Of a stretch of 64,000 bases of DNA, positions 1-64,000 are shown one piece after another. This DNA comes from Psychromonas sp. psych-6C06 (GTDB lineage: Bacteria; Pseudomonadota; Gammaproteobacteria; Enterobacterales; Psychromonadaceae): NCBI RefSeq assembly GCF_002835465.1, contig NZ_PIZM01000001.1, positions 620,001 to 684,000 of the forward strand, written 5' to 3'. Numbering within the stretch: position 1 is the first letter of the stretch; every line of letters begins with the position of its first letter. Made by a program: the position numbers and the translations under genes. The notes below the pieces were generated by a model, which saw only the letters and a list, made by a program, of their open reading frames with translations, was not told where the DNA came from and made no database searches.

Positions 1-1
1 A

Positions 2-442
2 GCGCGTCTGCGACAGTTGTTGTTTATTTCAATCGATGAAACACAACTTCCAACGGACAATTTACTAAGGCGTTATTTACACTCGGTGTATCAGTTTGAA
101 GCGCAACATTCAGTGACCTCGCAACGCGATGAATTTCAAAATAGTGTTATCGCGGCGCTAAAAAACCTTAAAATAAGCTGTTGGCCGGGCTACTCCATGG
201 CTGGTACCGAGGTGGATATGCTGTGTTGTTATCAAGGCAAATATTTAGCACTTGATCTCATCGGTTATCCTGGCCCTTGGTCTGATTTTTTTGAATTAAA
301 TACTTATAAATTGTTTAAAAGGGCGGGTGTTGAAGTTCTGCCAATTAGTTACGGTTTATGGGTGATAGACAACGAAACCTGTTTACAGGCAATTATAAAA
401 AAACTTGCCATACAGCCTGAAAATTTCATAGAAGGTGCTTAA
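2..442 (+). CDS. C-terminal fragment of a larger protein, possible nuclease-like end domain
   Basis: The reading frame is open to the left edge, so this is the last ~146 residues of a protein that begins outside the window; the TTG at 17 is not a convincing start. The C-terminal ~90 residues have a short strand ending in GTEVDM, then a strand LALDLIGYPG, then a helix and the closing strand VEVLPISYGLW. This resembles the RAP / Vsr-like restriction-endonuclease-fold domain found at the end of some large helicase-type ATPases. That resemblance is inference from pattern only. The full gene is needed to name it. A ~250-base gap with no clear signal separates it from the next gene. Confidence 0.45.
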   Translation, partial: ARLRQLLFISIDETQLPTDNLLRRYLHSVYQFEAQHSVTSQRDEFQNSVIAALKNLKISCWPGYSMAGTEVDMLCCYQGKYLALDLIGYPGPWSDFFELNTYKLFKRAGVEVLPISYGLWVIDNETCLQAIIKKLAIQPENFIEGA

Positions 443-692
443 TTTATCTTTCCACCTGCTTAGCCTCCTTTGCTTTTTTATTCATTTTTTGGCCTTCTAC
501 ATTTTTAGGGGCTGTTGATTAATTGAGGGAGACCTCTACATCGTACATTAACAAAAGTTACAACCTAGCATTAAGCGTTCTCGCTATAAATAGGTAAGCC
601 TCAAAGTATTAGTCTCAATCATCTACAGTCATAAAATCTTAATTAAGTTTGTATATGCTTTTGTTTTATATAAATTTTGATAGGTTAAATTG

Positions 693-2099
693 ATGAATGT
701 AACTAAAATTTTTTCTGCACTTTATTTAGCGCTTGCTTGTTCAGCGTGTGCAATGGCTAATAATGTTGCTAATGAACACAATACACAGGCCACCTCTGGG
801 GCTATGTTGCCCTACACGGTATTGCGCGATGATCTTAAAAATCACGCTAAAGGTATTGAAGATAGTAGGCTTGAGATTCGTAATGGTGGTTATGGCTCAG
901 ATATGACCGCACATCCGCATATTAAAAATCAGTTTTATGCGTTAACTGACCGAGGCCCAAATGCAACCTACAAAAAAGGGGCATTGGGTAAAGGTAAGAT
1001 ATTCCCCGTTGCTGATTATACGCCACGTATTGGCCTTTTTGAGTTACAGGGTAATGGCAGTATTAAACAGTTGAAAACCATTTTGCTTAAACGCCCTGAT
1101 GGCACACCAATCACTGGTTTACCAAACAGTAGTGCATTTGGAGGTACAGGCGAAACACCTTACACAGCGACAGGTAAGCCGATTGTTGAAGATATGGCGT
1201 TACCCTTTGATGCTGAGAAAAATCCGATTAAGCTTGATGATTTTGGCTTGGATGGCGAAGGACTGGTTGCATTAAAAGATGGTAGTTTTTGGGTAAGTGA
1301 TGAATATGGTCCACACCTTGTTCATTTTGATAGCCAAGGTATTGAAATTGGTCGTATTAACCCATTCGTAACTGATAGCAGAGCTAAATTGAATTTACCG
1401 GCTGAGTTTGCTAATCGTCGTCCTAATCGCGGTATGGAAGGGCTTGCGGTTACACAAGATCAAGCGACGTTAATCGGGACGATGCAATCGACCATGTTTA
1501 ATCCCAATAAAAAAGTTAAGAAACTTAATTTGGTGAGACTTGTTACGGTCAATTTAAAAACGCAAAAAATCCAGCAATTTATTTATCAGCAAGAGAAAAA
1601 TCAAAATGCCAATTCGGGTATTGCCACGCTCTCAGATAGCACTTTTTTGGTGATTGAACGTGATGGGCGTTTTTTACGTGATACACAAGGTGCGATGAAG
1701 CACATTTATCGCATTGATATCAGTGAAGCAACCGATTTAGAATCGATTGCAAATAACAGTGCACTGAAACAGGATGATAAATTAGGGCTGTTAATTAATG
1801 GACAAACGCTCGAGCAAGCTGTTTTTGAGCACGGTTGGAAAATATTGGAAGCGCATGATATTAAACCTGTGTCGAAGACATTAGTCGTGGATTTGGTGAA
1901 AGCGGTTAATTATCCGCATGATAAGCTCGAAGGGATGTGGTTAAGAGGCCCTCACTCTTTGGCGGTGGTCAATGATGATGACTTTGCAACTTGGTCTAAA
2001 AAGGGAAAATTAACACAAAAGTATTTAGATAAAGCGCGACAGGTTATCGATAGCAGTCAACTGTACATCCTTGACAATTTATCACTGAAGAGTGAGTAA
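693..2099 (+). CDS. Secreted esterase-like/phytase-like protein (PF13449 type)
   Basis: This 468-residue protein has an N-terminal Sec signal peptide (charged MNVTK, hydrophobic core to about residue 20, cleavage likely near ACAMA). Cysteines lie near the cleavage region but the -3/-2 positions do not fit a lipobox, so it is probably periplasmic rather than lipidated. The body contains the pattern ALTDRGPNATY (about residues 88-98), DGEGLVALKDGSFWVSDEYGP and ERDGRFLRD, typical of the 'esterase-like activity of phytase' beta-propeller family. Family members are thought to act on phosphate or sugar-phosphate esters; the substrate is unknown here. The ATG at 693 is preferred over the TTG at 690 because an AGG-type ribosome site lies about ten bases upstream. 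It is a single-gene unit. Confidence 0.75.
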   Translation: MNVTKIFSALYLALACSACAMANNVANEHNTQATSGAMLPYTVLRDDLKNHAKGIEDSRLEIRNGGYGSDMTAHPHIKNQFYALTDRGPNATYKKGALGKGKIFPVADYTPRIGLFELQGNGSIKQLKTILLKRPDGTPITGLPNSSAFGGTGETPYTATGKPIVEDMALPFDAEKNPIKLDDFGLDGEGLVALKDGSFWVSDEYGPHLVHFDSQGIEIGRINPFVTDSRAKLNLPAEFANRRPNRGMEGLAVTQDQATLIGTMQSTMFNPNKKVKKLNLVRLVTVNLKTQKIQQFIYQQEKNQNANSGIATLSDSTFLVIERDGRFLRDTQGAMKHIYRIDISEATDLESIANNSALKQDDKLGLLINGQTLEQAVFEHGWKILEAHDIKPVSKTLVVDLVKAVNYPHDKLEGMWLRGPHSLAVVNDDDFATWSKKGKLTQKYLDKARQVIDSSQLYILDNLSLKSE

Positions 2100-2123
2100 T
2101 AAACTCAGATGATGAAAAAATTA

Positions 2124-2282
2124 TACCAATTCCGCTAATATAGTGATCAAATATTACGCAGGAAAAAGCAGTTAGTTCAAGGCGAAAATTGATGAAAATG
2201 GTTATTCCCTTTACGAAATTTTTAACGCTGGAATAGCTTCTTTTAACCAGTAAGATTGATCAGTTATTTAGTGGGGTTGGTA
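2124..2282. repeat. MITE-like element with imperfect terminal inverted repeats
   Basis: A 159-base non-coding element is bounded by TACCAATTCCGCTAA (2124-2138) and TTAGTGGGGTTGGTA (2268-2282). These are inverted copies matching at 12 of 15 positions. It contains no reading frame of note. The outer pattern TTATACC-N15-GTGAT at its left end recurs, diverged, at 41112 and on the opposite strand at 9507-9533. This suggests a dispersed non-autonomous repeat family. Flanking TA dinucleotides could be a target duplication but are too short to prove it. Confidence 0.55.
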
Positions 2283-2310
2283 GTAGTGAGATATTAGTTT
2301 TTAACCCCAT

Positions 2311-2340
2311 AAAAAATACGGCTCTTTTAACGAGAGCCGC
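2311..2340 (-). terminator. Rho-independent terminator of the OFA transporter gene
   Basis: The stem CGGCTCT (2319-2325) pairs with AGAGCCG (2333-2339) around a 7-base loop. Read on the minus strand it is followed by a T run (A's at 2311-2316). It lies 38 bases past the stop of the minus-strand transporter gene. Confidence 0.8.
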
Positions 2341-2377
2341 ATTCTATTTATTGCCAATAGTCAGTATTACATCGTTT

Positions 2378-3622
2378 TTATGCGCTTACTGACTCTAATT
2401 TCGCTCTTGCTTTACTAATATAGTTTTTCATTAATATTGATACCGCAAGTGCCACAATGAACGCGCCACTGAAAATATAGAGCGTCAGCTCATAGCTTCC
2501 TGTTGCAGAGCGAAGGTATGCAGCTATTTGAGGGCCAACCAAACCTGCTAGCGCCCATGCAGTGAGAATATAACCGTGGATCGCACCTAATTGCTTCGTA
2601 CCAAACAGATCGCCTATAAAAGCAGGTAATGTTGCAAAACCGCCACCGTAACAGGTCATGATGGTAAACAATACGACTTGGAATAAAAGAACACTGGCAA
2701 TATTTGGCAGAATCAAGAACAGTGCAATTTGTAAAATGAAGAAAGCAATATAGGTGTTTGGACGTCCTAATGTATCTGAGAATGTTGCCCAGCCTAAGCG
2801 GCCAATGCCATTAAATACTGCCATAAGGCCAACGACAGCTGCTGCCTCTGTTGGACTAATTCCGATCGTTTCTTGTGCTAAAGGTGACGCGGAGTAAATA
2901 ACGCCGATACCACAGGAGATGTTGATAAACATCATGATCCATAACCAATAAAAAGGTGCGGTTTTAATTGCTTCATTAGCCGTTTGTTGTGTTAAATCTT
3001 GCGTTACTTTTGTTGTACCTGATTCAACCGCCGCTTTCATGCCTTCAGGCATCCAACCCTCTGGTGGGCGTTCTAGATACAGTGCTGATAAATACATGAC
3101 AATCATATAAACCACGCCAGCCGTGAAAAAGGTGGTCGGGATAGAGTACTGCTCCATCATATAGCCAAAGACTGGTCCTGCGATCATTGCACCAAAACCA
3201 AAGCCCATGATAGCAAGTCCGGTTGCAAACCCTCGACGATCCGGGAACCATTTCACTAATGTTGAAACGGGGGTAATGTAACCTACGCCAAGACCAATAC
3301 CACCTAACACGCCATAACCTAACCAAAGTAGATATATATTACCAATGGATGTTCCGACACCTGCGACTAACAAGCCGACACCCCAAAAAGTGGCTGCGAT
3401 TAATCCTGCTTTTCGTGGGCCGTGACGTTCAACGAAGTGCCCCATAATAGCAGCAGATAAACCAAGAAAGAAGATAGCTAAACTGAACGTACTTGCGACA
3501 GAAGATTTATCCCAGCCGAAGGTTTGTTCTAGTGGAAGGTTAAACACACTCCAAGCGTATACTGATCCGATTGAGCCGTGAATACCAACAGCTGAAGCTG
3601 CAATGAGCCAACGGTTTTTCAT
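2378..3622 (-). CDS. MFS transporter, oxalate/formate antiporter (OFA) family
   Basis: This 414-residue inner-membrane protein has about 12 hydrophobic segments. It starts at the ATG at 3622, which has an AAGGAATTAAT ribosome site; the longer frame to 3646 lacks one. The N-terminal HGSIGSVYAWSVFNLPLE segment, the loop ERHGPRKAG between helices 2 and 3 and the second-half SDTLGRPNTY loop are typical of the OFA branch of the major facilitator superfamily. That branch includes OxlT and many uncharacterised organic-acid carriers. The substrate cannot be told from sequence: no oxalyl-CoA or formyl-CoA genes are adjacent, so formate, oxalate or another small acid are all possible. A perfect FNR site upstream indicates induction without oxygen. 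Confidence 0.85.
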   Translation of the reverse strand: MKNRWLIAASAVGIHGSIGSVYAWSVFNLPLEQTFGWDKSSVASTFSLAIFFLGLSAAIMGHFVERHGPRKAGLIAATFWGVGLLVAGVGTSIGNIYLLWLGYGVLGGIGLGVGYITPVSTLVKWFPDRRGFATGLAIMGFGFGAMIAGPVFGYMMEQYSIPTTFFTAGVVYMIVMYLSALYLERPPEGWMPEGMKAAVESGTTKVTQDLTQQTANEAIKTAPFYWLWIMMFINISCGIGVIYSASPLAQETIGISPTEAAAVVGLMAVFNGIGRLGWATFSDTLGRPNTYIAFFILQIALFLILPNIASVLLFQVVLFTIMTCYGGGFATLPAFIGDLFGTKQLGAIHGYILTAWALAGLVGPQIAAYLRSATGSYELTLYIFSGAFIVALAVSILMKNYISKARAKLESVSA

Positions 3623-4018
3623 ATTAATTCCTTTTAATAAATACAATCCATATCAAAGCACGAACTGAGCTATTGTCGTCATCCTTTGACTTCCGTTGAT
3701 AGACTTTACCTAGCATGAAGGGGGGATTATTGATATTTATCAAAGGGCTGAGTGGGTATAAAAAAAGTTTATAAAAGGGTCATGATTAGACTAATAAATA
3801 AAGCTTATTTTTAAGTATATTTAATTGTCTATTCGCTATCTATTCTATGTTGTGCTTCTTATTGCGATGATTTTAACCGATTGAATAACCAATTAAAAAA
3901 CAACCCTTTAGAAAAATATTAATCAATTAATTGTTGTTTTTTTGCTGTAGATGGTGCGTATTTAATTATTAAAGGCAAGTGGGGCTGTTTATTAACCATT
4001 ATTGAATTTGGCAGTAAG
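3623..4018. other. Intergenic region between OFA transporter and LysR gene
   Basis: About 395 bases without a gene. The part proximal to the transporter holds its probable promoter and FNR box. The rest (about 3750-4018) is very AT-rich; I see no convincing terminator for the LysR gene and no reading frame. Confidence 0.6.
3695..3743 (-). promoter_or_regulatory. Probable class II FNR-dependent promoter of the OFA transporter
   Basis: TTGATATTTATCAA at 3730-3743 matches the FNR consensus TTGAT-N4-ATCAA perfectly. On the minus strand a TAAAGT hexamer at 3702-3707 lies with its centre about 31 bases from the site's centre, as expected when FNR sits at -41.5. The predicted start is near 3695, giving a leader of about 70 bases. 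Confidence 0.7.
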
Positions 4019-4927
4019 TTAAGTAATTACTAATGCCGACTTTACAAAATACCCTTTTAAATAATCGAGTAATAATCGTAGCTTTTTAGAGTCGGTACTC
4101 CCCGGCGGAAAAACACCATAAACATTGATATCGTTCATGCTGTAATCATCTAATACCGATACCAACGTCCCTTGCTGAATCTTAGGGATTGCATCGTAAC
4201 TTGGAATACGTGCTAAACCATGTCCTCCTTCTACAAAGGCTGTTCTAGCTGCTGCGTTGTTAGTTTTAATGGTGCCTTTCATCTCGATGCTAAATGAACG
4301 ACTGCCTTTAAATAACTCAAGGGTCGTGGAGGTGAGTTTATAAATAACCCATTGATGATTGATTAAGTCAGTCGGGTGTTTTGGTATCAGATTTCTTTCA
4401 AAATAGCTGGGGGCTGCACACAGGCAAGTTGAAAGGGTAGAAAGCTTGGTGGCTTGCAATCCACTATCTGGTAGTGGGGCGCCACGAATTGCTAAATCAA
4501 TTCCTTCTTTCATGATGTTAATCACTTCATCGGTAAGCAGTAAATCTAACTCTATTTTTGGATAGATTTTTCGAAACTCATTTAATGCAGGGACGATAGT
4601 TTGTAGACCTACATTCACAGGACAAGTTATTTTCAGTGTACCGACGGGATCATGTTTCAAATTTTCAATTTGCTGGTTGGCCGCTGAGGCTGACTCTGCA
4701 ATGCTTCGACAGTGCTGATAATATTCACTGCCCGCTTCGGTGAGCGAGAGTGTACGTGTGGAACGATTAATCAGCTTAATACCGAGGTGTGCTTCCAATT
4801 TTTTTATGTGATAACTCACCACCGCACGTGACAAGCCGATACGTTTGGCTGCACCGGTGAGTGTTCCCTGTTCAATGACCTGAGCAAAAACCACCATACT
4901 TTTTAATTGATCAAATGAAATATCCAC
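4019..4927 (-). CDS. LysR-family transcriptional regulator
   Basis: This 302-residue DNA-binding regulator has a winged helix-turn-helix in residues 1-65, with the pattern LTGAAKRIGLSRAVVSYHIKKLEAHLGIKLINRSTR, and a C-terminal effector-binding domain. Overall it resembles the CrgA/AaeR-like LysR subgroup. It is transcribed away from the DJ-1/YqhD/CurA/GST gene run at 5.1-8.7 kb, the usual arrangement for a LysR gene and its target, and a strong palindrome sits in the shared 148-base intergenic region. It probably senses a reactive carbonyl or a related metabolite; that is inference from the neighbours. Confidence 0.9.
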   Translation of the reverse strand: MDISFDQLKSMVVFAQVIEQGTLTGAAKRIGLSRAVVSYHIKKLEAHLGIKLINRSTRTLSLTEAGSEYYQHCRSIAESASAANQQIENLKHDPVGTLKITCPVNVGLQTIVPALNEFRKIYPKIELDLLLTDEVINIMKEGIDLAIRGAPLPDSGLQATKLSTLSTCLCAAPSYFERNLIPKHPTDLINHQWVIYKLTSTTLELFKGSRSFSIEMKGTIKTNNAAARTAFVEGGHGLARIPSYDAIPKIQQGTLVSVLDDYSMNDINVYGVFPPGSTDSKKLRLLLDYLKGYFVKSALVIT

Positions 4928-4955
4928 TGTTAGTCTCCTGATCTGTTTTAGTTTA

Positions 4956-4976
4956 TTGTATCATTTATTGATACAA
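4956..4976. promoter_or_regulatory. Candidate LysR operator palindrome
   Basis: TTGTATCA (4956-4963) and TGATACAA (4969-4976) are perfect inverted repeats around 5 bases. The dyad carries the ATC...GAT pattern common to LysR-type sites. It lies in the divergent region close to the LysR start. A second small dyad, CATTG-TTA-CAATG, occurs at 4995-5007. Confidence 0.6.
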
Positions 4977-5075
4977 AGACATTCATTTCATCTGCATTGT
5001 TACAATGAAATTGGCTGTGTAGACTGATTGCATCTTAAAAACGTTGGTTATTAACTTAAATAAGCGAGGATAGCG

Positions 5076-5765
5076 ATGAGTACTAAGAAAATATTAATGG
5101 TGTTAACTTCACATGATGAGTTAGGTAATAGCGGTGAAAAAACTGGCTTTTGGGTAGAAGAATTTGCTGCCCCTTATTATGCTTTCAAGGAAGCGGGTGT
5201 TGAGATAACACTCGCATCACCATTGGGTGGACACCCGCCGATTGACCCGAAAAGTGAATTGAATGACTTTCAAACACCGGCTACTGAAAAATTCTATAAA
5301 GATGATGAAACACAGCAACTTCTTGCGCAAACAGATGTTTTATCTAAGCTCAATGCTGATGACTTCGATGCAGTTTTTTATCCTGGTGGACATGGTCCAT
5401 TATGGGATTTAACAGAAAATAGTGATTCGATCACTTTAATCGAATCTTTTTTAAACAACGATAAGCCGGTTGCAACGGTTTGTCATGCCACCGCTGCTTT
5501 GTTAAATGTCAAAGACCGTGATGGTGAGTTTGCTGTAAAAGGTAAAGCCATCTCTGGCTTTACAAATAGTGAAGAAGCGGCGGTTCAGTTAACTGATATC
5601 GTGCCGTTTTTATTAGAAGATGCATTAATTAAACGAGGAGCAGATTATCAAAAAATCGATGATTGGCATCCCTTTGCAGTACAAGATGCTTTGATTATTA
5701 CCGGGCAAAACCCAGCAAGCTCAATATTGGTTGCACAAAAATTATTAAACCAACTTAACGCTTAA
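5076..5765 (+). CDS. DJ-1/PfpI family protein (Hsp31-like, glutamine amidotransferase type 1 fold)
   Basis: This 229-residue cytosolic protein has the nucleophile elbow VCHATAALL with Cys136-His137, the conserved FYPGGHGPLWDL loop at 101-112 and a Glu at 28-29 in GFWVEEFAAPY. This is the active-site set of the Hsp31/DJ-1 group. Members are glyoxalase III (methylglyoxal to lactate without glutathione) and/or carbonyl-stress chaperones. A GAGG ribosome site precedes the ATG. It is the first gene of the run divergent from the LysR gene and is followed 26 bases later by the aldehyde reductase gene, supporting a role in aldehyde detoxification. Confidence 0.85.
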   Translation: MSTKKILMVLTSHDELGNSGEKTGFWVEEFAAPYYAFKEAGVEITLASPLGGHPPIDPKSELNDFQTPATEKFYKDDETQQLLAQTDVLSKLNADDFDAVFYPGGHGPLWDLTENSDSITLIESFLNNDKPVATVCHATAALLNVKDRDGEFAVKGKAISGFTNSEEAAVQLTDIVPFLLEDALIKRGADYQKIDDWHPFAVQDALIITGQNPASSILVAQKLLNQLNA

Positions 5766-5791
5766 TTATTTTTTATTGTGAGGTATTTATT

Positions 5792-6949
5792 TTGTTAAAT
5801 TTTAGTTTTCAGAACCCAACAAAAATTCACTTTGGTGAAGATCAAATTCATCTGATTGAAAGTGAGATCCCGGCGGATGCAAAAGTATTAATGGTTTATG
5901 GCGGTGGTTCAATCAAAAGTAATGGTGTCTACGATCAAGTTAAAGCTGCACTGTCAAAACATACTTGGTTTGAGTTTTCTGGCATTGAGCCAAACCCTCG
6001 CTACGATACCTTGATGAAATCACAGGCGTTAATTAAAGCGCATAACATTGATTACATTCTTGCAGTAGGCGGTGGCTCTGTCGTTGATGGCGCTAAATTT
6101 ATTGCGGCGGCTGCTTTATATGAAGGTGAAGATGCGTGGAACATTTTGGCTAAACAAGAGCCTGTTCAACAAGCATTACCCATTGGTGCAGTATTAACGT
6201 TGCCAGCGACGGGCTCTGAAAGTAACGGTAATTCGGTAGTGACGCGCGATGGAAATAAATTACCGTTTTCAAGTGCATTAGTACGCCCACAGTTTGCGGT
6301 ACTAGATCCTAAAGTGACTTTATCCCTATCGGATCGTCAAATCAGTAATGGTGTCATTGATGCTTTCATCCATGTGATGGAACAATACCTGACTTATAGT
6401 GTAAACGGAAAAGTACAAGATCGCTTTGCAGAAGGGTTATTGCAAACGTTGATTGAAGAGGGCCCGAAAGCACTCGCTACTGACACAAAAGAAGATTTAG
6501 TGGTACGTGCGAATATTATGTGGTCGGCTACGATGGCATTAAATGGATTGATTGGTGCAGGCGTACCACAAGATTGGTCGACCCATATGATTGGTCATGA
6601 GTTAACGGGCAGTTTTGGGATTGATCATGCGCGTACTTTATCGATTGTATTACCTGCTGTGATGAAGGTAAAGCGTAAAGAGAAGCATGAAAAACTCGTA
6701 CAATTTGCTGAACGTGTATGGCATATCAACGAAGGTAGTGACGATCATAAAGTTGATCAGGCAATTGTATTAACTGAAACGTTTTTCCAAGAGATGGGGG
6801 TGCCAACACGTCTTTCTGATGTCGATCTTAATGCTGAAGATATCGATGGTCTGATTGAAAAATTAGAGCAACATGGCATGGTTGCATTAGGTGAGCATGG
6901 TGATATTTCACTTGATGTAAGCCGTGAAATATTAAGACTTGCGTTGTAG
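5792..6949 (+). CDS. yqhD: Iron-containing alcohol dehydrogenase, YqhD-type aldehyde reductase
   Basis: This 385-residue cytosolic enzyme belongs to the group III metal-dependent alcohol dehydrogenases. The nucleotide-binding GGGSVVDGAKF motif and the metal-ligand segments NGVIDAFIHVMEQY and WSTHMIGHELTGSFGIDHARTL (Asp and three His) are present. The MLNFSFQNPTKIHFGEDQI start is characteristic of YqhD, an NADPH-dependent reductase of short aldehydes including lipid-peroxidation products and glyoxals. The start is TTG, supported by a GAGG ribosome site eight bases upstream and family N-terminal agreement. It lies between the DJ-1 and CurA-like genes, all on one strand. Confidence 0.85.
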   Translation: MLNFSFQNPTKIHFGEDQIHLIESEIPADAKVLMVYGGGSIKSNGVYDQVKAALSKHTWFEFSGIEPNPRYDTLMKSQALIKAHNIDYILAVGGGSVVDGAKFIAAAALYEGEDAWNILAKQEPVQQALPIGAVLTLPATGSESNGNSVVTRDGNKLPFSSALVRPQFAVLDPKVTLSLSDRQISNGVIDAFIHVMEQYLTYSVNGKVQDRFAEGLLQTLIEEGPKALATDTKEDLVVRANIMWSATMALNGLIGAGVPQDWSTHMIGHELTGSFGIDHARTLSIVLPAVMKVKRKEKHEKLVQFAERVWHINEGSDDHKVDQAIVLTETFFQEMGVPTRLSDVDLNAEDIDGLIEKLEQHGMVALGEHGDISLDVSREILRLAL

Positions 6950-7025
6950 TTTATCCGTTATTAAAGCGAACTCTTTATTGAGATCGTTTTTTTACGCTAT
7001 TTATAAGATAAAGAGAGAGTAAAGC

Positions 7026-8075
7026 ATGAGCCAAAATCAACAAACTAATCGACAAATACGTTTGGCATCTCGCCCTTTTGGCGCGCCAACTCAAGAAAAC
7101 TTTAAAACAGTTCAATCTGATATTCCAACGCCAAAAAAGGGTGAAGTTTTATTACGTACCGTTTACTTATCGCTTGACCCTTATATGCGTGGCCGTATGA
7201 GTGATGCTGCATCCTATGCTGAGCCAGTCGCTATTGATGGCGTCATGGTCGGGGGCAGTGTTTGCCGTGTAGAGCAAACAAATAACGCTGATTTTAACGT
7301 TGGAGATTGGGTCGTTGCCTTTGGTGGATGGCAAGATTACTGTATATCTGATGGTGTTAACTTACTTAAATTAGATCCAAATATGGGTAATCCTTCCTAT
7401 GCATTAGGTGTTTTAGGGATGCCTGGTTTGACCGCCTATATGGGGCTGTTAGATATTGGAGCCCCTAAAGCGGGTGAAACCGTTGTGGTTGCTGCAGCTA
7501 CTGGCGCTGTTGGCAGTTTAGTCGGACAAATCGCGAAAATTAAGGGCTGTAAAGTCGTTGGTATCGCTGGTGGCGAAAAAAAATGTAACTATGCTGTTGA
7601 AACGCTAGGCTTTGATGCTTGTTTAGATCATTACTCTGATGATTTAGTGACACAACTCTCGCAGGCTTGTCGTGAAGGGATTGATGTCTATTTTGAGAAT
7701 GTCGGTGGGAAAGTATTTGATGCAGTATTGCCTTTATTAAACCCTGCTTCACGCATTCCATTGTGTGGGCTTATTTCACAATACAATGCAACTGAGTTAC
7801 CGAGTGGGCCAGACAGAATGTCTGCATTAATGGGCGCATTATTAGTAAAACGCGTCCGTATGCAAGGTTTTATCGTTTTTGATGATTATGGGCACCGTTA
7901 TTCTGAGTTTGCTAGTGCAATGACGCAGTGGTTAATGGAAGGTAAAATAAAGTATCGTGAACATTTAGTTGAAGGCTTTGAAGAATCGATACCTGCTTTT
8001 ATTGGGCTACTTGAGGGTAAAAACTTTGGTAAATTAGTGGTGCGTGTTGGGCCCGACAGTTTAACGCAAGGATAA
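7026..8075 (+). CDS. NADP-dependent medium-chain oxidoreductase (CurA/2-alkenal reductase family)
   Basis: This 349-residue cytosolic enzyme of the zinc-free MDR branch shows the hallmark LSLDPYMRGRM near residue 55. It also has the Rossmann segment AATGAVGSLVGQIAKIKGCKVVGIAGG and YFENVGGKVFDAVLPLLN. Relatives include E. coli CurA (YncB) and leukotriene B4 12-hydroxydehydrogenase, which reduce the carbon-carbon double bond of alpha,beta-unsaturated aldehydes and ketones using NADPH. It follows the aldehyde reductase by 76 bases and precedes the glutathione transferase by 3, suggesting joint handling of reactive carbonyls. The exact substrate cannot be read from sequence. Confidence 0.88.
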   Translation: MSQNQQTNRQIRLASRPFGAPTQENFKTVQSDIPTPKKGEVLLRTVYLSLDPYMRGRMSDAASYAEPVAIDGVMVGGSVCRVEQTNNADFNVGDWVVAFGGWQDYCISDGVNLLKLDPNMGNPSYALGVLGMPGLTAYMGLLDIGAPKAGETVVVAAATGAVGSLVGQIAKIKGCKVVGIAGGEKKCNYAVETLGFDACLDHYSDDLVTQLSQACREGIDVYFENVGGKVFDAVLPLLNPASRIPLCGLISQYNATELPSGPDRMSALMGALLVKRVRMQGFIVFDDYGHRYSEFASAMTQWLMEGKIKYREHLVEGFEESIPAFIGLLEGKNFGKLVVRVGPDSLTQG

Positions 8076-8078
8076 GTT

Positions 8079-8687
8079 ATGATAACCGTTCATCATTTGA
8101 ATGCATCTCGTTCTCAACGTGTATTATGGTTACTCGCAGAGTTAGATATTGCCTATGAGTTAGTTAACCATCAGCGTGACCCGAAAACGCAATTAGCGCC
8201 AGAAAGCCTAAAAGCGATACATCCGCTCGCTAAAGCACCAGTTATTGTTGATGGTGCATTAACATTGTGTGAGTCGGGTGCAGTAGTAGAATACATTTTG
8301 AATAAGTATGCACAGGGGCGTTTACGACCTGCTATTAACGATGCAAATTATTATGCTTACCTTGAGTGGATGCACTTTGCCGAAGGTTCGCTAAGCTTGC
8401 CATTGATCACATTATTATTCATGGGTATGGAAAGGCGAGAGGGAGAGCTACCGATGGATGGGTACGTGGCTAAAGAGATTGCTCTGGATTTCGATTACAT
8501 TGAGTCAGTATTAAGCCAACGTGCATATTTCGCCGGAGAGATGTTTACTGCTGCCGATATTATGATGACTTTTATGCTCGAAATTGCAAATAAACTCGGT
8601 ATTTTACAGGGACGTCCATACACGCTCACTTATCTTAAAAAAGTGCAGCAACGCGATGCTTATCAACGTGTTTTAACCTTAGGTTAA
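8079..8687 (+). CDS. Glutathione S-transferase
   Basis: This 202-residue cytosolic protein has an N-terminal thioredoxin-like domain (residues 1-80) with ASRSQRVLWLLAELDIAYE and the cis-proline KAPVIVDGALTLCESGAVVEYIL, including the glutathione-binding ESGA. A helical C-terminal domain follows. Such enzymes conjugate glutathione to electrophiles or act as peroxidases. It is effectively coupled to the preceding CurA-like gene (3-base gap) and is the last gene before a strong terminator, so it closes the electrophile-detoxification unit. Confidence 0.9.
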   Translation: MITVHHLNASRSQRVLWLLAELDIAYELVNHQRDPKTQLAPESLKAIHPLAKAPVIVDGALTLCESGAVVEYILNKYAQGRLRPAINDANYYAYLEWMHFAEGSLSLPLITLLFMGMERREGELPMDGYVAKEIALDFDYIESVLSQRAYFAGEMFTAADIMMTFMLEIANKLGILQGRPYTLTYLKKVQQRDAYQRVLTLG

Positions 8688-8700
8688 TAGTTGCTGTAAC

Positions 8701-8735
8701 GCGATAACACATCAATGTGTTATCGCTTATTTTCT
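8701..8735 (+). terminator. Rho-independent terminator after the GST gene
   Basis: A perfect 11-base stem, GCGATAACACA / TGTGTTATCGC, with a TCAA loop is followed by TTATTTTC. It ends the 5.1-8.7 kb transcription unit. Confidence 0.85.
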
Positions 8736-8897
8736 CAACTTTGCACGATAACGAATTACCCCTGTGAAAACATAACTCCTTACACATCCTGTTTTTTTCC
8801 CATTAATAAATATTGTCACTGCGCAATTTCGTTCAATCATGTGATGTAAATTGGCGATATAGTAAACCTAGAAATTTAAGGGAATTAAAGAGGTTTT

Positions 8898-9500
8898 ATG
8901 ATATCTGTATTAATGTCGATGTTTGTCTTTGCGTTTATTGGCGCGATATCACCAGGACCTGTGAATATAATCGCAACAAGCTCTGGTGCTTCATTTGGCT
9001 TTAAGCGAACATTACCACATGTATTAGGTGCGACAATCGCTTATACATTAATTGTATTTGTGGTGGGGCTTGGGCTAAGCGCAACCACGGTGGCTCTCCC
9101 GGTGATCACTGAATGGTTACGCTATATAGGAAGTGCTTTTTTATTGTATATGGCTTTTAAAATAGCGACAGCTGTCGCAGTGAACACACCTAAAATTAAC
9201 GTTATCAGTCAACCTCCTTCTGCATGGCAGGGCGCTTTATCACAAGGCTTAAATCCGAAAGCGTGGTTAGTCTCTAGCTCTGGTGTGAGTATATTTGTTA
9301 CCACACATTCTCAACCATTCTTTTATTTATTCATTTTTTGTGTCGTCTCTTTTACTTTGTGTCTATTGGGGATTTCTACATGGGCTGTTATGGGGCATTC
9401 GATTCGAGGCTTCTTATCCACTCACAAAAGACAAATTAGCTTCAATATTTTAATGGCATTGATGTTATCGATGTTGGTATTTACAATACTGTTGCAATAA
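8898..9500 (+). CDS. LysE/RhtB-family amino-acid exporter
   Basis: This 200-residue inner-membrane protein has about six hydrophobic segments. The family signature GAISPGPVNIIATSSGASFGFKRTLPHVLGA is at residues ~14-45, and LSQGLNPKAWL is in the second half. RhtB-type proteins export amino acids such as threonine, homoserine or leucine, or small related metabolites. The start has an AAAGAGG ribosome site. It is followed by an AraC-family regulator on the same strand, a common pairing in which the regulator controls the exporter. Substrate unknown. Confidence 0.88.
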   Translation: MISVLMSMFVFAFIGAISPGPVNIIATSSGASFGFKRTLPHVLGATIAYTLIVFVVGLGLSATTVALPVITEWLRYIGSAFLLYMAFKIATAVAVNTPKINVISQPPSAWQGALSQGLNPKAWLVSSSGVSIFVTTHSQPFFYLFIFCVVSFTLCLLGISTWAVMGHSIRGFLSTHKRQISFNILMALMLSMLVFTILLQ

Positions 9501-9506
9501 GACTAA

Positions 9507-9533
9507 ATCACTTTCTAAATTCCATTGGTATAA
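9507..9533 (-). repeat. Solo end of the MITE-like repeat family
   Basis: Read on the minus strand, TTATACC-N15-GTGAT matches the left end of the element at 2121-2145, sharing TTATACCAAT and AGTGAT at identical spacing. Only this end is recognisable. It fills most of the 58-base gap between lysE-type and araC-type genes. Confidence 0.4.
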
Positions 9534-9558
9534 GGGATTAAATCCGTTGGAGTGTTCT

Positions 9559-10362
9559 ATGAAACAAGATAAAACTGTTTTTTTCAGGCAAAGTGAACAG
9601 CTACCATTTGTCGAAATGCGTCAGGCATCCGCTTCGACGGCTTGTTATCACGCTCATTCACACGATGAGTTCTCATTTGGAGTTATTGACTCAGGGGTAG
9701 CCGATTATCAAAACCTCAATCAACGCTTGCGAATTGGTGCGGGTGATACCGTAACAATTAACCCTGCTGATGTGCACGCTTGTAATCCACATGAAGGTGA
9801 CTGGTCATATCGAATGTTGTTTATTAAAGCAGATTGGGTAGGTCGTTTACAGTCTGAAATAGACGAGAAATTAAGTTGTGATTACTTGTCCTTTGCGGCT
9901 GTTTTTCATCGCTCTCCCGATGCTTATCAACAATTCCAACGTTTATTTAACGCCTTACAATATGAACAAAACCCGTTAAACGTTGAAACTGAATTGATTA
10001 ACTACCTTCAGAGGTGCTTTTTTAGTGACGTCGATAAAAAGACAGATTTATCGCAGCTATCTCAGGTAAAAGCACAAATTGCAGATCAACTTGATATAAA
10101 CCATTCCTTAACGGAGCTAGCAAAAACCGCAGGGTTAAGTCGATATCATTTAATTCGTAGTTTTAAACAACGTTATGGTTTATCTCCCCATGCTTTTCAG
10201 CTTGATGAGCGAATCAAAGCAGCCAAAACATTGCTTAAAAATGGGCATTCATTAATTGATACTAGCCATCAGTTAGGCTTTGCAGATCAAAGTCACTTAC
10301 AACGAAACTTTAAAAAACGTTTAGCGGTAACGCCAAAACAGTATCAATCCTATTTTATTTAG
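9559..10362 (+). CDS. AraC-family regulator with N-terminal cupin sensor
   Basis: This 267-residue transcription factor has N-terminal ~100 residues that form a small cupin-like domain (CYHAHSHDEFSFGVIDSG ... DTVTINPADVHACNPH) binding a small ligand. The C-terminal ~100 residues carry two helix-turn-helix units (SLTELAKTAGLSRYHLIRSFKQRYG and DTSHQLGFADQSHLQRNFKKR). This is the architecture of AraC regulators linked to LysE-type exporters, and such a gene lies directly upstream. The ATG at 9559 is chosen because GGAG sits eight bases before it; the longer TTG frame from 9547 would overlap that ribosome site. Confidence 0.88.
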   Translation: MKQDKTVFFRQSEQLPFVEMRQASASTACYHAHSHDEFSFGVIDSGVADYQNLNQRLRIGAGDTVTINPADVHACNPHEGDWSYRMLFIKADWVGRLQSEIDEKLSCDYLSFAAVFHRSPDAYQQFQRLFNALQYEQNPLNVETELINYLQRCFFSDVDKKTDLSQLSQVKAQIADQLDINHSLTELAKTAGLSRYHLIRSFKQRYGLSPHAFQLDERIKAAKTLLKNGHSLIDTSHQLGFADQSHLQRNFKKRLAVTPKQYQSYFI

Positions 10363-10648
10363 CTGCTGACGACTAAAAGGCTGCTGGAACTAACGATAAT
10401 GTTTGGCTAAATAAGGCATATGTATAAAAAACCTTAATATTTAGGACGATATTCGTTGAGCACCTGTTTTGCTTAAAATTTAATGGTAGTTGCTTATTTT
10501 AACAAACTGACCCTTTATCTAGATGTTGGCTATTGGAGTAACGTTGCGGGGGGCGACTAATTTTCCGGTATTATTAAGCAATTATAGGCAAATACGATGA
10601 TTTATATTACTATTCAGCGAGTTTAGCGTGTTTTTTTAAAGGACTTTT

Positions 10649-11356
10649 ATGAATAACCCATTTTCGCAAATCACAAGTGGCTCAAGAAGCTTACACGTAC
10701 AGATTGCACGTGATATTGCGCGTAAAATCTTATCTGCTGAGATTCAGCAAGGTGAATTGATCGCTTCAGAAGTTATACTTTGTCAGCAATTTAATGTTAG
10801 CCGGACAGCACTACGTGAAGCGATTAAATTGTTAACCTCAAAAGGGTTGTTAGAATCAAAGCCGAAAGTTGGTACGCGTATTACTAATCGCGATAGATGG
10901 AACTTTTTAGATCCGCAATTGTTAGATTGGATTGCAGACATGGGAGATAATGAAGCCGTATATCATGAGTTCTTAGCATTACGTCGTGCCATTGAGCCGG
11001 CCGCCGCTGCATTAGCTGCTGTGAATGCGACTGCAGAGCAACGAATTTTATTGTCGGAAACCTTTCAAGAGATGGAAAAACTCGCCGAGGAGTTTGATGC
11101 AGTTCGTTGGACTGAGGTTGATACACAGTTTCATCGTTTAGTTTTTCTTTCAACTGGGAACGGTTTTTACCTGCCTTTCGCCAATATATTAGCAACCATG
11201 TTTAAACGCTTTATTGCTCACTCTTCTGAAGAAGGCGGGACTTGTCTGAAAGAGCATCGTGCAATCTATACGGCGATTATGTCTGGAAACGCAGAAAAAG
11301 CGAGGGAGGCGAATGTTAGCCTGTTACAAAACAGTAAGCACCGTTTACCTAGTTAA
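10649..11356 (+). CDS. GntR/FadR-family transcriptional regulator
   Basis: This 235-residue regulator has an N-terminal winged helix-turn-helix of GntR type (residues ~12-75: ASEVILCQQFNVSRTALREAIKLLTSKGLLESKPKVGTRI). A C-terminal all-helical FCD domain with a probable metal site follows (RRAIEPAAA, DTQFHRLVFLSTGN, EHRAIYTAI). FCD regulators bind small organic acids such as sugar acids, lactate or pyruvate; this one resembles galactonate-type repressors. No catabolic genes sit beside it, so its targets are elsewhere or it is autoregulated. An AAAGGA ribosome site precedes the ATG. Confidence 0.88.
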   Translation: MNNPFSQITSGSRSLHVQIARDIARKILSAEIQQGELIASEVILCQQFNVSRTALREAIKLLTSKGLLESKPKVGTRITNRDRWNFLDPQLLDWIADMGDNEAVYHEFLALRRAIEPAAAALAAVNATAEQRILLSETFQEMEKLAEEFDAVRWTEVDTQFHRLVFLSTGNGFYLPFANILATMFKRFIAHSSEEGGTCLKEHRAIYTAIMSGNAEKAREANVSLLQNSKHRLPS

Positions 11357-11572
11357 CCTTAGTTCTAGACAAGCAAAGCGATACAATACCGCAATTTGCG
11401 CGAATTTCGGCGTTAAATCATCTACCAATAAGCGGTTATTGCGACGATAATTTGCTTTGAATTACGCAAAACTAACGGCACTGTATTATTAAACTAGCAA
11501 CATCATGATTTTAAAAACTTTAACGCTTCCATTAACCAGAATTGAGGTTAGTTAAGCGTAAAGTGTCAATAA

Positions 11573-11604
11573 CAGCTCACTTCTTTGAACAATAAAGTGA
11601 GCTG
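11573..11604 (-). terminator. Probable terminator of the RbgA/YlqF gene
   Basis: A ten-base stem, CAGCTCACTT (11573-11582) with AAGTGAGCTG (11595-11604), lies 18 bases beyond the minus-strand stop. The T tract on the minus strand is weak (TTATTG), so efficiency is uncertain. It may also stop transcription from the GntR gene. Confidence 0.55.
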
Positions 11605-11621
11605 AAAGTTATTTTGGAAAA

Positions 11622-12566
11622 TTATTTACGATTTCGACGGCTACGGCGACGGCGAGCTTCTTTTTTCGCTATTTTTTCTTCAGCCTGTTGTGCCATTAAC
11701 TTCACCACTTCTACTTTTTCGATTTCAGCCATTTCAGGCGTTTCAACACTCAGCGGACCTAATGCACCAGAGCGTAGCTCATTTAATAAAATCGTTGATA
11801 CTTTATAAATATCAAAATGGCCTCCTGCACGTAAACAACCACGTCGTTGTGCAATCGCTTCCATTAATTCGTGATCCGTTTGAGGTACTTCTTCAAGTTC
11901 GTAACGTGCCTTTAAACGTTCAGGATAATGTTTAATTAGGTATTCCGCTGCATAGTAGGCGATATCTTCATATTCAATGGCCGTGTCTTTAATGGCACCT
12001 GTCACTGCTAAGCGATAACCTGAATTTTGATTTTCTATTTTAGGCCACAAAAATCCCGGTGTATCACTGAGCATGATGCCACTAGGTAAACGAATTCGCT
12101 GCTGGTTTTTAGTCACCGCTGGCTCATTACCTGTTTTAGCGATAATGCGATCGGCTAGAATATTGATAATGGTTGATTTACCAACATTTGGAATGCCCAT
12201 GATCATCGCGCGGATCTGCTTGTCTTGACTGAGTCTACTAGGCAACATCTGTTGGCATAACTTGGTTATCTGATGTACTTGCTCTGTTTTTGTCGTGGTA
12301 ATAGCCAGTGCTTTGATACCTTCTTCCTGCTCGAGGTAGTCAATCCAAAGGGCTGTTATTTCAGGATCCGCTAAATCAGATTTATTTAGTACCTTGATAC
12401 AGGGGGTTTTTTCACGAATAGAAGCTATCAATGGATTTTCACTACTATAAGGAATACGCGCATCAACCACTTCGATGATAATATCAACCTGCGGTAATAC
12501 CTCTTTAATCTCTTTATGAGCCTTGTGCATATGCCCGGGAAACCACTGAATACTTGTGCTAGCCAT
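11622..12566 (-). CDS. ylqF: Ribosome-biogenesis GTPase, YlqF/RbgA family
   Basis: This 314-residue cytosolic GTPase has circularly permuted motifs: G4 NKSD at 61-64 comes before the P-loop GIPNVGKS at 124-131 and G3 DTPG at 168-171. The N-terminal SIQWFPGHMHKAHKEI is the RbgA/YlqF signature. In Bacillus RbgA acts late in 50S subunit assembly; the gammaproteobacterial homologue is presumed similar. The C-terminus ends in a very basic tail (KKEARRRRSRRNRK) that likely touches rRNA. A single-gene unit divergent from the double-cupin gene. Confidence 0.9.
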   Translation of the reverse strand: MASTSIQWFPGHMHKAHKEIKEVLPQVDIIIEVVDARIPYSSENPLIASIREKTPCIKVLNKSDLADPEITALWIDYLEQEEGIKALAITTTKTEQVHQITKLCQQMLPSRLSQDKQIRAMIMGIPNVGKSTIINILADRIIAKTGNEPAVTKNQQRIRLPSGIMLSDTPGFLWPKIENQNSGYRLAVTGAIKDTAIEYEDIAYYAAEYLIKHYPERLKARYELEEVPQTDHELMEAIAQRRGCLRAGGHFDIYKVSTILLNELRSGALGPLSVETPEMAEIEKVEVVKLMAQQAEEKIAKKEARRRRSRRNRK

Positions 12567-12791
12567 TTTATTTACTGCCTTTTATATTTCTATCACTGGC
12601 TCATGGGGGTACTTAAATATGAGCTTCAATGAGTTGTTTTTGTTGGTTTCGGCTATTTTAACTGATGCGAAGTCATAGATACATTTAAATTGATAGCCTT
12701 TAGATTTGATTATCGGTGATCTATTTACTTCAATAGAGGGTATTATCTGCTTTAAAGGGCACATTTACGACAAATTGGAGGCAAACCGAGC

Positions 12792-13436
12792 ATGTTAAAC
12801 ATGAATTTTGCAGAAAGGGTGGTTATCGATACCGCTAAACAAAAATGGATTGCTAGTCCTAAAAAAGGCGTATGGCGCAAACCTTTGGCGCGACAAGAGG
12901 CTGAGCAGGGACATGCTACAAGTATTGTTAAATTTGAACCTGGAGCAGAGTTTAGTGAGCATGATCATCCACTTGGCGAAGAGATTCTGGTGTTATCCGG
13001 TGTTTTCTCTGACCATACTGGGGATTATCACGCAGGGACCTATTTTAGAAACCCAAAGGGCTTTATTCATGCTCCATTTAGTCGTGAAGGTTGTACGATC
13101 TTAGTGAAGTTACATCAGTTTCAAACTGGCGATAACGCGCATGTGACGATTGAAACTCAAAGCAGGGCATGGCAACCAGGTATTGGTGGCTTGCAAGTGA
13201 TGCCATTACATCAATTTGAAGGGGAGTCGACAGCATTAGTAAAATGGCCGGCTGGTGAACGTTTTCAGGGGCATCGTCATTTTGGTGGTGAAGAGATCTT
13301 TGTAATCAGTGGGGAGTTTATTGATGAACATGGTCGATACCCTGAAGGCAGTTGGATCAGAAGCCCACACCTTAGTGAGCATACTCCCTATGTTGAACAA
13401 GAAACACTGATATTAGTTAAAGTCGGCCACTTGTGA
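12792..13436 (+). CDS. Double-cupin protein of the ChrR type, lacking the anti-sigma domain
   Basis: This 214-residue protein consists of two tandem ChrR-like cupin domains. The first is around residues 35-110 with EHDHPLGEEILVLSGVFSDHTGDY, and the second around 145-214 with GHRHFGGEEIFVISGEFIDEHGRYPEG. Each carries the HxH...E metal-ligand pattern and the GxY/GxW strand. ChrR of Rhodobacter pairs such a cupin with an N-terminal zinc anti-sigma domain; that domain is absent here and no ECF sigma gene is nearby. It is therefore more likely a stand-alone metal-binding cupin, perhaps an acetylacetone-cleaving-like or sensor protein. Function not assignable. Confidence 0.75.
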   Translation: MLNMNFAERVVIDTAKQKWIASPKKGVWRKPLARQEAEQGHATSIVKFEPGAEFSEHDHPLGEEILVLSGVFSDHTGDYHAGTYFRNPKGFIHAPFSREGCTILVKLHQFQTGDNAHVTIETQSRAWQPGIGGLQVMPLHQFEGESTALVKWPAGERFQGHRHFGGEEIFVISGEFIDEHGRYPEGSWIRSPHLSEHTPYVEQETLILVKVGHL

Positions 13437-14041
13437 TGTACATTCAACAGTAATATCGAAGGAAGCGAATAGCAGATCTATTTTACTGGTTACAATGACT
13501 GATCACTTCGTTGAGTTTTTGACATAGAAGCAATCAGTTACGTAAATTTTTGCCTTTAGCTAAGCCATTTTTATGGGGAATTTAGATCGCAGACTTAATT
13601 TGATTGGCATATTGAAACAATTAACCGTAAAACGAATTGTTTTTAAGGTGTTGAACATAGCTTTTGTTAAATGAAAGTGATAGTTTGCATTGCGACGCTA
13701 ACTTACTTATTTTTTTCAACGCTCCCTCCAGTTTGGAACGATGTTTGTTCACAGTATTGGGTAGTAATTGTAAACGATATAAACTACTACTCTATTTCAC
13801 AGGTAAAGCCATTAACTTCTTTGTTGATAATTTCGTAAGAATAATATTTTTTACATTGCACTTTATTAAGTAAGTTTTCCTGTGCAAAAAAAAGAGATCA
13901 CATACATAATGAGATTGGCGTAAATTCAGTTTACACGCTAGCCAGAGTATAAAGGTTGTATATTTTTAAGCATCAGTTTGTTGCGCTAACAAGGGAATAA
14001 CTCTCTGCTTTATTTATCATTTCATGGAAAAAGGAACGCCA
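13437..14041. other. Long intergenic region before mgtE
   Basis: About 600 bases with no convincing gene. It contains an AT-rich 8-base dyad (AAACAATT 13615-13622 / AATTGTTT 13635-13642). It also holds a 55-codon frame starting at ATG 13671 with a hydrophobic N-terminus but no ribosome site. I see no recognisable magnesium riboswitch, although the length would allow a regulatory leader for mgtE. Confidence 0.5.
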
Positions 14042-15385
14042 ATGTCGTTAGAAATTCTCGATTACATTGACAAAATAAACATTCACTTTGAGAAAGAACA
14101 AGATCTAACAGAGTTAATGAAGGAAATTGAACAAGGGTTCTCTGCGGAACAAATTTCAAACTTGTTAGAATCATTCCCGATTAAATTAAGAATCTTGGTA
14201 TGGAAGCTAATTGGCGAAGAAACACAACAAAATGTGTTTATTGCGATGAAAAATGAGTCACGCCAGTTATTACTTTATGCATTAGATGATGTTGATTGTT
14301 TTCCGCTATTTACTAAATTAGACGCATTTAATCTTTTAGAATTATCTGAAAATCTAAATGATCGCTTTATTGATTTTGCTGTTAGTAATATGACCGCAAA
14401 ACAACGCAGTTTATATAAAAAGTCATGCGACTATGCGCTTATTGAAGTTGGTCACTGGCAAAATTTTACTGAAATCCAAATTCCTCAGCGTTTAAAGCTC
14501 TCAGCGGTAAAAAAAGTCTGTGCGAAAAGTTTACCTGCATTTACCGATGTGGTTTATGTTGTTAATGATGTCGGTGCTTTAGTAGGCGAAATTGCGCTAA
14601 ATAGCCTATTAAAATTAACCTCTGATGAGGAGTACAGAGCATTAATCACCCCGTCAGCTGAGGTTATTAATAGTACCGATAATATTAATGTGGCTTGTGA
14701 AAAAGTGATTGCATCTGCAAAGTCTGCATTACCAGTTATTGATGAAAATAACTGTTTAACAGGACGTTTGGACTTACCAACAGCTTACAAATACAAAGAG
14801 CAGGTAGTAGAAAGCCAATTAATTCAATCGGCAGGTTTAGTTGAAGAGGAAGATCTATTTAGTAATGTTTGGTTAAGTTCTAAAAACCGTGCTGTCTGGT
14901 TAGGCATTAATTTAGTGACTGCATTTTTAGCATCTTGGTTTATCGGTTTGTTTGAAGCAACCATTCAACAGGTTGTTGCACTTGCAGTATTAATGCCGGT
15001 AGTAGCATCGATGGGAGGGATATCGGGTAGCCAGACGATAACTTTAATTATTCGCGGTTTAGCACTTGGGCAAATAACCGACGCAAATAAAAAAGATATT
15101 GTTATTAAAGAGTTAAAAGTAGGTGCTATCAATGGTGTGCTATGGGCTGTTGTTATAGGGTTAATCACCTATCTATGGTTTGATACCTTCTTATTATCGG
15201 TGACCATTTTTATTGCGATATTGGGTAACATTGTCATTGCATCACTATCTGGTGTTTGGGTGCCATGGATTTTAACCAAGTTTAAAATAGACCCTGCATT
15301 ATCAGGCTCCGTGGTATTAACTACAGTAACTGATATTTTTGGCTTTATTGTATTTTTAGGTTTAGGCAGTGTGCTACTACTATAA
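14042..15385 (+). CDS. mgtE: Magnesium transporter MgtE
   Basis: This 447-residue inner-membrane Mg2+ channel has an N-terminal helical superhelix domain (residues ~1-125) and a CBS-pair domain (~130-260, including SALPVIDENNCLTGRLDL). A C-terminal five-helix pore domain follows, with the conserved VLMPVVASMGGISGSQTITLIIRGLALGQ. Length matches the family. The ATG at 14042 is chosen because AAGGA lies seven bases upstream; the in-frame ATG at 14024 has no ribosome site. In this family magnesium bound to the N and CBS domains closes the pore. The CBS pair and pore appear complete. Confidence 0.9.
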   Translation: MSLEILDYIDKINIHFEKEQDLTELMKEIEQGFSAEQISNLLESFPIKLRILVWKLIGEETQQNVFIAMKNESRQLLLYALDDVDCFPLFTKLDAFNLLELSENLNDRFIDFAVSNMTAKQRSLYKKSCDYALIEVGHWQNFTEIQIPQRLKLSAVKKVCAKSLPAFTDVVYVVNDVGALVGEIALNSLLKLTSDEEYRALITPSAEVINSTDNINVACEKVIASAKSALPVIDENNCLTGRLDLPTAYKYKEQVVESQLIQSAGLVEEEDLFSNVWLSSKNRAVWLGINLVTAFLASWFIGLFEATIQQVVALAVLMPVVASMGGISGSQTITLIIRGLALGQITDANKKDIVIKELKVGAINGVLWAVVIGLITYLWFDTFLLSVTIFIAILGNIVIASLSGVWVPWILTKFKIDPALSGSVVLTTVTDIFGFIVFLGLGSVLLL

Positions 15386-15402
15386 ATCAGCTCCCTTCAA
15401 TC

Positions 15403-15436
15403 AAAGCATCTTTATCAGGTGCTTTGTTTCTTTTTT
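15403..15436 (+). terminator. Rho-independent terminator of mgtE
   Basis: AAAGCATC (15403-15410) pairs with GGTGCTTT (15418-15425, one G-T pair) and is followed by a T-rich run. It lies between convergent mgtE and LysR genes. Confidence 0.65.
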
Positions 15437-15454
15437 CAAGTCAGTCATTCGAAT

Positions 15455-16303
15455 TTAAACCTCAATCTGTGGAAACAGGTTAATCGTTTGTTCGATAACA
15501 TCTACTTTTTGACTCTTCGCTAAATAATTTACGAAAATTTCACGACTAAATATTGGCGCATCTTGTACTAAATAAAGGTTATTATTTTGTATGTGGCTGA
15601 AACAGATCTGTCGTGGTAGATAAGCCGCGCCTCCTACGTTAAGAATAAAGTTAAGTGCTAGCATTGGCTGGCTCATATAATGCCTCGCTTCAGGAGCATC
15701 ATCAAACTCTCTCAGATACTGCGCATTTACCGAATCTCCATAATCTACGAATACAAAATCGCTAATATCGTCAAGGTTGGTTGCTTGTTCAGGATCAGTT
15801 GTTACTAAGTGTAAGGGGACGCTGGTTACTTTTTCAGTTAATAGTTGCTCTGAAAAAATTGGCTCAAACATAAAAGCAATATCAATGACTCGATTTAACA
15901 GTTTTTTTCGCAATTCAGTTGGGCTGTAAGTGTTTGTTAATAAGCTAATATCTTCATAATTTCGATGAATCTTTTGTAACCAATTTTGTAACACAATATC
16001 CCATATAGTACTCATTGAACCAATAACTAGCTGTGTTGAGTGTTGTGATGTAATGCCAACATCTTGCTTAGTTTTCTGCCACATGAAAATAAGCTCATTA
16101 GCATGTTTGATTAAGCGGTGCCCTTCAGGTGTCAATTTTAAATGTTTTTTGGTGCGATCAAAAAGTAATACTCCAAGCTCATCTTCTAATAACTTTATAC
16201 GTGCGCTTACAGCTGACTGAGTAATAAACAGATTTTCCGAGGCAATGCGAAAGTGCAGGGTACGACTTACTTCTAGAAACGTTTTTAATAGATCTATTTT
16301 CAT
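15455..16303 (-). CDS. LysR-family transcriptional regulator divergent from the rimK operon
   Basis: This 282-residue protein has a canonical LysR helix-turn-helix (residues 1-60: LKTFLEVSRTLHFRIASENLFITQSAVSARIKLLEDELGVLLFDR) and a rather diverged effector domain. It resembles the HdfR/FlhDC-repressor-like group in its N-terminus. It is transcribed away from the rimK-type operon with a 135-base AT-rich shared intergenic region, so it may control that operon; this is inference from arrangement. In that intergenic region TTGATAAATACAAA (near 16392) is a near match to an FNR box. Confidence 0.85.
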   Translation of the reverse strand: MKIDLLKTFLEVSRTLHFRIASENLFITQSAVSARIKLLEDELGVLLFDRTKKHLKLTPEGHRLIKHANELIFMWQKTKQDVGITSQHSTQLVIGSMSTIWDIVLQNWLQKIHRNYEDISLLTNTYSPTELRKKLLNRVIDIAFMFEPIFSEQLLTEKVTSVPLHLVTTDPEQATNLDDISDFVFVDYGDSVNAQYLREFDDAPEARHYMSQPMLALNFILNVGGAAYLPRQICFSHIQNNNLYLVQDAPIFSREIFVNYLAKSQKVDVIEQTINLFPQIEV

Positions 16304-16438
16304 ATTCTTCTATCGTCCTTTAATCAAAAAAATTGATTACAAAACACTAAATAATTAATTTTATTATATTGGTTTTTGTTTATACACTCTATTGATAAAT
16401 ACAAAACATAAGTACTCATTAAAGAAAAGGTAAATCAA

Positions 16439-17344
16439 ATGAAAGTAGCTATTTTATCAAGAAACAAAAATCTGTACTCGACGCGACGCCTAAAAGAAGC
16501 GGGCGAAGCAATGGGCCATGAAGTAGATATTATCGATACATTACACTGTTACATGGACATTACGAGTAGCCGTCCTACGGTGCGCTATCATGGTGAAGAG
16601 TTACCAAAATACGATGCGATTATTCCCCGTATTGGTGCTTCTGTTACATTTTATGGAACAGCGGTTGCGCGACAATTCGAAATGATGGGGACATTTAATG
16701 TTAATGAATCAGTTGCAATTAGTCGCTCTCGTGACAAATTACGTTCGATGCAACTACTTTCGCGCAAAGGGATTGGTATGCCACGTACTGGATTTGCTTG
16801 TAAGCCTGATAATATTAAAGATTTGATCAAAAATGTGGGTGGTGCACCGGTTGTGATCAAGTTGCTTGAGGGGACGCAAGGGATAGGGGTAGTACTCGCA
16901 GATACAGCTAAAGCTGCAGAAAGCATTATCGAAGCGTTCATGGGCCTTAAAGCTAATATATTAGTGCAAGAGTTTATTAAAGAAGCGGGTGGTGCAGATA
17001 TTCGTTGTTTAGTCATTGGTGGTAAAGTAGTGGCCGCGATGAAACGCCAAGGTGCTGAAGGTGAGTTTCGTTCTAATCTTCACCGCGGTGGCTCAGCTGA
17101 AGTTGTTAAGTTAAGCAAAGAAGAACGCCAAACTGCTGTTAATGCAGCTAAAGTGATGGGCTTGAATATCTGTGGTGTTGATTTACTGCGCTCTCAAAAT
17201 GGGCCAATGGTCATGGAAGTAAACTCATCTCCTGGTCTAGAAGGTATTGAAAAGGCAACAGGTAAAGATGTGGCTGCCTTAGTGTTCGATTTTATTGAAA
17301 AAAATGCTAAAGACCACCATAACAAAACTCGAGGTAAAGGATAA
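16439..17344 (+). CDS. rimK: RimK-type ATP-grasp glutamate ligase
   Basis: This 301-residue cytosolic ATP-grasp enzyme closely resembles RimK throughout: [18 protein letters not shown] at the start, [44 protein letters not shown] and [22 protein letters not shown] (metal-binding Glu/Asn near residue 263). RimK adds glutamate residues to the C-terminus of ribosomal protein S6 and can make poly-glutamate. It is the first gene of a three-gene operon whose other members are an AstE-like zinc peptidase (3-base gap) and a retropepsin-like protease. This fits the RimK-linked peptide-modification neighbourhoods described for Pseudomonas (rimABK) and predicted by comparative genomics. Confidence 0.93.
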
Positions 17345-17347
17345 ACG

Positions 17348-18394
17348 ATGAAAGCATTACGTATAGGTGATTTTGATATTTTACCGGGCACTCAAAGAAA
17401 AATTGAGTTGCCTGTAGCGAAACTATATACCGATGCAAATGTTTCTTTACCTGTACATATCATTCGTGCAAAAAAGGACGGCCCTACCATTTTTATAAGT
17501 GCAGCCGTCCATGGGGATGAACTTAATGGAATTGAAATAATTCGTCGGTTAATTAATAAACCTAACTTTAAAGTGATTAGAGGAACAGTAATTGCTGTGC
17601 CTATGGTAAATGTTTATGGTGTTGTTAATCAGAGCCGATACATGCCTGATAGACGCGACCTCAATAGATGTTTTCCTGGATCGCCCAAAGGTTCATTAGC
17701 TGCGCGTGTTGCACATATTTTTTTAACGCAAATTGTACAGCACTGTGACTATGGCATTGATTTACATACTGGTGCTATTCATCGCTCTAATTTGCCTCAA
17801 ATTAGAGGAGATATGAACGATGAAGAAACTAAATTGTTGGCGCAGGTATTTGCTGTGCCAGTTATTTTGCACTCTAATTTATTAGATGGTTCATTACGTG
17901 AGTCCGCGGTTAAAAATAAGACCAAGGTATTGCTGTATGAAGCCGGTGAAGCATTACGTTTTGATGATTTTTCTATTAATGCGGGTATTAAAGGCATTGA
18001 AAATGTATTGCGACATTTGAAAATGATGCCACAAAAACGTTCCAAGAAAAAATTGAAAGAGCCCTATATTGCGAATAGTAGTGGCTGGTTGCGTGCGAAT
18101 GCGAGTGGGGTGGTTAATCACCTAGTCAAATTGGGTGACCAAGTCACGAAGGGGGATACCTTAGCGGAAATTGGTAGTCCCTATGGGGAAGTTTTAGGTA
18201 TTGTTACCGCGAGTCGTTCTGGTATTTTAATTGGTAAGCAAAATATTCCTTTAGTGCAAGAGGGCGAAGCGATGTTTCATATCGCTTACTTTAAAGAAGA
18301 TGATGAAAGCATTGCTGAGCATATTGAAAATGTACAAGAGTCATTAATACCCGAAGATCAATATTCAGATCCAAATATGTTGAGAGATTTATAA
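17348..18394 (+). CDS. Succinylglutamate desuccinylase/aspartoacylase-family zinc peptidase
   Basis: This 348-residue M14-type metalloenzyme has zinc ligands His55 and Glu58 in AAVHGDELNG and His140 in GIDLHTG, all visible, plus the substrate-binding DRRDLNRCFPG. The last ~110 residues form the beta-barrel-like extension seen in this family (LGDQVTKGDTLAEIGSPYGE). Relatives hydrolyse N-acyl amino acids or glutamate-type amide bonds. Tucked between rimK (3-base gap) and the retropepsin-like gene (1-base gap), it probably trims the glutamate tails or releases the product. That role is inferred from operon context. Confidence 0.85.
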   Translation: MKALRIGDFDILPGTQRKIELPVAKLYTDANVSLPVHIIRAKKDGPTIFISAAVHGDELNGIEIIRRLINKPNFKVIRGTVIAVPMVNVYGVVNQSRYMPDRRDLNRCFPGSPKGSLAARVAHIFLTQIVQHCDYGIDLHTGAIHRSNLPQIRGDMNDEETKLLAQVFAVPVILHSNLLDGSLRESAVKNKTKVLLYEAGEALRFDDFSINAGIKGIENVLRHLKMMPQKRSKKKLKEPYIANSSGWLRANASGVVNHLVKLGDQVTKGDTLAEIGSPYGEVLGIVTASRSGILIGKQNIPLVQEGEAMFHIAYFKEDDESIAEHIENVQESLIPEDQYSDPNMLRDL

Positions 18395-18395
18395 T

Positions 18396-18842
18396 ATGAA
18401 ACCTAACGATAAAAAAATTATTGGCAGATTAGAGTCGATTGCATTACCTGAATTAGGCATCAGTGAATTAGAAGTCAGGGTGGATACAGGTGCTAAAACT
18501 TCATCGTTACATGTAGATAATATTGTTAAATATTTACATAAAGGTAAACCAAGCGTTAAGTTTGATATTCATCCAGATATTCATAATGTATCGCGTTTGA
18601 TTTCATGCAAAGCGGTTATTAGTGATATTAGAAATATTAAATCATCAAATGGTGCTGCCGAACAACGCTATGTTATTAAAACTCCGATGGTGCTTGGCGA
18701 CGAAACTTGGCCCATCGAGATAACCTTAACGGATCGTGCTGATATGAATTATCTGATGTTATTCGGACGAGAAGCGATTGGCGATAGACTATTAGTCGAT
18801 GCCTCGCAGGTATTTCTGGCATCGATGGAGTATGAGTCCTAA
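18396..18842 (+). CDS. rimB: Retropepsin-like ATP-dependent zinc protease (RimB-like)
   Basis: This 148-residue protein of the PF05618/DUF785 family has a pepsin-like DTGAKTSSLH motif with the presumed catalytic Asp30, and YLMLFGREAIGDRLLVD near the C-terminus. These proteins form a single retropepsin-like lobe that dimerises. In Pseudomonas fluorescens the homologue RimB works with RimK in S6 modification. It is the last gene of the rimK operon, 1 base after the peptidase gene. The symbol follows Pseudomonas usage and is by analogy. Confidence 0.85.
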   Translation: MKPNDKKIIGRLESIALPELGISELEVRVDTGAKTSSLHVDNIVKYLHKGKPSVKFDIHPDIHNVSRLISCKAVISDIRNIKSSNGAAEQRYVIKTPMVLGDETWPIEITLTDRADMNYLMLFGREAIGDRLLVDASQVFLASMEYES

Positions 18843-19378
18843 TGCTTCTTGCAATTTAAACTTTGTTAAGCACAAGGGGTTTTAATCGAAGTGGGCGGCG
18901 TGTTGCTTAGGGGGTGTTGCTCTTTGCCGTTTTAATTTTGTTCAACACGAGGTGTTTTGAGCAAGGCAGGCGGAATGTCGCTTAGTCATTCTAAGCAAGT
19001 TTCGTTTTGTATTGCGTACTGTTTGACGTAGTCAAATAGAGTAAGAGCATGTTGTGTTGAATTTAAAGGCCAACGTTTGTTGTAAAATAAACTTGAAAGC
19101 TAGTCATTGAAGCGCACTTCACCGGCATATTTACCACCTATTAGTAAAATGAACAGTTAAAAACACTCACTTCAACGCATTTAAAGCTTCATCGTAATCC
19201 ATATCAAGTTAAATCTAATTACAGATTGAAAAAGAAATAATCTAGTGCACTATACTAACCGAGATGACCACTACTTATTTATGATGTAAGTGTGATTTTT
19301 TATTTCTTACAGCATGAGTTGATGGCTCTTTGGCCAATAATGCAAATCAATATTCTAAAAATAATAAATGGATTATAG
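18843..19378. other. Intergenic region upstream of the diguanylate cyclase
   Basis: About 535 bases with no gene. Its left part holds a pair of 48-base imperfect direct repeats, listed separately. No clear terminator for the rimK operon and no strong promoter motif could be identified by eye. Confidence 0.5.
18863..18985. repeat. Pair of 48-base imperfect direct repeats
   Basis: Copies at 18863-18910 and 18938-18985 align without gaps at 35 of 48 positions, both beginning TTGTT and ending GCTTAG, with a 75-base period. They start about 20 bases after the rimB-like stop. They could be degraded units of a dispersed repeat or RNA-structure elements; function unknown. Confidence 0.55.
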
Positions 19379-20908
19379 ATGTTAATCTTAGATACACGTA
19401 CATTGCTGCTCGTTACCTCACTAATTTCCATTGGTTCAGCAATCGCCTTAGTAGCAGTCTGGCGAGCACAAACTCGACAAAATGGTGCCGGCTTCTGGGC
19501 AATCGGTATGTCTTTTGTTGCCATCGCAAGTTTATTCATTTCTGCGCGTGGTACTCTGTCAGATATTATAACGTTAGTACTTGCGAATACATTATATGTT
19601 TTGGGTTTTATATTGATAGCAAGGGGAGTACGAATATTTTGTGGTCATAAACCATTAATACGTTTAGATATATTCTTACCCCTTGCTTCCATGGTAGGTT
19701 TTTATTATTACAACTACATCGAACAAGATTTAAATGCGCGTGTGGTGATCATTTCATTTGCCTTTGTAATTGTCAGCACTAATGTTATCTATGCCTTATT
19801 AAGAGATAAAACAGCGCCATGGCGTAACGCTGGTTTTGCTACCGGATTGGTCTTTGTAGTGTTTGGCTTAGCGCATGCCATTCGCGGTGGAAACGCTTTG
19901 TTTTATGCAAATCAGCAACCCTTTATGGATCCTAGTTTAGCCTCTACCTTGGTCTTCTTAAGCAGTATATTTGTTATTGGGGGGACATCCATTACCTTGA
20001 TCCTTTTAACCTATGCGGCCCTAGAGTCTGAGCTTCGTAATATCTCACTTGCAGTTAATCAATCCGCTTCTTCGGTTGTTATTACTAATACTGCTGGCAA
20101 TATTGAATATGTAAACCCTGCTTTTAGCGAAAAAACCGGTTATCAAGAAAATGAAGTCATCGGTAAAAACCCTCGTATTTTAAGATCTAAAGAAACCGAA
20201 CAGGAACAGTATGAAGAGTTGTGGCAACAACTTTCAGAAGGAAAAACCTGGCGGGGTGAATTTCATAATCGTAAAAAGAATGGAGATCTGTTTTGGGAGA
20301 TAGCGTCCATTGCACCGGTTAAGCAACGAAATGGCACCATTAGTCACTATGTGGCGGTAAAAGAAGATATTACTGAACTCAAAGATGCTAAGGCACGAAT
20401 AACTTATTTAGCAAACCATGATGCATTAACTGGATTGCCAACAAGGCGTTTAGCGACGGATAGATTAACCAAAGCTCTAGCTATTGCAAAACGTGATAAA
20501 TCTAAAACTGCAATGATGTTTGTTGATTTGGATGGCTTTAAGGCCGTTAATGATTCATTAGGCCATGAAGCTGGTGATACGGTATTACAAGAAACGGCCA
20601 AACGTCTTTGTGATACGGTACGTGAGGTTGACACCGTTGCGCGGGTTGGTGGCGATGAATTTTGGATCATTTTAACTAATTTCAAGACAAAACGATGTGT
20701 TGAAAAAGTAGCTAACAAGGTGTTGTTTGCTTTAAATGAGCCATATTTTATTGATGATGTTGAGATAGAAATCAGTGCTAGTGTGGGAATTACACTATAT
20801 CCTGATCATGCAACAACGCCTGAAAACCTCGTTAAGTTAGCTGATAAGGCGATGTATGACGTTAAAAATAAAGGTAAAAATGGCTATTCATTCTCAACAG
20901 CAGATTAG
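19379..20908 (+). CDS. Membrane-bound PAS-GGDEF diguanylate cyclase
   Basis: This 509-residue protein has an N-terminal membrane region of about seven hydrophobic segments (residues ~1-215). A PAS domain follows (~225-340, with NPAFSEKTGYQENEVIGKNPRILRS), then a C-terminal GGDEF domain. The catalytic GGDEF at 424-428 is intact, and the product-inhibition RxxD site (REVD) lies five residues before it. The protein should synthesise cyclic-di-GMP from two GTP, under feedback control, in response to a signal sensed by the membrane or PAS domain. No EAL domain is present. A single-gene unit; the ribosome site (GGAT) is weak. Confidence 0.92.
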   Translation: MLILDTRTLLLVTSLISIGSAIALVAVWRAQTRQNGAGFWAIGMSFVAIASLFISARGTLSDIITLVLANTLYVLGFILIARGVRIFCGHKPLIRLDIFLPLASMVGFYYYNYIEQDLNARVVIISFAFVIVSTNVIYALLRDKTAPWRNAGFATGLVFVVFGLAHAIRGGNALFYANQQPFMDPSLASTLVFLSSIFVIGGTSITLILLTYAALESELRNISLAVNQSASSVVITNTAGNIEYVNPAFSEKTGYQENEVIGKNPRILRSKETEQEQYEELWQQLSEGKTWRGEFHNRKKNGDLFWEIASIAPVKQRNGTISHYVAVKEDITELKDAKARITYLANHDALTGLPTRRLATDRLTKALAIAKRDKSKTAMMFVDLDGFKAVNDSLGHEAGDTVLQETAKRLCDTVREVDTVARVGGDEFWIILTNFKTKRCVEKVANKVLFALNEPYFIDDVEIEISASVGITLYPDHATTPENLVKLADKAMYDVKNKGKNGYSFSTAD

Positions 20909-21025
20909 AAGCCGTTAAATGGAAAGCAAAGCTTGATGGTTTGCATTTAAATCAGTTGAAATTGCTCCTAACCTTTCTAAAAAAGTTAAGTATGGAATTG
21001 CTTTAAAAAGATAATCGGAATAAAA

Positions 21026-21574
21026 ATGAACAACGATGAAATAATATTACACACCCAATGTTGGGTAAAAGATGTGATTGTAAAATATAATATTTGTCCC
21101 TTTGCACGTAAAGAAGTTGAAAGTGGTACGATTCATTATGCGGTTAGCAAGCACACCGATAAGGCATTGTTGCTGAGTGACTTGATGGTGCAATGCCAAA
21201 AATTAGATAAGCATCCTGAAATAGAGACTACCTTATTGATTATGCCTGTCGGATTGGAAGGCTTCTATGATTTTCTCGATTTAGTGGAGCTTGCCAATGA
21301 TCTATTAGAGATGGAAAATTATGAAGGTGTTTATCAATTAGCCAATTTTCATCCAGATTACTGTTTTGCTGGAGAAGTGCAAAGTGAGCCTTCAAACTAT
21401 ACAAATCGCTCACCGTATCCTACATTGCATATTATTCGTGAAGAAAGTATGGAGTTAGCAATCAACAATCACCCTGATGTTGATGCGATACCTGATCGAA
21501 ATATCGCTTTTGCTAATAAGAAAGGCAATCCATTTTTTGCCGATCTACTTGCTCGTTGTTTTCTAAAAAAGTAG
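21026..21574 (+). CDS. DUF1415-family protein
   Basis: This 182-residue cytosolic protein of unknown function is recognisable by WVKDVIVKYNICPFARKEVESGTIHY near the N-terminus and ANFHPDYCFAGE ... SPYPTLHIIREES in the middle. Conserved Cys, His and Glu residues (CPFA, HPDYCFAG) could form a metal or active site, but nothing is proven. The length is normal for the family. It stands alone between the diguanylate cyclase and acetate kinase genes, so context gives no clue. Confidence 0.85.
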   Translation: MNNDEIILHTQCWVKDVIVKYNICPFARKEVESGTIHYAVSKHTDKALLLSDLMVQCQKLDKHPEIETTLLIMPVGLEGFYDFLDLVELANDLLEMENYEGVYQLANFHPDYCFAGEVQSEPSNYTNRSPYPTLHIIREESMELAINNHPDVDAIPDRNIAFANKKGNPFFADLLARCFLKK

Positions 21575-21778
21575 TTGTATTTTTGTTTTACATCAAATAC
21601 GAGTACTTAAATATCGATATAAAAACGTGATCTAACTTAAAAATATATAAATTGTATGATTTTTTAATTCAAATGTTGTGATCAATCTCCTTCCTGTGTA
21701 GTCTGTTTCCATAATTGGATGATGATTTTCATGATCTTGCTTTTTTAAACTATTTTTTCATATAGAGGATATCTGGAT

Positions 21779-22972
21779 ATGAGCAATAAGCTAATCCTTG
21801 TACTTAACTGCGGTAGTTCTTCACTTAAATTTGCCATCATTGATACTGTTACTGGCGATGAAAAATTAACCGGCCTTGCTGAATGTCTACATTTAGAAAA
21901 TGCTTCAATTAAATGGAATTTAGAAGGTGTAAAAGGAAAAGCTGAGCTAGGCAAAGCTGCACATAAAGAAGCCCTTGCGTATATTGTAGAAGAAATTCTA
22001 GCGGGTAAATCGGAACTAAAAGATAACATTCACGCTATCGGACATCGTGTTGTTCATGGCGGAGAGAAATTTACTTCATCGGCAGTGATTGATGATGAAT
22101 TTATGCGAGATTTAAAAACGATCACGTTGGCACCTTTGCATACACCAGCACATATTGAAGGTATCGAAGCTGCACAGCTTGCTTTCCCAACATTGCAAAA
22201 TGTTGCTGTGTTTGATACTGCCTTCCACCAAACGATGACAGAAGAAGCCTACCTCTACGCACTACCTTACAAGCTTTACAAAGAACATGGTGTACGTCGC
22301 TATGGTATGCACGGAACAAGTCATTACTTTATTAGTCTTGAAGCTGCAAAAAGACTTAACAAACCTATTGATGAATTAAACATTATCAATTGTCACTTAG
22401 GCAATGGTGGTAGTGTTTGTGCAATCAAAAATGGTAAATCAGTAGATACATCGATGGGTATGACACCGCTAGAAGGCCTGGTAATGGGCACGCGTTGTGG
22501 TGATATCGATCCTGCTATTATCTTCCATCTTCATGATCAGTTAGGTTACACGATGGCTGAAATTGATAACATGCTGACAAAAGAATCTGGCTTATTAGGC
22601 CTGACAGAAGTGACCAGTGATTGTCGCTATGTTGAAGATAATTACCTAACAGATGACGCTGCTAAACGTGCAATGGAGCTTTACTGCTACCGTCTTGCAA
22701 AATCGATTGCTGGTTACACTGCTGCACTAGATGGGCGTTTAGATGCTGTTGTGTTTACAGGTGGTATTGGTGAAAACTCTGCGCCAATACGTGAATTAAC
22801 GTTAAATCGCTTAAGCTTACTGGGTTTGACTATCGATACTGAAGCAAACTTAACCAATCGTTTTGGTAAAGAGGGGATTATTACTACACCTGAAAGTACC
22901 CCTGCTATGGTTATTGCAACGAACGAAGAGTGGGTTATCGCTAATGACACCCTTGCATTGACCACTGACTAG
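21779..22972 (+). CDS. ackA: Acetate kinase
   Basis: This 397-residue cytosolic enzyme interconverts acetate plus ATP and acetyl phosphate plus ADP. Signatures are [14 protein letters not shown] at the N-terminus, [58 protein letters not shown] and [10 protein letters not shown]; catalytic arginine and histidines appear intact. The length is typical. Unusually, no phosphotransacetylase gene (pta) follows: a terminator and then an RND pump come next. A good AGAGGATATCTGG ribosome region precedes the ATG. Confidence 0.96.
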
Positions 22973-23011
22973 TCGCTCTTAAGCTACATTAATGTCTATC
23001 AGTAATGATTT

Positions 23012-23036
23012 AAGCCAGTATTTATACTGGCTTTTT
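23012..23036 (+). terminator. Rho-independent terminator of ackA
   Basis: AAGCCAGTA and TACTGGCTT form a stem with a small TTTA-type loop, followed by TTT. It is 40 bases after the ackA stop and confirms ackA is not co-transcribed with downstream genes. Confidence 0.85.
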
Positions 23037-23083
23037 AATGCCTGAATATTATTGCCTTTTATTTAAGCACGCATATGTCAAAG

Positions 23084-23108
23084 TGTGTCAATAATGAACC
23101 TTGACACA
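23084..23108. promoter_or_regulatory. Candidate operator upstream of the RND pump
   Basis: TGTGTCA (23084-23090) and TGACACA (23102-23108) are perfect inverted repeats separated by 11 bases, about 120 bases before the pump genes. A TTGACA at 23101-23106 within it could be a -35 element. The cognate regulator is not encoded nearby. Confidence 0.4.
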
Positions 23109-23228
23109 AATTGTCACAAAGCAATTCATTGTCGACAAACTCTAGACATAACATTTTGATTTAATATCTTATAGCATCACATAATCGTTCTGCGAACCTA
23201 TAAATCATTCAATTAGAAGAAACACGCA

Positions 23229-24296
23229 ATGACAATGAATAGACCTGCAATATTGACTGTAACCATTATTATTTTCACTACTTTAATCAGCTTAAACTCT
23301 GTCGCCAGGCCGAATACACAGAGTAAAGGGGCGACTGTGGTACCAATTTATAGTGAGTTAGTAGATTATCATGAAGTATCGCAACAGCTTTCATTGATCG
23401 GCAAGCTTCAGTCCGTACAGCATGTGAGTATCGCAACTGAAGTAACGGGTAAAGTAAGTAGTATCAACGTAAATGCCAACCAGCAGGTAAAAGAGGGACA
23501 AGTGTTGTTTAAGCTTGATGATAAAAAAGCGCAAGCTACCTTGTTAGAAGCAAAGGCTTTTTTAGTCGATGAGCAGCGGAAATTGAGCGAACACGAACGC
23601 TTAGTTAAGAGCAATACAGTAACGCAATCAGCACTTGATGCTCAAATGGTACAGGTCGATATTGGCAAAGCGCGTTTATCTGCACGCCAAACTGAATTGA
23701 ACGATCATTATGTAAAAGCACCTTTTGCTGGCACCATTGGTCTTATAGACTTTAGTCGAGGTCAAATGGTATCACTTGGCAGTGAATTGATGACCCTTGA
23801 TGATCTGTCCATAATGCAGCTTGACCTACAAGTACCAGAGCAATATTTGTCACAACTCTCAATAGGGATGCAAGTGGCAGCAACAAATCGAGCATGGCCA
23901 AATAGCCTTTTTAATGGCGAAATAGTCGCGATTGATTCACGTATTAATGAGGATACTTTAAATCTTCGAATTCGTGTTCAGTTTGACAATAAAGAGGGGC
24001 GCCTAAAACCGGGCATGATGATGTCAGCGAATATCGCCTTTGCTGCAATTAACGAACCTATCATCCCCGTTCAAGCTATTGAATATGCAGGCACTAAACG
24101 GTTTGTTTATCGCGTTACCTCAGACAATAAAGTACAACGCACAGAGGTGATACTTGGCGGACGAATTAAAGACAATGTGTTAATTGAGTCAGGCATTGAG
24201 GTTGGCGAGCGTATTGTGGTGCAGGGGCTTGTCAATATGTCAGACGGATTAACGATTAAAGATCTGAGTGTGCTAGATACAAAGGAGGCTAAATAA
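23229..24296 (+). CDS. RND efflux periplasmic adaptor (membrane fusion protein)
   Basis: This 355-residue periplasmic adaptor has an N-terminal hydrophobic signal/anchor (residues 1-25) and a lipoyl-like domain split by a short coiled hairpin (VSSINVNANQQVKEGQVLFKLD ... DHYVKAPFAGTIGLIDFSRGQMVSLG). Beta-barrel and membrane-proximal domains follow. It bridges the RND pump encoded next (stop and start codons overlap by one base) to an outer-membrane channel, probably a TolC homologue encoded elsewhere. The short hairpin and overall look resemble the heavy-metal/multidrug MdtA-like and VexC-like adaptors. Substrate unknown. Confidence 0.9.
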   Translation: MTMNRPAILTVTIIIFTTLISLNSVARPNTQSKGATVVPIYSELVDYHEVSQQLSLIGKLQSVQHVSIATEVTGKVSSINVNANQQVKEGQVLFKLDDKKAQATLLEAKAFLVDEQRKLSEHERLVKSNTVTQSALDAQMVQVDIGKARLSARQTELNDHYVKAPFAGTIGLIDFSRGQMVSLGSELMTLDDLSIMQLDLQVPEQYLSQLSIGMQVAATNRAWPNSLFNGEIVAIDSRINEDTLNLRIRVQFDNKEGRLKPGMMMSANIAFAAINEPIIPVQAIEYAGTKRFVYRVTSDNKVQRTEVILGGRIKDNVLIESGIEVGERIVVQGLVNMSDGLTIKDLSVLDTKEAK

Positions 24297-27200
24297 TGTG
24301 GCTTTCTGATACGGCGGTAAAACGGCCGGTTGTTGCTATCGTTCTGAGCTTGTTACTGTGTGTATTTGGTTTAGTTTCCTTTGAAAAATTATCTGTGCGT
24401 GAAATGCCTGACATCGAAAGCCCTGTTGTTACAGTAATGACACGTTACGATGGTGCGGCAGCTGCCATTATGGAAAGCCAAGTTACCTCGGTGATTGAAG
24501 ATCAAATCACCGGTATTAGCGGAATTGATGAAATTAAATCGGTGACGCGAAATGGCATGTCACGTATTACAGTAACCTTTGATTTAGGTTGGAACCTGAC
24601 GGAAGGTGTCAGCGATATTCGTGATGCGGTTGAAAAAGCGAAACGAAACTTACCTGATCAAGCCGATGATTCTACTGTTTCCAAGAACAATGGTACTGGT
24701 GAACCCTCGTTATATATTAATTTGAACTCTAATTCGATGGACAGGGTGCAACTTACCGATTATGCGCAGCGCGTATTAGAAGATCGCTTTAGCTTGATCA
24801 CCGGCGTCAGCTCGGTGAGTATCAGTGGTGGCCTATATAAGGTGATGTACGTCAAATTGTTTCCTGATCTTATGGCAGGAAGAGGAGTCACCAGTACTGA
24901 TATTACCAATGCATTAAAAGCAGAAAATGTTGAAAGTCCGGGGGGAGAAGTGCGTAACGATACGACCGTGATGTCTGTGAGAACCGCGCGTTTGTATAAT
25001 GCCCCTGATGATTTTGATTACCTTGTCGTGCGTCGAAGTAATGATGGTTCTCCTATCTATCTTAAGGATGTTGCGCAGGTCACTATCGGCGCTGAGAATG
25101 AAAACTCTTCGTTTAAAAGTAATGGTGAGGTTAATTTAAGTTTAGGCATTATTCCACAATCCGATGCTAACCCGCTTGATGTCGCATCAAAGGTACGTGA
25201 AGAGGTTGAAAAGATTCAAGCTTTTTTACCTGAAGGGACTTCTTTATATGTTGATTATGACTCTACTGTATTTATAGAAAAGTCGATTAAAGAAGTTTAC
25301 AACACTCTCTTTATTACTGGGGCACTTGTGATTTTGGTGTTGTATATCTTTATTGGACAAGCTCGAGCAACGATTATTCCTGCCATCACCGTACCAGTGT
25401 CGCTTATCTCCTCCTTTATTGCAGCTCAATATTTTGGTTTCTCTATAAACTTAATCACCTTAATGGCCCTGATTTTATCGATTGGGCTGGTTGTCGATGA
25501 TGCGATAGTGGTGGTGGAGAATATATTCCACCATTTAGAGCGGGGAGAGCCTCCGTTAATGGCTGCCTACAAAGGCGCGCGTGAGGTTGGCTTTGCAGTT
25601 GTTGCCACCACGTTGGTGTTGGTTATGGTATTTTTACCGATCTCATTCATGGAAGGTATGGTCGGTTTATTGTTTACCGAGTTTTCTGTGTTATTAGCAA
25701 TGTCGGTGATATTTTCATCGTTGATTGCACTGACGTTAACGCCAGTATTAGGTAGTAAGCTTTTAAAAAATAAGACCCAACAAAGTCGGCTTAATAAAAA
25801 AGTAGAAGCATTATTTTCTCGTTTAGAATCAGGCTATAAAAAACTGGTTTGCCAAGCGGTAAAAAAACGCTTCATTGCCCCCTTTATAATACTTGGTTGT
25901 ATCGTTGGTAGTTTTTTCTTAATGCAACAGGTTCCATCACAACTTGCACCGCAGGAAGATAGAGGGGTGATATTCGCATTTGTTAAAGGGGCTGAAGGGA
26001 CAAGTTATAATCGTATGAATGTGAATATGGACATTGTCGAAGCGCGAATATTGCCTTTAGTAGGTCAAGGAGTTATCAAATCATTCAGCACGCAAGCCCC
26101 TGCATTTGGCGGTAATGCAGGCGATCAGACTGGCTTTGTTATCATGATCTTAGAAGATTGGGAAACAAGAACGGTCAATGCCAACCAAGCATTAGCGATG
26201 ATTAATGCAGCGTTAAAAGACATTCCTGATGTGCGCGTTCGCGGTATGTTGCCGGGCTTTAGGGGAGGATCAAGTGATCCTGTACAATTTGTATTGGGGG
26301 GATCAGAGTATCCCGAGCTCAACCAATGGGCTGAAGTGCTTAAAGCTAAAGCCGAAGAAGCGGGGGTATTGACTGCTGGCGATATTGATTACTCAGAGAA
26401 AACACCTGAGCTGGTGGTGACCATGAATAAACAACTGGCTGCTGATTTAGGAATAAGCGTGGATGATATTTCAACCACACTGGAGGTCATGCTTGGCGGA
26501 CGAACAGAAACCAGTTATATAGATCGTGGCGAAGAGTACGATGTTTATCTGCGTGGAGACGAAAATAGCTTCAATAACGCAGCCGATTTAAGCCAAATTT
26601 ACATGCGTAGTAACAAAGGAGCCCTGATCACTTTAGATACAATCACTGAGGTTGAAGAGGTTGCTTCGGCAAGTAAGCTATCTCACTATAATAAGCAAAA
26701 GTCGATCACACTTGCTGGCAACATTGGCGAAGGTTACACCTTAGGAGAAGTCTTAGATTATTTAGATAAACTGGCAATTGAAACATTGCCAGATGATATC
26801 TCAATCTCCTATTCGGGTGAATCAAAGGAGTATAAAGAGAACAGTAGCAGTGTGTTGATAGTCTTTGGCCTTGCGCTATTAGTCGCATATTTAGTATTAG
26901 CCGCTCAATTTGAGAGTTTCATTAATCCGCTGGTAGTCATGTTTACCGTGCCGATGGGCGTTTTTGGTGGTTTTATAGGTTTATACTTCATGCAACAAGG
27001 GTTAAATATCTACAGCCAGATAGGCATGATCATGTTAATTGGCATGGTGACCAAAAATGGTATCTTAATCGTTGAGTTTGCTAATCAGCTGCGAGATCAA
27101 GGGCTTGAACTTGAACAGGCAATCATTAATGCCTCTGCGCGCCGATTACGTCCCATATTAATGACGGCATTTACGACACTAGCTGGCGCAATTCCGTTAT

Positions 27201-27397
27201 TGTTGTCATCGGGTGCAGGTGCTGAAAGTCGAATTGCAGTGGGAACGGTTATCTTTTTTGGTATGGCGTTTGCGAGCTTTGTTACTTTATTTGTAATTCC
27301 GGCAATGTACCGTCTTATTTCCGGACATACCCACTCTCCGGGTTATGTTGAGGCGATGTTATCCGCTGAATTAGAAAAAGGTGCTAAAGAGAGATAG
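24296..27397 (+). CDS. RND multidrug efflux permease (AcrB/HAE1 family)
   Basis: This 1033-residue inner-membrane proton-driven pump has twelve helices and two large periplasmic loops. Recognisable features are DTAVKRPVVAIVLSLLLCVFG, the helix 4 segment LSIGLVVDDAIVVVENIFHHLERGE with the paired proton-relay aspartates, and IGMIMLIGMVTKNGILIVEFANQLR with the conserved lysine in the helix 10 area. Family motifs around FITGALVILVLYIF and MSVIFSSLIALTLTPVL are also present. It forms a two-gene operon with the adaptor; no outer-membrane component follows. The length and motifs indicate a functional hydrophobe/amphiphile pump. Confidence 0.93.
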   Translation: MWLSDTAVKRPVVAIVLSLLLCVFGLVSFEKLSVREMPDIESPVVTVMTRYDGAAAAIMESQVTSVIEDQITGISGIDEIKSVTRNGMSRITVTFDLGWNLTEGVSDIRDAVEKAKRNLPDQADDSTVSKNNGTGEPSLYINLNSNSMDRVQLTDYAQRVLEDRFSLITGVSSVSISGGLYKVMYVKLFPDLMAGRGVTSTDITNALKAENVESPGGEVRNDTTVMSVRTARLYNAPDDFDYLVVRRSNDGSPIYLKDVAQVTIGAENENSSFKSNGEVNLSLGIIPQSDANPLDVASKVREEVEKIQAFLPEGTSLYVDYDSTVFIEKSIKEVYNTLFITGALVILVLYIFIGQARATIIPAITVPVSLISSFIAAQYFGFSINLITLMALILSIGLVVDDAIVVVENIFHHLERGEPPLMAAYKGAREVGFAVVATTLVLVMVFLPISFMEGMVGLLFTEFSVLLAMSVIFSSLIALTLTPVLGSKLLKNKTQQSRLNKKVEALFSRLESGYKKLVCQAVKKRFIAPFIILGCIVGSFFLMQQVPSQLAPQEDRGVIFAFVKGAEGTSYNRMNVNMDIVEARILPLVGQGVIKSFSTQAPAFGGNAGDQTGFVIMILEDWETRTVNANQALAMINAALKDIPDVRVRGMLPGFRGGSSDPVQFVLGGSEYPELNQWAEVLKAKAEEAGVLTAGDIDYSEKTPELVVTMNKQLAADLGISVDDISTTLEVMLGGRTETSYIDRGEEYDVYLRGDENSFNNAADLSQIYMRSNKGALITLDTITEVEEVASASKLSHYNKQKSITLAGNIGEGYTLGEVLDYLDKLAIETLPDDISISYSGESKEYKENSSSVLIVFGLALLVAYLVLAAQFESFINPLVVMFTVPMGVFGGFIGLYFMQQGLNIYSQIGMIMLIGMVTKNGILIVEFANQLRDQGLELEQAIINASARRLRPILMTAFTTLAGAIPLLLSSGAGAESRIAVGTVIFFGMAFASFVTLFVIPAMYRLISGHTHSPGYVEAMLSAELEKGAKER

Positions 27398-27428
27398 TAC
27401 ATAAATAGAAATAGTACATAAATAGAAA
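27395..27428 (+). repeat. Exact 17-base tandem duplication at the RND stop codon
   Basis: TAGTACATAAATAGAAA occurs twice in perfect tandem (27395-27411, 27412-27428). The first copy begins with the pump's TAG stop codon. It looks like a recent slippage duplication. Confidence 0.8.
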
Positions 27429-27451
27429 ACCATCAGTCCAATTGACTATTA

Positions 27452-27487
27452 AAAGATAGGGTCTTAATCCTGACCCTATCTTTATTT
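27452..27487 (+). terminator. Rho-independent terminator of the RND operon
   Basis: AAAGATAGGGTC (27452-27463) pairs perfectly with GACCCTATCTTT (27472-27483) around an 8-base loop, with T-rich sequence after it. Confidence 0.88.
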
Positions 27488-27643
27488 CAATAAATTTATT
27501 TATTAAACCTAAATTAGATACAGTATCTTCCATGTTCACGCTTGTTGTTGATTAATTATACAAACAAACAATAAATCGTGGCGATAAAACGCTGAAGCAT
27601 AAACTTTGTGATATATTCCTGCTCAAATTTATTAATTAGCAGA

Positions 27644-27671
27644 AAATGATTGTAACAAATCAATCATTTTA
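27644..27671. promoter_or_regulatory. Inverted repeat upstream of nagK, possible operator
   Basis: AAAATGATTG (27644-27653) and CAATCATTTT (27662-27671) are perfect inverted repeats around 8 bases, about 100 bases before the nagK start. It could be a repressor site or a leader hairpin; it is too AT-rich to be a good terminator. Confidence 0.4.
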
Positions 27672-27767
27672 TCATCGCGCATTTGATTTAGATCCTACAT
27701 GTCAGGGGCTAGTCAGTGTAAAATTGCAAAAATTTTAAATAAGTCTCTGTAATAAAAAGGAATAGTT

Positions 27768-28673
27768 ATGTTGTATGGATTTGATGTGGGTGGTACCAAA
27801 ATTGCGTTTGCTGTTTATGACCAAGAATTAAATTGCTTGTTTGAAGATCAGACACCAACCCCGCTAGATTACGCCTCTTTTATTACCACTATCAGTGATA
27901 TGGTTCGCCAAGCAGATACTAAGTTTGGGGTAAAAGGGCAAGTAGGTTTAGGTTTTCCTGGTGCGATTAATCCAGAAGATATGACCCTAAATTGTGCAAA
28001 TGTACCGGCTATCAAAGGGCGTCCTTTAATTCATGATCTTTCAGTTTCATTAGATCGTGATATTAAGCTCGAAAATGATGCAAACTGTTTCTTATTATCA
28101 GAGTGTTTTGGTGGCAGTGCAGATGGTTGTACAACAGTATTAGGCGTTACGCTAGGTACGGGTGTTGGTGGTGCTATTTTTGTTAATGGTGAAATATTAA
28201 CGGGTCAAAACTCATTTGCCGGCGAAATTGGACATTACCCATTACCTGCGACTGTGTTAAAGAAACATCCTGAGCTTCCGGATTTAACTTGTGGTTGTGG
28301 TCGTCAAATGTGCTTAGAGACCTATGTATCTGGCACTGGACTTGGTAACCTATACAAGCACTATGCTAAAAAACCATTGAAAGGACCTCAAATTTTAGAG
28401 AAATTCCGTGCTGGCGACAAAACGGCTCAAAAAGTAGTTGATGTATATTTTGATATCCTTTCCGCTGGTGTCGCGACAGCAATGATGGTACTTGATGCTG
28501 ATGCTATTGTATTTGGTGGTGGTTTATCTAAGTTTGAAATCCTAGTTGATGAATTTACAAAACGTTTACCGGCACACCTGTTAAATGATGTAAAATTACC
28601 AATTGTCGTTACTGCTAAATTTGGTGGCGAAGGCGGCGTACGTGGTGCAGCACTGCTTAACTATAAAAAATAA
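27768..28673 (+). CDS. nagK: N-acetyl-D-glucosamine kinase (ROK family)
   Basis: This 301-residue cytosolic ROK kinase has the phosphate-binding YGFDVGGTKIA at 3-13, LENDANCFLLSECFGG and LGVTLGTGVGGAIFVNG. The zinc-binding cluster CGCGRQMCLETYVSG is also present. Length and order match E. coli NagK, which phosphorylates free GlcNAc from cell-wall recycling or chitin breakdown to GlcNAc-6-phosphate. A strong AAAAAGGAA ribosome site precedes the ATG. It is flanked by terminators on both sides, so it is a single-gene unit. A GH18 chitinase-like gene lies ~6.7 kb downstream beyond the Mks operon. Confidence 0.92.
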   Translation: MLYGFDVGGTKIAFAVYDQELNCLFEDQTPTPLDYASFITTISDMVRQADTKFGVKGQVGLGFPGAINPEDMTLNCANVPAIKGRPLIHDLSVSLDRDIKLENDANCFLLSECFGGSADGCTTVLGVTLGTGVGGAIFVNGEILTGQNSFAGEIGHYPLPATVLKKHPELPDLTCGCGRQMCLETYVSGTGLGNLYKHYAKKPLKGPQILEKFRAGDKTAQKVVDVYFDILSAGVATAMMVLDADAIVFGGGLSKFEILVDEFTKRLPAHLLNDVKLPIVVTAKFGGEGGVRGAALLNYKK

Positions 28674-28693
28674 AGACTAAAATAATTCAATTC

Positions 28694-28730
28694 AAAAGGC
28701 GATGGACAGGTAATGTTTATCGCCTTTTTT
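28694..28730 (+). terminator. Rho-independent terminator of nagK
   Basis: AAAAGGCGAT (28694-28703) pairs with ATCGCCTTTT (28719-28728) and runs into a T tract. It separates nagK from the SMC-type operon. Confidence 0.88.
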
Positions 28731-28866
28731 GATCGTAATAACATCCTACAAAATAGCGTGCTTAATTCTCTTAAATAGGTCGACAAAGCCATACAATCCT
28801 TATAAATTAGCCCGCTAACTGTTTTTTCTCGCTTTTGTTTATAAATTGTTCATAAAGGATCTTCCT

Positions 28867-31800
28867 ATGGCTCAGCAAGCCTATCAATTACTGCGTATTA
28901 TTCTTATCGATAGCTTTTGGAAAAAGCAGGTTAATGAACTTGATTTAACAGGCCATACTCAACTTGAAGGCACCAATGGTGCGGGTAAAACGTCTTTAAT
29001 GCGCTTGTTGCCTCTGTTTTATGGTATGCGCCCAAGTGATATCGTCAGTAAGGTTGATCAAGCGAAAAACTTTGCTGATTATTATTTACCTCGCGATACC
29101 AGTTTACTGGTTTATGAGTACCAACGTCCCTATGGACAAACTTGTATGGTACTCGCTAGTAGTGATGGCCGTGCAGTCCATTATAAATTGGTTGATGCCG
29201 CTTACGATAGCAGCCTGTTTATCCGTGACAAGCAACGCTTAACCATTAATGAAATTGAACGAAATTACCGTAGTGCTGGAGCTTTTTGTTCTAGTTTTCT
29301 CGGCGTTGATAAATATCGCCAAGTGATTCAAAAGTTACGTAGTGGACGTAAAATAAAAGATGTGCGTGAATTACAAAATCGTTTCTCTTTTACAGATAGT
29401 GCGTCACCGCATATTGATAAAGTAGTTAATGGCACGATTGAAAAAAACCTCGATTTTGAAGCGGTAAAACGGATGCTGGTGGAAATCGCCAGTGATCATC
29501 TTGCCCGACATGATATTGAAGAAAAAGAGAAAATTAGCTTAAACAAAGAGGATATCAGTCATTGGCTTGCTGATATTCAAGCCAGCCGTGCGATTCAAAA
29601 AGTAGCCGATAAAATTGCCCTTTGGCAAACTGATTTTAGTAGCTTAGATAGCCTGTTAAACAAGTTGCAACACCTACATTTTGAGATGCTGAAACATCAA
29701 GAACAACTACAGTTAAAACAGCAAAATCAACAGGCCGAGAAAGACAAAACCATTACTGAGTTGGATATATTAGAAGCAGAGTTAAAACTGTCTTCCTACG
29801 CTTTTAGAAAAGATATTAGTGAGCTAACGGCGAAAATTGAAGCGGATCAAAGCCGAATTGACCTGCTTGATGAAGACAAATTGAATTATGAAGATAATGA
29901 TGCTGCTAGTTTTCAACTTCAAGCTGACCAAGCACCACGTATTCAGCATGAGCTCAACGAAGTTAATGAGATCATCGCAGCCTTCGAAGGTAACCTAAGT
30001 AAAATTCAAAATAAATTTGAAAAGCTAATCAATCAAGTTAAGCAACAAAAAATGGTCGATATGACCGCTAATAAAGAGCAACGGTTTACTGCCAAAGAAG
30101 CTGCTTCTGTGCAGTTAGCAGTAATATCAGAAACGCAGCAAGCACAACTCGCTACACTGAACGAGCAACTTAATGCAACCAATTTGAAGCTCAATATGCG
30201 CAAGCAAGCACTTGAGAACGAGGTCAAACAGTGTCAACAGCAACAAAATAATCCGACGCTTGATAGCGATCTACTCACGGCGATTGAAGAGAATCAATTA
30301 CAACTTGGGCAAACCCATGAGTCACAGTCTTTAGTCCTCGCGCAGCAAAATCAGTTTAATCATCAACTAAGCGTACTTGAAACACAACGGTTGCAATTAC
30401 TTGAGAAACACAAACAACAAGGGCGTCATTTAGAGACCATAAAAGCACAGCGCCATGAAATCGAATGTCAACTCATTCCCAAAGAGGGCTCGCTGCAGCA
30501 TTTTTTAGCGAATGAACCTGAGGCTAGTGCATGGAAAGACAACATCGGCCGTTTGTTATCGACAGAGCAACTAAGTCGTGCTGATCTTTCACCTAAATGG
30601 TGTGGTGCATCGGACACAATATATGGCTTGCAGCTTGATCTGTTACAGCTACAAGAGAGCGATCTGCAGTTAAGTGAAGATCAACTGCGAGAAAAAGCAT
30701 CATTATTAGATGATAAAGCGGTACAGATTAGTGACAGTATCAGCGCATTCGAGCTACAACTTAAAGAGTGTAATAAACAGATCCAATCGTTGCAGGTTAC
30801 AATTGCTGAGGCAAAGCAAAGTGGCCAACAAAACGAGTTAAAACTTGAGCAATTAAAAACACAGCAACAACATCTTGGTGATAAAAAAACACGGGCCATT
30901 AAAGCACATCAACAAAGCTGTGAAGTGCAACTTAAACAGCTGCAGGCAGAGCAAAAAGAAAATCGTCTAAAAATCGAGGCTTTTCAAGAGCAACAACAGG
31001 ATGAACGTTTAGCACTTCATAACGTAATGCTTGAGCAACGTATGGTGGTTGAATCTGATCGTGATAGTCAACTTGATGAATTAGATAGCCAATTACAAAA
31101 AATCGAAAGTAGCGCAGCAGAACGTCTTCGTGATTATAAAAAGCAACATAGCAGTGCACTCAGTGAACTTGACCCTGATGGTGAGGTTGATAAACGTACT
31201 AAACAACGTATCGAACTGGAAAAAGGTTTAGATGAATGTGCGGTTTGGGCACGCAAAGCGCGTGAATATTCACAGTTTATGAATGAACGATACATTCATC
31301 GTGACAAGTTGGTTGAAGTGAATCAAAACCGTGAAATTGAAAAGCGTGGTTTTGAAAATAGCTTAGAGGATTTACAGTCTGAAAAGGGCAATGCGATCCG
31401 TGAAAATCAAAAAACGCTGAAAAGATTAAACACACAACTTCGTGCTAATAGTGAGCTACTAACGCAGCTTAACGATAGTAAACAACTGTGTGAAAAGGCG
31501 GGTATTAGTGCGGTTGAATGTGTGACAGAGCCTAATAATGAAGCTGATTTAACGGTGAGTTTCTGTTTTGATTGGTTGAAGCAGTTTGAAGTAGTAGAAA
31601 AACGTTTAACGGGTCAGTTACAACGCTTTAATGAAACCTTTAAAAAGAACCATGCTAGCAGTGAACTGTTTGAAAACTGGCAAAAATTGGTGGCAGATAA
31701 TGATACTTATCAAGGTGCGCGCAGTCTGTTTAAATATCGCGATCCTATTAGCGATCTACTCAGTAGCGCAGAGCAAAAACAGAAGAATACTTATCAACTG

Positions 31801-32559
31801 GTGACCGTCAATGCCAATATGATCAACGAGTTTTATCAACATATTGAGAACTTTGGTCGTCGTATTAAAAGTATCGGTAAACAGCTCTCTAAAAACGTGA
31901 CCTCTTTGGCGCACTTTGAAGCGCTTGCCGATATCAATGTTTACACAGTGATGAAGCAAGAAGAGCTAGAATATTGGGGACCATTACAACAGTTTGCTAA
32001 ATTGTTTGAGCAATATCGTGATGATTTACGAGAAGGGATGGGGGATATACCCGATGATCTTGTTTATGCAATGCAGAAGCTTTCTAGCTATTTGCCGAGT
32101 GATGGTTTTGTATTAGCGCACCATAACTTATTTGATATTGAATTTTCAATTAGTGAAAAAGGGCAGCTTAAATATGCGCGTAATGCTCGACAGCTGAAAA
32201 AGATTAGCTCTACGGGGCTTTCATACCTTGCGATGCTATCGCTTTTTGCCGGCATTTTGGGCATGTTACGCGGGCAAACTGAATCGCCTTCAAATATCAT
32301 TTTACCGGTTGATGAATTGGGTGAGTTAGCAGCTGAAAATGTTGATCTGTTATTGAAGATGTTTTCCGATAACCACATCAGCATGTTGAGTGCATCACCA
32401 TCAACGGATCGCCATATTCTTTCGCTTTATAAGCGCCATTATAAAATTAAAGACAATAAAATTTTCCATGCGCAGATACCCCAGTCACGTATCGATGAAC
32501 TCCTTGCGCTTCGTTTAAAACAGCAGCAGAATCAACAAGCGGAGGCTAGCCATGTTTAA
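28867..32559 (+). CDS. MukB/MksB/JetC-like SMC-family ATPase
   Basis: This 1230-residue protein has an N-terminal Walker A GTNGAGKTS (35-43). A very long coiled-coil middle rich in Gln, Leu, Glu and Lys follows (about 250-1000, with a break that could be the hinge). The C-terminal head carries an ABC signature SSTGLSYL (about 1114-1121) and Walker B ILPVDE with Asp1149-Glu1150. This is the layout of MukB-like condensins; length is between MksB (~900-1000) and MukB (~1480) and close to JetC of Wadjet. It should dimerise, bind ATP and DNA, and extrude loops. Start ATG 28867 has AAGGAT upstream; the TTG at 28846 is rejected. The next gene overlaps its end by 8 bases. It is the first gene of the operon, unlike mukFEB, mksFEB or jetABCD. 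Confidence 0.85.
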   Translation: MAQQAYQLLRIILIDSFWKKQVNELDLTGHTQLEGTNGAGKTSLMRLLPLFYGMRPSDIVSKVDQAKNFADYYLPRDTSLLVYEYQRPYGQTCMVLASSDGRAVHYKLVDAAYDSSLFIRDKQRLTINEIERNYRSAGAFCSSFLGVDKYRQVIQKLRSGRKIKDVRELQNRFSFTDSASPHIDKVVNGTIEKNLDFEAVKRMLVEIASDHLARHDIEEKEKISLNKEDISHWLADIQASRAIQKVADKIALWQTDFSSLDSLLNKLQHLHFEMLKHQEQLQLKQQNQQAEKDKTITELDILEAELKLSSYAFRKDISELTAKIEADQSRIDLLDEDKLNYEDNDAASFQLQADQAPRIQHELNEVNEIIAAFEGNLSKIQNKFEKLINQVKQQKMVDMTANKEQRFTAKEAASVQLAVISETQQAQLATLNEQLNATNLKLNMRKQALENEVKQCQQQQNNPTLDSDLLTAIEENQLQLGQTHESQSLVLAQQNQFNHQLSVLETQRLQLLEKHKQQGRHLETIKAQRHEIECQLIPKEGSLQHFLANEPEASAWKDNIGRLLSTEQLSRADLSPKWCGASDTIYGLQLDLLQLQESDLQLSEDQLREKASLLDDKAVQISDSISAFELQLKECNKQIQSLQVTIAEAKQSGQQNELKLEQLKTQQQHLGDKKTRAIKAHQQSCEVQLKQLQAEQKENRLKIEAFQEQQQDERLALHNVMLEQRMVVESDRDSQLDELDSQLQKIESSAAERLRDYKKQHSSALSELDPDGEVDKRTKQRIELEKGLDECAVWARKAREYSQFMNERYIHRDKLVEVNQNREIEKRGFENSLEDLQSEKGNAIRENQKTLKRLNTQLRANSELLTQLNDSKQLCEKAGISAVECVTEPNNEADLTVSFCFDWLKQFEVVEKRLTGQLQRFNETFKKNHASSELFENWQKLVADNDTYQGARSLFKYRDPISDLLSSAEQKQKNTYQLVTVNANMINEFYQHIENFGRRIKSIGKQLSKNVTSLAHFEALADINVYTVMKQEELEYWGPLQQFAKLFEQYRDDLREGMGDIPDDLVYAMQKLSSYLPSDGFVLAHHNLFDIEFSISEKGQLKYARNARQLKKISSTGLSYLAMLSLFAGILGMLRGQTESPSNIILPVDELGELAAENVDLLLKMFSDNHISMLSASPSTDRHILSLYKRHYKIKDNKIFHAQIPQSRIDELLALRLKQQQNQQAEASHV

Positions 32560-33175
32560 GCAAACCGTACAAAAGTTATTAACTGGTGAAATCATCTGTG
32601 AAACCGCCTTTGCTGAGCAGTTTGAATACCTAAACGGAACTGAAAACCGCGAACGGGTGGAAGACTTTTTAGCTAACTTAGACAGAAATTTAACCTACCT
32701 TGACAGTGCTGACGCATATTATGCAACCTTTCAACAGGTGGAGCAGGAAAACAGCCACGAGTTAACACAACTGTTTTTAGAAGTCCGATCATCATTTCGT
32801 CCGTTAGTGGAGTTTTTAGAGCTACTATTAACGGCAACGCAAACGGATCTGCCATTACGTGCTAAATCGATGGTCAATATTAACAGCCTGTTTGACCCCT
32901 TTGAACATGATCAAACCTTACGTGAGCAACTGCATCGCTTAACCACCATTAAACCTTTTAAAACTAATAAATTAGCCTCACGCGAACAGTTAGTGACTAT
33001 TTTTCAAAAGTTAGAAGAGATGGGCTATTTCGTGCGTAAAAATAGTGGTAGTAGCCGTTATTATGCAACCGCGCGTTTTGATTTAATCTATCTATTAATT
33101 GAGTTTTTAAATGATTCTGAACGGGTAGAGTTACCGGAAACTATTGTGCAAACCCAAGAGGAGTTACTCTTTTAA
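32552..33175 (+). CDS. MukE/MksE/JetB-like condensin accessory subunit
   Basis: This 207-residue, mostly helical acidic protein has the features of tandem winged-helix KITE subunits. It has an N-terminal VQKLLTGEIICETAFAEQFEYL segment and a C-terminal winged-helix-like LASREQLVTIFQKLEEMGYFVRKNSGSSRYYATARFDLIYLLIEF. Length equals that of MukE and JetB (DUF4194-type). It is preceded by a GGAGG ribosome site inside the end of the SMC gene and overlaps it by 8 bases. The next gene starts on its stop codon. Assigned by size, predicted fold and position between the ATPase and kleisin; sequence similarity is weak by eye. Confidence 0.68.
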   Translation: MFKQTVQKLLTGEIICETAFAEQFEYLNGTENRERVEDFLANLDRNLTYLDSADAYYATFQQVEQENSHELTQLFLEVRSSFRPLVEFLELLLTATQTDLPLRAKSMVNINSLFDPFEHDQTLREQLHRLTTIKPFKTNKLASREQLVTIFQKLEEMGYFVRKNSGSSRYYATARFDLIYLLIEFLNDSERVELPETIVQTQEELLF

Positions 33176-34416
33176 TGGCTGCCTATAACGCTTCTGATGT
33201 GGCCGATTTACTGCGTCAAATTGGTGCTCATGATCAACTGCTTGCCGATGCTTACGTCTATGGCACGGTGACCGAGTTACAAAGTGAGTCGCGTAAAATT
33301 GCCAGTTTGCATAAAAGTGGTTTGTTACGACCCGATGATGAGTTGGGAGATTATCGCATTACCGCAGAGCTAAAACGGATGCTCAATCGCTTAATGCGTA
33401 AACAAAGCAGTTATCGGCAACTCAGTGATATGGGAAAGGTGATCGATACCCTTGATGATATGGTTAAAGATTACCGTTTATCGGTGCAGAGTAATCAGCA
33501 GGACGATGCAGAGTATTATTTAGATCAGCTTGATGATCTGCTTTATGAAGCCAAGGATAACTTGAATGTTAGCCTTGAGAATATGCATCATGCTATCTCA
33601 AGTCAGTTTGGTTTTGTCAGCACACTGAGCGCTAAGGTACGCGAAAATGAACGTGCCTTGGCCTATGCGCAAAAATTATTAACCGAATTACAACAGGTCG
33701 ATCCTGAGACCTGTTATGAGTGGGCAGATTGGGCTTGTCCCAGTGACTTTGCACGTAAAATAAGTGGTTTTGTTTATTGGTTTAATCAAACCCTGCCAAG
33801 GTTGCGCTTTATCATCGATAATATGCGCTTAAGCTTATTTAGACTGCGAAGAGATGAAAAGCAGGCCAGCTTATTACGTAATATGGCGCGTTATCTGCAC
33901 CAGCATCCTGAATTTGAGATCAGTGATTCATTGTTCGAAGATGAACAGTTACCGCAAGCTTTAAAGTTTGCACCGCCCATGCCACTAAAAAGTTATGTCG
34001 ATACGCGTAATAGTGAAATTGAAACACCACTTGTGGCGCTGGTTCAAGCCTTGCGCAAACCTGCACAGAGCTCACGCATTGTTGAGCGTGAAGTAAGTGA
34101 TTTAGACGTCACAGCGTTACAAGAATTTGTTATCGACCATGATTATTTTGAGGAGCAAACTGAGCACCTGTTTGAGCAGGTTATTAAGCATGGCATGCCT
34201 ATCTCTGCGCTGCAGTTTTGGGAGAATGCTCTTAAAAGTTGGATAAATGAAGAACAATTAATTGAGCCTACCGATTGGGTGGAACTGGTGTTTAGTAGTT
34301 ATTGTAAATTGACCAATGATCAACAGGATGCGATTGATATAAAACCAAAGGGCGCGTTAGTCTCTGGGACGACCGACAACTATACCTATAGTGATGTTGT
34401 GGTGTTATTGCGATAG
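33175..34416 (+). CDS. MukF/MksF/JetA-like kleisin subunit
   Basis: This 413-residue helical protein has an N-terminal winged-helix region (~5-80: VADLLRQIGAHDQLLADAYVYGTV ... LHKSGLLRPDDELGDYRITAELKRML). A long helical core (~90-260) and a C-terminal small winged-helix-like domain (~335-400: ALQFWENALKSWINEEQLIEPTDW) follow. This is the layout expected of a kleisin that links two SMC heads. JetA/MksF homologues are 400-500 residues. Start and previous stop share one base, and the TOPRIM gene begins 22 bases downstream. Assignment is from context and architecture, not from a diagnostic motif. Confidence 0.65.
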   Translation: MAAYNASDVADLLRQIGAHDQLLADAYVYGTVTELQSESRKIASLHKSGLLRPDDELGDYRITAELKRMLNRLMRKQSSYRQLSDMGKVIDTLDDMVKDYRLSVQSNQQDDAEYYLDQLDDLLYEAKDNLNVSLENMHHAISSQFGFVSTLSAKVRENERALAYAQKLLTELQQVDPETCYEWADWACPSDFARKISGFVYWFNQTLPRLRFIIDNMRLSLFRLRRDEKQASLLRNMARYLHQHPEFEISDSLFEDEQLPQALKFAPPMPLKSYVDTRNSEIETPLVALVQALRKPAQSSRIVEREVSDLDVTALQEFVIDHDYFEEQTEHLFEQVIKHGMPISALQFWENALKSWINEEQLIEPTDWVELVFSSYCKLTNDQQDAIDIKPKGALVSGTTDNYTYSDVVVLLR

Positions 34417-34438
34417 GGAAGAGTATTAGGGGGCAAAG

Positions 34439-35308
34439 ATGAATAAAAAGCTGTTTGAGTATTGTCAAAAACACCTGCGTGATTTGCCCTTTGGGCAATT
34501 AAAATCGACGCCTTCCCTAAAAAAGCTAGCTGATGATTATAACGTGGGTTATATCGATAATGGCCGTTTCTATTTTACTGCAAAAGACAAGCAACACCTG
34601 ATTGAGATGGTTGCGCTAGAGCACAATGGCATACATCTGTTTCGCGATCATTATCCTCAAGCTCAGTCACGTATCGTTGCAGCGACTTGGCAACGCAATG
34701 AGAAACAACATGCTTTAAATGTGACGGAAGCTTTTGTACTGGTTAATAGCCTTAATTCACTGCGCATTAATAACCAGGAGATAGCACTCAATTCGCTCAC
34801 TACATTGGGTCAATATGTGTGTGCTGATGAGATAAAAACCATTCAACACCCACAAATTATACTAGTTGAGAATCTCATCGTCATGGCTAATCTATCCAGA
34901 TTAGCGATTCCTGATTGTTTAAAAAATGCGTTGTGGTTATATCGTGGTGATATCAAAGCACAACAGCAAACCAGTCGCGCCTATCAGTTTTTTAAAGCCT
35001 TTAAAGAAACCCATCAACTGATCTGTTTTAGCGATTTAGATCCAAGCGGTTTACAAATTGCAATGACATCAGGTGCTTCACAGTTCCTCAGTATTGGCGA
35101 TGAGTGCGAGCTTAAAGTCAGCTTGCAAGGTGAAGAACAACAGTGGTTTAAACAGCAAAACGCGATCAGTTATCTTAATAACAATCTATTAATGAGTCCG
35201 CCATTAAATAGGTTGTTTGACGCGATGAAACAGAGCCAGAAAACCTTAAAACAAGAGCACATGGTTGCGCACTATCTCAAATTGAAAATTTATCCGCTAT
35301 TTGCTTAA
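34439..35308 (+). CDS. JetD/MksG-like TOPRIM nuclease-type protein
   Basis: This 289-residue protein has a C-terminal TOPRIM domain: Glu144 in IILVENLIVMANL, then Asp199 and Asp201 in ICFSDLDPSGLQIA. This is the acidic triad and DxD-P-x-G pattern of JetD/MksG and topoisomerase VI A-type TOPRIM domains. In Wadjet, JetD is the nuclease that cuts circular DNA once the SMC motor has extruded it. The protein is shorter than typical JetD (~350-400), mainly at the N-terminus, where a winged-helix-like segment (residues ~1-60) remains. A strong AGGGGGCAAAG ribosome site precedes the ATG. It closes the four-gene operon. Confidence 0.75.
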   Translation: MNKKLFEYCQKHLRDLPFGQLKSTPSLKKLADDYNVGYIDNGRFYFTAKDKQHLIEMVALEHNGIHLFRDHYPQAQSRIVAATWQRNEKQHALNVTEAFVLVNSLNSLRINNQEIALNSLTTLGQYVCADEIKTIQHPQIILVENLIVMANLSRLAIPDCLKNALWLYRGDIKAQQQTSRAYQFFKAFKETHQLICFSDLDPSGLQIAMTSGASQFLSIGDECELKVSLQGEEQQWFKQQNAISYLNNNLLMSPPLNRLFDAMKQSQKTLKQEHMVAHYLKLKIYPLFA

Positions 35309-35394
35309 ATCCCACTATATCTATGATTTACATCTATTTAATATATTGAATTTTTGTTTTAAAGTGCCTCTTTAAACTTTTCTGTGAGTAAATA

Positions 35395-36558
35395 ATGTCT
35401 GTTAATTTCAAACACCGTCCCGTTACCGCTTATTTCCCCATGTGGCATGAAAATCAGCAATGGTTACAACCTGAAATGTCTCGTTTAGCCAATGTTGATA
35501 GATCTGTGAATGTGGTCATTCTCTCCTTTGTTGACCCTAGTAAACAGTATAATGGTGACTTAACGGCGCCTATCTGTGACTATTTTTTTGAAGGGGAGGG
35601 TAAAGCCCTGCAAGAGGTTGCCTCACTGCAACACTTAAAGCAAGCAATCGAACACTGTAAAAAAAATCTTGATGGACGCAAAGTTTTGTTATCGGCGGGT
35701 GGTGAAATTGGCGGTGAGTTTATCGATGCAGACTTTAAATCTTTAGCATTACTAATGACTGATCTGGGATTAGATGGCTTAGATCTTGATTATGAACCTG
35801 CAGGTGGAATGACAGAAACTCAAGCACAAATCGAAACCTATCAAGATATTATTACTGATGCACGTGAAGCACTCGATTTGCTTGGAAAACAAATGGGCAT
35901 TCATTATTTACTAAGCTGTGCGCCAACCGGTGTTGGTGTACTAACCGAGGCACAGCAAGATACCGCGTTCATCTCGAAAATCGATGAACGTTTACAAGCA
36001 TTGATCGATATTGATGAGCAACAACAGGCTTTATATGTTGGCGATATTAATGATGATCCCGCTGATGCCTTGAGTAGTGCGTTAAGTATCTTTAACTTTC
36101 CGTCATCAGGAAAAATGGTCGAGGTGTTTTTAAAACTAAGTAGCAATCCTGATTATGACTATATTGGTAATATGGTTGATATCGTTATTTATCAAGCTTA
36201 CAACATGGGCAGTGCAAATTTATTAGGTCGAATACTTTGCTACGAAAGCCACCGCGCATTGTCTCAGGAGCTTACACAACTAAGTGGGCAAGAGGGCTTT
36301 GTTATTATGCATGGCTCTCACATCGGACAAGAGGCATTCCCTCGTTACTCTCATACTTTGACTAGGCTTAAGACGATTTATCATTATATTTGTCAATATG
36401 GACGTGTTAACGATGGGGCGAGTTTTTGGGCTTATGATCAAGAAGCAAAAGATGAGCAAGATTACTTACCTGCGCATGGAATGGGTTATAAAACTAGCAT
36501 TGAAGTTTTTAAAACGATCGCGGAATTACATACTAAATATGATACAGTTAATAGCTAA
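35395..36558 (+). CDS. Glycoside hydrolase family 18 (chitinase-like) protein without signal peptide
   Basis: This 387-residue protein shows the GH18 barrel signature: VLLSAGGEIGGEF on strand 3 and DGLDLDYE (127-134) on strand 4, with Asp130, Asp132 and the catalytic acid Glu134 all present. YQAYNMG is the later substrate-binding strand. Family members cleave beta-1,4-linked GlcNAc polymers via a substrate-assisted mechanism. There is no signal peptide, so it is predicted cytosolic, acting perhaps on imported chito-oligosaccharides or recycled glycans. It is followed 24 bases later by slyD and then a glutaredoxin gene, an apparent operon. The 86-base gap after the TOPRIM gene lacks a terminator that I can see. 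Confidence 0.82.
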   Translation: MSVNFKHRPVTAYFPMWHENQQWLQPEMSRLANVDRSVNVVILSFVDPSKQYNGDLTAPICDYFFEGEGKALQEVASLQHLKQAIEHCKKNLDGRKVLLSAGGEIGGEFIDADFKSLALLMTDLGLDGLDLDYEPAGGMTETQAQIETYQDIITDAREALDLLGKQMGIHYLLSCAPTGVGVLTEAQQDTAFISKIDERLQALIDIDEQQQALYVGDINDDPADALSSALSIFNFPSSGKMVEVFLKLSSNPDYDYIGNMVDIVIYQAYNMGSANLLGRILCYESHRALSQELTQLSGQEGFVIMHGSHIGQEAFPRYSHTLTRLKTIYHYICQYGRVNDGASFWAYDQEAKDEQDYLPAHGMGYKTSIEVFKTIAELHTKYDTVNS

Positions 36559-36582
36559 TAACGAACAATACAAGAGAAGAAT

Positions 36583-37068
36583 ATGTTAATTACTAAAGAC
36601 AGTGCGGTTCAATTTCATTACATTTTAAGTGAAGCAGGAAAAGAGATTGAGTCAAGTTTTGATGATAAACCCTTGGTTTATTTGCATGGGCATGGTGGTA
36701 TTTTTCCGGCATTAGAAGAAGCGCTCGAAGGCAAAGGTGCGGGTGAAAAATTGGAAGTTACATTAACACCTGAGCAAAGTTACGGTTACCCACGAGAAGG
36801 TAGCATTCAACGTATTCCTATCAAACATTTACAAGTTGCAGGAAAATTACAAGTTGGTGCAACCGCATTAGTTGAGTCTAATCAAGGTCGTCAAGAAGTG
36901 ACGATTGTTAAGCTTGGTAAATTTAATGCCGATTGCGATTTAAACCATCCATTTGCAGGTAAAACATTGACCTTTACCATTCAAGTAGTGAATGTACGTG
37001 AAGGAACCGCTGAAGAGATCTCACATGGGCATGTTCATGCTGCTGGTGGCTGTGGTCACGATCATTAA
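36583..37068 (+). CDS. slyD: FKBP-type peptidyl-prolyl isomerase SlyD
   Basis: This 161-residue cytosolic protein has an FKBP domain interrupted by an IF chaperone domain (residues ~70-125: YGYPREGSIQRIPIKHLQVAG). A short His/Cys-rich C-terminal metal tail, HGHVHAAGGCGHDH, follows. SlyD speeds prolyl isomerisation and delivers nickel for hydrogenase maturation in E. coli; the tail here is shorter than the ~50-residue E. coli tail. The conserved YLHGHGGIFPALEEALEGK segment forms the FKBP active site. It lies 24 bases after the GH18 gene and 11 before the glutaredoxin gene. Confidence 0.88.
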   Translation: MLITKDSAVQFHYILSEAGKEIESSFDDKPLVYLHGHGGIFPALEEALEGKGAGEKLEVTLTPEQSYGYPREGSIQRIPIKHLQVAGKLQVGATALVESNQGRQEVTIVKLGKFNADCDLNHPFAGKTLTFTIQVVNVREGTAEEISHGHVHAAGGCGHDH

Positions 37069-37079
37069 GGTTTGTTGCG

Positions 37080-37307
37080 ATGAAAAAAGTGACCCTATTT
37101 TCGATGAGTCAATGCCCACATTGTGACAGTGCAAAGCAATACTTTGAGTCAAAAAATATTAAGTTTCGTTTGGTAAACATTAAAAGCCCAGCAGGGCAGA
37201 AAGAGTTTGCTAAAACGGGATTTAGAGCAGTACCAATAATCAGAGTCGGTGAGAACTATCTCAACGGCTTCTCAATCGCTAAGTTTAATAAACTTTATCA
37301 AGATTGA
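37080..37307 (+). CDS. Small glutaredoxin-family protein
   Basis: This 75-residue thioredoxin-fold protein has the redox motif CPHC at 12-15, the cis-proline segment AVPIIRVGENYLNGF and a short C-terminal helix. The length matches GrxC/NrdH-like minimal glutaredoxins. It reduces disulfides or glutathionylated targets using glutathione or thioredoxin reductase. It is the last gene of the GH18-slyD group, followed by a hairpin terminator. The partner is unknown. Confidence 0.87.
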   Translation: MKKVTLFSMSQCPHCDSAKQYFESKNIKFRLVNIKSPAGQKEFAKTGFRAVPIIRVGENYLNGFSIAKFNKLYQD

Positions 37308-37308
37308 T

Positions 37309-37346
37309 AAAAACGCTAACTGTTTAATCACAGTTAGCGCTCTTTT
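37309..37346. terminator. Bidirectional terminator between glutaredoxin and YccT-like genes
   Basis: CGCTAACTGT (37314-37323) and ACAGTTAGCG (37330-37339) form a perfect 10-base stem. Five A's at 37309-37313 give a T run for the minus-strand gene, and TCTTTTA follows on the plus strand. Confidence 0.82.
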
Positions 37347-37352
37347 AGGACA

Positions 37353-37961
37353 TTATTTCATATCTTGTTCAACTAACCATAAACGAAACGCTTTTTTATC
37401 TTCAATAGATGCTTTTTCATAAAGCTGAATAAGAGCTTCACCGGCTATGTTAGCGTTACTTTTACTTTCTTCGGCTATTGTAGCGACTGTCGTTGCTTCA
37501 ACCGTTTTCAACGTGATGTTGTTACTTTGATTATATTGTGCAACTAAACCTTCAATATCGCTATAAGGCATAAAACCTTTACCGACCAAAGTATCACTAT
37601 CTTCAATCGGGTATTGATTATCATCGCTAATGACTTGCCAAGTGATTCCCTTTTTCATAGCACGTTTAATTTGTTGTTTATTGTTCATACCTGACACTGA
37701 AATTTTAGTATCTTGTTGCAGGTCGATGGTAAAAATTGCGGGGCGACTTTCAAGTAATTGGTCATCATTTGTTTGGGTTGAATAACGTACAACAATTTGA
37801 TGTTTACCTGGATCTAGTTCACTTTGACTTGTTGAAAATAAACTGCTGTTAACTTTTTTTCCGTTCACCGCTAAAATATCAACACCGTTAATGCCTTCGA
37901 GTTGTAATGCGTAGCTGTTTTGTACGAGTACTAAGGCCAAAATGGCTGTTATTTTTTTCAT
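37353..37961 (-). CDS. Exported YccT/DUF2057-family protein
   Basis: This 202-residue exported protein has a signal peptide MKKITAILALVLVQNSYA. The YccT-family pattern LQLEGINGVDILAVNGKKVNSS follows, then DPGKHQIVVRYSTQ, a domain proposed to bind or present a ligand. E. coli YccT (CsgI) has been linked to curli inhibition; the marine homologues are uncharacterised. The ATG at 37961 has AGGAAATATT before it, so the longer frame to 38030, which would overlap the upstream DUF748 gene, is rejected. It follows that gene closely on the minus strand and is probably co-transcribed with it. Confidence 0.78.
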   Translation of the reverse strand: MKKITAILALVLVQNSYALQLEGINGVDILAVNGKKVNSSLFSTSQSELDPGKHQIVVRYSTQTNDDQLLESRPAIFTIDLQQDTKISVSGMNNKQQIKRAMKKGITWQVISDDNQYPIEDSDTLVGKGFMPYSDIEGLVAQYNQSNNITLKTVEATTVATIAEESKSNANIAGEALIQLYEKASIEDKKAFRLWLVEQDMK

Positions 37962-37974
37962 AATATTTCCTGGT

Positions 37975-40896
37975 TTATTTACTTGTGAGAGTGAAAATTG
38001 AATCGATCGTTTGTTTTTCTGCAAGAGCATCTAATGTTGGATGCAGAGCAAAAACTTGTTTGTTTTGTACTTTATTTACCTTAATGAGTTCATTTTTAAT
38101 ACTACTAATTCTTTGCTGTGCTAGTTCTGTTAATTGCAAGTTAGAAAATGGTTGTATAGAAACAAGATGATTAAAAAGTGCCTGTTGATATTGCTGCATT
38201 AGCTCATCCTGATCAACCTCTGGCTCTGACTCTTTTACTGTTAATTGTGCAAGCTTGAAATCATTGAACTCTTGTTCACCTTGTTGCTCAATAAAAAATT
38301 TCTCCAATGCTTCTTGCTGTTGCCAAATATCTTTGTTTATTAATTGTAATTGGCTCTGCAATGCCATCTGTTTTAGCTTTACAGCTTCTTTTTCGCTGTC
38401 AACGTTAATGCGCATTTCTAAAATCAGTTGAGGACGTTTAATAAGTAGCGAAGCTAAGGTAGCAAGGTTTTGTTTTTGCTCTGCACTTAGCTCGCTACTT
38501 CCTAACGCGAAGGAAACTGAGTTTAATGATGTTTCATCACCATCGGCTAAATTTGCCAACAGGGTGAAAGGGGAGCTGACGGCTTTGGTCATGACATTTA
38601 ATAATGCTTTCATCACTAATCCACCGATTTCAAAATCAGGTGAGTTCATATCTCCTTTAGTTGGCAGGCTAATATCGATAATACCATCGCTGTCTTTAAA
38701 AAGTGCCAGTGCAAGTTTAATAGGAAGATCTAATGATTCTTCACTTTGTACCGTTTCACCTAATTCAAATTGGTCCAAAATAAGCCGGTTTGAACCATCG
38801 AGGAAACCATCAGCAATTTTATAGTTAAGCGCAAGACTCAATTTCCCTTTATCAATAACATAACCCGCATATCGACCTGAGTATGGCGTTAAGGTCGTTA
38901 ATTCTACTTTATCGAAATTAACATTAATGTTGGTATATAAGGGGTCAACTAATGGTTTAATTTCGCCGTTGATAGAGGCCATACCATATTCATCGACACT
39001 CCCTTTTATGTCGATCTCAGCAGGCGCATCATTATGAGATGACAGTCCTTTAATTGTCCCATCTAAGTGTTGAATACTCGTTGCAAATTCTGGCGTTAAT
39101 GAAAGATCAGCAAAATAGGTGCTACCTTCATTAATGCGTATTTCATTAATGTTAATAACGGTTGACTCTGCACTTTTAGGCGTGGGGGAGGTGATAGATT
39201 TGTTTTTACTATTGTTTTTTGTCAACTGTGAAAAATTAATGCTTCTGTCTTCATTGATGATAAAACGTGAGTAGGGTTTTTTTAGTAAAATTTTATCGAT
39301 ATCAACCCGCAGTGGTGAAAAACTGACTTGCAGCGGGGAAATATCAATTTGTTCCCAGCCTAGTAAACGACGTCCCTTAATCGTATCTTGACTATCAAAA
39401 TCATCTACAGTGATATCACCCTGAAAACTTCCATTCATTCCGTGTGTTTCACTGTTAGTTAATTGTGTTTTACCCAAAAGTGAAAATAGCCCTTTATTGA
39501 TAGCAATATTAGCGAATGGCTCAAGATAAGGTTGCGCAATCTTAACCGGAATTTGTGACAATTTTATGTCGCTTTGCAATGCTAAAGGTTGCAAGGTGAT
39601 GTCACCAGAAATCTCGTTTGTGAGTGATTCATCTAAAGTAAAAGAGAGTGAAAAAGGCTGTGAGTTAGCAAGGCTTTGGTTTAGTTGGCTGAGTTCGGCA
39701 TTGATGTTACGTACACGAATATTTGCATTATTCGCCACTGACCGATCATTTATGTGAATAATACTGTTATTTAACTTAATGTTATCGATTGACCACAGAA
39801 AATTAGAGTTTTCTGTATTAGTTTTTTTTATCTGCTCATCCTGCTTAGTTAATGTATTGAGTGGCTGCAGGAGTTGCAGCTCCCCATTTTCAAGGATGGT
39901 TAAGTCTAAATCTACAGTGTCTAACTCAACTTGTTTAATCGCAACGGACTGTTTGGCTAAATCAAAATAACTCGGACCTATATTAATCTGTTTGATGTTT
40001 ACAAACTCGTCCGTTTTTTGTGGATCGGCAATATTAGTGTTTTTAAGGCTAACATAAGCTTCGTTTAGTATTAATTGTAATTGACTATCTGTATAACTAA
40101 CGGAGTAATTTGAACTAAAATCGACTTCACTGTTGCGCACGTCATAGGGAGAAACTTTTGCAAGGTAAGCCCACAAGCGATGAGCGCGGATACCTTTTAT
40201 TTGAAAAGAACCGGTAGACGAAATAGGGGCAAGTGATAAATTACCTTTCCAATAAAGGGACTGATCATTATCAAGTAATATGTTTAATTGGTAATCGCCA
40301 CCCTGTTCTATATACGTTGAAAATGTACGTATATTGAAACTTATCGGGTTTAATTGGTGTACAATTTTTTCACCTTGGCTAAAATCATTGATTCGGATTG
40401 AGCCTGCTTCGACATTAATTTGATCAAACAATAATTTTGGTATTGACGGCGCTGATTGCTCTTCTGATACAACGAGAGGTGGTTCCGATAGCTGTTGGTT
40501 GAGATAAGCTTGTTGGATATTACTCATCCCATTTGGTGCGATGCTAAGGTTAATATTGGGTTTAATAAGCTCTATATTTTTAAAGGTATAAGCCCCTTCA
40601 ACCAGTGAACGTAGCTCTATATCTGCATGAAAACGTGAAAAATTAAATACTGGAGTAGCATTTTCTATTATCTGTAACTCATTGATGGTCATCGTCAATA
40701 AGAAAGGGTTGATTTTAACCTCTGCAATCTCTGTCTTCCAGCCAAGTTGAATTTGTATTTGTTCATTAATGCCATTGTGTATCAGTTTAGGAAGTATTAA
40801 AAAACCGAAGGCACTATAGAGTGAAAGAAGGCTGAGCAACCAAAAAATTGGGGAGCGATAGTAATATTTACTGAAAAGTTTTTTGAAGATAATCAC
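37975..40896 (-). CDS. Large DUF748 (AsmA-like) envelope protein
   Basis: This 973-residue protein has one N-terminal membrane helix (FWLLSLLSLYSAFGFLILPKLI). It is followed by long beta-rich repeats with recurrent 'HINDRSV', 'FADLSLTPEF' and 'DGTIKGLSS' patterns of the DUF748/AsmA superfamily. A C-terminal stretch SVSFALGSSELSAEQKQNLATLASLLIKRPQLILE resembles the OmpA-like end of DUF748 proteins. AsmA-like proteins form periplasmic grooves that move phospholipids between membranes. The start is GTG, decided by a strong AGGGGA ribosome site six bases upstream. The YccT-like gene begins 13 bases after its stop. Confidence 0.85.
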   Translation of the reverse strand: MIIFKKLFSKYYYRSPIFWLLSLLSLYSAFGFLILPKLIHNGINEQIQIQLGWKTEIAEVKINPFLLTMTINELQIIENATPVFNFSRFHADIELRSLVEGAYTFKNIELIKPNINLSIAPNGMSNIQQAYLNQQLSEPPLVVSEEQSAPSIPKLLFDQINVEAGSIRINDFSQGEKIVHQLNPISFNIRTFSTYIEQGGDYQLNILLDNDQSLYWKGNLSLAPISSTGSFQIKGIRAHRLWAYLAKVSPYDVRNSEVDFSSNYSVSYTDSQLQLILNEAYVSLKNTNIADPQKTDEFVNIKQINIGPSYFDLAKQSVAIKQVELDTVDLDLTILENGELQLLQPLNTLTKQDEQIKKTNTENSNFLWSIDNIKLNNSIIHINDRSVANNANIRVRNINAELSQLNQSLANSQPFSLSFTLDESLTNEISGDITLQPLALQSDIKLSQIPVKIAQPYLEPFANIAINKGLFSLLGKTQLTNSETHGMNGSFQGDITVDDFDSQDTIKGRRLLGWEQIDISPLQVSFSPLRVDIDKILLKKPYSRFIINEDRSINFSQLTKNNSKNKSITSPTPKSAESTVININEIRINEGSTYFADLSLTPEFATSIQHLDGTIKGLSSHNDAPAEIDIKGSVDEYGMASINGEIKPLVDPLYTNINVNFDKVELTTLTPYSGRYAGYVIDKGKLSLALNYKIADGFLDGSNRLILDQFELGETVQSEESLDLPIKLALALFKDSDGIIDISLPTKGDMNSPDFEIGGLVMKALLNVMTKAVSSPFTLLANLADGDETSLNSVSFALGSSELSAEQKQNLATLASLLIKRPQLILEMRINVDSEKEAVKLKQMALQSQLQLINKDIWQQQEALEKFFIEQQGEQEFNDFKLAQLTVKESEPEVDQDELMQQYQQALFNHLVSIQPFSNLQLTELAQQRISSIKNELIKVNKVQNKQVFALHPTLDALAEKQTIDSIFTLTSK

Positions 40897-41336
40897 AAGA
40901 ATCCCCTAATTTAAATGAGTAATGCTCAATTATAGATTAAGCAATATCGATAAAGAAGTCTTGAAAATGTCATTATTAGCAACTGTTGTTTTTGATAATA
41001 TATTCTCGCAACAAATATGGGATTGGTTACTTAACACTCTAGCCATGATCAGGAGGCTTGCTTAATAGCATGGTGGTATGTACGAGTTACACGGGAAAGA
41101 ATCGCAAGCAAATTATACCCACCAAATTGGATATGTGATTTAAATTTTGCGCAGGAAAAATGTCTTAGCTATTTATTTCGTTGGCATTAAATCTATCTTA
41201 ATAGTAAAAATTTCAATTTATTGCGTTAGGCTCATTATATATAGCAATTAAATCATTGATTTATGAGCTTAACTACTTGGTTTATAGATTATTATTAGGG
41301 ATAATAAGCTAATTTAAGTTTGTTAAAGGATTAACA
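40897..41336. other. Intergenic region between DUF748 and lipoprotein genes
   Basis: About 440 bases between divergent genes, carrying both promoters and a degraded copy of the dispersed repeat near 41112. No reading frame is credible. Confidence 0.5.
41112..41170 (+). repeat. Degraded copy of the MITE-like repeat family
   Basis: TTATACC-N15-GTGAT, then about ten bases, GCAGGAAAAA and TTAG follow the same order and spacing (one-base difference) as the left half of the element at 2121-2282. The opposite end is not recognisable. Confidence 0.45.
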
Positions 41337-42362
41337 ATGAAATGTAACTTTGCAATAACGTTCATCGCCACAGCGTTATTAACTGCCTGTGGTGGTGGAT
41401 CTGGCGATAGTGGATTGACTAATGGATTGCTTCCTAGCGAGGCAGTGCATGTGCTTGAGAAAAAGCAACTTGCTATCAACGTTGATAATGCGGCTGTTGT
41501 TGCATCGGTGATCTTTGATTTAGAAGACTTTGCCCGTGCACCCTTAGATATGCTTAATGACCCCTACATTGCCCCTAAGATAACCTTACCTAATATGGCG
41601 CGTACGGAAGAGCTTGCAGTAAATACAAAATATAAAGGTGAATTTGTTTTCGATGGCAATGATAATGCATTGCAATTGTGTGCTAATGGTGAACAGTATA
41701 ATAACCAGCCTAGCTATGCTGTGAGTAAAGAGAGTCATAACATTGTTGATGGAATTGCTGATAACTCTCAACAGGCTATCTTATCTTACTGGTTTATCGC
41801 AAACCATTGTGACCGAATTACAGGTGAAACAGGAAATCAAAACTTAGCCAAAATTACAGGCGCTATTTGGTTCACCGCGCAATGGGTAAAAGGAATGAGT
41901 GGCGAGTTGGTTAATTTCAACGGCGTGGTTAAGACCGCACATCCTTCAACAGCGCCTTCACCCGTGGATGTTCCTGAGCAGTATCCACATCTGTTTATTA
42001 ATTATGGTGAGCGTAATGAAGTACGCTTTGATGAAATTAATACCAACATGATGATATCAGGAGATCAGTTTGCATTACACTATGGTAATGTAAAATTATA
42101 CAGTGAGTTTAACGGGCGTGGTGGTAGTTTAACAATTAATACAGTAAAGGATGCCCCCATCATTTTAGCGGATCGCTATATAAAACATGAATATGTTAGC
42201 GGTCAGGTTTTAATTAAAGCTGATCAAGATACACAAATGTTATTAACAATGGATGTTAGTGCAGTGACATTGAATATTACTCTCTCCGATGGTGATAAAT
42301 ATACAACTTCATATAGTTATAGTGAACTCTATGATATTTATTATCGCACTAACAGCCAATAA
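41337..42362 (+). CDS. Putative lipoprotein of unknown function
   Basis: This 341-residue protein has a lipoprotein signal: hydrophobic ITFIATALLTAC with lipobox LTAC and Cys18, followed by the flexible GGGSGDSG. The residue after Cys is Gly, so outer-membrane sorting by Lol is likely. The body is rich in beta-strand and Asn/Asp with no motif I recognise; two cysteine pairs (ALQLCANG, IANHCDRIT) could form a disulfide. AAAGGATTAACA precedes the ATG. A single-gene unit ending in a strong terminator. Function unknown. Confidence 0.75.
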   Translation: MKCNFAITFIATALLTACGGGSGDSGLTNGLLPSEAVHVLEKKQLAINVDNAAVVASVIFDLEDFARAPLDMLNDPYIAPKITLPNMARTEELAVNTKYKGEFVFDGNDNALQLCANGEQYNNQPSYAVSKESHNIVDGIADNSQQAILSYWFIANHCDRITGETGNQNLAKITGAIWFTAQWVKGMSGELVNFNGVVKTAHPSTAPSPVDVPEQYPHLFINYGERNEVRFDEINTNMMISGDQFALHYGNVKLYSEFNGRGGSLTINTVKDAPIILADRYIKHEYVSGQVLIKADQDTQMLLTMDVSAVTLNITLSDGDKYTTSYSYSELYDIYYRTNSQ

Positions 42363-42403
42363 AAACTAAAAAGCCACGTAAATTAACGTGGCTTTTTAGT
42401 TTT
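42362..42403. terminator. Bidirectional terminator with 18-base perfect stem
   Basis: AAAACTAAAAAGCCACGT (42362-42379) pairs perfectly with ACGTGGCTTTTTAGTTTT (42386-42403) around AAATTA. A/T runs at both ends let it serve the lipoprotein gene and the convergent YeeN gene. Confidence 0.93.
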
Positions 42404-42428
42404 GCAATTTGTAACGATAATTTAAAGA

Positions 42429-43151
42429 CTAATCTGGTACAACCGCGTTGTGGTAGACATTTTGTACATCATCACAATCATCAAGCATTGCCATAAATTT
42501 TTCAAATTTTGGCAAGTGTTCTTCGCTAATATCTGTATCTGTTTGAGGCACGAAAGTAATCTCCTCAACATCTAACTCTAAATCCGGATAACATTCGTGG
42601 ATTGCCGTTTTAGCTTTGTTAAATTCAGTGTGCGGACAAAAGACGGTGATTTTTCCATCTTCAGCTTCAACATCAGTCACATCAACATCTGCCATCATCA
42701 AATCTTCAAGCACTGCCTCATCATCTTCACCAGAAAAAACGAATACAGCTTGATGCTCAAACATATGAGCAACAGTTCCAGTAGAGCCAATTTTAGCATC
42801 TGTTTTTACGAAACAGTTACGTACTTCAGTCCATGTACGCTTATTATTATCTGTTAGACAATCAACAATAACGCTACATCCGCCTGGACCAAACCCTTCA
42901 TAAGTTGCACGCTCGTAATCTTCACCAGCACCACTTTTTGCTTTGTCTAAAGCACGATCAATTACATGGCTAGGTACTTGATCTTTTTTAGCCCCATCAA
43001 TTAATCGACGAAGTGCTAAATTACCATCTGGATCAATGCCACCATTTTTTGCACAGACATAGATCTCTTTTGAATATTTAGAATAAACTTTTGTTTTTGC
43101 GCCCGCAGTTTTAGCCATAGACTCTTTACGGTTTTGATATGCTCTTCCCAT
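42429..43151 (-). CDS. yeeN: YebC/TACO1-family protein, YeeN type
   Basis: This 240-residue protein shows the family pattern: [56 protein letters not shown] in domain 1, then [49 protein letters not shown]. The C-terminus DVQNVYHN is also typical. The [26 protein letters not shown] start (rather than MAGHSKW) marks the YeeN branch. The family was long called transcriptional regulators; recent work instead links YebC/TACO1 proteins to translation of proline-rich stretches. Whether the YeeN branch shares this is unclear. Convergent with the lipoprotein gene; divergent from moxR. Confidence 0.87.
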
Positions 43152-43302
43152 CGGTTCAAACTCTTTTTTGTAAGTTGGTTAAAAATTTCGAAGCAAATTC
43201 TACCCCTTAGGGCACTTGTACGCTAGTGTAGTAACGATAAATATTGAGCTAGATAAAGGTATTACCACTTTTCGGAACCTTTATTGTTCAAAAGGATAAA
43301 AA

Positions 43303-44226
43303 ATGCACAATAAAGTAGAACAGATTTTAAACCAACTAAATTCGGTCCTTCTGGGAAAAAAAACACAAACACAGTTAGCACTCGTTTGTTTACTTGCTGA
43401 TGGACATCTATTAATCGAAGACTTGCCTGGTATGGGCAAAACCACGCTTGCTTCAACTCTATCAAGAACACTTGGGTTAGAATATAAACGTGTTCAGTTT
43501 ACTAGTGATATGTTGCCTGCAGATATTCTGGGTGTTTCTATTTTTGATCCCCAAGCTCAACAGTTCCATTTTCATCAAGGGCCTATATTTAGTCAGGTAT
43601 TACTAGCGGATGAGATTAATCGAGCAAGTCCCAAAACACAAAGTGCTTTATTAGAAGCGATGGAAGAAAAACAGATTTCAGTCGATGGCAAAACTTACCC
43701 ATTAGCGAAACCATTTTTTGTCATCGCAACACAAAATCCATTGGATCAAGCGGGCACTTTCCCCCTACCTGAGTCTCAACTTGATCGTTTCATGATGCGC
43801 ATTGAACTTGGGTTTCCAAACCATGCAGCTGAAATGGCAATGTTAAAAAATAGCAAACATGCAACCGTCGAAAAAGCGGTCATATCGGTCCCGGAATTAC
43901 AAGAAATGCAACGCGCTGTTGATAAGGTGGAGGCGAATGATGCGTTATTAGATTACCTATTACGTCTAGTCGATGAAAGTCGTTATGGTGGTCTAGCAGT
44001 GAATCCTCTTTCTCCACGTTGTAGCAAAATATTGTTGCAAGCTTCCAAAGCGATGGCTTTTATTCATCAACGAAATTACGTTATCCCTGAAGATGTACAA
44101 GCAGTATTTGTGGCTGTTACGGAGCACCGTTTGCTAGGCGTTAATCATGAAAGTCAGAGCAGTGGTGCGCTAAGTAAAACGTTACTTGAGCGTATCGACC
44201 CATTAACCCCATCAGTTGCTCGTTAA
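43303..44226 (+). CDS. MoxR-family AAA+ ATPase
   Basis: This 307-residue cytosolic AAA+ protein has the Walker A variant GMGKTT at 43-48, Walker B LLADEINRA near 105, and the MoxR segment SPKTQSALLEAMEEKQISVDG. Sensor 1 ATQNPLDQAGTFPLPESQLDRFMMRI and a C-terminal helical lid complete it. MoxR proteins act as chaperones or metal/complex-maturation factors with von Willebrand or DUF58 partners. The stop codon overlaps the start of the DUF58 gene by one base and the transglutaminase gene follows, forming the widespread moxR-DUF58-tgpA operon. AAGGAT ribosome site. Confidence 0.92.
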   Translation: MHNKVEQILNQLNSVLLGKKTQTQLALVCLLADGHLLIEDLPGMGKTTLASTLSRTLGLEYKRVQFTSDMLPADILGVSIFDPQAQQFHFHQGPIFSQVLLADEINRASPKTQSALLEAMEEKQISVDGKTYPLAKPFFVIATQNPLDQAGTFPLPESQLDRFMMRIELGFPNHAAEMAMLKNSKHATVEKAVISVPELQEMQRAVDKVEANDALLDYLLRLVDESRYGGLAVNPLSPRCSKILLQASKAMAFIHQRNYVIPEDVQAVFVAVTEHRLLGVNHESQSSGALSKTLLERIDPLTPSVAR

Positions 44227-45176
44227 TGCTAAAAAAATTAATCAATAAGCGTTTTGATAAGTGGTTAACTCGGCGAATGCCGGCGACCAATACGATACAG
44301 TTGAACAGTGGAAATCTATTTATTTTACCTTCCAAGAATGGCCTGCATTTTTTATTTAGTTGTTTTATCCTGTTTTTGATAGGAACTAATTACCAAAACA
44401 ACTTAATTTTATTTATGGTCTTTTTTCTGTGCAGTTTTATGGTTAGTTGCTTGCTGTTGAGTTTTCGAAATATGTCGCATTTAACGGTAACTGCAATCGA
44501 TACTGATCCACAATTTGCAGGTCAAGATTGTGCTTTTCATTTGCGGATGAAAGATGCAAAGCAACCAGTACAAGATATTAATTTTTCATTTCAACATCAG
44601 ACATCAGATCTAAAATCTATCATCGATGATAACGGCGTAACCCTTTATGCCTTTGCTCAGAAGCGAGGTTACTTTCGACCCGGTCGCGTTACCATTCAGT
44701 CAGGTTTTCCCTTTGGCCTATATAAAGTATGGACACATGTAGATTTCGATTTCAACGTGTTGGTTTATCCTAAGGTATTACATAACGCACTACCGTTAGC
44801 ATTGCTAGAAGCAGATAATCGTGCTCAATACGGTAATAGCAGCAAACTTGGTGTTGATGAGTTTTCAACCTTAAAAACTTATCAGGTAGGGGAGTCCTTG
44901 AAATCAGTCGCATGGAAGCAATTAGCACAGGGAAGGGGCTGGTTAAGTAAACAATTCGAACAAACAGCTGGTGGCGACATACAGCTGGATGTAAGCACAA
45001 TGTCACAGTATCCCTTAGAAATGGCATTAAGTTATATTACGTTTCAGATTATTGAGCTTGATAAAAAACAACAACGATATGCGCTTGCATTACCCAATAA
45101 AATGATTGAGGTTGGAATTGGTAGTCGTCACAAACAACAATGTTTAACTGCCTTAGCGCTATATAAGCGAAGTTAA
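44226..45176 (+). CDS. DUF58-domain membrane protein
   Basis: This 316-residue protein has two adjacent N-terminal transmembrane segments (FLFSCFILFLIGTNY and LILFMVFFLCSFMVSCLLLSF). A soluble DUF58 domain follows, with GYFRPGRVTIQSGFPFGLYKVW, VLVYPKV and TYQVGESLKSVAWKQLAQ, the last being the family signature. DUF58 proteins sit at the membrane as likely partners of MoxR ATPases. The gene is translationally coupled to moxR and lies one base before the transglutaminase gene. Biochemical role unknown. Confidence 0.88.
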   Translation: MLKKLINKRFDKWLTRRMPATNTIQLNSGNLFILPSKNGLHFLFSCFILFLIGTNYQNNLILFMVFFLCSFMVSCLLLSFRNMSHLTVTAIDTDPQFAGQDCAFHLRMKDAKQPVQDINFSFQHQTSDLKSIIDDNGVTLYAFAQKRGYFRPGRVTIQSGFPFGLYKVWTHVDFDFNVLVYPKVLHNALPLALLEADNRAQYGNSSKLGVDEFSTLKTYQVGESLKSVAWKQLAQGRGWLSKQFEQTAGGDIQLDVSTMSQYPLEMALSYITFQIIELDKKQQRYALALPNKMIEVGIGSRHKQQCLTALALYKRS

Positions 45177-45177
45177 T

Positions 45178-47187
45178 ATGAAAGATTTCTTAAGTCGCTT
45201 TAATTTAACCCTTATCATCTGCAGTTACCTCGCATTGGTCTTTACTTTATATGACCAGCTTCATGCTATTATTTTGCTGATTGGCTTAGGTGCTGCATCA
45301 TGGCGACTAGGCCATTACTTTGGCAAAGTACCGCTATTGAATATCATCATGCTGGCTATTGTTTCCATTATATGTGCTGTATTTACAGTGCTTTTACTGT
45401 ACAAACAAGGGTTATTTAACATTCTCATACACCTTGTTTTTCTTGGGTTTAGTTTAAAATTTTTGGAATTACGTTCAGTAAGAGATGTGTATTTTTTTGT
45501 TAATACCGGCTTAGTATTAATCGCATTATTCTTTATTTTTAATACCTCAATTTACAGTGCGTTTATAGCAACGCTATTAATTTTATTGTTACTTTCGGTA
45601 TTATTAAGCTTGCATGCGCAAGCCTTACTCAAAAGTGAGTTTGTTAAATTACTACTTAAAAGCTGTGTTATTAGCCTGCCACTTGCGATTTTACTTTTTC
45701 TTGTGATGCCACGTTTACCGACACTGTGGAAAATGCCAATCCAAAAACAAGCAACTACTGGATTAAGTGATAGTGTCACACCGGGTGAAATCGCTAATTT
45801 AAGTCGCTCTAGTGCTCTTGCATTTCGAGCCACGTTTACAGCAATGCCTCCTATCGAAAGTGAGCGATATTGGCGTGCACTTACATTGGATAGTTTTGAT
45901 GGCAGAACATGGTCGCAAAGTGGAACGCTAAAAGCACAGGAAATGGAAGCTAAGCGAGGTGTTGGGCAACGTTTTAGTGCAAACAATGCGAGTGATAATG
46001 TTAATAATGATTATGAACTGATTATTGAACCACATTATAATTATTGGATTCCGGTATTAGACTATGCAAAAACGCCACAACAATTAGTTAGTTTAAGCGA
46101 TTATTCACTGCGAAGTGATAAACCTATTATTACCCGAAAAGGCTTTACTATCTCTTCATTATCGTCAGTACAACCTTCGCCTTTAACAACATTTGAACTG
46201 CAACAGTACACCCAATTACCTGAGTCTACTAATCCAAAAACCGACAATTGGATTTCGGAAAACTTGAATAATGGGGTAAGTAGAGAGAATTTGTTAACTC
46301 AGTTATTGACTGGGTTTACACAACGATTTACTTATACTTTACAACCCCCTTTATTGGCTGAACAGCAAGTTGATGATTTTCTGTTTAATAGACAGGCTGG
46401 TTTTTGTGTTCACTATGCCAGTAGTTATCTTTATGTCGCACGTAAGCTAGGTTTTCCTGCACGTATGGTAACCGGATATCTAGGTGGTCAATGGCAAGCA
46501 TCCGAAGGCTTTTTTACTGTTCGTCAATATGATGCTCATGCTTGGGTAGAAATATGGAAAAATGATGCATGGCAGCGAGTAGACCCAACCGCTTATGTTG
46601 CCCCTGAGCGAGTTGAATCAGGACTTGAACAGAGTTTAACTGATAGCAATGAGTTTCTTGCTGACGAATATTTTTCATTGCAACGATGGCAGTCTGTTCC
46701 CTTACTCGATACATTACGAGCGCGGTTAGCACAACTAGATTATTTGTGGGCTCGTTATGTGGTTAATTTTGATAATCAGAAACAGCAAAAACTGTTGCAA
46801 CGTTGGCTTAACCTAATCCCATGGTTAAATATTGCTTATAGTGTTCTTGCTGTAATGGGGATTATTTTTATTGCTCTGTTGCTTAGTATCTTTAAACCTT
46901 GGCAAAAGATTAAGTTTGCACCAGAAGATGTTATTTATAATAGATTACAACAGCATTACAAAAATAGATATGGTGAACGAGGGATTAGGAAAACGGGGCA
47001 GAGTATCAGTGATTATTGCAAGCAATTAAGCCAAAATGAAGCGTTGAATTCGACTTTATTTAACAAGTTTGCGAGTTGCTATAACAATATTAAATATGCG
47101 CCACAAGCAGATAAAATATCGTATAGGAAGAATATTAAGCAGTTAAAAACAATCTATCAACTACTACGAAAAACTAGGGGAGGTTAG
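45178..47187 (+). CDS. TgpA-like transglutaminase-domain membrane protein
   Basis: This 669-residue protein has about six N-terminal transmembrane helices (residues ~8-185) and a periplasmic transglutaminase-like domain with the catalytic triad Cys410 (AGFCVHYAS), His454 (YDAHAWVE) and Asp469 (RVDPTA). Another helix near 550-570 and a short cytoplasmic tail follow. It matches TgpA of Pseudomonas aeruginosa, an essential-type protein of unknown substrate, and completes the moxR-DUF58 operon. The MoxR/DUF58 pair may energise or assemble it. It converges with the FapA-like gene, leaving 14 bases. Confidence 0.9.
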   Translation: MKDFLSRFNLTLIICSYLALVFTLYDQLHAIILLIGLGAASWRLGHYFGKVPLLNIIMLAIVSIICAVFTVLLLYKQGLFNILIHLVFLGFSLKFLELRSVRDVYFFVNTGLVLIALFFIFNTSIYSAFIATLLILLLLSVLLSLHAQALLKSEFVKLLLKSCVISLPLAILLFLVMPRLPTLWKMPIQKQATTGLSDSVTPGEIANLSRSSALAFRATFTAMPPIESERYWRALTLDSFDGRTWSQSGTLKAQEMEAKRGVGQRFSANNASDNVNNDYELIIEPHYNYWIPVLDYAKTPQQLVSLSDYSLRSDKPIITRKGFTISSLSSVQPSPLTTFELQQYTQLPESTNPKTDNWISENLNNGVSRENLLTQLLTGFTQRFTYTLQPPLLAEQQVDDFLFNRQAGFCVHYASSYLYVARKLGFPARMVTGYLGGQWQASEGFFTVRQYDAHAWVEIWKNDAWQRVDPTAYVAPERVESGLEQSLTDSNEFLADEYFSLQRWQSVPLLDTLRARLAQLDYLWARYVVNFDNQKQQKLLQRWLNLIPWLNIAYSVLAVMGIIFIALLLSIFKPWQKIKFAPEDVIYNRLQQHYKNRYGERGIRKTGQSISDYCKQLSQNEALNSTLFNKFASCYNNIKYAPQADKISYRKNIKQLKTIYQLLRKTRGG

Positions 47188-47201
47188 CAAAGATAACGCG
47201 G

Positions 47202-48884
47202 TTACTTTTTATAGGGCTCTGCGACAAGCTTATACTCTTTAACACTAATCTTGGTTGGACCGTAGTTTCTGGTTGAACGAAATTTTTCAGGGCCTATTTT
47301 AACAAACACATCATTAAACATCTCTTTTTGTGTGACAACAATTGCAGTTTCAAAGTAATGTTGCAAGTCACCTTGATTCTGCGCTAGTTCGTTTTTTAAA
47401 TCAGCGAGATGGTGCTTAACTTCCTCTTTAGTGAGCATTAAACGTGCATCAAGTGACTGTTTCTTTTCGGAGTTTGGTAATACATCGACCTTTCGTTGCG
47501 CTTCAATTAAATTTTCTAACTTTTGTTGTTCATCTTGAATGGTTCGATTAATCTGCTTTTTATCTTGAATGAGGTTAGGGTAGTTACCAACAAGATCTAT
47601 CTGTGTTTTGGCGCCAGCGCTTGCGCCTAATGTAACAGTATTTATTGTCCCTTTTGTACAAAGTGTGCCACCTAATATTGTACCTTTACTGCCCGCTTCA
47701 TCTAACACATTTATATCACCTTGACAGGTGACGTCACAATGAAGTAATTGTTTTTTAATATTTACTGCTTCACCGGCTTCTATTTTTGAGTATTGGCTAA
47801 AGTGTGCCGTCACACTCCCATCGACCTTAACCATGCATGAATAATCATTACTTCCCTCTTCAACCTTATGGCCAATAACTCCTTTTCCAACAATAAGATC
47901 GCCTTTACATTCAATTTTTGCAGATTCTACGAAACCGGAAATAGTAATATCTCCTGTTGCATTAACCTTCATGCCTTCACATACGTCACCTTCAATAATA
48001 ATACTTCCTTCATAGCTGACGTGGCCATAACCAACATCGACATTATTGATCACTAAGACATCATCTACTTTCATAGCATTATGGCTGATGACTTTTGGTA
48101 TGCCTGATAGTGTAGCAACTAACAAATTTTCATCGTCAGGAGATATTTCACTGTTTTCACCAGCTTCAAGGATAAAGTCCTTTCCTTGTTTGTGTTCAAT
48201 GGTTTCACCCATGATGTTAATACCATCAACACCTGCTTGATATGGTATTTTTTGCAGTAGTTTGGTACCCGGTTTTACGGTGATTAACTGCCCAAGATTG
48301 CGCATATCAACGGTGCCATCTTTATTCTTTTGTGGTTTTAACAAGCGCTCTTTCGGTGTTTCAACTAAACGTTTGAATGTTGCATCAATACCATGTACTG
48401 GCTTTGTTCCTTTAGCAACCGTTGCCTGAAAACTACTTCCGGGCTTTGCTTGTTGAGATTTTTCCAGTAGAAGCTGTATATTTTTATCGATAATTCCAAA
48501 TACGATTTCATTTTCTTGTAATGTCTCTTGGAATTGTTGCAATGTGATAGGGTGGCCACCATAAGCGGTTTTAATCAACGCTTTTGCAACCATTTTCAAC
48601 GAATCAAAGGTAATTGATAGCTCGGCATCTAATCGTTCTGCAATGGCAACAGATTCTAATTCGGCATGGCGTTCAGTCTGGGTTTCTAAACGCGTGAAGC
48701 TTTGAACCGCTTCATGTAATCCCGCTACATTTAATTTAAGGTTAGTGTAATCGGAATGTTGAAATAGAGTTGTTAAACTCTGTACCGTCACCTCATCCTG
48801 TACAGCAGTGACTAACAGTAATAATTCACTTTTATCTGCCGATAGGCGTAATAAATTGCTGGTGAGCGGTTGTTTGTTTTCCAT
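47202..48884 (-). CDS. FapA-domain (DUF342) protein
   Basis: This roughly 560-residue cytosolic protein has an N-terminal helical region with VAKALIKTAYGGHPITLQQF. A central right-handed beta-helix/FapA domain follows (YQAGVDGINIMGETIEHKQGKDF, then SYEGSIIIEGDVCEGMKVNATGDITISGFVESAKIECKGDLIVGKGVIG). A C-terminal coiled coil comes last (~residues 430-510). Members are polymer-forming bactofilin-like proteins of poorly known role, in Vibrio linked to regulation at the cell envelope. The start at ATG 48884 is preferred by family N-terminus, but the GTG at 48893 is possible; no strong ribosome site is seen. Confidence 0.8.
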   Translation of the reverse strand: MENKQPLTSNLLRLSADKSELLLLVTAVQDEVTVQSLTTLFQHSDYTNLKLNVAGLHEAVQSFTRLETQTERHAELESVAIAERLDAELSITFDSLKMVAKALIKTAYGGHPITLQQFQETLQENEIVFGIIDKNIQLLLEKSQQAKPGSSFQATVAKGTKPVHGIDATFKRLVETPKERLLKPQKNKDGTVDMRNLGQLITVKPGTKLLQKIPYQAGVDGINIMGETIEHKQGKDFILEAGENSEISPDDENLLVATLSGIPKVISHNAMKVDDVLVINNVDVGYGHVSYEGSIIIEGDVCEGMKVNATGDITISGFVESAKIECKGDLIVGKGVIGHKVEEGSNDYSCMVKVDGSVTAHFSQYSKIEAGEAVNIKKQLLHCDVTCQGDINVLDEAGSKGTILGGTLCTKGTINTVTLGASAGAKTQIDLVGNYPNLIQDKKQINRTIQDEQQKLENLIEAQRKVDVLPNSEKKQSLDARLMLTKEEVKHHLADLKNELAQNQGDLQHYFETAIVVTQKEMFNDVFVKIGPEKFRSTRNYGPTKISVKEYKLVAEPYKK

Positions 48885-48942
48885 AAATACCACATATAAG
48901 ATAAATGTTATCTATAAATAGTAGTTATTAAAACAATAATTT

Positions 48943-48971
48943 GCAGACTATTTAGTGAATTAACAGTCTGC
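48943..48971 (-). terminator. Possible terminator of selO
   Basis: GCAGACT (48943-48949) and AGTCTGC (48965-48971) are inverted repeats with a 15-base loop, 15 bases past the selO stop. The T tract is weak. Confidence 0.4.
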
Positions 48972-48985
48972 TGATTTGATTTTTG

Positions 48986-50569
48986 TTATGAACTGCACGA
49001 AAGCATTGAACAGCCGACCTTATCACGTGCCCAATCGGGTCTTTTTTGTGCATAACGTTGATATTCAGGTTGTTCGTCATAGGGGAATGCTAATAGTGAT
49101 TTTAGCGTTTCAATCTCACTAAAATCACCTTTTTCTGCTAATTCTATCGCCTGTTGAGCTAAATAATTTCGTAATACATATTTGGGGTTAACACTGTTCA
49201 TATTTTTTTGTCGAGTAGTGCTTTCTAAGCGATCAAAATTAAGGCGTGCTTGATAGCGTGTTAACCATTGTGTTAGTTGCTGAAGATAATCACTACTGAG
49301 TTGCTCTGGGTTGTAATAACAGTCTTTAAAATGTTGTAAAGCATCCTTGCTTGAAGAATAACTGCTTAGTAAGCGATAAAATAGAGTCATGTCAGTTTCA
49401 ACGCGCGCTAGTAAGTTTTCAAGATCACTGAATATCGCTGAATCAGTTGTGCCTTGATAATCTACAAAACCCAGTTTAGAGGCCATCATTTTTTGCCATT
49501 TTTGCTCATAAATAATTGCGTAATCACTCATGATACTCTGCAGTGGTTCAACCTCACCGATAAGTGGAAAGATAGCATTTGCAAGTTGAAATAGATTCCA
49601 TTGACTCACCTGAAACTGTCCACCAAAACGATAACGCTTTTGGCTTTCATCTGTTGTATTTGGAGTCCATCCAAGGTCAAAATTATCAATCCAACCGTAG
49701 GGGCCATAATCGATAGTTTCACCTAAGAGCGACATGTTATCGGTATTCATTACGCCGTGAACAAATCCAACACGCATCCAATGGACAATCATTGTTGATG
49801 TATTATCACAAACGTTTTTGAACCAGTTAAGATAAGTTTCAATAGTAAATTGACCATCAACAGGTGCAAGGTGTGGGTAATCGTTATTAATACTGAACTC
49901 TACAAGTTGTTTAACCAGTGCCTCATCGCCTCGAGAAGCTGGTAATTGGATTGAACCAAAGCGTAAAAAAGAGGGGGAAACGCGGCAGACAACAGCACAG
50001 GGCTCAAAATCAGCATTACCATCATACATTTTATCACGTATGACTTGATCACCCGTTAGGGCTAAACTTAATGCACGTGTGGTTGGAATACCAAGGTTAT
50101 ACATTGCTTCTGAACACAGGTATTCTCTAATTGAAGAGCGTAATACAGCTAAACCATCACCGCGACGTGAGTAGGGCGTTTTACCGGCACCTTTGAGCTG
50201 TAGTGTCTGAAAGCCAAGTTTTTGTGTGTTTATTTCGCCTAAATTAATGGCTCGCCCATCACCAAGTTGACCAGCCCATTGACCAAACTGATGCCCTCCA
50301 TAACATAATGCATAGGGTTTCATTCCTTCAAGTATTGCATTACCACTCATCAAATCGGTAAATAGTGGATCATTCTGTGTATCGGTATCTAGACCCAATT
50401 CAAGCGCAAAGGATTCATTAATATTAACCATTGATGGTTGGCTTGTTGACGTTGGAAGTACCCATGAGTAAACCGCATTTTCAACACTACGACAGCTATT
50501 TTCTGTGAGTGGATCCGCGGGTAATTGAGCAGTTAATCGATCGGTAAATTGGAGAGTATTTAATGACAT
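48986..50569 (-). CDS. selO: SelO/YdiU protein AMPylase (pseudokinase)
   Basis: This 527-residue protein of the SelO family shows YALCYGGHQFGQWAGQLGDGRAINLGE, LQLKGAGKTPYSRRGDGLAVLRSSIREYLCSEAMYNLGIPTTRAL and GFVHGVMNTDNMSLLGETIDYGPYGW. These form the inverted-ATP pseudokinase site that transfers AMP to protein Ser/Thr/Tyr. The C-terminus is SCSS, where eukaryotic SelO carries selenocysteine; here Cys525 is encoded, as in E. coli. SelO is implicated in redox-responsive protein AMPylation and oxidative-stress resistance. A clear AGGTAGGCGTT ribosome region precedes the ATG. Confidence 0.94.
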   Translation of the reverse strand: MSLNTLQFTDRLTAQLPADPLTENSCRSVENAVYSWVLPTSTSQPSMVNINESFALELGLDTDTQNDPLFTDLMSGNAILEGMKPYALCYGGHQFGQWAGQLGDGRAINLGEINTQKLGFQTLQLKGAGKTPYSRRGDGLAVLRSSIREYLCSEAMYNLGIPTTRALSLALTGDQVIRDKMYDGNADFEPCAVVCRVSPSFLRFGSIQLPASRGDEALVKQLVEFSINNDYPHLAPVDGQFTIETYLNWFKNVCDNTSTMIVHWMRVGFVHGVMNTDNMSLLGETIDYGPYGWIDNFDLGWTPNTTDESQKRYRFGGQFQVSQWNLFQLANAIFPLIGEVEPLQSIMSDYAIIYEQKWQKMMASKLGFVDYQGTTDSAIFSDLENLLARVETDMTLFYRLLSSYSSSKDALQHFKDCYYNPEQLSSDYLQQLTQWLTRYQARLNFDRLESTTRQKNMNSVNPKYVLRNYLAQQAIELAEKGDFSEIETLKSLLAFPYDEQPEYQRYAQKRPDWARDKVGCSMLSCSS

Positions 50570-50636
50570 AACGCCTACCTGAGTAAAATAGATAATAGCT
50601 TAGTATTTTACTCAGGTATTTGCTAATATGCGAGGA

Positions 50637-50987
50637 TTAGTTCTCGGCAGCAATGACTGAAATTTCAACGAGTAACGCTTCACGTGCCATGCTTGCTTCA
50701 ACACAAGCGCGAGCAGGTGCATGACCTTCAGGGATCCAAGCGTCCCAAACTGCATTCATGGCAGCAAAATGTTCTGCCATGCTTTTTACGTAGATAGTCG
50801 CTGACAAAATTGAGGTGCGTGAGCTACCTGCTTCAATCAGTAATTCATCGACTTTGTCGAGCATGGTTTGTGTTTGTTCGGTGATATCTTTTGTTGCATC
50901 AGCGCAAACTTGCCCACACAGATAAATAGTACCATTATGTTTTACGATGCGGCTCATACGCTGTTTTGTTTGTTGTCTTTCAATCAT
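50637..50987 (-). CDS. RidA-family (YjgF/YER057c/UK114) protein
   Basis: This 116-residue trimeric-type cytosolic protein has [50 protein letters not shown] and the C-terminal [26 protein letters not shown], the RidA active-site arginine segment. RidA hydrolyses reactive enamine/imine intermediates to ketoacids, protecting PLP enzymes; this one belongs to a RidA subgroup with extra Cys residues. The ATG at 50987 with TAGGAA seven bases upstream is used. The longer frame to 51089 would run into the divergent DUF45 gene. Confidence 0.87.
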
Positions 50988-51041
50988 GTTGATTCCTAAC
51001 AGTAAAAATGGGTAACATACCTTATTTTTAATTGAACATAT

Positions 51042-51557
51042 ATGAATAAAACACTTGAACCAATTCAGCATTATCCTGCACATATTCAAGAGCAGGTTGA
51101 GTCGCTAATAAATAACAATCGTTTAGGTAAATATTTGCTTGGCCGTTATCCGGTAGTACATGATATTAATGGAGAGAAGGCACTTTATAATTATGTTCAG
51201 GCTTATAAGAAACGCTATATAAAACAATCAAACCCAATTAGTAAAGTCAATTTTGATGACAAAATACAACTGGTAAAACATGCTTTAGGAACGCACTCTT
51301 TTGTTTCACGCGTTCAGGGAAATAAACTTAAAGCAAAACAAGAGATACGTATCGCAAGCCTTTTTAAACAAGCGCCACAAGCTATGTTAGATATGATAGT
51401 GGTGCATGAATTAGCACACCTTAAGGAGAAGGAACACAATAAAGCCTTTTATAAGCTGTGTTGTTATATGCTGCCAGATTACCACCAACTCGAATTAGAT
51501 ACCCGCCTTTTTTTGATACACGAAAATATATTTGGAAACCTATATGAAAACCGCTAA
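51042..51557 (+). CDS. YgjP-like DUF45 metallopeptidase
   Basis: This 171-residue protein has the zinc-protease motif His122-Glu123-x-x-His126 in [18 protein letters not shown], with a third ligand His132, placing it in the DUF45/YgjP (SprT- and Wss1-like) family. N-terminal ~100 residues lack the full YgjP beta region. Related Wss1/SprT proteases act on DNA-protein crosslinks, but YgjP itself is uncharacterised. Its last 14 bases overlap the start of the patatin gene, which implies coupled translation. Confidence 0.82.
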
Positions 51558-52431
51558 AAAGAAAAAAACGATCTCTTTGGTGTTAGGTAGCGGAGGTGCT
51601 AGAGGCCTTAGCCATATTGGAGTTATTAGATGGCTCATTGAACACGACTATCAGATAAACGCTATCTCTGGTTGCTCGATCGGTGCCTTAATTGGTGGCG
51701 TGTATGCTGCTGGTAAATTGGATGAATTTGAACAATGGATATGTGAAATTGACCGCTTTGAGATACTGTCATTGTTAGATCTTGCTTGGAAGTCAAATGG
51801 ATTAGTCCAAGGGGACAAGATTATCAATACATTAGTAAAATTACTTGGCGATCAACAAATTCAAGACTTACCTATTCGATATACGGCAGTTGCTGCAGAC
51901 ATTGAAAAAGAAAAAGAGGTTTGGATTAACAGGGGATCATTGTTTGAAGCGATTCGTGCATCAATTTCACTACCACTATTTTTTACACCTGTACTTAGAA
52001 ATGGGGTGCTGTTGATAGATGGAGGGGTACTTAATCCAGTCCCTATTGCCCCCATCTTTAATGACAATAATGATCTATCGGTCGCGGTTAACCTTGGTGG
52101 TGTTGTGGCCAAAACAATTAATCCTATTGAAAAAGAGAAAAAGAAGATAGAAACAACAGGCTTTCATATGAAAGTATTACAATTTATCAGTAGCTTTAAA
52201 GAAGAAAAAGTGGATTTAACTAGTAAAGACTGGGGGGCTTATGATATTGCCAATCAAGCATTTGATGCGATGCAAAGTACCATTGCACGTCAGAAATTAG
52301 CCGCTTATCCCGCTGATATTGTTATTGAGATTGCACGTAACGCATGTGGAACATTAGAGTTTGATCGTGCAAGAGAGATGATTGACTTAGGCTATCAAGC
52401 TGCTGAGCAACGTTTTAGTACAGCAACTTGA
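51544..52431 (+). CDS. Patatin-like phospholipase (RssA-like)
   Basis: This 295-residue protein has the patatin catalytic dyad: Ser45 in GCSIG (43-47) and Asp159 in IDGGVLNP, with the oxyanion GSGGARG at the N-terminus. Such enzymes hydrolyse acyl chains from phospholipids. E. coli RssA is similar in size, but no two-component partner is adjacent here. The ATG at 51544 has GGAA upstream; the ATG at 51532 is less well placed. It ends 8 bases before the convergent oleD gene. Confidence 0.88.
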   Translation: MKTAKKKKTISLVLGSGGARGLSHIGVIRWLIEHDYQINAISGCSIGALIGGVYAAGKLDEFEQWICEIDRFEILSLLDLAWKSNGLVQGDKIINTLVKLLGDQQIQDLPIRYTAVAADIEKEKEVWINRGSLFEAIRASISLPLFFTPVLRNGVLLIDGGVLNPVPIAPIFNDNNDLSVAVNLGGVVAKTINPIEKEKKKIETTGFHMKVLQFISSFKEEKVDLTSKDWGAYDIANQAFDAMQSTIARQKLAAYPADIVIEIARNACGTLEFDRAREMIDLGYQAAEQRFSTAT

Positions 52432-52439
52432 TAAGATGC

Positions 52440-53507
52440 CTAGTTGAGTGCTTTCTTTAATGCTTGCATACCTTGACCGATGCTGATCAGGGCACAATAA
52501 TCAAAATCACTTTTTGCCGCACTAATATCGAAATAGTGCGAGGTTGAGAGCTGTTTTGCCACAAAACGGGTCATAATAGGCTCTTCTTGTTTTCTTAAGC
52601 CCAGATATAGCCACTCAAGTAATGTGCCTACTGCATAAGCTAATTTAGCGGGGACACGTTTTGTTACCGGTGGAAGCTCTTTACAAGCCAAGATTTTGTT
52701 GAGCATGTCTGCCATCAATATTGGCTCATCGTTACTTAAAAAGTATGCTTTTCCTGCACATTTAGGCTGTGCGCGATTAAGCTCGATTGCTGCTAACAAA
52801 TGAGCGTAAACGGCGTTATCGATATATATCGTGTCGACGAGTTTATCTTCTTTACCGACAAGCTTTAGTTTACCTGCTTTTGCACGCTCTAATACACGTG
52901 GAATAAGATGTCTATCGCCAGGCCCCCAAATTAAATGCGGGCGTAGTGCAACGGTTTTTAAAGATTCGCTATTACTGCGCAGAATATGTTGCTCAGCAAT
53001 CGCTTTAGATAAACCATAAAAGTTTAAAAACTGCGATGCGTAGGGAGCGGATTCATCAATGCCAGATTCATCTTTACCGGAAAAAGTCACACTTGGTGTA
53101 CTGGTGTATATTAATCGGTTGATATTGTGTGCGATACAGGCATTAATAATATGTTCAGTACCTTCAACATTAGGCATAAAGTAACTCTCTTTACTGCCCC
53201 AAACTCCAGCCTTCGATGCGACATGAAAGACCACATCGCAGCCGGTCATTGCTTCAAATAGCGCTTTTTTATCAGCTAGATCTCCCTGTATCATGCTGAC
53301 GCCCATCGCGGTTAATTCAGGATAATGTCCGCGTGCGTAACCGACTACCTCGACATCACAACTACGTAGCCATTGGCATAATGCTTTACCAAGAAAACCA
53401 CCTGCACCAGTGATAAAAACCCGTTGCGTCGTTGCTTTGAACTTGGTTAAGGCATTTTGTTGTTTTGATGATAATGCCTGATAAAAAGTATTTGTATGTA
53501 CGGTCAT
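52440..53507 (-). CDS. oleD: OleD, NADPH-dependent 2-alkyl-3-ketoalkanoate reductase
   Basis: This 355-residue extended short-chain dehydrogenase has the dinucleotide motif GAGGFLG at 34-40 and catalytic Tyr164-x-x-x-Lys168 in NFYGLSKA, with 3beta-hydroxysteroid-dehydrogenase-like layout. OleD reduces the beta-keto acid made by OleA to a beta-hydroxy acid in head-to-head hydrocarbon synthesis. It is the last gene of oleABCD, 1 base after oleC. It converges on the patatin gene with an 8-base gap. Confidence 0.9.
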   Translation of the reverse strand: MTVHTNTFYQALSSKQQNALTKFKATTQRVFITGAGGFLGKALCQWLRSCDVEVVGYARGHYPELTAMGVSMIQGDLADKKALFEAMTGCDVVFHVASKAGVWGSKESYFMPNVEGTEHIINACIAHNINRLIYTSTPSVTFSGKDESGIDESAPYASQFLNFYGLSKAIAEQHILRSNSESLKTVALRPHLIWGPGDRHLIPRVLERAKAGKLKLVGKEDKLVDTIYIDNAVYAHLLAAIELNRAQPKCAGKAYFLSNDEPILMADMLNKILACKELPPVTKRVPAKLAYAVGTLLEWLYLGLRKQEEPIMTRFVAKQLSTSHYFDISAAKSDFDYCALISIGQGMQALKKALN

Positions 53508-53508
53508 A

Positions 53509-55185
53509 TTATTGATTACACTCTTTGCGAATCTCTTTTTGCGCCCAATCCGCTAATTTTTCACGGTATATTTTTGCATTATGCCTGATATCCATTGGGA
53601 AACCCTCATGGATAAGGAAATGCTTAATACCTTGAGTATGCTCATGCTTGTCAGCTATAAAACGTAATTCATTAAACAGTTTTAAACTACTTTCCGTCTG
53701 TTTTTCATTTAATTCAATACAGATAATAGCAGTTCGTTCCTGTGCTAAATCAACCCCGACTAATGCACTGCGTTTAACCGCTGGATGAGTATTAAAAATT
53801 CGTTCGCTGCAAATCGAAAAATAGGTGGTTGGTTTACCTTGATATAGGGTTTCAACACGGTGCGCCTTTCGACCACACATCCATAAACGGTTATGTTCAT
53901 CTAGGTAGCCAAGATCTCCCATACGGTGATGTACGGTATCGCCATGATGAATTTTAGCGGCTAACGTTGCGTTATCGCGTTCGTAATATCGCTGGCTAAC
54001 TTGAGGCCCTTTTACCACGATTTCACCTATCTGATAGGCTGGAATAGCAAGCTCTTGATGCCATTTACTGATTGTTTCTTCATTGATCTCAATAATGGCA
54101 ATATCTGTATTTTCAACGGCTTGCCCGACACAGATGCCACCGCCAGTATCGGTAATAGTCTCTGTTTTTAGCAGGTCTGAACTGGCGATTTTACTGATTG
54201 GTAATGATTCTGTTGCGCCATAGGAGTTGAGAATATCGACGCCTTTATTTAACAGTTTGGAAAACTTCTTAAGGGAAGGCAACGTAGCCGGTGCCCCTGC
54301 TGAAATAACCCGTTGAAGTGTATTTAACTTGATGCCTTTTTTATTACCTGCATCGCCTAACACTTCAATAAGCGCGGGATTGGCAAAAAGGTTAGAACAT
54401 TGATATTTCTTTATCGCTGCAAACAAATAATCAGGATTTGCAGTGATCGGTTTGCTGGCATCCATCTCAGGGACAATTGATGCCATACCAAGTGCTGGAC
54501 CAAACAGTGAAAATAAAGGAAAGGTCGCTAAATCTCGCTCACCATGTTGGATTTGATAGTCATTCTTGAGCACTGAAATTTGCGCTTCAAACATTGCATG
54601 GCTATAGGCGACCCCTTTAGGCGAGCCGGTGCTTCCACTGGTAAACAGTATCGCAGCCAGTTGATTTTCTGACGACATGATCATTTCAAAGCTTTCAGTT
54701 GTTGGGTATTTTTTTAACAGGCTGTTTAAACTTGCCCCCCCCCAAAGACCTGATCCCGCCACGGTAATATTATGCTTTATTGTTTCACTACCCCATGAAA
54801 ATAGGCGTCTTGCAAGGTGTGCCTTGGGTATACCAATAAACGCATCGGGTTTAGCTTCAATAAAACACTGTTTAAGGTTTTTAGTCCCCATACCAGGGTC
54901 AACTAAAATAGGGATGATACCCGCTTTAAAAAGCGCAAATGTAAGACTAAAAAAATCAAGGCTAGGTGTCACCATGAGCACGGCTTTGTCGCCAGCTTTT
55001 AAACCATATTGGTTTAATGCATAAGCAATGTTATCGCTGTTTTGATGTAATTGTGCAAAATCCATCTCTTGGTAGGTTAACTTTGAGAACTGTTTTTTTT
55101 GTACGGCTACGGCAAGAGAGGTCGGGAATTGAGACGCCGCATCTACAAGATGACGGCATAGATTAGCTTGTTTTGTATCGCTCAT
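53509..55185 (-). CDS. oleC: OleC, beta-lactone synthetase (AMP-forming)
   Basis: This 558-residue acyl-adenylate-forming enzyme has the ATP motif [13 protein letters not shown] (180-192) and [12 protein letters not shown]. The hinge region near [20 protein letters not shown] and a reduced C-terminal domain follow. OleC converts the beta-hydroxy acid from OleD to a cis-beta-lactone instead of forming a CoA ester. It sits between oleB (2-base gap) and oleD (1-base gap), and the gene order supports the assignment over a generic fatty-acid CoA ligase. Confidence 0.92.
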
Positions 55186-55187
55186 TA

Positions 55188-56069
55188 TTATTTGTTTGCG
55201 TCCATAAACTGTTCAACTAAAGGAATAACGTCATCACTTGCATCTTCTAGGATGTAATGACCACAGTCTGCAAACTCATGAACTTGTGCTTGAGGCATTT
55301 TATCCTTCCAGACATCTAAGAAATGCTTATCAAAAACGAAGTCTTGAAGTCCCCAGCAGATAAGCGTAGGCACTGTTTTAAATTGTTCAAGGCTATCACT
55401 GATATCAGAAACTAGTTGATAGTTTTTATCTGTTTCATAAAGCGGGATATCTTGGACAAAACGTAATGTTGAAATACGGTTTTGCCATGAATTAAACGGC
55501 ATCACGTAAGCTTTACGTATCTCTTTAGGCATCGGTTTACGTTTCACTCCTACATAAGAGGCTGCTGAAGAGAAAGCGTTTAAACCACGAACTAATAGTG
55601 TGCCCAATAATGTATTGCGACAAATCCAAAGACCCAAAGGCAGCGGTTTAGTTTTAGGCAAGTGAAAGGCACCGGTATTTAATATCACTAAACGTTTAAT
55701 ACGCTCTGGATATCGCGTCGCGTATCCCATACCTATCATGCCACCCCAATCATGAACAACAAGGGTGATATTTTCTTTGATATTTAGGCTATCAAGTAGC
55801 GCTTCTAAATCATCAATACGACTTTTTAAAGTATATTCGTACTGCTCATCACCTGGTTTGTCCGAAAGGCCACAACCGATATGATCAGGCACGATACATT
55901 GATGGTTTTTACTTAATGAAAGCACTAGGTTACGGTAATAAAAAGACCAACTTGGATTACCATGCACCATCACAACAGGCTCACCTTGACCTTCATTAAG
56001 GTAGTGGTATTGCTGTCCGTTACGATCTAAATAATTACGTTTAAAAGGAAATAAAGTTTCTAAATTCAT
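55188..56069 (-). CDS. oleB: OleB, beta-lactone decarboxylase (alpha/beta hydrolase)
   Basis: This 293-residue alpha/beta hydrolase of haloalkane-dehalogenase type has the nucleophile Asp107 in VVHDWGGM, the catalytic His271 in [10 protein letters not shown] and the [11 protein letters not shown] oxyanion loop. OleB removes CO2 from the beta-lactone made by OleC to yield the cis-olefin. ATG 56069 is used; the open frame extends to GTG 56081 overlapping oleA by a few bases, which is also possible. Confidence 0.92.
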
Positions 56070-56074
56070 ATTAA

Positions 56075-57124
56075 TTACCACTCAAGCCCTAACATCATAC
56101 AATTAAGGCCACTACCTATGCCTAAGAAACTCACTTTATCACCTGCTTTTAAGAAACCTTGATCATGGGCCATTGCTGCTGTGACCGGCAAAGACACTGT
56201 GCCCATATTGCCTAAGGTTTGGTAGGTTGGAAACTCTTTATGGGCCGGAATTTCAAGTGCACTTAATACTTGTTTTTGATTAGCGGAGCCAACTTGGTGA
56301 CAGATGACTTTGTCTACCTGTTCGCCGAGCCAATTTCGCTGAGATAGAAAATGTTTCCAAGTATCATGGGCGAGCGCGACACCTTCCTTTAGAAGCGGCA
56401 CGGCGTTAGTGCGCATAAATTCACGATGAAGTTTAAGACCGACTTCTTGCAAGCCCCATTTGCATAAATCATGGTGCTCAGGCGCACTTAAATGGCTTGC
56501 TCCGAGTAATTTATGTTGGCGTGTATTTTTAAGAGGTAAGCTTCCATCCGTTAGCAGTACTGCAACTGCACCTGATCCACCGGTTAGTGTTGCTAACGAT
56601 TGTGAGAAGTTTTGGATGGTTTGATTTTCAAGCATGTTATCAACGGTAATATCGACAATATGGCGTGCTGATTCACAAGAAACCACTAACCCTGCTTTAA
56701 TTTGCCCAAGTTCAATGCGGTTCGCTACGTCTAACATACCTGATAACACGCCCAAACATGCGTTACTAATGTCGTAAATCGCAGTACTTTTATTAACACC
56801 TAACTCAGCCGCAATGCGGCAAGCTGTTGCAGGCTCGTGTTGGTCACGGCAAACACCGGTGTAAACCACCGCACCGATATCATCTACATTGATATCGGTT
56901 TCCGCTAAACTTTTTTGTGCCGCTTCTATTGCACCATCTGATAAACGGTGGTCTTTGGGCCACCAACGGCGTTGTTCTATCCCTGTCAGGGCTGCTAATT
57001 GGCCCATTGGGATACGTAATTTTTGATATAGCGGCGCGAGGCGTGATTCTAAGTCACGGCTAGAGATAATCTCTGGAGCTAGCTCATAAGCAAAGCTGTT
57101 GATAAAAACGCGGGAATATTTCAT
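56075..57124 (-). CDS. oleA: OleA, thiolase-fold Claisen-condensing enzyme
   Basis: This 349-residue enzyme of the thiolase superfamily condenses two fatty acyl-CoAs head-to-head into a 2-alkyl-3-ketoacid. Catalytic Cys123 in DISNACLGVLSGM and Glu97 in DQHEPATACR are 26 residues apart, the same spacing as Glu117 and Cys143 in Xanthomonas OleA. A C-terminal HQVGSANQK and GNMGTVSLP supply His and Asn. It is the promoter-proximal gene of the olefin operon. The ~220-base upstream gap presumably holds its promoter; I see no clear ribosome site. Confidence 0.93.
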   Translation of the reverse strand: MKYSRVFINSFAYELAPEIISSRDLESRLAPLYQKLRIPMGQLAALTGIEQRRWWPKDHRLSDGAIEAAQKSLAETDINVDDIGAVVYTGVCRDQHEPATACRIAAELGVNKSTAIYDISNACLGVLSGMLDVANRIELGQIKAGLVVSCESARHIVDITVDNMLENQTIQNFSQSLATLTGGSGAVAVLLTDGSLPLKNTRQHKLLGASHLSAPEHHDLCKWGLQEVGLKLHREFMRTNAVPLLKEGVALAHDTWKHFLSQRNWLGEQVDKVICHQVGSANQKQVLSALEIPAHKEFPTYQTLGNMGTVSLPVTAAMAHDQGFLKAGDKVSFLGIGSGLNCMMLGLEW

Positions 57125-57346
57125 TAAGCAGTACTGTTTCTCATTATTATTTTTGCAAAGGGGATTAATGGCTCATAAACGCCCAGTTAACCATGCCCAT
57201 AAATCGAGCGCGTAGATTAACTTAATTCTTTATTTTAACAAAGGACTAAGGCGAAAGAATCGTGGCTTTCGCTAACTTTAATAAAGTTTGTCTACTTTGG
57301 GGTTGTTATTTTTTAATATTTACATTAATTGTCAGGTATCAATTAT

Positions 57347-59353
57347 TTACAACTTTAATGGTTTGCCTTTTTTTAGGTAATTGATCCATTGACGGTTACA
57401 TTGTAGGGCATTCAGTATTGGAATACTTAGTGGTAAAGGCTCTTTGTTAATTTGACTTGCTAATGATTCAGCTAACAATGGTCCTGTATTTAACCCCCTT
57501 GAACCCAATCCGGTTAAAATAAATAAGTTTTGATGACTCGGTGCGTCTAAGTTGCATGGTTTTTGATTAAGCGATGCATATTGCTGTTTCGTTTTTTCAT
57601 AATCGGGTAGGGCACCCATATAAGGAAAGTGGTCTCTTGTTGTGCATCGGATACCGATGTTAGCATCTTGATGGTCAGTTTTAATCTCATCTATCCACCT
57701 TTTATCTTTGATACATTTTGCTAACTTATTTTTATTCTCCAGCTGTTCCTTAGGTGAGAATGAATCTTCCATAGTGTGCCTTACAAAGCTAGCACCCATA
57801 CAATGTTTATTATTATTTAACGGTGTCAGGTAACCTTCGTGGCAGAGCGTCATTTTAAGATGTTGTAATGACGGGTTACTATCAATGTGGGTAACTTGTC
57901 CACGGGCCGCCGAAAGAGGTAATGCCTCACATTGTTTAAAATCTAAACTATGCATTGCGGTCGTAAGTACCAGTATGGAGTGAGTTTTGAAGTGATTACC
58001 AAAATCACATACCCATTTTCCCTGTTTTTGGTCAAATCCAAGCAACTCATGTTCGTACTTTATGCTCAACGATGTTGAAAGCGTTGCTTTTTCAAATAGT
58101 GCGCGAACCATTTGTACCGGACTAAGCCAACCACCTAAGGGGTAAAAAAGAGCAGATTGACCAATGTCGATATTAGCTAACTCATCGGTGCATTGACTAT
58201 CTACTTTTGTGACTAGTTGCTTTGGTAGCCCCGCACGTATAATTTTGTCTAATTTTTTAGAAGCATGATTATCATAATAAAGTTGCAATAAGCCTGAAAA
58301 ATCATAATCAAAGGGATGAGTCTTGTTGAGAGCCTCAACGTAATTTCTGGCATATAGAAAACTATTAGCAAATAACTGGCTTAATGGATCGTGTTGCTCA
58401 TTAAGCAATGGGTATAATGCTCCCTGCTGATTACCTGACGCGCCAATTGCAAGTTGCTTATCTTTACAATATAAGGTGACTTTATAGCCGCGAGCAATTA
58501 ACGCTAAACTCAAGCAAGCACTACTAATGCCACCACCAATAATTGCAACCTCTTTATCTTCTGTTATCTTTGAATCGCGGAAATGATGTGCGTAGTGTTG
58601 ATTACGTTTTGGTTTCGTTAAAGTACCAATGAGCATTTCACGCTTTTTACCGTAACCTTTACGTTTAGTCATCTCAAAACCCGCGGATTGTAAGCCTCTT
58701 TTAACAAAGCCCGCGGCCGTGAATGTGGCCAGAGTGGCATTGAGTTTGCTACTGTTGGCCATTAGGTTAAAAAGCTGTTCATTCCACATATCAGGATTTT
58801 TACTGGGCGCAAAACCATCCAAGTACCAACAATCAAATAACCCTTGCTCATAAATATAAACATTCGGCAAATTTTTATGTACGTCGCCAAACCAAAGATC
58901 TAAAGTAATATTAGGCAGGTGTATACGATGACAACCTACTAAGGATAAAGGGTATTGTGCTAATAATGGCGCTATATATGGAGCTAACGTTGGCCACCTC
59001 GTTAATGCTTTTTGTAAGTCTGAAAATGTTAATGGGTATTTCTCAAAACTTGTAAAAAAAAGATGTTTGAGAGAACTGTCTGGATTGTCTTTTAAAAACT
59101 GGTCAAAATATAAACTGGTTAATAAGAAATTAAGCCCAGTACCAAATCCCGTTTCTGCAATACAAAATGATTCATTGTGCCAATCAAGCCAGCGTTGTGT
59201 TAAATGATTACCTTGTAAAAAAACATAACGTGACTCTTCAATACCTTGATCTGTATTGAAATAGAGATCATCAAATAGCGGGGAAAATGGCTCTGACTGA
59301 TCAGACCAGTGTATTTGTGCATGCATAATTTGATTGTATTTGCTTTCAGACAA
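57347..59353 (-). CDS. mnmC: MnmC, bifunctional tRNA 5-aminomethyl-2-thiouridine modification enzyme
   Basis: This 668-residue protein has an N-terminal DUF752 methyltransferase domain (residues ~1-240: [16 protein letters not shown] and [16 protein letters not shown]) and a C-terminal FAD-dependent oxidoreductase domain (~265-668, [22 protein letters not shown]). The oxidoreductase removes carboxymethyl and the methyltransferase completes mnm5 at U34 of certain tRNAs. The start is TTG at 59353, because a strong AAGGAG lies eight bases upstream; the first ATG (59326) has no ribosome site. It is divergent from fabB, as in E. coli. Confidence 0.94.
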
Positions 59354-59464
59354 GTTATATTCTCCTTTCTATGCGAAACTATTTTGGTTTAAATCAATTG
59401 GGGTTGAATGTAACCACTTGATCCCCATTGTATGATTAGTCCCCCAAGCAATAAAGGCTTAATA

Positions 59465-60682
59465 ATGAAAAGAGCAGTAATTACAGGTATTGGTATTGTT
59501 TCTAGTATTGGTAACAATCAAGAAGAAGTTCTAGCATCACTTAAAAGTGGTAAATCAGGCATCACTTTCTCTGAGCAGTTCGAAGAGATGAAAATGCGAA
59601 GCCACGTTTGGGGTGATCTGAAAATTGAACCTAAAGATCATATCGATCGTAAAATTATGCGTTTCATGGGTGATGCTGCCGCATATACTTACATTGCAAT
59701 GGAACAAGCAATTGCAGATGCTGGCTTACCTGAAGATCAAGTCTCTAATGAGCGAACGGGTATCGTTGCCGGCTCTGGTGGCGGTTCTTCAATTAACCAA
59801 GTTGCTGCTGCAGAAATAATGCGCACTAAAGGCGTAAGACGTGTTGGTCCTTACATGGTACCTCGTACGATGGCGAGTACTACATCTGCATGTTTAGCGA
59901 CACCGTTTAAAATTAAAGGTATTAACTATTCAATGAGCAGTGCTTGTGCAACTAGTGCACATTGTATTGGTCATGCATGGGAACAAATTCAACTTGGAAA
60001 ACAAGATATTGTTTTTGCTGGTGGCGGTGAAGAGCTAGACTGGACAATGGCTTGTGAATTTGACGCAATGGGTGCTTTATCAAGTAAATACAACGAAACG
60101 CCTGAGTTGGCTTCACGTACTTATGATGCTAACCGCGATGGTTTTGTTATCTCTGGTGGTGGCGGTATTGTTGTTGTTGAAGAGCTTGAACATGCATTAG
60201 CACGTGGCGCAAAAATCTATGCTGAAATCGTAGGTTACGGCGCAACATCTGATGGCTTTGACATGGTAGCGCCATCTGGTGAAGGTGCGGTTCGTTGTAT
60301 GAAACAGGCACTAGCAACTGTTGAAGGTGATGTTGATTATCTAAATACTCACGGTACATCAACACCTGTTGGCGATACTAAAGAACTTGGTGCTATTAAC
60401 GAAGTGTTTGCAGATAAAGCGCCAAAAATTAGTGCAACTAAATCGCAAACTGGCCACGCGCTAGGTGCTGCAGGTGTTCACGAAGCAATTTACAGCATGT
60501 TAATGATGGAAAATGACTTTATTTCTCCTTCCATCAATATCTCAGAAATTGATGACTTAGCCGCGGAACTCCCTATTGTTGCAAACCAAGCACAAGACAC
60601 TAAATTAAACATTGTCATGTCTAATAGTTTTGGTTTTGGTGGAACAAACGCCACTTTGGTGTTTAAGCGTTTTACTAAATAA
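59465..60682 (+). CDS. fabB: 3-oxoacyl-ACP synthase I (FabB)
   Basis: This 405-residue fatty-acid elongation enzyme has the active-site Cys161 (SACATSA), the [13 protein letters not shown] histidine near 297 and the [12 protein letters not shown] histidine near 332. These match the Cys-His-His triad of E. coli FabB. FabB elongates unsaturated intermediates and is needed for cis-unsaturated fatty acids. ATG 59465 is used, with AAAGG upstream and the family start [10 protein letters not shown]; the longer frame from 59432 has no support. It ends before a strong terminator. Confidence 0.96.
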
Positions 60683-60726
60683 AGCACGCTATTTCAGATA
60701 CTCTTATCTGATAATAATGCATTTTT

Positions 60727-60749
60727 AAGGAGCTTCATGCTCCTTTTTT
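60727..60749 (+). terminator. Rho-independent terminator of fabB
   Basis: AAGGAGC-TTCAT-GCTCCTT followed by TTTT. A second small hairpin (CAGATA-CTCT-TATCTG) lies upstream near 60695. Confidence 0.9.
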
Positions 60750-60777
60750 ATTTTCAAGAATGAGAAATTAAAGCAAC

Positions 60778-61911
60778 ATGAAACTCTACATAGATGAAAA
60801 TATCCCCTATGCAAAGCAGTTCTTTAGCGCATTTGGTGAGCTACATTTATTTTCTGGCAGAACCGTCACTGCTGAGCAACTAAGAGATGCTGATATTTTA
60901 CTAGTTCGCTCGATTACAAAAGTCGACGAAAATCTGTTACACCTAAATAAGCACTTAAAGTTTGTTGGTACGGCAACCATTGGCACTGATCACATTGATA
61001 AAGATTATTTATCGCGTCGTCATATCGCATTTTCTAGTGCACCAGGTTGCAATAAAATTTCTGTTGCTGAATATATTCTAAGTTGTTTATTGGTGTTAGC
61101 TGAAAAATTTCAGTGCCAGTTGGCTGAAAAAAGCGTTGCGATTGTAGGTGCAGGAAATACAGGAAGTGCAGTCTATGAACGATTAACGGCGCTAGGCATG
61201 CGCTGTAAACTGTATGATCCTCCCTTACAACTAAGTAACGATAAACGTGAATTTTGTGATTTTGATGATGTTTTAAAATCCGATATTATTAGTTTGCATG
61301 TACCCAAAATAATGGATGGTGACTTCCCTACTTTCCATATGTTTGATGAGCAAACACTGCAAAAACTAAGTGATAATCAAATACTCATCAACGCTTCGAG
61401 AGGCGAGGTAATCGATAACCAAGCATTACTTGCTATTGCGAAACAGGGAAAATGCCCAACATTAGTGTTAGATGTTTGGGAAAATGAACCGAATATAGAG
61501 AAAGCACTGATACCTTTTGTTGAAATTGCAACGCCCCACATCGCAGGTTATAGCTTAGATGGTAAGGCCCGAGGTACAGAAATGTTATATCAAGCATTGT
61601 GTAAGTTATTATCTTGCAACATTGAGCATGAAGCGTCGCATTTTGTGGTACAACCTGCGATAACTAATGTCAGTATCACAAAACCTATAAGTCAGCCGAT
61701 TCTGAAATGTTTGATGCACCTTATTTTTGATGTGCGTCGCGACGATGCACTATTTCGACAAATGATTGATCAAGATGATGGTTTTGATATCATGCGCAAA
61801 AATTACAGTGAAAGGCGAGAGCTATCGACATTGACTGTAAACGCGCCAGCTTCACAATCCCAATTATTAAAATCGTTAGGGTTTAATTGTAACGATGTAC
61901 AAGAGAGATAA
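60778..61911 (+). CDS. pdxB: Erythronate-4-phosphate dehydrogenase (PdxB)
   Basis: This 377-residue D-2-hydroxyacid-dehydrogenase-fold enzyme of vitamin B6 synthesis oxidises 4-phosphoerythronate. It starts MKLYIDENIPYAKQFFSAFG, with FVGTATIGTDHID, the Rossmann motif VGAGNTGSAV, ISLHVPKI and the catalytic NASRGEVID and PHIAGYSLDGKARGTEM segments. The C-terminal PdxB dimerisation domain is present. The following usg gene begins one base after its stop. Confidence 0.95.
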   Translation: MKLYIDENIPYAKQFFSAFGELHLFSGRTVTAEQLRDADILLVRSITKVDENLLHLNKHLKFVGTATIGTDHIDKDYLSRRHIAFSSAPGCNKISVAEYILSCLLVLAEKFQCQLAEKSVAIVGAGNTGSAVYERLTALGMRCKLYDPPLQLSNDKREFCDFDDVLKSDIISLHVPKIMDGDFPTFHMFDEQTLQKLSDNQILINASRGEVIDNQALLAIAKQGKCPTLVLDVWENEPNIEKALIPFVEIATPHIAGYSLDGKARGTEMLYQALCKLLSCNIEHEASHFVVQPAITNVSITKPISQPILKCLMHLIFDVRRDDALFRQMIDQDDGFDIMRKNYSERRELSTLTVNAPASQSQLLKSLGFNCNDVQER

Positions 61912-61912
61912 C

Positions 61913-62947
61913 ATGAAATCAGAATATAATATCGCCATTATCGGCGACTTAAGTGGTTGCGTTGAAGCCACACTTGAAGTGTTAGCAAAGCGTGAATTCC
62001 CAATCGGAAAATTATTTCCACTTCATAACGAATCAGAAATAGACGACGATGAAGAGGAAGCTATTCGAAGTGTCATGTTTTCTGGAAAGCCTGTTGATGT
62101 TATCGACATTAATGGTTTTGATTGGCAAAGCGTTGATATTGCATTCTTCTTTAGCGATATTGAAACTACAAATGCGTGGGCAAATATCGCCAGTGAGCAT
62201 TGTGTAGTTATTGATAACAGCGGTGCATTTATGCAGGATGCGCAGGTACCACTTGTACAAATTGATGTTAATGAAGAAGAACTTATTAATTTCAATCAAT
62301 GTAATAAAATTGCACTACCTAGTAGTGAAACGGCGCAACTTGCATTAGCTATTTCACAGCTGCATCAAGAAGTTGGCTTAGTGAGAGTGAATGTTTCAAG
62401 TTATCAGTCAGTTTCCATTGCGGGAAAAGCTGGAGTTACTACCTTAGCGGGTGAAACTGCACGCCTATTAAATGCGAAAGAACTTAAGGGGGATTTGTTT
62501 CCTCAGCAAACTGCGTTCAATGTTTTCCCACAAATTGGAGATTTCAATGACGACGGGATTAGCTTTAGCGAATTACGCTTAGTGAATGAAATTCGTCGAT
62601 TATTAAATGATCCATCAATATTGATCGCTAGCACGCAAGTTGTCGTACCACTTTTTTATGGTTGTGCACAGTCAGTTCATCTGCAAACACATTACCCTGT
62701 AGATCTGGATGAAGTGGCGCAATATTTGCATCATAGTGAAGGTGTGCTACTTGCTAAAACAGTATGTGATTATCCGAATATGATCACTGAAGTGGTCAAT
62801 AGCTGTGAAGTCCAAGTAGGGCGTTTACGTAAAGATCTGTGTGATGCAAGTGGCATCAACATGTGGATTTGTGCTGATAATTATCACTTTGGTGTGGCAA
62901 CTACTGCTATCAAAGTGGCAGAAAAATTAATTGCTAGTTATCTTTAG
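61913..62947 (+). CDS. usg: USG-1 protein, non-catalytic aspartate-semialdehyde-dehydrogenase homologue
   Basis: This 344-residue protein has the ASD fold: an N-terminal Rossmann part (YNIAIIGDLSGCVEATLEVLAKREFP) and a C-terminal dimerisation domain. In true ASD enzymes the catalytic Cys sits in a PNCST motif; here the corresponding stretch reads LPSSETAQLA with no Cys. It is therefore probably not an active dehydrogenase, as known for USG-1. It follows pdxB by one base; the pdxB-usg order is conserved in gammaproteobacteria. Function unknown. Confidence 0.9.
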   Translation: MKSEYNIAIIGDLSGCVEATLEVLAKREFPIGKLFPLHNESEIDDDEEEAIRSVMFSGKPVDVIDINGFDWQSVDIAFFFSDIETTNAWANIASEHCVVIDNSGAFMQDAQVPLVQIDVNEEELINFNQCNKIALPSSETAQLALAISQLHQEVGLVRVNVSSYQSVSIAGKAGVTTLAGETARLLNAKELKGDLFPQQTAFNVFPQIGDFNDDGISFSELRLVNEIRRLLNDPSILIASTQVVVPLFYGCAQSVHLQTHYPVDLDEVAQYLHHSEGVLLAKTVCDYPNMITEVVNSCEVQVGRLRKDLCDASGINMWICADNYHFGVATTAIKVAEKLIASYL

Positions 62948-63080
62948 TTTTTTAAAAGCTTGATTTATAGTGGGCTAGATCTCAATTCTAGCCTTACTTA
63001 TTCATTTCTTTTACAGATCTAATTGAGCTAGTTTATGATTCAATAAAACTTCTCGTTATACTAATTTCCAAGGAATGAAT

Positions 63081-64000
63081 ATGAAGCGTTTTCTTCTCTC
63101 TCTTGTCTGCTGTACCCCGTTATTATTTAATCAAAGCATTAGTTTCGCTGTTGATCTCACAGGCCCGAGTGATGAAACATTTCTTTCCTTTGAGCAATAT
63201 GGACCAGTCAGCCCTGTTGAAACACTTTGGGCAATTTCATCAAAATTAAGACCTGATAATTCTGTTAGTGTGCAACAAACCATGGTTGCGCTTTATAAAT
63301 CTAATCCTTATGCCTTTTATGAAGGCAATATCAATAAAATCATTCCTGAGTCTATTCTGAAGGTACCTTCATTAGAGTTTGTTGCCCAACAAACCGATCG
63401 TGAAGCGATGGCATTGATCAAAAAATATAGTCCAGCTAAAAAAACTGCAGTAACGAAAACTAACCCCACTCCTGTTGTGAATGAGGTTGAGAAAACTGTT
63501 GAAACCAAACCAGTTGAACCTGCCTCTGTTAACGTTGATCCTGCTATTATTGCTGAAAATGAACTAAATAAAGAAAAAGCAGCAAGCGCACAGGCTAAAC
63601 TTAGTGAATTAGAGGCCGAACTAGCATTACTCAATGAACAATTTATTGTTGCAACCGAAGCTACACAAGCACTTAAACTAAAACTACAACCACTAAATGA
63701 TGAAATCGTATTATTAAATGAACAATTAGAACAAGAAACAGCCGTTCAAGAAAAACTGCAAGCGATTATCGATGATTACCGGACGCAACTTGATGCTATT
63801 GAGCCAGCGCCTTTCAGTGGTGAAGGTTTCCTTAATGAAGTATTGAGTACGATCACCTCTTCGCTTACTAACTTACTGATTGTAATAATATCCCCACTGC
63901 TATTATTACTTTTAACCTTTGTGGTTATCTCACGTATTCGCACTAAACGAGAGATCGCATTACAAGAACAAGAGTTAGCAGAATCCACTGCAACCTTAAT
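63081..64000 (+). CDS. fimV: FimV/HubP N-terminal part, truncated by window end
   Basis: The frame starting at ATG 63081 (AAGGAAT ribosome site upstream) is open to the window end, giving 306 residues. It has a signal peptide (MKRFLLSLVCCTPLLFNQS). A LysM/FimV-type domain follows (VETLWAISSKLRPDNSVSVQQTMVALYKSNPYAFYEGNINKI), then a Lys/Pro/Val-rich linker. A coiled coil (~155-245) and a transmembrane helix (LLIVIISPLLLLLLTFVVI) close the visible part. This matches FimV/HubP, a polar organiser for pili, flagella and chromosome origins in Vibrio and Pseudomonas. The acidic C-terminal repeats lie beyond the window. Confidence 0.88.
   Translation, partial: MKRFLLSLVCCTPLLFNQSISFAVDLTGPSDETFLSFEQYGPVSPVETLWAISSKLRPDNSVSVQQTMVALYKSNPYAFYEGNINKIIPESILKVPSLEFVAQQTDREAMALIKKYSPAKKTAVTKTNPTPVVNEVEKTVETKPVEPASVNVDPAIIAENELNKEKAASAQAKLSELEAELALLNEQFIVATEATQALKLKLQPLNDEIVLLNEQLEQETAVQEKLQAIIDDYRTQLDAIEPAPFSGEGFLNEVLSTITSSLTNLLIVIISPLLLLLLTFVVISRIRTKREIALQEQELAESTATL

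What the first reader, a model, noticed from the sequence alone, without database searches (positions are those of the whole stretch)
28867..35308. Four-gene SMC / MukE / kleisin / TOPRIM operon with the ATPase gene first
Seen: a tight operon (8-base overlap, 1-base overlap, 22-base gap) encodes a 1230-residue ATPase with Walker A, ABC signature and Walker B, then 207- and 413-residue helical proteins, then a protein with TOPRIM residues Glu144, Asp199 and Asp201. Known: MukBEF, MksBEFG and Wadjet (JetABCD) have these components, but mukFEB, mksFEB and jetABCD put the kleisin gene first. Inference: this is a condensin/Wadjet relative with order JetC-B-A-D. Its setting among housekeeping genes (nagK, GH18, slyD) rather than a defence island suggests a vertically kept role, or plasmid restriction in a new arrangement. 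This is my best candidate for a little-described system in the window.
Basis: partly seen in the sequence, partly recalled or inferred. Interest (0 to 1): 0.78.

Follow-up and report, generated by a model that had tools for sequence, protein, structure and literature searches.

The report
Wadjet-like, likely sole Psychromonas condensin
This four-gene operon encodes a ring-shaped DNA motor with an attached DNA-cutting subunit, related to chromosome-folding and plasmid-destroying machines, and in the marine bacterium Psychromonas it is the only chromosome-folding machine of its class that was found, so it may do both jobs.

Summary
The operon is real and as described. It encodes an SMC ATPase (Pfam DUF3584), a KITE subunit (predicted fold matches JetB/MukE), a kleisin (moderate-confidence fold matches MukF/JetA) and a TOPRIM protein whose family is homologous to JetD, with Glu144/Asp199/Asp201 invariant in 39 of 39 members. 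Its gene order SMC-KITE-kleisin(-D) is that of the DUF3584 family (no exception in 80 named loci), opposite to mukFEB and jetABCD. No window protein matches a PADLOC Wadjet model, so it is a separate branch of the Wadjet/MukBEF group.

The main new point: the genus is Psychromonas. The three-gene core is in 24 of 24 genomes searched (D in 22), mostly at a syntenic locus. ScpB, MukF and DUF3375 kleisin are in 0 of 24, and no canonical Smc frame was seen. In 150 genomes of the order, DUF3584 (59) and MukF (54) meet once. D is absent beside the core in 25 of 73 loci, including a clade of 12.

Most likely: a MukBEF-like loop extruder serving as the genus's housekeeping condensin that, through D, still restricts small circular DNA. 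Its identity is well supported; the chromosomal role is inferred from genome content and untested. The family may already lie in a published Wadjet-group tree whose supplement I could not read.

The parts
28867..32559 (+). SMC ATPase (JetC/MukB position), 1230 aa, Pfam DUF3584 PF12128: conserved ends (heads), weakly conserved arms, short conserved mid-patch (about residues 541-600, likely hinge)
   Evidence: 1073.6 bits; Walker A, signature, Walker B; conservation profile; domain limits are inference
32552..33175 (+). KITE subunit (JetB/MukE position), 207 aa
33175..34416 (+). kleisin (JetA/MukF position), 413 aa
34439..35308 (+). TOPRIM nuclease subunit D (JetD/MksG position), 289 aa, Pfam DUF7281
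   Evidence: 140.1 bits; E144, D199, D201 invariant 39 of 39; JetD_C matched by 14 of 39 members, best 2.9e-7; commonest PADLOC JetD model matched by 17 of 39; family profile against one JetD, E 6.9e-6, probability 84.6; the window's own protein matches no JetD model by itself
27768..28673 (+). upstream neighbour: ROK-family sugar kinase (not part of the system; synteny marker)
   Evidence: PF00480 223.2 bits; in the fetched stretch of 8 of 23 other Psychromonas
36583..37068 (+). downstream neighbour: FKBP-type (slyD-like) gene (not part of the system; synteny marker)
   Evidence: PF00254; in the fetched stretch of 15 of 23 other Psychromonas

Best explanation
The operon encodes a SMC-KITE-kleisin complex of the Wadjet/MukBEF group plus a JetD-type TOPRIM nuclease. 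Two SMC arms joined at a hinge are bridged at their ATPase heads by the kleisin with its KITE subunits; ATP hydrolysis would drive DNA entrapment and loop extrusion (inferred from the family). In Psychromonas it is the only SMC-kleisin-KITE complex found, so the best reading is that the core is the housekeeping condensin that folds and segregates the chromosome, the place held by Smc-ScpAB or MukBEF elsewhere. D would remain as a conditional arm that cuts circular DNA small enough to be fully extruded (the published Wadjet model), and it can be lost without loss of the core. Shown here: composition, folds, motifs, order, conservation, absence of the searched markers of other complexes, repeated absence of D beside the core. 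Inferred: extrusion, the chromosomal role, plasmid cleavage.
For: Composition and folds. Universality in the genus: DUF3584 in 24 of 24 Psychromonas, with the ROK and/or FKBP neighbour in the fetched stretch of 20 of 23 others. No other condensin seen: ScpB 0 of 24, MukF 0 of 24, DUF3375 kleisin 0 of 24, no listed SMC_N match in a frame over 793 aa (list cut); a ~1240-aa P-loop frame listed in 21 of 24 is SbcC in the window's genome. Genus named by contig-length identity with Psychromonas sp. RZ22 and CD1. In the order, DUF3584 and MukF nearly exclude each other: 1 overlap among 59 and 54 carriers of 150. Core without D beside it: 25 of 73 loci, 10 changes of state on a quick tree, including one D-less clade of 12. 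D under constraint where kept: triad 39 of 39; D and SMC distances run in parallel (Spearman 0.84, 47 loci). [quoted passage not shown]
Against: No functional data exist here. 12 of 150 genomes of the order have none of the three markers, one of them a 0.3-Mb genome, so lacking a recognised condensin is not unheard of. In most other carriers DUF3584 coexists with ScpB (42 of 59), so there it is not the sole condensin. D with an intact triad is kept in 22 of 24 Psychromonas, which a defence system would also show. Plasmid records match the SMC in 45 cases, and across the class the family is rare (over the cut-off in 9 of 281 genomes, 3 of these in the order), both typical of defence systems. 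Deleting a true jetABCD in Clostridium cellulovorans left growth and cell morphology unchanged (PMC12287153, passages). The exclusion of DUF3584 and MukF is not corrected for kinship. The kleisin model is of moderate confidence and has no sequence-level match; the SMC's profile matches to MukB and JetC are weak (probabilities 21.8 and 34.3).
Confidence: 0.5

Rival explanations
1. It is purely a plasmid-restriction system: a Wadjet-like complex that extrudes and cuts small circular DNA and has little to do with the host chromosome; Psychromonas organises its chromosome by other means.
For: D belongs to a JetD-homologous family with an invariant triad; D kept in 22 of 24 Psychromonas; plasmid-borne copies, one among transposase genes and one on a conjugative plasmid; rare across the class; 42 of 59 carriers in the order also have ScpB; loss of a true jetABCD without growth defect in Clostridium cellulovorans (PMC12287153, passages).
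Against: Universal and mostly syntenic in a whole genus, unlike the sporadic spread reported for Wadjet (PMC10586767, passages); core kept without D beside it in 25 of 73 loci, and no trace of D in 31 of 34 stretches of 1500 bases behind such kleisins; none of the searched markers of another SMC complex in the genus.
Confidence: 0.32
2. It is a chromosomal condensin in which D is no longer a defence nuclease but a chromosome-processing enzyme, for example one that resolves entanglements by TOPRIM chemistry, as Topo VI/Spo11 relatives do.
For: The D profile finds Spo11 and Topo VI A chains with the motif aligned, below significance (E 0.057 and 0.35); 6 of 39 D proteins match the Top6A/Spo11 TOPRIM model, best 5.5e-8; D persists with its triad in two Psychromonas genomes (G006, G021) where about 5 kb of other genes separates it from the core.
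Against: More D proteins match JetD models than any other family of known function; repeated absence of D argues against an essential chromosomal step.
Confidence: 0.1
3. It is a selfish or plasmid-competition module, captured once by the Psychromonas ancestor and kept by drift or addiction.
For: Plasmid copies in Acinetobacter, Vibrio, Pseudomonas and others.
Against: No loss of the core in 24 of 24 genomes; no match of the kleisin in 50,697 phage records and no close relative of D in viral contigs.
Confidence: 0.05

Closest known systems
Wadjet type I, JetABCD / MksBEFG
   Same: Four parts: kleisin, KITE, SMC and a TOPRIM protein in one operon; D's family is homologous to JetD and the KITE resembles JetB in fold, and in sequence in 10 of 47 members.
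   Different: Order C-B-A-D, not A-B-C-D (a jetABCD locus read as a control); no DUF3375 kleisin; D has 289 aa against 411 and no DUF3322 match; no PADLOC Jet match for the window's proteins; universal in a genus.
MukBEF (E. coli mukFEB)
   Same: Kleisin model ranks MukBEF entries first; SMC C-terminal head aligns weakly with MukB 1341-1436 over signature and Walker B (probability 21.8); D-less relatives have the same three-part make-up; DUF3584 and MukF rarely occur in one genome.
   Different: Order B-E-F, not F-E-B; no MukF Pfam match; nuclease present; SMC of 1230 aa against 1486.
MksBEF of Pseudomonas (passages in PMC10586767 and PMC4255302)
   Same: A three-part MukBEF-like condensin reported to act in chromosome organisation, as I infer for D-less DUF3584 carriers; many DUF3584 carriers also have ScpB.
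   Different: Kleisin-first order mksFEBG as reported in PMC10123090; kleisin of DUF3375 type (recalled for Pseudomonas; the Corynebacterium control rings), not found in Psychromonas.
Smc-ScpAB
   Same: General SMC-kleisin-KITE plan.
   Different: No PF02463 match to the window's SMC; ScpB in 0 of 24 Psychromonas.

Membership tests
Wadjet (types I-III as modelled in PADLOC) | SMC ATPase with Walker A, signature and Walker B | tested here: met
Wadjet (types I-III as modelled in PADLOC) | KITE subunit of JetB type | tested here: met
   fold; sequence in 10 of 47 members, not in the window protein itself
Wadjet (types I-III as modelled in PADLOC) | kleisin of JetA type (DUF3375 / JetA model) | tested here: not met
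   no PF11855 match; no JetA model in 49 members; a kleisin fold is supported
Wadjet (types I-III as modelled in PADLOC) | JetD-type TOPRIM nuclease with E and DxD | tested here: met
   at family level; the window's D alone matches no JetD model
Wadjet (types I-III as modelled in PADLOC) | kleisin-first gene order jetABCD (checked here on type I loci; types II and III recalled, not checked) | tested here: not met
   C-B-A-D in the window and the family; control L163 A-B-C-D by PADLOC, L164 by DUF3375 place and gene lengths
Wadjet (types I-III as modelled in PADLOC) | recognised by PADLOC Jet models | tested here: not met
   no Jet model for any of the four window proteins; control jetABCD found strongly
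Wadjet (types I-III as modelled in PADLOC) | restriction of small circular plasmids | not testable with these tools
   needs an experiment
MukBEF | MukF kleisin (PF03882) | tested here: not met
MukBEF | three-gene operon without nuclease, order F-E-B | tested here: not met
   D present and order B-E-F; E. coli locus as control
MukBEF | chromosome organisation and segregation | not testable with these tools
   inferred only, from absence of other condensin markers
MksBEF(G) | DUF3375 kleisin | tested here: not met
Smc-ScpAB | SMC_N family SMC with ScpA and ScpB | tested here: not met
   no PF02463 or ScpB match in the operon; ScpB in 0 of 24 of the genus; ScpA not searched separately
Broad Wadjet/Mks group (SMC + MukE-like KITE + MukF-like kleisin, optional MksG/JetD) | the three core folds encoded together with optional TOPRIM nuclease | tested here: met
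   kleisin at moderate confidence; group as described in PMC7617805 (passages and one section)

The most novel reading that the evidence does not exclude
Psychromonas runs its chromosome on an 'armed condensin': its one and only SMC complex is a Wadjet-type extruder that both folds the chromosome and carries a JetD-type nuclease able to destroy small circles. The DUF3584 family would then show, within one operon family, the passage between plasmid defence and housekeeping condensin, with D's presence changing about ten times over the 73 loci examined.
Probability: 0.4. Interest if true: 0.85.

Novelty: new variant of a known kind. Interest (0 to 1): 0.7.

Why it matters
[quoted passage not shown] A genus whose only detected SMC complex is of this kind, mostly with the nuclease still attached, makes both points directly testable: delete the core and look for a segregation defect; inactivate D and look for plasmid tolerance. 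It would also show how a condensin that works on the chromosome all the time keeps its nuclease from cutting it. For annotation: PADLOC does not recognise the four window proteins, so the system is easily overlooked.

Tried and rejected
PADLOC and NCBIfam on the four window proteins: nothing relevant. Sequence search of solved structures: SMC alone none; profiles gave no SMC-complex hit for the SMC, kleisin or KITE and weak Spo11, Topo VI A and MksG hits for D (E 0.057-0.51). Family profile against single MukF, JetA, MukE and JetB: no match, so those identities rest on predicted folds and, for the KITE, on PADLOC matches of 10 of 47 members. SMC against JetC aligned only over the Walker A loop. 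D in viral contigs (close relatives only) and kleisin in phages: none.

Considered and rejected: the ~1240-aa P-loop frame listed in 21 of 24 Psychromonas as a second condensin; in the window's genome it is SbcC beside SbcD; the other genomes' copies were judged by length only. Considered: absences as assembly gaps; unlikely, since three of the 24 genomes are single-contig (G006, G010, G022), though G004, G012 and G001 are under 90% complete.

Limits: the Fisher p of 1.6e-14 treats genomes as independent, which they are not; its lists were copied by hand. The tree is a quick one with long-branch warnings. Of 80 named loci, 72 plus the window entered the count of D; dropped were 6 with a short or broken SMC frame and 2 without a called kleisin. 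'D absent' means not in the fetched flank (8 kb); a D elsewhere in those genomes was not excluded, except by DUF7281 search in Psychromonas. L117 was first miscounted as D-less because a longer antisense ORF hid D, and was corrected; L082 and L146 hold only remnants and count as D-less. The D-SMC comparison used 47 D proteins, before the correction. In A1 two rows (L037, L048) were entered with starts that cut the N-terminus before Walker A. My ORF selection hid the KITE behind antisense frames in 8 named loci. ScpA, MukB and MukE were not searched separately. The list is cut at about E 4e-8. Papers not held: Krishnan 2020, Petrushenko 2011, Doron 2018. Supplements could not be read.
Full report
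The SMC has Walker A, signature and Walker B residues invariant in 12 of 12 aligned relatives; D has E144, D199 and D201. Flanks are a ROK kinase, GH18 and an FKBP-type gene by Pfam.

THE FAMILY HAS ITS OWN ORDER. In the fetched loci of Psychromonas and of other families of the order the SMC gene comes first, then KITE, kleisin and, where present, D. Of 80 named loci from a GTDB scan, 66 show SMC-KITE-kleisin in this order, 42 of them with D last; one more has it with a broken SMC, 8 lack only the KITE call (hidden by my ORF selection), 1 lacks the kleisin call, 4 show the SMC alone; none has another order. Named carriers include Shewanella, Ferrimonas, Colwellia MAGs, Alteromonas, Idiomarina, Halomonas, Methylobacter and pseudomonads. 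mukFEB in E. coli and jetABCD in control loci have the kleisin first. PADLOC identifies the control jetABCD strongly and none of the window's proteins. PADLOC's own text describes JetC1 as 'DUF3584 domain; MukB-like', so a distant link was already noted by its authors, but the control JetC itself does not match PF12128 at 0.01.

GENUS AND DISTRIBUTION. Two same-genus genomes have contigs of exactly the length of contigs of Psychromonas sp. RZ22 and CD1 (293,380 and 1,383,088 bases), so I take the genus to be Psychromonas. DUF3584 is in 24 of 24 genomes of it, the window's included. Of the 23 others, 15 have the FKBP gene, 8 the ROK kinase and 20 at least one of these in the fetched stretch. 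Across the class it is rare: 9 of 281 genomes are over the cut-off, 3 of these in the order. In the plasmid collection 45 records match the SMC by tblastn, 20 listed, 4 of the 45 covering 80% of it; 17 are predicted conjugative. An Acinetobacter plasmid has SMC (PF12128) and D (DUF7281) around two genes of fitting length, among transposase genes; a Pseudomonas and a Vibrio plasmid have genes of fitting lengths and order, the Vibrio SMC annotated in two frames (their smaller genes not tested).

THE GENUS HAS NO OTHER DETECTED SMC COMPLEX. In the same 24 genomes ScpB is found in 0, MukF in 0, DUF3375 kleisin in 0; no listed SMC_N match lies in a frame longer than 793 aa (lengths fit RecF, RecN and ABC proteins; names not tested; list cut). 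AAA_29 found a second ~1240-aa frame listed in 21 of 24; in the window's genome it is SbcC with SbcD beside it. Three genomes are single-contig, so gaps do not explain the absences. The same models find ScpB in 74 and MukF in 54 of 150 genomes of the order.

EXCLUSION OF MUKF. Among 150 genomes of the order at least 95% complete, DUF3584 is in 59, ScpB in 74, MukF in 54; 138 have at least one, 12 none. DUF3584 and MukF meet in one genome, G122 (Fisher p 1.6e-14; without Psychromonas 3.2e-12; not corrected for kinship). DUF3584 meets ScpB in 42. It stands alone in 16: the 11 Psychromonas drawn and G049, G086, G091, G101, G115.

D IS DISPENSABLE, BUT CONSTRAINED WHERE KEPT. Of 73 loci with readable core, D is present in 48 and absent from the fetched flank in 25, with 10 changes of state on a quick SMC tree, including one D-less clade of 12 (Alteromonas, Salinimonas, Catenovulum, Thalassotalea and others). 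Of 34 stretches of 1500 bases behind D-less kleisins (one locus counted twice), 31 show no trace of D, two remnants and one a complete D missed before. In Psychromonas D is in 22 of 24; in G007 the next gene begins about 115 bases after the kleisin. In G006 and G021 D lies about 5 kb downstream, behind five and six other frames, with its triad kept. D and SMC distances correlate (Spearman 0.84, 47 loci, Mantel p 0.001), so D mostly travelled with the core; gain and loss cannot be told apart by the count itself, but D's presence in every deep branch except the clade of 12 favours loss.

HOW IT MOST LIKELY WORKS. By analogy with MukBEF and Wadjet (established for those families, inferred here), the complex entraps DNA and extrudes loops with ATP. 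Universal, mostly syntenic retention without any other detected SMC complex, and retention of the core where D is gone, point to a chromosomal role; the constrained D points to retained cleavage of small circles. The chief alternative is pure plasmid defence under strong selection; a true jetABCD can be deleted without growth defect in Clostridium cellulovorans (PMC12287153, passages). I put the combined reading at about 0.50 and pure defence at 0.32.

LITERATURE. 'DUF3584' occurs in 5 held papers, one mention each, none in title or abstract (listing only). 'Psychromonas' with 'MukB': 0; with 'condensin': 4, on other topics by title (listing only). Wadjet, MksB and MukBEF searches (listings) showed no title on this family. 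PMC10586767 (passages) proposes MksBEF arose from JetABCD by JetD loss and reports sporadic distribution of Wadjet. PMC10123090 (passages) reports the conserved mksFEBG order. PMC4255302 and PMC10945525 (passages) name Smc-ScpAB, MukBEF and MksBEF as the bacterial condensins. PMC7617805 (passages and one methods section) places MukBEF in a Wadjet group with several nuclease-less members, found by iterative profile search that demands kleisins of 400-1200 aa; this family could be among them, in a supplement I could not read. Hence 'new variant of a known kind', not 'categorically new'.

Noticed in passing
L166 (Acinetobacter johnsonii plasmid NZ_CP140004.1) 5974-12435; L170 (Vibrio campbellii conjugative plasmid NZ_CP021147.1) 4986-11428; L168 (Pseudomonas sp. 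FeN3W plasmid) 4914-11344: Plasmid-borne DUF3584 operons whose gene lengths and order fit C-B-A-D (SMC and D confirmed by Pfam in L166 only); the Acinetobacter copy sits among transposase genes, the Vibrio SMC is annotated as two frames.
   Followed up: partly
L037 10806-15453 (G006) and L038 10832-16013 (G021): In two Psychromonas genomes other genes lie between the kleisin and D: in L037 five (YkuD, an unknown, DUF3087, an aminotransferase, a zinc alcohol dehydrogenase), in L038 six frames not scanned; D keeps its catalytic residues in both.
   Followed up: partly
L047 7567-8031 (minus) and L064 7575-8036 (minus): An ORF of about 155 aa without Pfam match follows the kleisin in two Psychromonas genomes; one of them (G004) has no D. 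Whether the two ORFs are related was not tested.
   Followed up: partly
family code f3 of the order (G025, G050, G086, G101, G115): No ScpB and no MukF in these genomes; three have DUF3584, G025 has a DUF3375 kleisin, G050 none of the searched markers: perhaps another lineage living on Wadjet-group complexes.
   Followed up: no
genus code g35 of family f25 (G067, G083, G123, G134, G145, G156): These six genomes match both ScpB and MukF, the only such co-occurrence in the 150 genomes of the order.
   Followed up: no
L093 (NZ_BBMY01000146.1, 10953 bases, titled Escherichia albertii NBRC 107761): A small contig carries a complete SMC-KITE-kleisin-D operon that groups with marine relatives on the SMC tree; could be mobile or contamination.
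   Followed up: no
L067 (G049) against L068 (G024), same genus code g2: G024 has D directly behind the kleisin; G049 lacks D there and gave no ScpB match, while the other 9 g2 genomes with DUF3584 have ScpB.
   Followed up: no
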